Shown here in pieces: positions 1 to 27,942 of a DNA stretch of 27,942 nucleotides. Source of the DNA: a virus; IMG/VR virus record IMGVR_UViG_3300009164_000286, positions 1 through 27,942 of that record; one strand, given 5' to 3'. Position 1 is the first letter of the stretch. Every line of letters begins with the position of its first letter. The position numbers and the translations under genes were made by a program. The notes beneath the pieces were generated by a model, which worked only from the letters and a program-made list of their open reading frames with translations, was not told where the DNA came from and ran no database searches.

Positions 1-477
1 TCACCAACCAATACAGAATTGTCTGTGAATTTTTCTGAGTTAAATAACGTTAAGGCCATTAGCGATACTATTGTATTTCAAAGCGCAGTATACAAACCAA
101 TATTTGGCGACAAAGCACCTAGTAATTTACAAGCAGTTTTTAAAGTGGTAAAAAATCCTAACTTAAATATTAGTGATGCCGATATTAAGACATCGGTAGT
201 CAATGCCATCAATAATTACTTTGATATAACTAACTGGGACTTTGGAGAAACATTCTACTTCAGTGAATTGGCAGCATACCTGCACAAAACGCTAAGTCCA
301 AATATTGCCAGCGTTATTATTGTGCCAAAAGATATATCAATCAAGTTTGGTAGCCTACAACAAATTAACTCTGAACCCAATGAGATTATTATTAGTGCCG
401 CTACAGTTGATAATGTTGAAATTATCACAGCAGTTACCGCTAGTCAATTGAATCAAGGTATAGTTGCAGTAAATTAA
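1..477 (+). CDS. Baseplate wedge protein, T4 gp6-like (C-terminal part, 5' end outside window)
   Basis: The frame is open from base 1 to the TAA at 475-477, so this is the last ~158 residues of a longer protein. A TTG at 19 could serve as a start, but nothing supports it. The stretch with NYFDITNWDFGETFYFSELA, followed by a segment with SPNIASVIIVP and FGSLQQI, resembles the C-terminal region of T4 gp6 and its marine relatives, in which gp6 forms the ring of baseplate wedges. It is followed after 23 bases by the giant structural gene, the place where T4-like phages keep gene 7 and other wedge genes. The assignment rests on remembered family similarity and position; a different baseplate protein with the same fold is possible. 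Confidence 0.72.
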   Translation, partial: SPTNTELSVNFSELNNVKAISDTIVFQSAVYKPIFGDKAPSNLQAVFKVVKNPNLNISDADIKTSVVNAINNYFDITNWDFGETFYFSELAAYLHKTLSPNIASVIIVPKDISIKFGSLQQINSEPNEIIISAATVDNVEIITAVTASQLNQGIVAVN

Positions 478-500
478 AGAAATAATCCTACAGGTAAACA

Positions 501-3500
501 ATGGCCATTAGAAAGACGTTAAATTTTCTTCCTGAAATATTCAGAACAGACACCAATAAAAAATTCTTAGGTGCCACACTGGATCAATTGATCAGCGAAC
601 CAAATCTTAGTAAGATTGATGGCTTTGTTGGAAGAAAGTTTTCACCTACATTTACGCCCAGCAACAATTACATTGTTGAAACAACCGACGACAGACAAAA
701 TTATCAATTTGAGCCTGCAGTTGTTGTTAAAAACGCCAGCAACGGACTTGACCTTTACAGTGATTACAAAGACTTGGTTGACAAAGTGGCATACTATGGC
801 GGCATAACCACCAACCAAGATAGACTTTTTCGTTCCGAATACTACAGCTACAATCCTAGAATTGATCTAGACAAGCTGGTTAACTACACTCGCTACTACT
901 GGCTACCAGAAGGTCCTGATGCAGTTACATTGACAGCCGGTACTCCTGCAACACCAAAAACATTTGCAGTCTCTAAAGTTGCAAATTCATATCGTACCAA
1001 TCAAACTGGCACGGTTAACAATCCAGACATAACACTAGTCCGCGGAGTCACTTATCGTTTCAATTTGGGACTACCTGGTTTTTGGATTCAAACAGAACCT
1101 GGCATTGATGGACTAAAAGATTACAACACTCGTGTATCAAGTCGCTCTGTATTTGGAGTATCTAACAACGGAACAGGAGCTGTTACATTTACTGTACCTG
1201 CACGTGATGCTCAAGACCATTACCTGGCATCGCCTCTTATTGATTATGTTGATTTTGTAATACCGTCACAATCTAACCAAACATTTTCTAGTATTGATGG
1301 CTCACGCCGTGGAGCTGGTGGCGGAGCCAGTCAAATTGATGGTTCTAGTAGATATGAACCATCAATGTACATTGTATTCCTATCAACTAGTACAGATCCC
1401 AATGACTGGGTAGACACCTATGGTAATATTGTTCCGGTTGAGCAAAGAAATGGTCTATGGGAACTCACAGTCGATGAAACACTTAAATTTGTTCGCAATA
1501 TTGATGTTGGTGACAGAATCAGACCAAGATACGGCAATCACGCAGGCATTGAATATTTTAAAAATACTTCCGGACAGTTTATACAATCAACACAGGTGAC
1601 TGCTCCCATGTCTGTTTTGTACTACCAGGATGGTACAGATGCAACAATGAAAGGTAAAATTATCATTGTTGACGAACCGGGCACAGCAATTGATGTTGAT
1701 ACAGATATCATAGGTAAAACATCTTACACCGGTTCCTCCGGGCTCACACTAAGCAACGGAATGAAAGTGCAGTTTGACAGTACTATTACACCCAGCTCGT
1801 ATTATGGCAAGTCTTACATAGTGGAAGGAGTTGGTTCGTCTATCAGGTTAGTTGACTTTAGTAAGTTGCCACCATTGGAAAGTACAGCGCCTGAATCTAA
1901 TGTGCCGTTTGACACAACCGGATTTGATGTAGGTCGATTTGACGAACCAGTACAAGGTGTAATAGAACCAGAATACATTGTGATGAACCGGGCCAGCCAA
2001 GATAGCAATGCCTGGGCACGTACCAACAGATGGTTCCACGAAGATACCCTGGCTAAAATTGCAGAATATAACGGAACACAAATCTCAGACATAACAGCGT
2101 CAAGAGCAAAACGTCCTGTTATCGAGTTTGAAGCAGATTTGCAGTTGTTCAACCACGGTCGTGTATTGCTTGACATCATTGATCGTGCAGACACAGATAT
2201 TGTTACCATTGCTGACCCTAGTACCTGGGCAAGCCTGACAGATGCTTTTGCACAAATCAACAACAAAACTGTGTCAGATCCTGCCATCAAGCGTATGAAT
2301 TATCTTGAAGGTCAGTTGGCTATATTTCCAAATGAACTAGACCTGGCAATAAGACAAAATATATATCGCATTGACTTCAAAGATCAGGCACAAACTATTA
2401 TATTTGATGGTACTGGCACCGGCACATTAACTACCACCTCCGGCAGCACTAAAGTAACAGGCGGAACACACTTCAACCTAGAACTTGAAACTGGTTCTGA
2501 CATTTACAGAATGGACGGCATGCACATCGGAAAAGTTGCATACGTCGAAAACGAATCGACCTTGGTGTTAGAAACAGTGTCTGGTATGGATCTAACTGCA
2601 GAGCCATTTAAATTTAACAAACCCAGAATAGAATTAATTGTACACAAAACTGCAAGTGATTATGACAGTGTGACTGTTTCAACTGGTTTAAACAAAAAGA
2701 AAAGTTTTTGGTTTGATGGCACACGCTGGATTTTATCACAGTCCAAGACAGCAACAAATCAAGAGCCCTTGTTTGATGTCATTGATGCGGCTGGCAATAG
2801 TTTTGGAGATAAAACAGTTTATACAAAATCTGAATTTGCAGGAACAAAAGTATTTTCGTACAAGCGCGGCTCTGCATTGGATTTAGTACTGGGATTTGGC
2901 ATAAGTTACAGCAACATTGGAAATTCCATTGCTGATATCAGTTTCACCAATAACTTTGAAACAGATACGTTTACCTACTGGCCAGCATTGCCTACTAGTA
3001 AAAGCATGTCATCTGGATACTTACGTAAAAACTTGACCTTGACAGAATATGATAGAGTGAATGTTTGGGCAACAGTAGCAGAACCAAGCAAGCAATATCA
3101 ACATATCTCTGCAAAATACGATGGACAAACTAGATATTTTGAAATTGATATCACTCCTGAGGCAGAAACTCACGAGCCAAATATTAAAGTTTTTGTTAAC
3201 AATAGTATCATTGACAGAACAGCTTTCACAATAGAAACAATTGGCGTTCGCAAAGCTGTGTTTATAGAAACACATGAGTTAAGCATAGGCGACTCTGTTG
3301 ATATCGTTATCTATAGCAATGAAACTAGCGATCTAGGATACTATCAAATTCCCAGTAACTTGGAATTCAATGCATTAAATCAATCCATTGAAACAATCAC
3401 TCTGGGACAAGTAAGAGGACATTGGTTTGCTATTGGTAGAAACACACGTGGTGTAACAGGCGAAATTCTTTCTGTTAGTAATCTCAGAGATCTTGACACT

Positions 3501-6500
3501 AGATTCCAAAGTGGATCAATTTTACAGCATAGCGCACCATCAGTATACAGTTCATTGTTCTTGATTGATCCACAGATCAATTTCATGAACAGCATTGAAC
3601 TGGCACGCAGAGATTATACTAAATTCAAGAATAAGTTTTTAGAGTTGTGTCTGACATTGACAGAACTGGATCCAAACAATCCATCTGCTGGTGTTGATAC
3701 AATACTACAAACAATTAATAATGTTAAAAATACTACATTCGCATGGCACTACACTGACATGGTACCATGGTCTGAAAACTATGTGACAGATGCCTATAGA
3801 ATCAACGACATCAATGTTCGCTCTTACTCAATAGCCAATGGTTATTCAACTGTGGGCGAAGAACTCTATCCCAATTCGGGACTAAACAACAAGGCTGTTT
3901 TAGTGTATCTAAACGGAACCTTGCTTGTGATTGGTAAAGACTATACCTTGAGTTCAGGATCGCCCACTGTGACACTAACTAGTGCAGTTGCATTAACATA
4001 CAAAGATTTGCTAGTAATTAAAACGTATAGAAACACAGATGGTAGTTACGTTCCTGAAACTCCAACCAAGTTGGGTCTGGCTCCAAAATACTTACCTGTC
4101 ATCTATACAGATAACACATACAGAAATCCAGTGCAAGTGATACAAGGACACGATGGTAGTATTACTCCTGCATTCAATGACCTACGTGACACTTACCTAC
4201 TAGAGCTTGAGAAGAGAATTTATAATAATCTCAAGGTCAACTACAACCCTGAGCTGTTTAATATCAATTCCGTTGTGCCAGGAAGATTCCGCAACAACGA
4301 TTATTCTCTCACAGAGTTTAATAAAGTAGTCACCACTGAATTCTTAAAATGGGTTGGCAATAACCAACTTGATTTTAGTATCAATGAGTATTTTGAACCC
4401 AACGATCAATTCAGCTGGAACTATAATAGAACAACTGATGCCTATGGTGAACCAATGCTGGGCTATTGGAGAGGAATTTACAAATTCTATTACGATACAG
4501 ATCGCCCACACACTCATCCATGGGAAATGTTGGGATTAACAATCAAACCCACTTGGTGGAATGCCCAATATGGTGCGGCTCCGTACCTGAGTACCAATAC
4601 CATGTGGGCTGATTTAGAACTAGGTTACAATAGAGGAACCAACACCACAGACAGCACATATGCTCGTCCTGATCTATCAAAGTATATTCCTGTTGATTCC
4701 AGTGGTAACTTGTTACCGCCGCAGGCCAAGTTAGTTAGAACTTTTGATGGCATAGAGTTTAGTCAAAGTTACGCAGTTGGAGATCATGGACCAGTGGAGT
4801 CTGCATGGAGAAGATCAAGCGAGTACCCGTATGCGTTACAACGTGCATTGGCATTGTTAAAGCCAGCTGAGTATTTTGGTTTATTGTTTGATGTTACTGC
4901 ATACAGCAAAGATCAAACCCTTGACCAATATATATTAGCTGGCAACAAACGTGTTACTCCGTCTGCTATAGCTGTCAACGGTGAAACAGTCAACAACGAA
5001 ATAAGCCGTGCCAGCAGTTACATAAATTGGATTCATGGTTATTTGACTAATCTGGGTCTAGATGCAGCCAGTAAAATACGAAATTCCTTGAGTAACCTGG
5101 ATGTAAAATTGGGATACAAAGTTGCGGGGTACACTGACAAGAAATATATTACTGCACTAGTAGAACAGTTTAGTCCAACTAGTACAAACCAATCTGTTAT
5201 TATTCCAGATGAAAACTATATTGTACATCTAAACAAGAGTGTACCAATTCGTCGTGCCACGTATAGTGCTGTGATTGTAGAAAGAACTACCACTGGTTAT
5301 TCTATCAATGGATATAACTTGAAGAATCCTTACTTTACTGTTATTCCCAGCGAGTTCAATGGCAACTATTACACAATTGAATCTTTGACAGCCAAGGCAT
5401 CTGTATTCCAAGACTTTAAAAATCAGAAAGTCAGTGTTCCTTATGGTTACGAATTTTCAAACAAGCAACAGGTTGTGGACTTCCTAGTAGGATATCAACG
5501 CTACTTGATATCGCAAGGATTTGTGTTTAGTAAATATGATGCTGACCTAAAGCAAACAGCCGACTGGATTCTAAGTGCTCGCGAGTTTTTAACATGGTCG
5601 TTGCAAGGTTGGAAACCTGGCAATGTTATTGTACTAAGCCCGATATCAAATGCATTGACTATATTTGGAATTGATGCTGTTGTTGACGGTATCACCAACT
5701 TGACCACAGACAGTCAAGTGCTGGGACCCAACTTTAACGCCATTAGATTGGATGAGTTAACAGTTCTACGTGAACCCAGCCTGACCACGATCACCAGCAT
5801 ATCAGGTCAAACTATTGCCTATGCTGACTTGAACTTGGTGCAGTACGAACATGCATTGGTATTTGACAATGTCACAGTGTTCAACGACATTGTGTATAAA
5901 CCCGAGCTTGGTAGCAGACAGTATCGTTTGAAACTGATTGGTAGTAGAACTGCTGATTGGACCGGAGAGCTCAACCCACCTGGATTCATTTACCAAACTG
6001 GGCGTATAGACGATTGGCAGCCTGAACACGATTATGTCAAGGCAGACATTGTTAAATATAAAAATCAAAATTACACAGCAATTGCAGATATTCCTGGCAG
6101 TGCAACATTCAAGTTTGATGAATGGAGTATACTTGACAGTCAAATTGAATCTGGGCTGGTTCCTAACTTTGCAACCAACGCCAGCAAGTTCACTGATATA
6201 TATGACATCGACAGTCCGTCCATGGACGAAAACTTCGATAAGTTCAGCAATGGTCTAATTGGATATAGAAGCAGATCATATCTAGAAGATCTTGGAATGG
6301 ATCAAACCACACAAAGTAAATTCTATCAAGGATATATTAAGTCAAAAGGTACTAAAAATTCATTAGCATCCTTGTTCAGTGGACAATTTGATAATTTAAG
6401 TAACAGCTTGTCTATCTATGAAGAATGGGGTCTACGTGTTGGTGAATATGGTGCAATTAGCTCGAACCAAAGCATTGAATTAGTTGTCGACGAAGCAGAA

Positions 6501-9500
6501 TATCAAAGTAATCCAGTAACTTTTAAATTCTTAAATTCTGGCGACGTATCCACAGATATTATTAAAACATTGCGTCCCAAGGACTTGGCGAATCGACCAA
6601 TGAATTATAAGTCTCCTATTTTCTTAAATAGAGAATTGGGAGAAATGGACGAAACTGACGTCAAGTCCGCAGGCTATGTCAATGTCGGCGATGTCAATGT
6701 TCAGATATACGACTTTAATAATTATGCTGGGTTAAGCGCAATATTGGCCAACTTGGTCAGCGGATACAGAATCTGGGTGGCAAAAGACTTCAATGACGAA
6801 TGGCAAGTTTATCAAGTTGCACAAACAACCAACTCAGTTACCACAATAGAATACAGTCTAGATAACAAAGCCAAAATAACAATGGCTGACGATCACGGAT
6901 TGCAAATTGGCGATGTATTTGCAATTAGAAACTTTGAAACCAATTTTGATGGATTCTATCAAGTATTAAATGTCGAAACATCTGATACATTGATTTGTAT
7001 TATCCCTGATGCGTTAATTCCTATACTGCTACGTGATAACGTAGAAGGCGAAGGAGAACTATTTACTTTACAAAGATCACGTTACTACACCGTGGCAGAT
7101 CGTGATGCTGATATTACTAAAAACTTTCACGCCACTGGCGACCGCGTATGGGTGGACAACAACGGCAGAAACATTTGGACAGTGTATGACTATGCAGGTG
7201 GATCGGTTGGCAACTTCAGTGGGCAAAATGGGTTCTGGGGAATAGAAGATGGATCCATTACTTTGCGTTCCACAGGATTGCCCTACCACTCATATGGTAA
7301 TGTGTCTATGGACACCGATGCAGTGGCACAAAACTACAACAGAACATGGCCTTTAAATGCTGGCTCAAACGTGGCAGCCACAGTGTCTACATCAACTGGT
7401 ACTGGAATTGTTGGATTCTGGTTAAACGGAGTTGCAATGGTTAGTCCCAATGCAGGAACTGTGACTCCTGAAGGGTATTTAACAGTGCCCGGGTTCACCT
7501 ATAATCTCGGATACGGAAATTACAATTTCAATGTTGACTTGGCTGGTGGAACTACCAGCAGTACAGGGCAGTATTATTACTATGGTTACGACTTTGCCAG
7601 AGCTTGGGCCACAGGCTCGGGTGCAACAAACCTATCCATAACAGATGCAGAAATTAACAACATTAACTATTACGGTGGTACGTTGTCACATGACAACGGG
7701 CATAGCAAGATCATTGGATTTGCACTAGACGGGTATCCAATCTATGGTCCTTACGGATATGATGACACCGGATCTATTAGAAGAATGATTACAGGTTATT
7801 CTCTGAAAGATCCAACATATAGAGATACAACAGAAGCATGCGATTTGGATACATATCCAATGGGCATGTTCATTGAAGATTATGTATTCGATGGCGACGG
7901 CGATTTGGATGAACACAACGGACGTTATTGTGTGACACCGGATTACCCATTGGGTACTTACGCATACTTTGCCACAGTTGATTCAACAGGCGATACTACA
8001 TATCCTTATGCAATTGGCCCTACCTACTACGGGCCTGTTGCAGAAGTGGGTAACTCGTTGATAGGCGGCGCCGGCAAGAAGCCTGACACCTTCACGTCAA
8101 TGTCCAATGTGGTTTGGACTGCTGTAGATGCTCAAACAGCCACAGTTGATATTAACAGTATTGCAGGTATGTACTTGTTTGACAATATCAATAAAAAGAT
8201 GTTGGCACATCTAGATTACATTGATCCACGCAAAGGCAAAGTGTTGGGTACTGCACAAGCAGACCTTGACTTTGTATCCACATTTGACCCAGCAAAATAC
8301 AATCAAGGCACACTTGATCAACTTCCTATAGAAGAAGATTATCACTGGAGTGACAGAGAAGTCGGAACTGTATGGTGGGATATTGATGCTGTTCGTTACT
8401 ACGACTACGAGCAAAACTCATTGGAATACAGAATTGAATATTGGGGTCGTACATTTCCTGGAAGCAGTATCCATGTTTATGAATGGATCTCTAGTAATGT
8501 ATTACCATCTGCTTATGTGAGTTCAGGTGGTGATGGTGTACCAAAGTATGCAGACGACAGTGCTTATGTAATGTTATCTTATGTTGATACCCAGACTGGC
8601 ATTATTAAAACCAAATACTATTACTGGGTACGAAACAAGGTTTCTAAAACCACAAATTCCAAAACACACAGTGTGACTGCATTGGCAGACATTATTGCCA
8701 ATCCAATAACACAGAACATACCCTATGCCGCAGTATTAAAAGATAACAGCATTGCACTTTACAACATCGGTAGTTATCTATCAGGTACAAGTACATCGTT
8801 GCACATTAATTATCGTATCAAGCTGTCTGAAAACATCATTCACAGTGAATACGATCTGTTCCAACAAGGCAATGAATCGGCTGTGATGCATCCCAGGATC
8901 GAAACCAAACTGATTGACAGTATTGTTGGATCCGATGAGCACGGTAATAGAGTTCCTGATCCTTCCCTGTTGGCAGGTGACAGAATTGGCTTGTCTAACA
9001 AGCCAAGACAAACATTAATTGTTGACAGATTAAAAGCTGTTGAAAATATAGTGGCATTTGTGAATGGTGTACTCAAAGCAAATCCGGTTGCAGCCAGATT
9101 GATTAATAAAGATTTGGTTTACTCTGATAACTTTTTTGCAGAAGAAGCATTACCGGCCACAACCGATTATGATTATGCAGTTGACACGTTTGATCAAATT
9201 TCTTATGTGAGTCCGTTGACTGCTGGAACATTTGTGGCTGGTAAACGATATGTTATTATGTTCCTCGGAACCACAAACTGGAATGCGGCAGCAGGCACCA
9301 CAGGTGTTACTTACACTGTTGGCAGTGTATTTACAGCCGTAAATGCAGGAATAGGATCAGGATCTGCTGTTTTAAGACGCATTTTAGTCAAACAAGACAG
9401 CAACTATAACAATCGCTGGACATTGTACAATAATCAATTGTCTGGTGTACCAGAACTACTAAAAACACAAACATTCAATACAAAGAACTTTTGGGACTAT

Positions 9501-11540
9501 GCCGACTGGTATGCCACCGGGTACTCTAGTAAAACATTGACAATCAACTACACAGTTGAAAAGTTTTACAATATCTATACATTAGATTTGGTGCCAGGAA
9601 ACATTGTCAAAGTCACAGGCAACAATGCCGGACTATTTGAAATCTATAAAATGGATGTCAACAGCAAGTTAGATCTAATTGGTTTAGAAAAAGGAACTAT
9701 ACAGCTGGTTGATGCATTGTATGCCAAAGTTGGTTATGATCATGACACCTTTGATATAGATTTATTTGACTATAACTCCTTTAACGAATTTAGATACGTC
9801 CTTAAAGGACTCAAAGAGGATGTATTTGTAAAAGACTTGGCAATTTATTATAACCAATTGCTGTTCTTTGTTATAGAGTACATTCTGTCAGAACAGAAAT
9901 ATGTTGACTGGATATTCAAAACCAGCTTTATCTCTATTGCACACAAACTGGAAGGGTTGATACAAACCACTTCTTATGTCAAAGATAGACAAGGTTTCTA
10001 CGAGTCCTTTATTAAGGAAGTGAAGCCTTACAGAACCAAAATCAGAGAATACACAATGTCATATTCCAAGACAGAAACTTTGGACAGTGCAACTGTGACT
10101 GACTTTGATTTACCTGCATACTATGACTCGGACGTTGGCGTTTTCCGTAGCCCCAATGGAGACTTTCCAGCCAAAGATGCATATCTATTAGACACCCGTG
10201 CAGAATATCAAGACTGGAACAACCATCACAAATATGAAATTGGTAGCATTGTATTAGATGAACCAGGGTATGGACATTTAACTAGCCCTGACATTTCAGT
10301 TGTTGGCATGGATTCTACCGGAACTGGTGCAAGTGCAAAATCAACAATCAGCAATGCGGATGGCAGTATTTTGAATATAACAATGACCGACGTAGGCAAA
10401 GATTATACAAATACACCATTGGTTGTGATCACAGGAACAGGTTCTAGTCCAACCACTGCTAACTATGTGCCATCAAAGGCCAGCCCAAGGCTGGTCAATA
10501 ATAAAGTTAGAAAAATTAAAACTACATTGCGTTTTGACAGAATTCAGTATACATCTCAAGTTGTTGACTGGCAGCCAGGAACAATATACCCATCTGGGTC
10601 GTATGTAAGCTATCAAGGACAAGCATATACAACAATTGCGTCTGCGCCTGCAAGTTCTACATTTGATAGAACTTACTTCACTGGTGTATCGGCAGACATA
10701 TTTAACAATGCCAACGACAGGATCAATGCTTTCTATAGCCCAACTGCTAGCATGGTTCCCAAAGTGTTAGCAAGACTAATGACAGGATTAGATAATCCGC
10801 GAGTAACGTCCAACATCTCAGTGGTAGTTGATACTGCGGTACAAGGTGGCGGATTTACTGGTGTAGCTATTCCAGCTGGACAGTTTGTACCTGGTGAGCA
10901 GTATATTATCACCGGCCTCGGCGACACAAATTGGGGTGCAGTTGGTGCAATATCCGGGCAAGTGGGTTTGTTGTTTACAGCAAATGCTGCCGGTTCTGGA
11001 TCTGGTAACGCGGCTGTTGCTATTTCATCGGATGCGTTTGCCAACATCAATGGTATTGCTGCCGAAAGTATCACAGTCAACGGCGGTGCGTTTGTGTACG
11101 ATATATTCAGTCATGCACCAGAAGAATTGTTACCTGGTATTACCTACGATGCATTGGCTATCAGAGTCCGTGAACGCAATTCAAACACTATTCAAAATCC
11201 AACTCAAACTTGGTTGTATCACAGATTCATTGACATGAACAAGAGTCGTGAAATTTCAACGGATATTGATCCTGCAACTACAACGACACTATCTCAACCG
11301 TTGGATGTCAACGATACTGAAATAACTGTGGTAGATGGATCTGCATTGCCTGTTCCTAATGTAGTAACATTGACTCCTGGTAAAATTTACATCAACGGAG
11401 AGCGCATTGAATACTACACTAAAAACGGAAATACCTTGGGGCAAATTCGTCGAGGTGTAGGCGGCACATCTACTCCAATGGTGCACTCAGTTGGTAGCAA
11501 AGTTGAAAGTTTAGCAGTAACAACTGCATTGTACACTTAA
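501..11540 (+). CDS. Giant virion structural (baseplate/tail) protein with YHYH domain
   Basis: This uninterrupted 3,679-residue ORF takes up about 40% of the window. Its N-terminus (LPEIFRTDTNKKFLGATLDQ, then a GFVGRKFSPTF segment) is of a type I recognise in large marine T4-like structural proteins. Visible modules: an HPWEMLGLTIKPTWWN segment near residue 1335; a first CBM5/12-like module at ~1838-1878; a YHYH-type domain at ~2262-2496 with DGYPIYGPYGYDD at 2410; two copies of a G-x-TNW module at ~2911-2961 and ~3462-3510; a glycine-containing beta repeat at ~3246-3317; a second CBM-like module at ~3356-3393; and a C-terminal INGERIEYYTKNGN segment at ~3631. No signal peptide or membrane segment is evident. 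It sits after the gp6-like gene, so a role as an extended gp7-like wedge initiator or baseplate-attached fibre is inferred. T4 gp7 is only about 1,030 residues. The start at 501 has only a weak ribosome site (ACAGGTAAACA). Confidence 0.85.
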   Translation: MAIRKTLNFLPEIFRTDTNKKFLGATLDQLISEPNLSKIDGFVGRKFSPTFTPSNNYIVETTDDRQNYQFEPAVVVKNASNGLDLYSDYKDLVDKVAYYGGITTNQDRLFRSEYYSYNPRIDLDKLVNYTRYYWLPEGPDAVTLTAGTPATPKTFAVSKVANSYRTNQTGTVNNPDITLVRGVTYRFNLGLPGFWIQTEPGIDGLKDYNTRVSSRSVFGVSNNGTGAVTFTVPARDAQDHYLASPLIDYVDFVIPSQSNQTFSSIDGSRRGAGGGASQIDGSSRYEPSMYIVFLSTSTDPNDWVDTYGNIVPVEQRNGLWELTVDETLKFVRNIDVGDRIRPRYGNHAGIEYFKNTSGQFIQSTQVTAPMSVLYYQDGTDATMKGKIIIVDEPGTAIDVDTDIIGKTSYTGSSGLTLSNGMKVQFDSTITPSSYYGKSYIVEGVGSSIRLVDFSKLPPLESTAPESNVPFDTTGFDVGRFDEPVQGVIEPEYIVMNRASQDSNAWARTNRWFHEDTLAKIAEYNGTQISDITASRAKRPVIEFEADLQLFNHGRVLLDIIDRADTDIVTIADPSTWASLTDAFAQINNKTVSDPAIKRMNYLEGQLAIFPNELDLAIRQNIYRIDFKDQAQTIIFDGTGTGTLTTTSGSTKVTGGTHFNLELETGSDIYRMDGMHIGKVAYVENESTLVLETVSGMDLTAEPFKFNKPRIELIVHKTASDYDSVTVSTGLNKKKSFWFDGTRWILSQSKTATNQEPLFDVIDAAGNSFGDKTVYTKSEFAGTKVFSYKRGSALDLVLGFGISYSNIGNSIADISFTNNFETDTFTYWPALPTSKSMSSGYLRKNLTLTEYDRVNVWATVAEPSKQYQHISAKYDGQTRYFEIDITPEAETHEPNIKVFVNNSIIDRTAFTIETIGVRKAVFIETHELSIGDSVDIVIYSNETSDLGYYQIPSNLEFNALNQSIETITLGQVRGHWFAIGRNTRGVTGEILSVSNLRDLDTRFQSGSILQHSAPSVYSSLFLIDPQINFMNSIELARRDYTKFKNKFLELCLTLTELDPNNPSAGVDTILQTINNVKNTTFAWHYTDMVPWSENYVTDAYRINDINVRSYSIANGYSTVGEELYPNSGLNNKAVLVYLNGTLLVIGKDYTLSSGSPTVTLTSAVALTYKDLLVIKTYRNTDGSYVPETPTKLGLAPKYLPVIYTDNTYRNPVQVIQGHDGSITPAFNDLRDTYLLELEKRIYNNLKVNYNPELFNINSVVPGRFRNNDYSLTEFNKVVTTEFLKWVGNNQLDFSINEYFEPNDQFSWNYNRTTDAYGEPMLGYWRGIYKFYYDTDRPHTHPWEMLGLTIKPTWWNAQYGAAPYLSTNTMWADLELGYNRGTNTTDSTYARPDLSKYIPVDSSGNLLPPQAKLVRTFDGIEFSQSYAVGDHGPVESAWRRSSEYPYALQRALALLKPAEYFGLLFDVTAYSKDQTLDQYILAGNKRVTPSAIAVNGETVNNEISRASSYINWIHGYLTNLGLDAASKIRNSLSNLDVKLGYKVAGYTDKKYITALVEQFSPTSTNQSVIIPDENYIVHLNKSVPIRRATYSAVIVERTTTGYSINGYNLKNPYFTVIPSEFNGNYYTIESLTAKASVFQDFKNQKVSVPYGYEFSNKQQVVDFLVGYQRYLISQGFVFSKYDADLKQTADWILSAREFLTWSLQGWKPGNVIVLSPISNALTIFGIDAVVDGITNLTTDSQVLGPNFNAIRLDELTVLREPSLTTITSISGQTIAYADLNLVQYEHALVFDNVTVFNDIVYKPELGSRQYRLKLIGSRTADWTGELNPPGFIYQTGRIDDWQPEHDYVKADIVKYKNQNYTAIADIPGSATFKFDEWSILDSQIESGLVPNFATNASKFTDIYDIDSPSMDENFDKFSNGLIGYRSRSYLEDLGMDQTTQSKFYQGYIKSKGTKNSLASLFSGQFDNLSNSLSIYEEWGLRVGEYGAISSNQSIELVVDEAEYQSNPVTFKFLNSGDVSTDIIKTLRPKDLANRPMNYKSPIFLNRELGEMDETDVKSAGYVNVGDVNVQIYDFNNYAGLSAILANLVSGYRIWVAKDFNDEWQVYQVAQTTNSVTTIEYSLDNKAKITMADDHGLQIGDVFAIRNFETNFDGFYQVLNVETSDTLICIIPDALIPILLRDNVEGEGELFTLQRSRYYTVADRDADITKNFHATGDRVWVDNNGRNIWTVYDYAGGSVGNFSGQNGFWGIEDGSITLRSTGLPYHSYGNVSMDTDAVAQNYNRTWPLNAGSNVAATVSTSTGTGIVGFWLNGVAMVSPNAGTVTPEGYLTVPGFTYNLGYGNYNFNVDLAGGTTSSTGQYYYYGYDFARAWATGSGATNLSITDAEINNINYYGGTLSHDNGHSKIIGFALDGYPIYGPYGYDDTGSIRRMITGYSLKDPTYRDTTEACDLDTYPMGMFIEDYVFDGDGDLDEHNGRYCVTPDYPLGTYAYFATVDSTGDTTYPYAIGPTYYGPVAEVGNSLIGGAGKKPDTFTSMSNVVWTAVDAQTATVDINSIAGMYLFDNINKKMLAHLDYIDPRKGKVLGTAQADLDFVSTFDPAKYNQGTLDQLPIEEDYHWSDREVGTVWWDIDAVRYYDYEQNSLEYRIEYWGRTFPGSSIHVYEWISSNVLPSAYVSSGGDGVPKYADDSAYVMLSYVDTQTGIIKTKYYYWVRNKVSKTTNSKTHSVTALADIIANPITQNIPYAAVLKDNSIALYNIGSYLSGTSTSLHINYRIKLSENIIHSEYDLFQQGNESAVMHPRIETKLIDSIVGSDEHGNRVPDPSLLAGDRIGLSNKPRQTLIVDRLKAVENIVAFVNGVLKANPVAARLINKDLVYSDNFFAEEALPATTDYDYAVDTFDQISYVSPLTAGTFVAGKRYVIMFLGTTNWNAAAGTTGVTYTVGSVFTAVNAGIGSGSAVLRRILVKQDSNYNNRWTLYNNQLSGVPELLKTQTFNTKNFWDYADWYATGYSSKTLTINYTVEKFYNIYTLDLVPGNIVKVTGNNAGLFEIYKMDVNSKLDLIGLEKGTIQLVDALYAKVGYDHDTFDIDLFDYNSFNEFRYVLKGLKEDVFVKDLAIYYNQLLFFVIEYILSEQKYVDWIFKTSFISIAHKLEGLIQTTSYVKDRQGFYESFIKEVKPYRTKIREYTMSYSKTETLDSATVTDFDLPAYYDSDVGVFRSPNGDFPAKDAYLLDTRAEYQDWNNHHKYEIGSIVLDEPGYGHLTSPDISVVGMDSTGTGASAKSTISNADGSILNITMTDVGKDYTNTPLVVITGTGSSPTTANYVPSKASPRLVNNKVRKIKTTLRFDRIQYTSQVVDWQPGTIYPSGSYVSYQGQAYTTIASAPASSTFDRTYFTGVSADIFNNANDRINAFYSPTASMVPKVLARLMTGLDNPRVTSNISVVVDTAVQGGGFTGVAIPAGQFVPGEQYIITGLGDTNWGAVGAISGQVGLLFTANAAGSGSGNAAVAISSDAFANINGIAAESITVNGGAFVYDIFSHAPEELLPGITYDALAIRVRERNSNTIQNPTQTWLYHRFIDMNKSREISTDIDPATTTTLSQPLDVNDTEITVVDGSALPVPNVVTLTPGKIYINGERIEYYTKNGNTLGQIRRGVGGTSTPMVHSVGSKVESLAVTTALYT
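6012..6134 (+). repeat. CBM5/12-like module, copy 1, inside the giant protein
   Basis: Residues ~1838-1878 read DWQPEHDYVKADIVKYKNQN followed by YTAIADIPG and a closing W. The spacing W-Q-P ... Y ... V-x-Y-x-x-x-x-Y-T/A ... W is that of short chitin-binding type modules (CBM5/12-like). A second copy lies at 10566-10679 and also begins DWQP. Sugar binding is inferred from the pattern alone. Confidence 0.45.
7284..7990 (+). other. YHYH-type domain coding segment within the giant protein
   Basis: Residues ~2262-2496. The core signature is DGYPIYGPYGYDDTG at residue 2410, preceded by SHDNGHSKIIGFAL and followed by NGRYCVTPDYPLGTYAYFAT at ~2473. In YHYH proteins the last element usually carries the Y-H-Y-H residues; here it reads TYAYF, so the histidine is replaced while the flanking framework is kept. 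The biochemical function of YHYH domains is not established. They occur in secreted bacterial proteins and in phage structural proteins. Confidence 0.75.
9231..9383 (+). repeat. G-x-TNW module, copy 1, in the giant protein
   Basis: Residues ~2911-2961 carry FVAGKRYVIMFLGTTNWNA, then VGSVFTAVNAG and GSGSA. A second copy at 10884-11030 carries FVPGEQYIITGLGDTNWGA, then VGLLFTANAAG and GSGNA. The matching order shows a duplicated structural module, probably a small beta domain. I recognise this pattern as a recurrent element in marine phage virion proteins. Its role is unknown. Confidence 0.7.
10566..10679 (+). repeat. CBM5/12-like module, copy 2, inside the giant protein
   Basis: Residues ~3356-3393 begin DWQPGTIYPSGSYVSYQGQA and continue YTTIASAPASSTFDRTYF. 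It aligns with the copy at 6012-6134 by DWQP, the Y-x(n)-V-x-Y core, the following YT-x-IA, and the P-x-S-x-TF tail. It lies just upstream of the second G-x-TNW module, in the C-terminal 330 residues. Confidence 0.45.
10884..11030 (+). repeat. G-x-TNW module, copy 2, in the giant protein
   Basis: Residues ~3462-3510. It shares with copy 1 (9231-9383) the order F-V-x-G-x-x-Y-x-I, L-G-x-TNW, V-G-x-x-F-T-A and a G-S-G repeat. The two copies are about 550 residues apart, so this is a dispersed rather than tandem duplication. Confidence 0.68.
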
Positions 11541-11558
11541 TAGACCCTAAAAAATAAT

Positions 11559-11714
11559 ATGATAAATAATGATAATGACACTTTAGATCAGAAAAAAGCA
11601 GAACCTGCGGAACAAGCAACTACTCCGGACGAACATCCTGGTATTGCAGTTCAAGGGTTTTTGAAGATTTTTGATCCAGAGTCTGGAGAAATACTAGCTC
11701 AAGGAAGAGCCTAA
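11559..11714 (+). CDS. 51-aa protein resembling the start of the next gene's product
   Basis: This short ORF starts at an ATG 18 bases after the giant gene's stop and ends in TAA 3 bases before the next ATG. Its N-terminal half is acidic and rich in Asn, Asp, Glu, Lys and Gln. Its C-terminal half contains VQGFLKIFDPESGEILA, which matches VQGFVKITDI near the start of the following 208-residue protein. That shared motif and the tight fit between genes argue that it is translated. Against it, there is no convincing ribosome site, and a late-promoter-like GATAAATA overlaps its first codons. It could be a truncated duplicate, a leader peptide, or a real small virion component. Confidence 0.5.
   Translation: MINNDNDTLDQKKAEPAEQATTPDEHPGIAVQGFLKIFDPESGEILAQGRA
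11561..11568 (+). promoter_or_regulatory. Possible late promoter box (GATAAATA)
   Basis: GATAAATA differs from the T4 late consensus TATAAATA at one base. It lies about 150 bases upstream of the 11718 virion gene and overlaps the first codons of the 51-aa ORF. If real, it would give a separate transcript for the fibre genes. AT-rich DNA makes chance matches likely. Confidence 0.25.
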
Positions 11715-11717
11715 ATT

Positions 11718-12344
11718 ATGCAAACACACGAATCATTACAACCAAGCGTACAGGGTTTTGTTAAAATTACCGATATTTCGGATCAAAATAATCCTGTTGT
11801 ACTAGTAGACAAGAAGAATGCCATTCACTATGAAAACATGAGTGAAGCATTGGCTTCCAGTCTGTCCAATAGAGGATCAAATTACATATACGAAATGCAA
11901 TTTGGTAACGGTGGTACCAGCGTTGACCCAACAGGCATTGTGAACTATTTGCCGCCCAATGTGAATACACAAAATGCAGACTTGTATTCACCTACTTATT
12001 CTAAAGTAGTAGATGACACAAGCGAAAGCAATACAGATCCTGTTAGAAATAAAATGGAAGTTAGACATATTCCTGGCACAGTTTATTCTGACATACTGGT
12101 AACTTGCTTGCTAGATTACGGCGAACCAGCAGGGCAAACAGCATTTGATAACACTGCCACTACAACAGACTTGTTTGCGTTCGACGAGCTTGGCCTAAAA
12201 GGCTGGAGTGCAGCCGGCGCAGGTACTGGCAAATTGTTAACGCATGTTATTTTTCATCCTGTGCAAAAGAGTCTTAACAGATTGATTCAAATCGAGTACA
12301 CAGTTCGAATACAGTCTCTAACTAACCTAACAGGTACTGCATAA
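11718..12344 (+). CDS. Virion structural protein, 208 aa
   Basis: Residues ~12-40 contain QGFVKITDISDQNNPVVLVD followed by KKNAIHYENMSEALASSL, a start I recognise from small structural proteins in marine T4-like tail modules. The middle has MEVRHIPGTVYSDILVTCLL, and the C-terminus has LLTHVIFHPVQKSLNRLIQI, a beta-rich pattern. There are no membrane segments. An AGGAAGAG sequence about 10 bases before the ATG is a good ribosome site and lies in the end of the 51-aa ORF. Its position between the giant baseplate protein and the S74 fibre suggests an adaptor or baseplate accessory protein. No precise T4 homologue can be named. Confidence 0.72.
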   Translation: MQTHESLQPSVQGFVKITDISDQNNPVVLVDKKNAIHYENMSEALASSLSNRGSNYIYEMQFGNGGTSVDPTGIVNYLPPNVNTQNADLYSPTYSKVVDDTSESNTDPVRNKMEVRHIPGTVYSDILVTCLLDYGEPAGQTAFDNTATTTDLFAFDELGLKGWSAAGAGTGKLLTHVIFHPVQKSLNRLIQIEYTVRIQSLTNLTGTA

Positions 12345-12363
12345 AAGCAGGCTATATTAAATG

Positions 12364-12371
12364 GTTAAATA
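12364..12371 (+). promoter_or_regulatory. Possible late promoter box (GTTAAATA)
   Basis: GTTAAATA contains the TAAATA core of the T4-type late box and lies 26 bases upstream of the S74 fibre start, in the 53-base gap between genes. It matches the consensus at only 6 of 8 positions. Confidence 0.22.
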
Positions 12372-12397
12372 TAATAATAATTCGGAGTTAAAGTTTC

Positions 12398-13741
12398 ATG
12401 GCATATAATATAAATTTGTCAAAGGGCGATTTGCTAACTGTTGTTGAAGACGGAACAGCAGACATCAGTTCTGCCAGTGTTGCACTAGTAGGCAAAAATT
12501 TCCCTGGGTATGGCGAGTACATCAACGAAAATTTTGTACACATGGTAGAGAATTTTGCTGGCACAAATGCTCCAGCAAATCAGTTAACTGGCCAGCTCTG
12601 GTATGACACAGCCAACAATGTTTTAAAAGTTTGGGATGCCACTGCTTGGATTTCAGCAGGTAAAGGTAGCATGATCAATGACGTTGTTAGTGCAACACCG
12701 CATTATTTAACCTTTGTTAACTCCAGCACAGGTAGCCCGGATCTCAAAGTGTCGGCCAACAAAGGCATTGTGTTTGTTCCTAGTTCAGGAAACTTTGGTT
12801 TAGGCGTATCAATACCTGCGTCAAAGTTTGTGGTAAACACCAATGTAAGCACATCTGTTGCAAACGCAAGTCCGAACAGCGGTGTCAACATGCATGTGCA
12901 TGGTGGAAATGGCTTGGCACAAGGTATTCTATTTGATGCCTACGGTGGCAGTGTTGCAGTTGGTGACTATAGTGTAAACAATGCATCTAGTCTGATACTA
13001 CGTCGCAGTAATGGTCTTGCCAGCACACCGCAAGCTGTTAAAATAAATGATGTAATTGGAACTTTGGCCGGTCAAGGATATAACGGAACTGCGTATAGCA
13101 CAAACAGAGCCAGTATCACTTACGTTGCAACTGAAAACTGGGCCGCAGGTGCCAATGGCACCAAGATAGAATTACGTACCACTGCAACTGGTGCATCTTC
13201 CTCGTCAGTGGCGCTAACTGTACAATCTAATGGTGACTTAGTAACTCCGGGTAACTTTACTTCAGCAACTGTTACTGCCGCCAATGTTACTGCTACTCTC
13301 ATTGCTGGTACGCTAACAACAGCGGCGCAGACTGGTATTACCAGTGTTGGAACATTGACCGGCTTAAATGTGGCAGGAAGTGCCACAATCAGTGGCACAT
13401 TGACAGTGACAGGATTTATCAAGAGTGCGGCAGACATTACTGCCTACTACACATCTGATGAACGTCTCAAGACCCAAGTTGAAAAGATTAACAATGCTCT
13501 TGCAAAAACTGTGTCATTAGATGGTGTTACATTTAACTGGAACGATCTGGCCATTGGCAAAGATACCACGGAACGAGAGTCTGGTGTACTAGCTCAGCAA
13601 GTGTTGCTTGCATTGCCAGAAGCTGTGGCCGAGCGTGAAAATGGTTACTTGGCAGTACGTTACGAAAAACTTGTACCGTTATTAATCGAAGCAATTAAAG
13701 AACTCAAAGCCGAAGTTGATGCTTTAAAGAAATCTGCTTGA
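12398..13741 (+). CDS. Tail fibre with C-terminal peptidase S74 (intramolecular chaperone) domain
   Basis: This 447-residue protein starts with MAYNINLSKGDLL and a conserved attachment region (GYGEYINENFVHMVENFA, then LTGQLWYDTANN). A beta-rich shaft follows, with repeats of the type GITSVGTLTGLNV at ~residues 300-325. The last 95 residues are an S74 domain: SDERLK places Ser353 and Lys358 five apart, the spacing of the catalytic Ser-Lys dyad in endosialidase-type chaperones. The helical tail (LVPLLIEAIKELKAEVDALK) is the usual trimer-forming end. Self-cleavage before Ser353 is predicted after trimer folding. A GGAG site lies about 13 bases before the ATG. A role as receptor-binding or baseplate-associated fibre is inferred. 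Confidence 0.88.
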   Translation: MAYNINLSKGDLLTVVEDGTADISSASVALVGKNFPGYGEYINENFVHMVENFAGTNAPANQLTGQLWYDTANNVLKVWDATAWISAGKGSMINDVVSATPHYLTFVNSSTGSPDLKVSANKGIVFVPSSGNFGLGVSIPASKFVVNTNVSTSVANASPNSGVNMHVHGGNGLAQGILFDAYGGSVAVGDYSVNNASSLILRRSNGLASTPQAVKINDVIGTLAGQGYNGTAYSTNRASITYVATENWAAGANGTKIELRTTATGASSSSVALTVQSNGDLVTPGNFTSATVTAANVTATLIAGTLTTAAQTGITSVGTLTGLNVAGSATISGTLTVTGFIKSAADITAYYTSDERLKTQVEKINNALAKTVSLDGVTFNWNDLAIGKDTTERESGVLAQQVLLALPEAVAERENGYLAVRYEKLVPLLIEAIKELKAEVDALKKSA

Positions 13742-13763
13742 TTTATTAAAATAGGAAATTGCT

Positions 13764-16229
13764 GTGACTTTACCAATTTGGACAACCAACCCAAACACAT
13801 CATTATCGACCACACAGATTCAATCAGAATTTGGTGGCGATGCTCCAACTAATCTAAGCGAATATTATCGCAATGGTTCGGCAGGTTACGTAACAGGTGA
13901 TCGAGTTGGATTTCCCAATGGAGTGTCAACTCTAATTCCGGTGCTGGGAAATCCATTGAGTATCAGTAACTTCTATGGTGCCAGCGCAGTTGGCTATGCC
14001 ATTACCACAAATAAACCCTCCTACGACGAAGGCGAAACAATGACAATAAGTGTCACTGCACCAGCAACGAACGGCACTACACTATATTGGACCATAGAGG
14101 ATTCAACAACTACAATTACTATTAGTCCAACAACATTGTCGGCTGGCGTCAAAGGCGGCGCACAACTTGAACCAGTCTCACAAGTACTAACAGCATCCGG
14201 TGGCACAGCACCGTATACATTTTCAATTGTGGTAGGATCTTTGCCGGCGGGTGTTACGTTATCATCTGCTGGATTATTGTCAGGATTTCCAACATCGGCT
14301 GGTGTAACAACTTTCACGGTGCAAGCACTTGACAGTCAAGGCAATGGCGGTGTACGTCAATATTCTTTGTCTGTGGGCAATGCAGGATATGCACCATTGA
14401 CTCTAACAAGCGGTACCCAAGGAGTTGCATACAGTCAACAACTGTCAGTGACAGGGGGCACAGCACCATTGGTATACACTGCACTAGGAAATCTTCCAGC
14501 TGGACTTTCCATATCATCCAGTGGTTTAATATCCGGAACACCAACAGTCAATGGCACATTCAATGCCAGTTTTAGAGTGGGATTCAATGGCGGTGGTGCA
14601 GGCAACTCAGGGATCACTATCTCTTACACAAATTGGACTATAAATGTTCAGTCATACGGTGCCTCAACTATAGGACCAAGCCCTTTGCCTGTTGGGTATT
14701 CTGGTCAAAGTTACAGCCAGCAATTGACATTTACAGGTGATGTAGTGGCACCTGTTGTCTTTGAGCATGCGGCAACACCGGGTCAAACTCATTCTGGTAA
14801 CGGAGCACCTTATGTAAATCCTTTACCAGACGGAGTTTCGTTGTCGTCAACTGGCCTATTGTCTGGCACCATCGGTCCAAACTGGTTTGGTTCTTACTCA
14901 TTGTTGGTCAAAGCAACAGATTCTAGACAGAACTCCGTTACCAGTCAAATAACCTGGCCTGTGATTAGAATTACTACAGGTTATATATTACCGTCCAGTT
15001 TACCAGCAGGCACAAGGAATACCGCATATACTCAACAACTTTCCGTGAACAGGAATGACGGAAACACTTATAGGTTCGCTAGCACTAGTGGTTTACCAAC
15101 AGGGCTATCGTTGACATCCGGCGGCTTGCTGTCTGGTACACCCACAGTTAATGGAACATTTTCGGTGGGTGTTGTAGCAGGATATGATCCCGGCGACAAC
15201 GATCCCAGTAACGATTATGATCGTTATACAGCAACTTACAGTTTGGTAATCAATGCTCCGGCTGTTATTACTATTAGTATTAGTCCGAGTAGTTTACCTT
15301 CGGCCACACGAAATATTGCGTTTAGTCAACAATTATCAGCATCAGGCGGAACAGGTATTTACACATATTCGAAAACTGGTTCATTGCCAAACGGAATAAC
15401 ATTAAACAGCAGTGGATTACTGGCTGGTACTCCTACTGTGACAGGAACTTTTTCTATAGATGTTACTGCAACTGATTCCAATAGTAATACTGGATCAAAG
15501 ACTTACAGTTTAGTAGTTGGGTCTGTTACTATTAGTATTAGTCCAAGCAGTTTATCGGCAGCCACACAAAATAGTGCATTTAGTCAACAGTTGTCAGCAT
15601 CAGGTGGAACAGCGCCTTATACATATTCAAACACTGGGTCATTGCCGTCTGGGCTGTCATTGACCAGCGGTGGATTAATATCTGGTACTCCTACTGCAAC
15701 AGGAACCTATTCTATAGATATTACTGCAACCGATGCTAATAATAATACCGGGTCGGCGAGTTATAGCTTAGTGGTTGGGGCTGCTGCCGCTCCTGCTTCT
15801 ACATTGAGACTTTACGTGGCATCTGGCGCTGGAGGATCGAGTGTTTACGAAACAAACAATCCTGCTTATATCGATATTCAAATTTATAATGAATATCCAG
15901 TTGGGCATGTATTTAATACTGGCGATTATGATAGAGCGTCGTGGCAAATTTCTAGCCCAAATAATGTTATTACACCCAATGATTTTACTAGTATGACATT
16001 ATGGAGTGGTGCCACACCCGATAACGATAGTGTGACAATAAATCCTATAACTTCTCTATCAGGCACAATTGATTTAAAATATTTTGCAGGCGGGTCCGGC
16101 AGAAACATGCTTGGAGTGATTACCTTATACGTTAGGGCTGACGGTATATCCGAAGGTATAGAAGAATTTACCTTTACAGTAACAGTCAACGGCCAAACAG
16201 CAAATGAAACTATATACATCAGAGACTAA
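13764..16229 (+). CDS. Tail fibre/adhesin with virion-attachment N-terminus and six He_PIG-like Ig modules
   Basis: This 821-residue protein starts at GTG with AGGAAA about 8 bases upstream. Residues ~1-75 (LSTTQIQSEFGGDAPTNLSE ... LSISNFYGAS) are an N-terminal domain I recognise from marine phage tail proteins, probably for attachment to the virion. Residues ~80-115 (YAITTNKPSYDEGETM ... LYWTIED) look like the first half of a Calx-beta-like domain. Then come six He_PIG-like modules at ~123-207, 208-299, 300-404, 406-498, 499-586 and 587-677, each with YSQQLS or a variant, LPAGLSLSSxGLLSGTP and a closing Y-SLVV. Residues ~678-821 form a separate beta domain ending VNGQTANETIYIRD. Such modules are typical of surface adhesins, so a role in host contact is inferred. 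The apparent half-domain near residue 115 suggests an insertion. Confidence 0.8.
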   Translation: MTLPIWTTNPNTSLSTTQIQSEFGGDAPTNLSEYYRNGSAGYVTGDRVGFPNGVSTLIPVLGNPLSISNFYGASAVGYAITTNKPSYDEGETMTISVTAPATNGTTLYWTIEDSTTTITISPTTLSAGVKGGAQLEPVSQVLTASGGTAPYTFSIVVGSLPAGVTLSSAGLLSGFPTSAGVTTFTVQALDSQGNGGVRQYSLSVGNAGYAPLTLTSGTQGVAYSQQLSVTGGTAPLVYTALGNLPAGLSISSSGLISGTPTVNGTFNASFRVGFNGGGAGNSGITISYTNWTINVQSYGASTIGPSPLPVGYSGQSYSQQLTFTGDVVAPVVFEHAATPGQTHSGNGAPYVNPLPDGVSLSSTGLLSGTIGPNWFGSYSLLVKATDSRQNSVTSQITWPVIRITTGYILPSSLPAGTRNTAYTQQLSVNRNDGNTYRFASTSGLPTGLSLTSGGLLSGTPTVNGTFSVGVVAGYDPGDNDPSNDYDRYTATYSLVINAPAVITISISPSSLPSATRNIAFSQQLSASGGTGIYTYSKTGSLPNGITLNSSGLLAGTPTVTGTFSIDVTATDSNSNTGSKTYSLVVGSVTISISPSSLSAATQNSAFSQQLSASGGTAPYTYSNTGSLPSGLSLTSGGLISGTPTATGTYSIDITATDANNNTGSASYSLVVGAAAAPASTLRLYVASGAGGSSVYETNNPAYIDIQIYNEYPVGHVFNTGDYDRASWQISSPNNVITPNDFTSMTLWSGATPDNDSVTINPITSLSGTIDLKYFAGGSGRNMLGVITLYVRADGISEGIEEFTFTVTVNGQTANETIYIRD
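15268..15783 (+). repeat. Two tandem 258-bp repeats encoding He_PIG-like modules
   Basis: The blocks starting TTACTATTAGTATTAGTCC at 15268 and 15526 are offset by exactly 258 bases (86 codons) and match closely in DNA as well as protein (ISISPSSL, FSQQLSASGGT, TGSLP, GTPT, ATD). Upstream modules match only in protein. High DNA identity points to a recent duplication and makes copy-number change by recombination likely. Confidence 0.8.
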
Positions 16230-16249
16230 CAATAACTTAAAATAAAAAT

Positions 16250-19200
16250 ATGGCAATAAATGCATCAGACTTTAACCCGGCCAGTTTATCGGGCACAATA
16301 ACAATAAACTCCAGTGCAGGTACTTCGAGTCCTGTTATAGTGGCGGACACAACAACAGAAGGTCCAGAAAAGTTTGTTATTAAACTAAGAACTGGTAGTG
16401 TATCTGGACCGGTGGTTGCCACCAGTGGTACTATCACCATCAACGATACCAGCCTTGATGCAGTGGTACCTCCAGTTGAACCTCCAGTTGACAGCACCCC
16501 AACATACAGTTTACAAGCCAACGTGGCATCAGTTAGTGAAGGCCAGGGTGTTAGATTTACATTGGTTACGACTAATTTATCAAACGGAAATGCTGTACCT
16601 TATGCCATCTCAGGAGTTAGTTCTGCAGACATTGGTGGTGCATCTTTGACTGGTAATTTCTCAATTAGCAATAATACAGCTTCTCTAGATTTGGCAATAA
16701 CTGCTGATTTGGCAACAGAAGGAACTGAAACATTAACACTTAGATTGACTTCCGCTCCTAGTAACCCATCTGTGCCTATTACAGTTGTTGACTCATCTGT
16801 TGCGCCACCAACGCCGGTTGCAACATACGAATTAACAAATGCAGTATATGGTAGTACACCAGCCACAACAACTACTGCAAATGAAGGAGTGCAGGCTCTT
16901 GTATTTTATTTAAGTATAAACAATGCCAGTAATCAATGGGGTAATGATGTTCCATATACTATAACTGGTATTTCACGGCAGGATATCGGAGTAGGTGCTG
17001 TGTTAGGCGGAAGTTTTCACATACCGTTGACTCCTACATCAAATCCTGTTGCAAGCGTGACCTATTCTATCACTGCAGACCAGGCAACCGAAGGTGTTGA
17101 AACGCTGGTTATGACATTAGACGGTACAAATATAAGTACTTCTGTTACCATTCTTGATACATCGACTACTCCTGCATTACCGCCCACATACAATCTTACA
17201 AGCACTACTCGTAGTTATGGTCCAACAAATCAACAGGTCTACGAGTATGTGAACCCACCGGGGTCTGCTTATGTAGATTTTATATTGAATACTACTAACA
17301 TAGTACCCGGAACACAAGTGCCTTTTACAATCTCTGGAATACAACAAGGAGATGTTACTAGTCCTGGACTAACATGGAATGCTGCCATTTCTAAATACAC
17401 TGGAGCATTTGTAATGCAGACTGAAGACGGTCCGGCAGGATATCCAGTTAATAATCAATTTGGAAAAATCAAAGTTGATATAGTAGCTGATGCTCTGACA
17501 GAAGGAAACGAAACCATGGAATTGTCCTTGGATAACGGACAAGCATCGGTTGCAATGACAATTGTCGACAATTCTCTTTCTGCCCCAGCAGTGTTCACAG
17601 TAACCCCGGCTTCTTCTAGTGTCAACGAAGGAAGCCCCATGATATACACGGTGGGTGGTTCTAATATTATAAATGGAACTTATTATTGGACTATACAGAA
17701 TAGCATGAATTTCCTCAATGACTTCGGGACATTCAGTGGCTCGTTTACAATCACAAACAACGCTGGAACATTTAGTGTAACTCCTTCTGCAGACTTATTA
17801 ACAGAAGGATCGGAAGCATTTAGTATAGAACTTAGAACAGGTTCAGCCACTGGACCGGTGGTATTTACTGGTGCGCCGGTTACCATCAATGATACCAGCG
17901 TACCACCCGTTATAACAGGATCGGCCACGATCTCAGCAGCCAACACTAGATCGGTTCCGACCACGTTGCCTGCGGCAGCAACTTGGGTTGCATTCAGAGT
18001 AATTGGCGCCGGTGGAAGTGGCGGCGGACCAGATGGAAGTGGCGCAGGTGGAAGTGGCGGCGGAGCTCAATATGCCAAAGGCATTGTAAAATTACCAGCA
18101 ACTTCTGGACCAAAAACCATTTACGGATTTGCAGGACGTCCGGGACGTGGGGGAAGACTACAGGCTAAAACAGTAGAAGATGGTGGAATTGGAGAAAATT
18201 GTACTCCTGCAGTCAGTGCAAACGGAGCAATTGGTCAAGCAGAATACAGCAGGGGATCATCTGGTGGCGGTGGAGCAGGTGGCGGCGGTTCCAGTTTATA
18301 TTTTCAAAAGCCCGACGGCACATTTGTACCAATTGTGTTCACCGGCGGTGGTGGCGGTGGCGGTGGTGGCACCAATCGACGAGGCGACTATGGAAATGCA
18401 AACTGGGACAACAAAGGGTTCATTACCTTTGGTGGTGGAATTACCGGCTCAACTGTGGGAAATGGATTGGTAGCCATATATGGTGGTGCTGATGGTGGTG
18501 CTGGAGGTGGCGGCGGTGGTGGTGCTGGCGCCCAAGGGTACGCCGGACATGATAATAATTATGGATCAAAAGGTGGAAGTGCTGGTTATGTGATTCGCAA
18601 CGACAACGACGGGTTGACTTGGAGCACATTTGATTGGTACGGAATTGGACCAGTACCTCCTGCATCAGAAGGTGTTGCAGTCGATGCTCCGCAGCCTTTT
18701 CCTTGGGTATCATTTGGACGGGGCGGAATAGGAGCAGTGTATGATGGGGTGTTTGGACAAGGTGGTCAAATGGGTGCCATTGCAATTTACTGGACCACAG
18801 CTGAAACTGCCCCTGACTATTCTAATGTGCCCGACTGGGCATACCCTGCGGTGACTATTCCTGCTGGTGCATTGCCCAATAGAGACATGCAAGCAAGCAG
18901 TGCATCTGGTGTGAACTTTTATTCATGGGGATCTGTATCATACAACATTGATGGAAACATCAGTACCAGCTGTTTTATCATGAGTGACTGGGGAAATGAC
19001 CCAATCAACGGAATTGGTGAATTCCTTGAAATTCGTATAACATCCGCGGCACCCAGTAACGGATTGGCACGTGGTGGCTTGAACTCGAATATTGTAGAAA
19101 ATACTTGGACACCTTTGAAGCCGATGGCATCGTATGGCTATTACATTACAAGTACTGAAAACTATCTTGATGTAACTGTATCGATTCGTCGCAGAGATAA

Positions 19201-19273
19201 TCAGGCTGTACTTCGTACTGTGACTTACTATAATCTAACACAACCTTCAGGATATGTTCAAGGTGTGTATTAA
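16250..19273 (+). CDS. Tail fibre with Calx-beta-like repeats, glycine-rich domain and C-terminal putative receptor domain
   Basis: This protein has 1,007 residues. Residues 1-65 are the second half of a Calx-beta-like domain (LRTGSVSGPVVATSG, TITINDTS). Four fuller repeats follow at ~83-190, 191-310, 311-447 and 448-556, marked by S-V-x-EG, A-D-x-x-TEG-x-E and V-D/N-x-S. Residues ~557-860 are extremely glycine-rich, with runs such as GGGGGGGGG, like the phage Gly-rich tail-tip domain. Residues ~860-1007 are a separate beta domain that could contact the receptor. The ATG at 16250 is forced by an in-frame TAA at 16238, but the leader is only A/T-rich with no clear ribosome site. Starting in mid-domain is odd and fits a split ancestral fibre gene. 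It ends one base before the converging reverse gene. Confidence 0.78.
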   Translation: MAINASDFNPASLSGTITINSSAGTSSPVIVADTTTEGPEKFVIKLRTGSVSGPVVATSGTITINDTSLDAVVPPVEPPVDSTPTYSLQANVASVSEGQGVRFTLVTTNLSNGNAVPYAISGVSSADIGGASLTGNFSISNNTASLDLAITADLATEGTETLTLRLTSAPSNPSVPITVVDSSVAPPTPVATYELTNAVYGSTPATTTTANEGVQALVFYLSINNASNQWGNDVPYTITGISRQDIGVGAVLGGSFHIPLTPTSNPVASVTYSITADQATEGVETLVMTLDGTNISTSVTILDTSTTPALPPTYNLTSTTRSYGPTNQQVYEYVNPPGSAYVDFILNTTNIVPGTQVPFTISGIQQGDVTSPGLTWNAAISKYTGAFVMQTEDGPAGYPVNNQFGKIKVDIVADALTEGNETMELSLDNGQASVAMTIVDNSLSAPAVFTVTPASSSVNEGSPMIYTVGGSNIINGTYYWTIQNSMNFLNDFGTFSGSFTITNNAGTFSVTPSADLLTEGSEAFSIELRTGSATGPVVFTGAPVTINDTSVPPVITGSATISAANTRSVPTTLPAAATWVAFRVIGAGGSGGGPDGSGAGGSGGGAQYAKGIVKLPATSGPKTIYGFAGRPGRGGRLQAKTVEDGGIGENCTPAVSANGAIGQAEYSRGSSGGGGAGGGGSSLYFQKPDGTFVPIVFTGGGGGGGGGTNRRGDYGNANWDNKGFITFGGGITGSTVGNGLVAIYGGADGGAGGGGGGGAGAQGYAGHDNNYGSKGGSAGYVIRNDNDGLTWSTFDWYGIGPVPPASEGVAVDAPQPFPWVSFGRGGIGAVYDGVFGQGGQMGAIAIYWTTAETAPDYSNVPDWAYPAVTIPAGALPNRDMQASSASGVNFYSWGSVSYNIDGNISTSCFIMSDWGNDPINGIGEFLEIRITSAAPSNGLARGGLNSNIVENTWTPLKPMASYGYYITSTENYLDVTVSIRRRDNQAVLRTVTYYNLTQPSGYVQGVY
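18001..18540 (+). repeat. Glycine-codon-rich low-complexity tract
   Basis: The stretch is dominated by GGN codons (GGTGGCGGTGGCGGTGGTGG around 18348 and a similar run near 18495-18530). It encodes the polyglycine part of the second long fibre. Simple GGN runs are prone to slippage, so length may vary between relatives. Spurious long ORFs in other frames here come from the same composition. Confidence 0.75.
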
Positions 19274-19274
19274 T

Positions 19275-19550
19275 TCACTTCCAACGTAGGCAAAAGTACG
19301 TGGCATCTGCATCAGCTAGCCAAGCTGTAATAGCAAATTGGTAGCCGTAATGAAATTGATCAAAGTGTTGATGATATGTTGGAGGTTCGGCAGCATGTTC
19401 CATTACAAATCGACCTGCTTCTGATTGCTGCCAATCCCAAATGGGACCGGCAGCATAAATTTCAGGGTCTTCTACATCACCCAAACTGAACCTATGTACT
19501 ATTAACTTCTGGCAAACCCGTTCGTCAATAATACGATGTGTCAGCGTCAT
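19275..19550 (-). CDS. Conserved small phage protein downstream of thyX (91 aa)
   Basis: Its ATG overlaps the thyX stop codon (ATGA), so it is probably translated by coupling to thyX. The sequence has HRFSLGDVEDPEIYAAGPIW followed by DWQQSEAGRFVMEHA and a tyrosine- and histidine-rich middle (YHQHFDQFHYGYQF) ending in FCLRWK. I recognise this type as a small protein found in marine T4-like phages, with no known function. It is soluble with no membrane segment. Its stop lies one base from the stop of the converging fibre gene, and no terminator hairpin lies between. Confidence 0.75.
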   Translation of the reverse strand: MTLTHRIIDERVCQKLIVHRFSLGDVEDPEIYAAGPIWDWQQSEAGRFVMEHAAEPPTYHQHFDQFHYGYQFAITAWLADADATYFCLRWK

Positions 19551-20230
19551 TGTTGTGAGTATTCTTGGGCCATTGGGAATATGGCCGCGATTGCACCAGC
19601 ACAGGCTCGAGCCACTTCTTGATGCTCTTTCTGTGTACCATTTGCACTACGTAATTCAATGAAGTGAATCCAACTACGCAAAGTGCCATTCATATATAAA
19701 CGTGATTCAATTAGGCCTTCGGGCAATACAGCACGAGCTTGCTCTTTGGCAATGCCGTTGTCGATGGCAAAGTTGTATGCTTCAATGGCCGCCAGTTTAA
19801 CACGAGTTTGGGCTTTTTCCCATTCCATGGCCAGTCTACGAGTCTCAGGAGTGTTTAACTCTAGCTCCACACTATTTTGTCGATTCTTTGGGTCTTGCAA
19901 TCGTGCTTCACGTAGAACAAAGTTTAAGTCCCGGGTTGGATCAGCATAACGTTGACTGAACTCTTGAAAGCTAAAACTTCTGTGGCGTAGGATTTGCCTG
20001 GCAATATCACGTGTGGTTGTGATCTCTAAACAAGCACTGACCATTTCAAGGGGACTCCAGTGCTGATGTTTAACAAGGTATCGTATCAGCTTGTCCGAAG
20101 TTTCAGTGTTAAACTGATTGCTTGGATTGCTAACTCGAGCACAATAGGCAATTAGCTCTTGTGCATTATCGATACCTTGGTTCTGGAACTCAACAGTTGG
20201 CTGAGAATAAGAAACAAGTGAAACTTTCAT
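19547..20230 (-). CDS. thyX: FAD-dependent thymidylate synthase ThyX
   Basis: ThyX (EC 2.1.1.148) methylates dUMP to dTMP using methylene-tetrahydrofolate, with FAD and NADPH as electron carriers, and so supplies thymidine for phage DNA. The ThyX signature RHRx7S is present as RHRSFSFQEFSQR, with Arg82, His83, Arg84 and Ser92. The C-terminal active-site region NGTLRSWIHFIELRSANGTQ also follows the family pattern. At 227 residues it has the usual length. The ATG overlaps the stop of the upstream gene (ATGA at 20227-20230), and its own stop overlaps the next start, so the three genes form a coupled unit. Phages often carry thyX regardless of host type. Confidence 0.96.
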   Translation of the reverse strand: MKVSLVSYSQPTVEFQNQGIDNAQELIAYCARVSNPSNQFNTETSDKLIRYLVKHQHWSPLEMVSACLEITTTRDIARQILRHRSFSFQEFSQRYADPTRDLNFVLREARLQDPKNRQNSVELELNTPETRRLAMEWEKAQTRVKLAAIEAYNFAIDNGIAKEQARAVLPEGLIESRLYMNGTLRSWIHFIELRSANGTQKEHQEVARACAGAIAAIFPMAQEYSQQ

Positions 20231-20568
20231 AAGTCTTTGAGTATTTCGTCTGTGATAGGTTGAACAGTGTTCACAACATCGTCAATGCTGACAAAGAAGT
20301 CAACATCCTCAATGATGTGGTCTAGGGCCTTGAGTTTAGAGTCTAACATTTCTTCTATTAGCTCAGGATCGTTTCCATCGTTGATTAATTCTTTGACATC
20401 TATGTTTACTCTAGTACCATCAATTAAATTGACAGTAATTGATTGCAGTAGTGTTACAGGAATCTCCTGCTTCTCTACGTCTTTAAGAATCTTTTTCCAT
20501 TGATCACGAGCAGAAACATTAATCTTTTTTAACTTTGACCGCGGGTTTTTTCTTGGTTTTGCTGGCAT
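20227..20568 (-). CDS. Conserved phage hypothetical protein (113 aa) upstream of thyX
   Basis: The N-terminus is strongly basic (MPAKPRKNPRSKLKKIN). The rest is acidic and helical, with VNLIDGTRVNIDVKELI and DPELIEEMLDSKLKALDHII and an aspartate-rich DVDFFVSIDDVV. It looks like a small soluble factor that could bind nucleic acid or a protein partner. No catalytic motif is visible. The ATG lies 50 bases inside the preceding gene, in a different frame, with no clear ribosome site, so translation probably depends on ribosomes reading the upstream gene. Its stop overlaps the thyX start. I recognise the type from T4-like marine phages without an assigned function. Confidence 0.75.
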   Translation of the reverse strand: MPAKPRKNPRSKLKKINVSARDQWKKILKDVEKQEIPVTLLQSITVNLIDGTRVNIDVKELINDGNDPELIEEMLDSKLKALDHIIEDVDFFVSIDDVVNTVQPITDEILKDL

Positions 20569-21190
20569 TTGTTTTTGTTGTTGGATCTAAGTCAGCTGCC
20601 TCGGTCAGTAGGCGTTCGGCTTCTTTGAGCATTTGCTCAGCATTTGCTTTCATGGTTTCGGCTTGTTTGATTCGGTCACGTGCCAGGTCGGCATCGCTAA
20701 GAACAGAAGTGTTTGGCTCACTTTGTGCGGCAGGCGTGGACCTTGTGTTGTTGGGAACACCCACTTCACGAATGTCAGTTTTCTTTTTACCTGTCATGCC
20801 CTTGTTGGCATCAAGTTCGGCCATGCGTTTGACAGCATCTTCACCTTTGGCCATTTCGTTCAAGATTTCATTTAGCTCATCTAAACGAACAGAACTGTTG
20901 TTTGTTGGTGTCACTGTCACTTGATTGGTTGGGACCTTTTTAATCAGGCCATCTTTGTGCAATGCTTCCAAGCAGTTACGACCGTCTGGCATGAAGTTCC
21001 TGAACAAGGCATCCGAAAAGTTTGCAGCTTGTTGTCCCACCGGGCTTTCTAAAACTGTCATCACTGGATCGTGATACAGTCTTGGAAGTAGATCACTATA
21101 TGCTACCAAGCACATGTGCTCTTCTCCTGGGACTTCTCTAAAAAGTAAGACTACCTTTTTACTATTGTGCTTACCTATATGTTTATACAT
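20519..21190 (-). CDS. Conserved phage hypothetical protein with coiled-coil, Lys-rich C-terminus (223 aa)
   Basis: Residues ~1-95 form a compact domain (KHNSKKVVLLFREVPGEEHM ... YHDPVMTVLESPVGQQAANF ... FMPDGRNCLEALHKDGLI). Residues ~102-130 and ~168-200 are predicted coiled-coil or helix (DADLARDRIKQAETMKANAE, then QMLKEAERLLTEA), and the end is lysine-rich (KTKKKPAVKVKKD). AAAGGAAAT about 9 bases before the ATG is a good ribosome site. A TAAATA core overlapping the end of the upstream gene may be part of a weak late box. The last 50 bases are shared with the next gene in another frame. No enzymatic motif was seen; I would not assign a function. Confidence 0.75.
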   Translation of the reverse strand: MYKHIGKHNSKKVVLLFREVPGEEHMCLVAYSDLLPRLYHDPVMTVLESPVGQQAANFSDALFRNFMPDGRNCLEALHKDGLIKKVPTNQVTVTPTNNSSVRLDELNEILNEMAKGEDAVKRMAELDANKGMTGKKKTDIREVGVPNNTRSTPAAQSEPNTSVLSDADLARDRIKQAETMKANAEQMLKEAERLLTEAADLDPTTKTNASKTKKKPAVKVKKD

Positions 21191-21208
21191 GATATTTCCT
21201 TTTGATAT

Positions 21209-21454
21209 TTACTCTGCCGGTGTTTCATCATCGGGCTTGATTTTTGGTACGCCGGCGGCTTCCAAAAAAGAAGTCACACGATCATACAACTGGCCCACAC
21301 TTGACAATTCACTGGCTTTCCACGCACCCCTAGCTGATCCAGTTTCTAAAACTTGAACCATTAATGAAAGGTCTTGTAGAGTTAAAGTTGGACGCTCTGT
21401 TGCCGCGGATTCGACAGCAGGCTGTTCACTTGAGGTTGAATTTACTTCAGACAT
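21209..21454 (-). CDS. Small conserved phage hypothetical protein (81 aa)
   Basis: A disordered Ser/Thr/Glu-rich N-terminus (~1-22) is followed by a helical core with LTLQDLSLMVQVLETGSARG, AWKASELSSVGQLYDRVTSF and LEAAGVP. Small proteins with LQDL...V.VLE...RGAWK..EL..VG..YD are, from memory, recurrent in T4-like marine phages, with no assigned role. CGGAG lies about 7 bases before the ATG. The upstream gap (21455-21503) holds a 14-base AT palindrome. It heads the run that leads to thyX. Confidence 0.75.
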   Translation of the reverse strand: MSEVNSTSSEQPAVESAATERPTLTLQDLSLMVQVLETGSARGAWKASELSSVGQLYDRVTSFLEAAGVPKIKPDDETPAE

Positions 21455-21471
21455 AATTGATCTCCGTTGAT

Positions 21472-21485
21472 TTAAATATATTTAA
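21472..21485. promoter_or_regulatory. 14-base AT palindrome with TAAATA on both strands
   Basis: TTAAATATATTTAA is a perfect palindrome in the 49-base gap before the 21454 gene. Each strand carries the TAAATA core of a T4-type late box (the reverse strand reads ATTAAATA). It could be a weak late promoter or a dimer-binding site, or simply AT-rich spacer. Confidence 0.25.
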
Positions 21486-21503
21486 TGATAGTGTTCGTGG
21501 TGA

Positions 21504-21782
21504 CTAAAATTTATTGATATCACTTAGCATTAACGCAAAATAAGATGCTTCGCTATGTATTTCAAATGCCACACGCTTCTGTATACTGTACCCGGATGTG
21601 GATCCTGCTGAGATTACTTCTCCAAAATAATAACGTCCGGTTAGGTTTTCGTACACCCAATCTGTGATCTTTTTTGGATTACAAGTTAGATTAAAGTCCA
21701 CAGCATAAAAATGCGGCGGACAATGATCTAGTACTCGTAATTGGTTGGCATTTAACGGATTAAGCTGAAATGGTCTGGACAT
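21504..21782 (-). CDS. Small hypothetical protein with NPLN motif (92 aa)
   Basis: The ATG at 21782 (MSRPFQLNPLNANQLRVLD) is preferred. A TTG 11 codons upstream would extend the protein, but it has no better ribosome site and lies deeper in the previous gene. Even so, the chosen start lies 23 bases inside that gene. Features are CPPHFYAVDFNL, ITDWVYENLTGRYYFGEVIS and VAFEIHSEASYFALMLSDIN, a mixed alpha/beta pattern. The layout resembles the 125-aa product at 26915-27292, which shares NPLN-x(3)-L/M-R, a later YF pair and a V-x-F-D/E strand, so the two may be distant paralogues. Function unknown. Confidence 0.68.
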   Translation of the reverse strand: MSRPFQLNPLNANQLRVLDHCPPHFYAVDFNLTCNPKKITDWVYENLTGRYYFGEVISAGSTSGYSIQKRVAFEIHSEASYFALMLSDINKF

Positions 21783-22020
21783 TGGCACTGTCGGCAGTAA
21801 CGTCTGTGCTCTCAAGCTCTAGTCTGTCTAGCAAATAGTCTTGTGCAGTTTGCACAAACGATGACAGCAAGTGTGGTTGTCCGGTCATTGTTGCAATCTC
21901 TGCACTACGTGCCAAGTCATCTAGATATCTCTCGCAGTCAAGCAGTTTGAGTTGCAAGGTGTTAACAAGCTCTTGCGCCTCTTCCAATGTAGTAACGGTG
22001 TCTGTATCTATCTGTTTCAT
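21760..22020 (-). CDS. Small helical hypothetical protein (86 aa)
   Basis: It starts 2 bases after the stop of the VWA gene, with AAAGGAT (which includes that stop) as ribosome site, so it is clearly cotranscribed with it. It is mostly helical with heptad-like spacing (TTLEEAQELVNTLQLKLLDC, ERYLDDLARSAEIATMTG, then HLLSSFVQTAQDYLLDRLEL) and a polar Thr/Ser-rich C-terminus. It may form a coiled-coil dimer and could be a partner or regulator of the VWA protein, judged only by adjacency. Confidence 0.72.
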   Translation of the reverse strand: MKQIDTDTVTTLEEAQELVNTLQLKLLDCERYLDDLARSAEIATMTGQPHLLSSFVQTAQDYLLDRLELESTDVTADSANVQTISA

Positions 22021-22022
22021 TT

Positions 22023-23300
22023 TTATCCTTTAACTGCATCTTCATAATGTGCCCAGATACCGAATGGTGGCTCAACACCTGGGTTACCTTTAATAATCCA
22101 AACGGTATCACAGTAATCCTCGTCACCCCATCCACCAAACGGCATGCCATCTGTAAACACAATGAGTTTCTTGGGCTCAATTTGTTCATCCTTCATAAAG
22201 CGCCAGTTGGCAGTAAAGTCTGTACCACCACCGCCCTTGGGCTCATACTCCATGATATCGCTCATGTTGTCTTGTGTAAACTCTTGCATGTTGTACACTT
22301 CTGTGTCGAAACTCCAAACACTAATCTTGTAGTCATCATAACTTTCCATAATGCCTTTGACCTCGCCGAGGAAGATCTTGAGTTCTTCCTCACCAATACT
22401 GCCCGAGGTGTCAATGGCCACACACAAGTCCACAGTCTCACCGGGCTTCATGCCTGGCAGTATGGCATCCATGTGCCAACTACGGCGGTTAGGGCGGCTC
22501 CAACTAAAGTCGTTTTTAATTGTACTTTGGATCTGTTGCAACAACAGCTCTCTCCAGTCAATCACACTCTCTGTCATGTCTTTAATTAAACGTTGGACGC
22601 CTTCTGGAAGTTCACCTGCGCCACAAGCCTGTGCCGCTTGCAAGACGGCTTCTTTGATCTCGTCTCGCAGGGCTTTGGCTTCTGCTTTGCTTAGGCGTGG
22701 TCGGCCATCCTTGCCTTCCGTTTGGTCACCATCTTTGTCGCCGTCGCCATCTTGTTCCTCATCACCTTCTTCCTCCAAGTGCTCATCTAACATTTGTTGC
22801 ATGAGCTTTTGGAGATCGATTTTTTTGGCATGTTTGTACAAGTCGTCGTAAACTTCCTCGAAGCTCATGCCTTTGTATTTGCGGTCATACAAGATAGGTA
22901 CAGTGGTAATCTTTTGACCAATATTGTAATCTATTAGGTCACCATTGACACAATAGTCTGCGGCAATGTTACTTAACACAGGATCTCGGTCACCTCGACG
23001 TCCTAGGTGGTCATAAACTACGTGCAACACCTCATGTCCAAACAAGAACTCGCATTCCTTAAGGCTAAGGCGATTGATGAACTCGCTGTTGTACCAAAAG
23101 GTTCTTCCGTCTGTTGCGGCAGTAGGGCACCATTTGTCTGCGTTAACTAGTTTTAAACGAGTTGCCAAGTTACCAAAGAACCCGGCCCGCAACAGGAGTC
23201 CAACACGAGCGGTGATCAACTTTTCTCGAGATGACGCATCTATCCTAGGGTTTGTCTCGGTTACTACTTTGTCTTTGCTTGATAGGGTTGTATCACTCAT
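22023..23300 (-). CDS. VWA-domain protein with N-terminal HExxH metallopeptidase-like domain (MoxR partner)
   Basis: This 425-residue protein has an N-terminal domain with a zinc-peptidase motif HEVLH (His89, Glu90, His93) followed by DHLGRRGDRDP and NIAADYCVNGDLI, the arrangement of the DUF2201-type metallopeptidase-like family. Residues ~172-200 are a very acidic linker. The C-terminal VWA domain carries a MIDAS: DTSGS (Asp297, Ser299, Ser301), GGGGTDF (Thr360) and FTDG (Asp384), so metal-dependent ligand binding is expected. Proteins of this type work with MoxR AAA+ ATPases, and a MoxR gene is immediately upstream. The substrate is unknown. It has its own consensus promoter, and AAAGGAT about 10 bases before the ATG. 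Confidence 0.88.
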   Translation of the reverse strand: MSDTTLSSKDKVVTETNPRIDASSREKLITARVGLLLRAGFFGNLATRLKLVNADKWCPTAATDGRTFWYNSEFINRLSLKECEFLFGHEVLHVVYDHLGRRGDRDPVLSNIAADYCVNGDLIDYNIGQKITTVPILYDRKYKGMSFEEVYDDLYKHAKKIDLQKLMQQMLDEHLEEEGDEEQDGDGDKDGDQTEGKDGRPRLSKAEAKALRDEIKEAVLQAAQACGAGELPEGVQRLIKDMTESVIDWRELLLQQIQSTIKNDFSWSRPNRRSWHMDAILPGMKPGETVDLCVAIDTSGSIGEEELKIFLGEVKGIMESYDDYKISVWSFDTEVYNMQEFTQDNMSDIMEYEPKGGGGTDFTANWRFMKDEQIEPKKLIVFTDGMPFGGWGDEDYCDTVWIIKGNPGVEPPFGIWAHYEDAVKG

Positions 23301-23324
23301 ATTAGATCCTTTGTTAGTTCTTGT

Positions 23325-23353
23325 ATTATATACTAAATTGGCACACTTGTCAA
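23325..23353 (-). promoter_or_regulatory. Consensus sigma-70 promoter for the VWA gene
   Basis: Read on the reverse strand: TTGACA (23348-23353), a 17-base spacer, and TATAAT (23325-23330). Both hexamers match the bacterial housekeeping consensus exactly with optimal spacing. Transcription would start near 23318, leaving a short leader before the ATG at 23300. It should be used by unmodified host RNA polymerase, typically early in infection. The -35 overlaps the arm of the hairpin that follows the MoxR gene. Confidence 0.88.
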
Positions 23354-23380
23354 TTTGAAGGGGACCAGCCCCTTCAAATT
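23352..23380 (-). terminator. Strong hairpin at the end of the MoxR gene
   Basis: A perfect 12-bp stem (AATTTGAAGGGG with CCCCTTCAAATT) and 5-base loop overlap the last bases of the MoxR stop codon. There is no T-run after it on the reverse strand; the distal arm merges into the TTGACA -35 box. It may act as a weak terminator, a 3'-end stabiliser, or a junction separating the two transcripts. Confidence 0.6.
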
Positions 23381-24494
23381 ATTTGTTGCCTACTGCGGCC
23401 ACAACATACTTACCAAAACGCTTGTGGAACTCATCAAACGTTTTGAGCTTGCCTGGCACAAACGGAATGCCGTAAGTTGTAATTGCAATACGACTTGCCA
23501 TTACCACCAGCTCTGTTGTAAAATTGTCCATGATGAAACGGAAGAAGTTGTCTGCCATCTTGTTCCATTCTTCCTGCTTGACAGTCTTGCCGTTAACTTT
23601 GTCATAGCTCTCTTTGAGCTCGTAGCACAGGCTAATTGTCAAACTGTACATGGCACTTACTTCTTTTACCTTTAGTTCGGTAACACGGCCCGACAGCACT
23701 TCCACAGGGTTAGGCATTTTACCTGCTACCTTGCGGTGTGCCGAGAACTTGACAGCAAGACCTTCACCTACTGCACCTGCAATAAGATCCACGTTGCCAC
23801 TATCCATTGCGTCGTCATCTTCCAAGAGCTCGCTTACAAATACCCATGAACGAGGTGTAGCAAAACTACGTGAGCTCGAACGTGGGTCAAAGTCAAACAA
23901 GTCTTGTTTGGCAAAGCTCAAGTAACCTACAACATCCTTATGGATCTTGTTAGTAACAGCCCAAGTCTGCCAGGACTCAAAGTCCACACGCATCTCTAAG
24001 TGGATGAAACGATTGCTTAGTGGGCTGGGCATACGATAGGTAACGCCTTTGTCGCTTTCTCTATTGCCTGCGGCCACCATAACAACATTGTCTGGCAATT
24101 TGTATTTGCCAATACGTCGGTTCAAAATAAGTTGGTAGGCTGCCGCTTGTACTGCCGGTGCCGCGGCGTTCATCTCGTCCAAGAACAAGATAATAACAGG
24201 GTACTTGGCGGCCATTTCCTCGTCTGGCAAGTCGATAGGAGGAGCCCAATCCATCTTGCCGTTTTCACGATTGAAGAACGGGATACCGCGAAGGTCGGTG
24301 GGATCCATCTGGCTCAAGCGAAGGTCGATCATGTGCCCTTCCAAGTCGTTGGCAATGCCTGCCACAAGATCGGATTTGCCAATGCCGGGAGGACCCCACA
24401 GGAACACTGGACGTTGACGCTTGAAGCATCGGATTAGACTGCGGCGTGCCTCTGTAGAGGTCACTGTACGATTTTCGGAAACGATCTTAGCCAT
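23379..24494 (-). CDS. MoxR-type AAA+ ATPase
   Basis: This 371-residue ATPase has Walker A GPPGIGKS (Gly34-Ser41), Walker B LFLDEMNAA (Asp106-Glu107), sensor 1 AAGN (Asn144), and a candidate arginine finger in PSPLSNRFIHLEM (Arg162). The insert between Walker A and B (DLRLSQMDPTDLRGIPFF) is typical of MoxR/RavA-related enzymes. MoxR hexamers remodel or load target proteins together with VWA-domain partners. The next gene downstream encodes such a partner with HExxH and MIDAS motifs, so the two are very likely a functional pair. AAAGG lies about 6 bases before the ATG. The gene has its own promoter and ends in a strong hairpin, so the pair is transcribed as two units. Confidence 0.92.
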   Translation of the reverse strand: MAKIVSENRTVTSTEARRSLIRCFKRQRPVFLWGPPGIGKSDLVAGIANDLEGHMIDLRLSQMDPTDLRGIPFFNRENGKMDWAPPIDLPDEEMAAKYPVIILFLDEMNAAAPAVQAAAYQLILNRRIGKYKLPDNVVMVAAGNRESDKGVTYRMPSPLSNRFIHLEMRVDFESWQTWAVTNKIHKDVVGYLSFAKQDLFDFDPRSSSRSFATPRSWVFVSELLEDDDAMDSGNVDLIAGAVGEGLAVKFSAHRKVAGKMPNPVEVLSGRVTELKVKEVSAMYSLTISLCYELKESYDKVNGKTVKQEEWNKMADNFFRFIMDNFTTELVVMASRIAITTYGIPFVPGKLKTFDEFHKRFGKYVVAAVGNK

Positions 24495-24528
24495 AATTGC
24501 CTTTCAGGTTTAAGTAAGTTATGTGTCA

Positions 24529-24557
24529 ATTATACATGAAAACAATAACCTGCACAA
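24529..24557 (-). promoter_or_regulatory. Sigma-70-type promoter for the MoxR gene
   Basis: On the reverse strand, TATAAT (24529-24534) is a perfect -10. The -35, TTGTGC (24552-24557, 17-base spacer), keeps only TTG. Start of transcription is predicted near 24522, giving a leader of about 28 bases. The -35 falls in the loop of the hairpin at 24542-24572. Confidence 0.65.
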
Positions 24558-24572
24558 GTGTCAGGTTATTGT
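24542..24572 (-). terminator. Rho-independent-type terminator after the 24583 gene
   Basis: A 10-bp stem (ACAATAACCT with AGGTTATTGT) and 11-base loop lie 11 bases downstream of the 24583-24864 stop on the reverse strand, followed by TTTTC. It should end the four-gene operon that begins at 25606, and it overlaps the spacer and -35 of the MoxR promoter. Confidence 0.68.
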
Positions 24573-24582
24573 GGTGTTGCAT

Positions 24583-24864
24583 TTATACAACCTCCAACAT
24601 TGAGGCAGGTACTTTCCAAAGTCCACGAGCAGAAGAATCGCGAACTGTGACAAACTTGATAGCAATCTTTTCTACGGTGCCCACATAAGTTACACCATTG
24701 CGATTGCTGGTAAACTTGACTGTACTGCCAAGAGTCACACTTCTTTTGACCTGCTTGACAAGTTGAGCACGATTGAATTTGATAGCATCACCAATGCTGT
24801 TTAATTCAGCACTGGTAAAGTGACCAAACATGATGGCCTTGTTGATTTCTTGGACTGTAAACAT
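24583..24864 (-). CDS. Small conserved phage protein with SH3-like beta fold (93 aa)
   Basis: An N-terminal helix region (TVQEINKAIMFGHFTSAELN and SIGDAIKFNRAQLVKQVKRS) precedes a beta-barrel-like part: LGSTVKFTSNRNGVTYVGTV, then KIAIKFVTVRD and LWKVPASMLEVV. The G-x-x-V-x-F-x-S-x-x-x-G-x-x-x-x-G-x-V pattern resembles KOW/SH3-like small proteins I recognise in marine T4-like phages. AGGAG lies about 8 bases before the ATG, just after the stop of the 52-aa gene. It is the last gene of its operon. RNA or protein binding is possible but not shown. Confidence 0.78.
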   Translation of the reverse strand: MFTVQEINKAIMFGHFTSAELNSIGDAIKFNRAQLVKQVKRSVTLGSTVKFTSNRNGVTYVGTVEKIAIKFVTVRDSSARGLWKVPASMLEVV

Positions 24865-24877
24865 AGCGAGCTCCTAG

Positions 24878-25036
24878 TTAAAATTCAGAATTAAACAATA
24901 CGTCTTGCACTTGTAGTACATCAATTTCCAGCACTTCTGCTATAAACTGAATGTCCTGTTTGGTCAAATCCCCGACATCATCTAGGTCCAGGAACTTGGC
25001 TGTTTCTTTTGCCAATTTGACAATTTCTCTTTTCAT
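24878..25036 (-). CDS. Small acidic helical protein (52 aa)
   Basis: The ATG overlaps the stop of the Cys-rich gene (ATGA at 25033-25036), and the stop lies 13 bases before the next gene, so it fits exactly into the operon. The sequence begins MKREIVKLAKETAKFLDLDD and continues with DLTKQDIQFIAEVLEIDVLQ, giving two amphipathic helices with an acidic middle. The tight coupling is the main reason to accept it. No family recognised. Confidence 0.7.
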   Translation of the reverse strand: MKREIVKLAKETAKFLDLDDVGDLTKQDIQFIAEVLEIDVLQVQDVLFNSEF

Positions 25037-25323
25037 ACTGTTTCCTTATAGTTTGGATATTTAGGACGCTGAGGACAGAACGGACACCGTGCATCCTTGC
25101 ATGTACCTTCCAACCATGAATTGCATGGTTCACAATAGTTACTGTCATATTCGAAATTGTAGCTTCGAAAATGACCACATACAAAACAGCCAATATCCTC
25201 CTCAGGGTCAAACTGTAGCTTGACCTTGGGATTGGCTTTACGACGGCTGAGATTTGGATTGCGGTCATGCGGTCCCACCAGCATTTCCGTTATCCCTCTA
25301 TTAGTGCGTGGATCATAACGCAT
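25033..25323 (-). CDS. Cysteine-rich, probable zinc-binding small protein (96 aa)
   Basis: Seven cysteines are grouped as CFVC (46, 49), CEPC (64, 67), Cys75, and CPFC with Cys80 and Cys83. This is enough for one or two zinc sites of zinc-ribbon type. The N-terminal 40 residues are basic (RDRNP-like tract with NLSRRKANPKVKLQFDP), so nucleic-acid or protein binding is plausible. It starts 4 bases after the upstream gene, with GGAG located in the end of that gene as ribosome site. Its stop overlaps the next start. An anti-host or transcription-related role is conceivable but has no direct support. Confidence 0.75.
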   Translation of the reverse strand: MRYDPRTNRGITEMLVGPHDRNPNLSRRKANPKVKLQFDPEEDIGCFVCGHFRSYNFEYDSNYCEPCNSWLEGTCKDARCPFCPQRPKYPNYKETV

Positions 25324-25327
25324 AATC

Positions 25328-25606
25328 TTACTCCGAAAATTCGTACATGTACTGAGCCATGCCAGGATCTAACTTGACAAGATCCCGAGCGGCCGCTGTC
25401 AACACACGATAACGGGCATTTACCTGTGACATTGGCAGTTCACCATCACAGCTCAAATTCTCTGGACTAAGGTCACTGTCAATCATGCCTGCCACACGCT
25501 TACGACCTGCGGCAGTGGTAACTTCGTACACGGGTTCTGTGCGTTGACCTTTAAACAAACTGGCCCATTGATTCTTTTGATCAATGTATTTCTGAAGCGA
25601 TTTCAT
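25328..25606 (-). CDS. Small hypothetical protein, first gene of a four-gene operon (92 aa)
   Basis: MKSLQKYIDQKNQWASLFKG opens a helix-rich protein with VYEVTTAAGRKRVAGMIDSD in the middle and YRVLTAAARDLVKLDPGMAQ near the end. AAGGAAT lies about 5 bases before the ATG, and a strong promoter sits 31 bases upstream. Three more small genes follow with short gaps or overlaps (25323, 25036 and 24864). Function unknown; the early-type promoter suggests a host-takeover or early accessory function. Confidence 0.72.
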   Translation of the reverse strand: MKSLQKYIDQKNQWASLFKGQRTEPVYEVTTAAGRKRVAGMIDSDLSPENLSCDGELPMSQVNARYRVLTAAARDLVKLDPGMAQYMYEFSE

Positions 25607-25636
25607 TTACATTCCTTGTTTGCTGAACATGTATGT

Positions 25637-25666
25637 ATTATAAGCGATAAACGGATAACCCGTCAA
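25637..25666 (-). promoter_or_regulatory. Strong sigma-70-type promoter for the 25606 operon
   Basis: On the reverse strand TTGACG (25661-25666), an 18-base spacer and TATAAT (25637-25642). Eleven of 12 hexamer bases match consensus. Transcription should start near 25630. A hairpin (AACCCG with CGGGTT, 25657-25677) overlaps the -35. Confidence 0.85.
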
Positions 25667-25698
25667 CCTGGCGGGTTTCGTGGCATTTTAGCCACAAA

Positions 25699-25736
25699 AA
25701 AAGGGCTAAAATAGCCCTTTTAGTACGAAAGTACTA
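25699..25736 (-). terminator. Rho-independent terminator after the 25742 gene
   Basis: On the reverse strand a small hairpin (TAGTAC, loop TTTC, GTACTA at 25721-25736) comes directly after the stop codon. It is followed by a 10-bp stem (25699-25708 with 25712-25721, core GGGCTA/TAGCCC, 3-base loop) and a T-run extending to 25696. This is a clear intrinsic terminator for the 26306-25742 unit. Another small stem (GTGGC/GCCAC) lies at 25680-25695. Confidence 0.88.
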
Positions 25737-25741
25737 AAGTG

Positions 25742-26032
25742 TTACTTTTTAGCAACAGTCTTAGCGATTGTATTGACACCAGAGTTGACAAAACCGTACA
25801 TTTTCTCAGCTGTTTCTAGAACTTTGTCAAGTCCTGGGAACTCTGGCATTGCTACGGTGTTAACAAGTTGTCCAGTTTTTTCATCACGCTTGGCAGTTAG
25901 TTCCCAACCTGCAAACTTGGTACTGTATTCTTGGTTAACTAGATCTTTGGCCATTGCCAAGATATCAGTGCGGATTTCGTAACCGTTTTTGTTAAATTTA
26001 ACTTCTGGTAGTTTTGGTGTTTCAAATGACAT
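25742..26032 (-). CDS. Small phage hypothetical protein (96 aa), paired with the phasin-like gene
   Basis: A short N-terminal segment (MSFETPKLPEVKFNKNGYEI) precedes a helix (RTDILAMAKDLVNQEYSTKF), a beta part with WELTAKRDEKTGQLVNTVAM, and a C-terminal helix ending VNTIAKTVAKK. The ATG is separated by one base from the upstream stop, and the GGAGAA ribosome site lies in the last codons of that gene, so translation is coupled. It is followed by a clear terminator. I recognise similar small proteins in marine phages but know no function; a partner role with the upstream product is inferred. Confidence 0.75.
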   Translation of the reverse strand: MSFETPKLPEVKFNKNGYEIRTDILAMAKDLVNQEYSTKFAGWELTAKRDEKTGQLVNTVAMPEFPGLDKVLETAEKMYGFVNSGVNTIAKTVAKK

Positions 26033-26033
26033 G

Positions 26034-26306
26034 TTATTCTCCTTGTGTGTCGATGTCTGTGTTGGTTGATTTTTTTGCAGTCTTTGTCTTGACTGTTTCT
26101 TCTTTGGGATATAAAACTTTGCTTATTGACTCAACTGAGTATTGAGTTAATACTAGGGTATTGTTAAGTAACATTTTAGCAAATGCTGTTTGAGCACTGA
26201 TAAAATCATTAGCGGCTTTGTTGAGTGTCTCGTCTTTGTAGACTTGATTGGTCATTGTGCGCTTGGTTGATTGAAGTAGATCTATATAAAAATCTGGTGT
26301 GAACAT
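26034..26306 (-). CDS. Small helical, possibly phasin-like protein (90 aa)
   Basis: The start at 26306 (MFTPDFYIDLLQSTKRTM) is chosen because AGGAGAAT lies 4-11 bases upstream. The frame continues upstream to 26447, but that part crosses the promoter and a separate small gene. The core is one long amphipathic helix (AANDFISAQTAFAKMLLNNT, then LVLTQYSVESISKVL) with a Lys/Thr-rich tail (VKTKTAKKSTNT), the general layout of phasin-like proteins that coat polymer granules. The similarity is only of pattern and length. The next gene is coupled. Transcription is likely from the promoter at 26335-26363. Confidence 0.72.
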   Translation of the reverse strand: MFTPDFYIDLLQSTKRTMTNQVYKDETLNKAANDFISAQTAFAKMLLNNTLVLTQYSVESISKVLYPKEETVKTKTAKKSTNTDIDTQGE

Positions 26307-26334
26307 ATTATTCTCCTGTGTATGTGTATATGTT

Positions 26335-26363
26335 AGTATACATGCCTGTGTTAGAAAAAGCAA
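26335..26363 (-). promoter_or_regulatory. Sigma-70-type promoter for the phasin-like gene
   Basis: On the reverse strand TTGCTT (26358-26363), a 17-base spacer, and TATACT (26335-26340), preceded by CATG. Start of transcription is predicted near 26328, about 20 bases before the ATG at 26306. An inverted repeat (TATACATG at 26337-26344 and CATGTATA at 26366-26373) brackets the -35, with one arm reaching into the -10. Confidence 0.65.
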
Positions 26364-26377
26364 GACATGTATAAAAT

Positions 26378-26385
26378 TATTTATC
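26378..26385 (-). promoter_or_regulatory. Possible late promoter box (GATAAATA)
   Basis: The reverse strand reads GATAAATA, one base from TATAAATA, just after the stop of the 30-aa gene and 72 bases before the phasin-like ATG. It could provide a late transcript for the same two genes served by the promoter at 26335-26363. Confidence 0.3.
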
Positions 26386-26389
26386 CGTT

Positions 26390-26482
26390 TTAAATCCAGC
26401 CGTCGAAATCTATAACAGGATGGATTTCCCACCCGTCTCGTTTCCAACGTAGTAAGGTCAATAGTGCGTCAATGAAGTTCAT
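26390..26482 (-). CDS. Tiny protein (30 aa), last gene of the micro-operon
   Basis: GAGGAG lies about 9 bases before the ATG, a strong ribosome site. The product starts MNFIDALLTLLRWKRDGWEI and ends in FDGWI, with three tryptophans in 30 residues, making it a short amphipathic or membrane-surface peptide. The start overlaps the stop of the 29-aa membrane peptide gene (ATGA). Its opening N-F-I-x-x-L resembles that of the 34-aa product encoded two genes upstream. Function unknown. Confidence 0.55.
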   Translation of the reverse strand: MNFIDALLTLLRWKRDGWEIHPVIDFDGWI

Positions 26483-26568
26483 TTATTAAACTCCTCTGCC
26501 ATGTACGCAAGAATTATTATTCCAAATATTATAATTTGAATTGCTACTAATTCTATGGGCATGATCAT
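26479..26568 (-). CDS. Tiny single-span membrane peptide (29 aa)
   Basis: The ATG at 26568 overlaps the upstream stop (ATGA). A second in-frame ATG at 26562 would give 27 residues and has GGAA better spaced before it. The product is almost entirely hydrophobic (ELVAIQIIIFGIIILAYM) with an acidic-polar end (AEEFNK), the hallmark of a one-pass inner-membrane microprotein. The stop overlaps the next start. Phage microproteins of this kind may modify host membrane functions or lysis, but nothing here identifies the target. Confidence 0.58.
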   Translation of the reverse strand: MIMPIELVAIQIIIFGIIILAYMAEEFNK

Positions 26569-26669
26569 TTCCAATAATTGTATTTGCTTGCAGGACTTTG
26601 ACGATATTCATGGATCATTTCTGCCCAAGAAATTAGACCGTTGTATAGTGTGTTAATAAAGTTTTTCAT
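26565..26669 (-). CDS. Tiny protein (34 aa), micro-operon
   Basis: AAGGAAAG lies about 7 bases before the ATG. The product begins MKNFINTLYNGLISWAEMIH and ends with KYNYWK. It is an aromatic, mildly amphipathic helix with a basic-aromatic end. Its start overlaps the stop of the 58-aa gene, and its stop overlaps the start of the membrane peptide gene. No family recognised. Confidence 0.58.
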   Translation of the reverse strand: MKNFINTLYNGLISWAEMIHEYRQSPASKYNYWK

Positions 26670-26842
26670 AGATATCTTTCCTTTTGAGAATTAAATTGTC
26701 GGATGTAAGTTTCCAACTGTGCGGCATCGGTAATGCCTTTGGTGCTTAGATATGCGTCTAAGCGGCTTTGGTAACTGCTACCTGGAAACATTTCAGCTAA
26801 TCGTTCCATGATAGCTAGCATCTTTTGTGATATATAGCTCAT
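26666..26842 (-). CDS. Small helical protein (58 aa), first gene of the micro-operon
   Basis: GAGGAC about 8 bases before the ATG gives a good ribosome site. The product begins MSYISQKMLAIMERLAEMFP and continues SYQSRLDAYLSTKGITDAAQ, then LETYIRQFNSQKERYL. It is soluble, helical, and of the size of small phage regulators. The stop overlaps the next ATG. The 72-base upstream gap holds a TAAATA core and a weak TTAGT/ACTAA hairpin but no clear promoter, so readthrough from 27292 is possible. Confidence 0.65.
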   Translation of the reverse strand: MSYISQKMLAIMERLAEMFPGSSYQSRLDAYLSTKGITDAAQLETYIRQFNSQKERYL

Positions 26843-26914
26843 GTGTTGTCCTCTGTGTGGTTAGTAAAAACTAATGGTTTCTACTAATAGTATTTACCAT
26901 AGTGAGGCAAAATG

Positions 26915-27292
26915 TCAGCTAAACTTTTGTACGTTGTCTAAATAGGTCTGTAGATCGTTATTGTACAGTGTCAGTGTAACGCTAGTGGATTCGTCGAACA
27001 CCATAATCACATCTAGCTTGGCTATAAAGTAGGGATACTCTATGATTTTTTCTAACTGCAGGAGTGTTTTAGGCAGTATTTTGTGGTTTAAATCGTGTGT
27101 ATAGTACTGTATTTTTGCATGCAAGGTGGCATAATTTACGCCTTCTCTACTTAGACGCATACTATGTGTGTTTAAAGGATTAAACCACCAGCTCTTGCGT
27201 AGTTTTTCTATTCCGAATGCACTTGCACTTCGTTCAGACGATTCAACAAATCTTTGTGTCCAACCAGTTTGATCAATTGGACCAGCAGACAT
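26915..27292 (-). CDS. Hypothetical phage protein with NPLN motif (125 aa)
   Basis: The start codon shares its A with the end of the preceding stop (TAATG), so translation is coupled to the 27585 gene. Features are a polar N-terminus, KSWWFNPLNTHSMRLSREGV at ~34-53, a helix with LPKTLLQLEKIIEYPYFIAK, and strands LDVIMVFDESTSVTLTLYNN. The NPLN-x(3)-M-R motif and later strand pattern resemble the 92-aa product at 21504-21782, suggesting one small phage family used twice. No enzymatic residues stand out. Confidence 0.72.
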   Translation of the reverse strand: MSAGPIDQTGWTQRFVESSERSASAFGIEKLRKSWWFNPLNTHSMRLSREGVNYATLHAKIQYYTHDLNHKILPKTLLQLEKIIEYPYFIAKLDVIMVFDESTSVTLTLYNNDLQTYLDNVQKFS

Positions 27293-27585
27293 TACTGTGT
27301 TGAATAAATGACAGAACCTTGATCCAGCAATACCACTGTGAATTTATCAGTCTTGAATTGAGTGTTCAACTTCTTTGCCAGACTGATAGCATGTCCAGGA
27401 TTAGAGAAGCTGACCTTACGATATTTCGGGCCAGGGTAGCTGACCAAGATGTTTTGTGTTTTAAGATTGACAGGTTTACCATCGTAATAAACAGCCCAAA
27501 TACCTTCGGATGCCAACACTTGGTCACACTTATAGTTTACCTTATTTAGGTTTTCTAAAATTACAACTGGTTTAGGTCTGCTCAT
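27292..27585 (-). CDS. Conserved phage hypothetical protein (97 aa)
   Basis: Its core, GIWAVYYDGKPVNLKTQNIL followed by SYPGPKYRKVSFSNPGHAIS and LAKKLN, is a pattern I recognise from several marine T4-like phages. The fold looks like a small alpha/beta domain with a final strand KFTVVLLDQGSVIY. AAGGAC lies about 11 bases before the ATG, and an exact TATAAATA box lies 36 bases upstream, so late expression is likely. No function is known. Confidence 0.78.
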   Translation of the reverse strand: MSRPKPVVILENLNKVNYKCDQVLASEGIWAVYYDGKPVNLKTQNILVSYPGPKYRKVSFSNPGHAISLAKKLNTQFKTDKFTVVLLDQGSVIYSTQ

Positions 27586-27620
27586 AACACAATGTCCTTT
27601 GATATCTCGATCACGTATTG

Positions 27621-27628
27621 TATTTATA
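27621..27628 (-). promoter_or_regulatory. T4-type late promoter (TATAAATA)
   Basis: The reverse strand reads TATAAATA, an exact match to the T4 late consensus, in the 48-base gap between the 27634 and 27585 genes and 36 bases upstream of the 27585 ATG. T4-like phages read this box with a phage sigma (gp55-type) and sliding-clamp activation. Neither of those genes is in the window. Confidence 0.6.
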
Positions 27629-27633
27629 CGTAG

Positions 27634-27942
27634 TTAACTGGAAGATTGTGATAATTTGGAATTTATTTCATCCATGTTACCAAACGGACCTGCATATTCT
27701 TGGCGTGTTAGTATAATCTTCTTGGGGCAAAACATAATGGACCAATCGTCATCTGTTTTGACCAAGTAGTAACCAGCACAATGATAACTTTTACTCTTGG
27801 GTTCTTTTGTGTACAAAGGTAAACGCAATTTCAAGTCATATATGGGATTGTGTGGGAAACAGTCACAAGGATAGTCATGTACTGCATTAACTACAGTTTT
27901 GCCAGCTTTGCTGGCCTTGGCAGTGTTAATGTTGTACTTGGA
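27634..27942 (-). CDS. Phage hypothetical protein, 5' end outside the window
   Basis: The frame is open to the window's right edge, giving at least 102 residues. A TTG at 27834 is not needed as a start. The visible part begins SKYNINTAKASKAGKTVVNA, then has a histidine/cysteine-containing stretch (HDYPCDCFPHNPIYDLKLRL), YHCAGYYLVKTDDDWSIMFC, and a closing helix with NMDEINSKLSQ. The Y-H-x-A-G-Y-Y and C-P-K-K patterns are of a type seen in small marine phage proteins. Two closely spaced Cys with nearby His could bind metal. Function unknown. Confidence 0.65.
   Translation of the reverse strand, partial: SKYNINTAKASKAGKTVVNAVHDYPCDCFPHNPIYDLKLRLPLYTKEPKSKSYHCAGYYLVKTDDDWSIMFCPKKIILTRQEYAGPFGNMDEINSKLSQSSS

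Follow-up and report, generated by a model that had tools for sequence, protein, structure and literature searches.

Two consecutive fibre genes of a giant bacteriophage encode complementary parts of one Calx-beta-like domain, and they very probably originated when an ancestral Calx-beta fibre gene was interrupted once by a cassette, which turned one gene into two. Both parts have been retained in eight phage lineages, and we lean slightly toward the view that they represent a conserved natural split Calx-beta domain, which would act as a non-covalent joint holding a fibre protein that lacks an anchor on one that has it, while a variable Ig arm would emerge from the break. The DNA analyzed, hereafter called the window, is the whole stretch of 27,942 nucleotides of IMG/VR record IMGVR_UViG_3300009164_000286 (positions 1 to 27,942).

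Organization of the Split Domain

The two parts of the domain are encoded by gene 1 (13764-16229, 821 aa) and gene 2 (16250-19273, 1007 aa), the features of which are listed in Table 1. Half 1 reads AVGYAITTNKPSYDEGETMTISVTAPATNGTTLYWTIEDST in the window and consists of 41 residues with a He_PIG module directly after it, while half 2 reads MAINASDFNPASLSGTITI...TITINDTS and represents the 68 residues at the very start of gene 2; the first-pass annotation had already placed both of them correctly, in coordinates as well as in residues. Its count of six Ig modules also agrees with the Pfam result, which assigns six stretches of the cassette to He_PIG (PF05345) with 217 bits at a cut-off of 24. 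The terminal beta domain of gene 1 looks Calx-like by eye, yet gives no match to the Calx profile described below. Protein 2 opens with the strand-D half and shows no recognizable N-terminal anchor. Note that a Shine-Dalgarno motif is absent before gene 2 in the window, L001, L003, L012, L017, and L018, unlike gene 1 and the S74 gene, which mostly carry one in the split phages read; translation of gene 2 may possibly be coupled to that of gene 1.

Table 1. Features of the fibre gene region in the window.
Feature	Position	Strand	Remarks
208-aa conserved structural gene (phrog_11259)	11718..12344	+	Syntenic marker upstream of the fibre pair
447-aa protein with C-terminal Peptidase_S74 (endosialidase-type chaperone) domain	12398..13741	+	Directly upstream
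N-terminal domain of gene 1, presumed virion anchor	13764..13985	+	Residues 1-74, ends NFYGAS; kept in every relative, split or intact
Half 1 of the split Calx-beta-like domain	13986..14108	+	Strands A, B, C; gene 1 residues 75-115
Cassette, six He_PIG Ig-like modules	14109..15785	+	In frame with half 1; Pfam
C-terminal beta-rich domain of gene 1 and stop codon	15786..16229	+	Varies between relatives
Intergenic gap, 20 bases	16230..16249	+	No Shine-Dalgarno motif, as in other split phages read
Half 2 of the split domain	16250..16453	+	Strands D-G; gene 2 residues 1-68
Gene 2, more complete Calx-beta-like repeats	16454..17899	+	Includes intact reference copy at ~17597-17899
Gene 2, glycine-rich region and C-terminal tip	17957..19273	+	Weak Gly_rich_2 match

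The halves were mapped onto a reference profile of 105 positions that combines intact Calx-beta repeats (35 in total) found in other phages. Half 1 of the window corresponds to profile positions 1 to ~40 and half 2 to positions ~38 to 105, i.e., they are complementary within a few residues, and the same holds for all phages with the pair, in which half 1 extends from position 1 to ~36-41 and half 2 from ~38-43 to 105. By this mapping, complementary halves of one domain are located in two genes. The expectation that joining them would restore one domain is borne out by the profile score of the joined window halves (103 bits), compared to 87 bits for the intact domain of the sister phage L025, and joined halves across the split phages score 78-103 bits. 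The intact repeat reported within gene 2 was recovered as well, with 83 bits over profile positions 2-105. In database searches, Pfam gave no PF03160 match for the joined halves and only 23.8 bits for gene 2, under the curated cut-off of 27, and a PDB sequence search with the joined halves gave no significant match. A survey of 215 Calx-like domains in 61 ORFs from all fetched loci showed that truncation at an ORF start occurs only in domains that are half 2 of the gene pair, and truncation within an ORF only in those that are half 1 of the pair, apart from one internal module insertion in L021. Because domains cut by ORFs are confined to the pair with this one exception, a chance origin of the half-domains is excluded.

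As for the genomic surroundings, the protein encoded by the 208-aa gene shares 55-58% identity with proteins of the jumbo phages Phosso (Sinorhizobium) and Atu_ph07 (Agrobacterium), and the window is a fragment of a large phage, the split-fibre group consisting of giant bacteriophages. The 208-aa gene and the Peptidase_S74 gene precede the fibre pair in those split relatives whose contigs extend there. Elsewhere, the window codes for a 3679-aa structural protein (501-11540) with YHYH domain and CBM_5_12 matches within a baseplate/virion protein family, and on the minus strand, within 22023-24494, for a DUF2201/VWA protein and an adjoining protein of an ATPase family (phrog_1297).

Distribution of the Gene Pair

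The two-gene layout is common to eight lineages, represented by the window, L001, L002 plus L018, L003, L012/L023, L017, L021, and L024, where L002 and L018 are counted as one, being two contigs from one metagenome and presumably one phage. The length of half 2 is 67-68 residues across the eight lineages, L024 having a gap of a single residue. Correspondingly, gene 2 starts at the same residue in all split lineages, although it is shorter by one residue in L024, and half 1 is followed without interruption by the first He_PIG module throughout. The remainder of gene 1 is variable, the complete proteins ranging from 658 to ~1447 aa and ending in differing terminal domains. Only one ORF beginning with half 2 was found per large contig searched, adjoining the half-1 gene or genes. 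Further loci detected with half 2 (L104-L106 and L108-L112) were rejected as additional splits, as their domains are intact. When the two fibre proteins were compared by tblastn with 50,697 phage records to cover isolated phages, the matches were limited to scattered tail proteins of the He_PIG type and a small number of Calx-type structural proteins, with no homologous gene pair among them. No relative of the anchor plus half 1 was found in bacterial or archaeal genomes.

Several members of the group show particular arrangements. The 250-kb contig L024 carries two different genes for anchor plus half 1 in tandem (11898-15218 and 15215-19195), followed by a single half-2 gene from 19221 onward. 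Gene 2 of L001 (9996-10517) and L018 (1769-2290) codes for only 174 aa, comprising half 2 and a single complete Calx domain; the long repeats and the glycine-rich tip found in other relatives are missing. Calx domains in related phages also accept in-frame module insertions, as seen in L021, L012, and L017. Two Calx-beta domains are interrupted in frame without a break of the chain in gene 2 of L113 (4484-9832, residues ~560-892 and 1014-1400), a contig of L021, the inserted modules being repeats of the YGLFRKPD/FYDRPD and xYWMxxGL types; these interrupted domains may possibly serve as models of an intermediate state. A DUF4214 domain is located within the Calx repeat region, apparently between the first strands, in gene 2 of L012 (residues ~525-570) and L017 (residues ~521-566).

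Origin From an Intact Fibre Gene

A search for an uninterrupted relative without the cassette yielded two intact lineages, L025 and the more distant L004. The 98-kb contig L025 (IMGVR_UViG_3300010885_031189) carries one uninterrupted gene of 579 aa at the same locus, placed after the 208-aa and S74 genes as in the split phages, and no He_PIG match was found in this contig. The encoded protein shares the N-terminal domain of the split phages, followed by a Calx-beta domain that is complete and by a second domain, which matches the second domain of gene 2 with 68 bits; because of this match, L025 shows the domain order expected for the ancestor. It thus resembles the split pair in locus, N-terminal domain, and type of second domain, and differs in being uninterrupted and in its complete Calx domain.

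The phylogeny, which draws on environmental contigs and a single intact sister lineage, agrees with this view. L025 adjoins the split phages in the tree of the 208-aa protein (93/90 support), and the tree of this protein combined with the upstream structural protein gives 100/100 on the branch parting the eight split lineages from L025 and the outgroups. Given the intact sister and this fully supported split group, there is therefore good support for one insertion in the ancestor, accompanied by a break of the chain, and a single ancestral interruption is the simplest account of the sequences. The first-pass annotation had proposed exactly such an entry of the cassette into a single ancestral Calx-beta fibre gene, which is supported by the intact gene at the same place and the 100/100 split clade. 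A two-gene layout in all relatives, which it had named as counter-evidence, is not found, as L025 is intact. However, while the event itself stands, it is not particular to this phage: the insertion is ancient and shared by eight lineages, whose arrays have since come to differ in length as well as in content.

Constraint on Both Halves and Structure Prediction

As judged from sequence comparison, purifying selection acts on both halves, the dN/dS values of two close pairs being 0.14 and 0.17 for half 1 and 0.10 and 0.18 for half 2. The mean pairwise identities of halves 1 and 2 are 53% and 51%, respectively, compared to 60% for the N-terminal domain and 45% for the first He_PIG module. Moreover, the hydrophobic pattern correlates with that of intact domains (r = 0.81 for half 1, 0.83 for half 2), and this correlation is lost at a register shift of one residue, where values are near 0 or negative. 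Core positions are hydrophobic in 95% (half 1) and 99% (half 2) of cases in the split proteins. Since the hydrophobic pattern of the intact domain is kept, each half should still have a buried face, for which the other half would be the obvious partner.

AlphaFold models were obtained for L001. When gene 2 is modeled by itself, no strands are formed in the 30 N-terminal residues of half 2, which have pLDDT values of 40-47, although the small depth of the alignment (eight sequences) could account for this low confidence; the adjacent complete domain mostly reaches 88-94. The best structural matches of the latter are the CBD domains of CALX/NCX (Z 10.0-10.7), among them CALX-CBD1 with Z 10.7 and an rmsd of 2.6 over 98 residues. 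A complete independent fold of each half, named earlier as an observation that would speak against a split domain, is accordingly not predicted for half 2. Genes 1 and 2 of L001 share one frame, which allowed a fused single-chain model, in which the two in-frame TAA codons were read as glutamine purely as a linker, without implying readthrough in the phage; each row of the underlying alignment contained either gene 1 or gene 2, hence no pairing was suggested by it. Residues 6-35 of half 2 (model residues 671-700) rise to pLDDT 65-73 in this model, but half 1 remains at ~46-69, strand C is unformed, and no clear composite domain is present at a pTM of 0.37. The structural comparison of the fused model (VIA) covered only matches of the He_PIG array and the complete Calx domain.

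Discussion

We propose that a He_PIG array ending in a stop codon interrupted the strand C-D loop of the Calx-beta domain that immediately followed the N-terminal domain in an undivided fibre gene, that this happened once, that translation would restart at the first residue of the strand-D half, and that the gene pair has been kept since. Protein 1 would then consist of the anchor, strands A-C, and the Ig arm, and protein 2 of strands D-G, Calx-beta repeats, and the tip. The two chains probably complete the Calx-beta-like domain together and thereby form a two-armed fibre: they would associate non-covalently to complete the beta-sandwich, by which protein 2, having no anchor of its own, would hang on the anchor of protein 1, while the Ig array would be a second arm with a free end and the split domain the joint between both. 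The chain break at the end of the array may relieve strain, because the C-terminus of a long linear array would have difficulty reaching the interrupted domain again. The case for pairing draws on selection and core conservation, and branching as well as a receptor-binding role of the fibre pair are likewise putative. A strict one-to-one partnership does not predict the arrangement in L024, where two half-1 genes share one half-2 gene.

The strongest alternative, possible but clearly less probable than pairing, accepts the split as real and ancient, but leaves the halves unpaired and with roles of their own, half 1 as a linker or folded onto the first He_PIG module and half 2 as an N-terminal cap. 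Separate new roles would likewise explain the lack of decay in either half, and the fused model with no clear composite domain would be in line with them. On the other hand, such roles do not account for the fact that the hydrophobic register of the intact domain has been preserved in each half, nor does half 2 alone assume a confident predicted fold. Because the C-terminal end of gene 1 is variable, gene 1 also offers half 2 no other conserved partner.

Completion of half 2 within a homo-oligomer of protein 2, as a strand-swapped dimer or trimer independent of protein 1, appears unlikely. Phage fibres are commonly homotrimers, which speaks for this version, but half 2 provides strands D-G only, leaving strands A, B, and C unsupplied, and it is precisely the complementary part that is conserved in half 1. 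A cassette acting as a spliced intron or intein-like element, with a mature product containing one uninterrupted domain, would fit the position inside domain-coding sequence and the perfect joining of the halves; it is nevertheless highly improbable and was rejected, since no intron family was detected in the window at the Rfam gathering threshold, the cassette encodes He_PIG modules in frame with half 1, its 3' part varies among relatives, and a stop codon and a new start codon separate the halves. An artefact of assembly or sequencing, or an insertion that a single phage acquired very recently, has a negligible probability and was rejected as refuted by the relatives: He_PIG arrays do break assemblies, as L002 and L018 end inside the array, but the layout is the same in eight lineages from different metagenomes, the region sequences of L113 and L114 from different metagenomes are identical (L114 having the same gene pair as L021), and the reading frames of the cassette are open and continue that of half 1.

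Whichever role the halves play, the locus offers a case of gene fission inside a folded domain, for which the states before (L025) and after the event (eight lineages) are readable at one locus with both halves retained. If the chains pair as proposed, it would also show how domain insertion together with chain scission can turn a one-armed fibre into a two-armed one, and it would provide a natural split beta-sandwich as a candidate protein-protein joint. No description of a split Calx-beta domain or a comparable split in phage fibres was found in the open-access literature, subscription papers being mostly outside this scope.

Compared to the known Calx-beta domains (PF03160, present in CBD1 of NCX/CALX and in integrin beta-4), the neighboring complete repeat has the predicted fold of CALX-CBD1, and the split domain falls within the same phage repeat profile, but it resides in two chains instead of one, and gene 2 scores below the Pfam cut-off. 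Not all Calx-beta domains bind calcium. Incomplete Ig domains are completed by donor-strand complementation in chaperone-usher pili, which resembles the completion of an Ig-like domain by another chain proposed here; however, one strand is donated between pilin copies there, whereas the domain of the phages would be divided ~40:60 between two different proteins. Branched receptor-binding complexes built on XD or T4 gp10-like domains are known from Ackermannviridae (PMC11414711), while Pfam scans of the two fibre genes gave no XD/gp10-like match. These complexes share with the proposed fibre the attachment of several receptor-binding chains to one anchor-bearing chain via joint domains, but their joints are whole domains in contact, whereas the joint proposed here would be one domain made from two chains.
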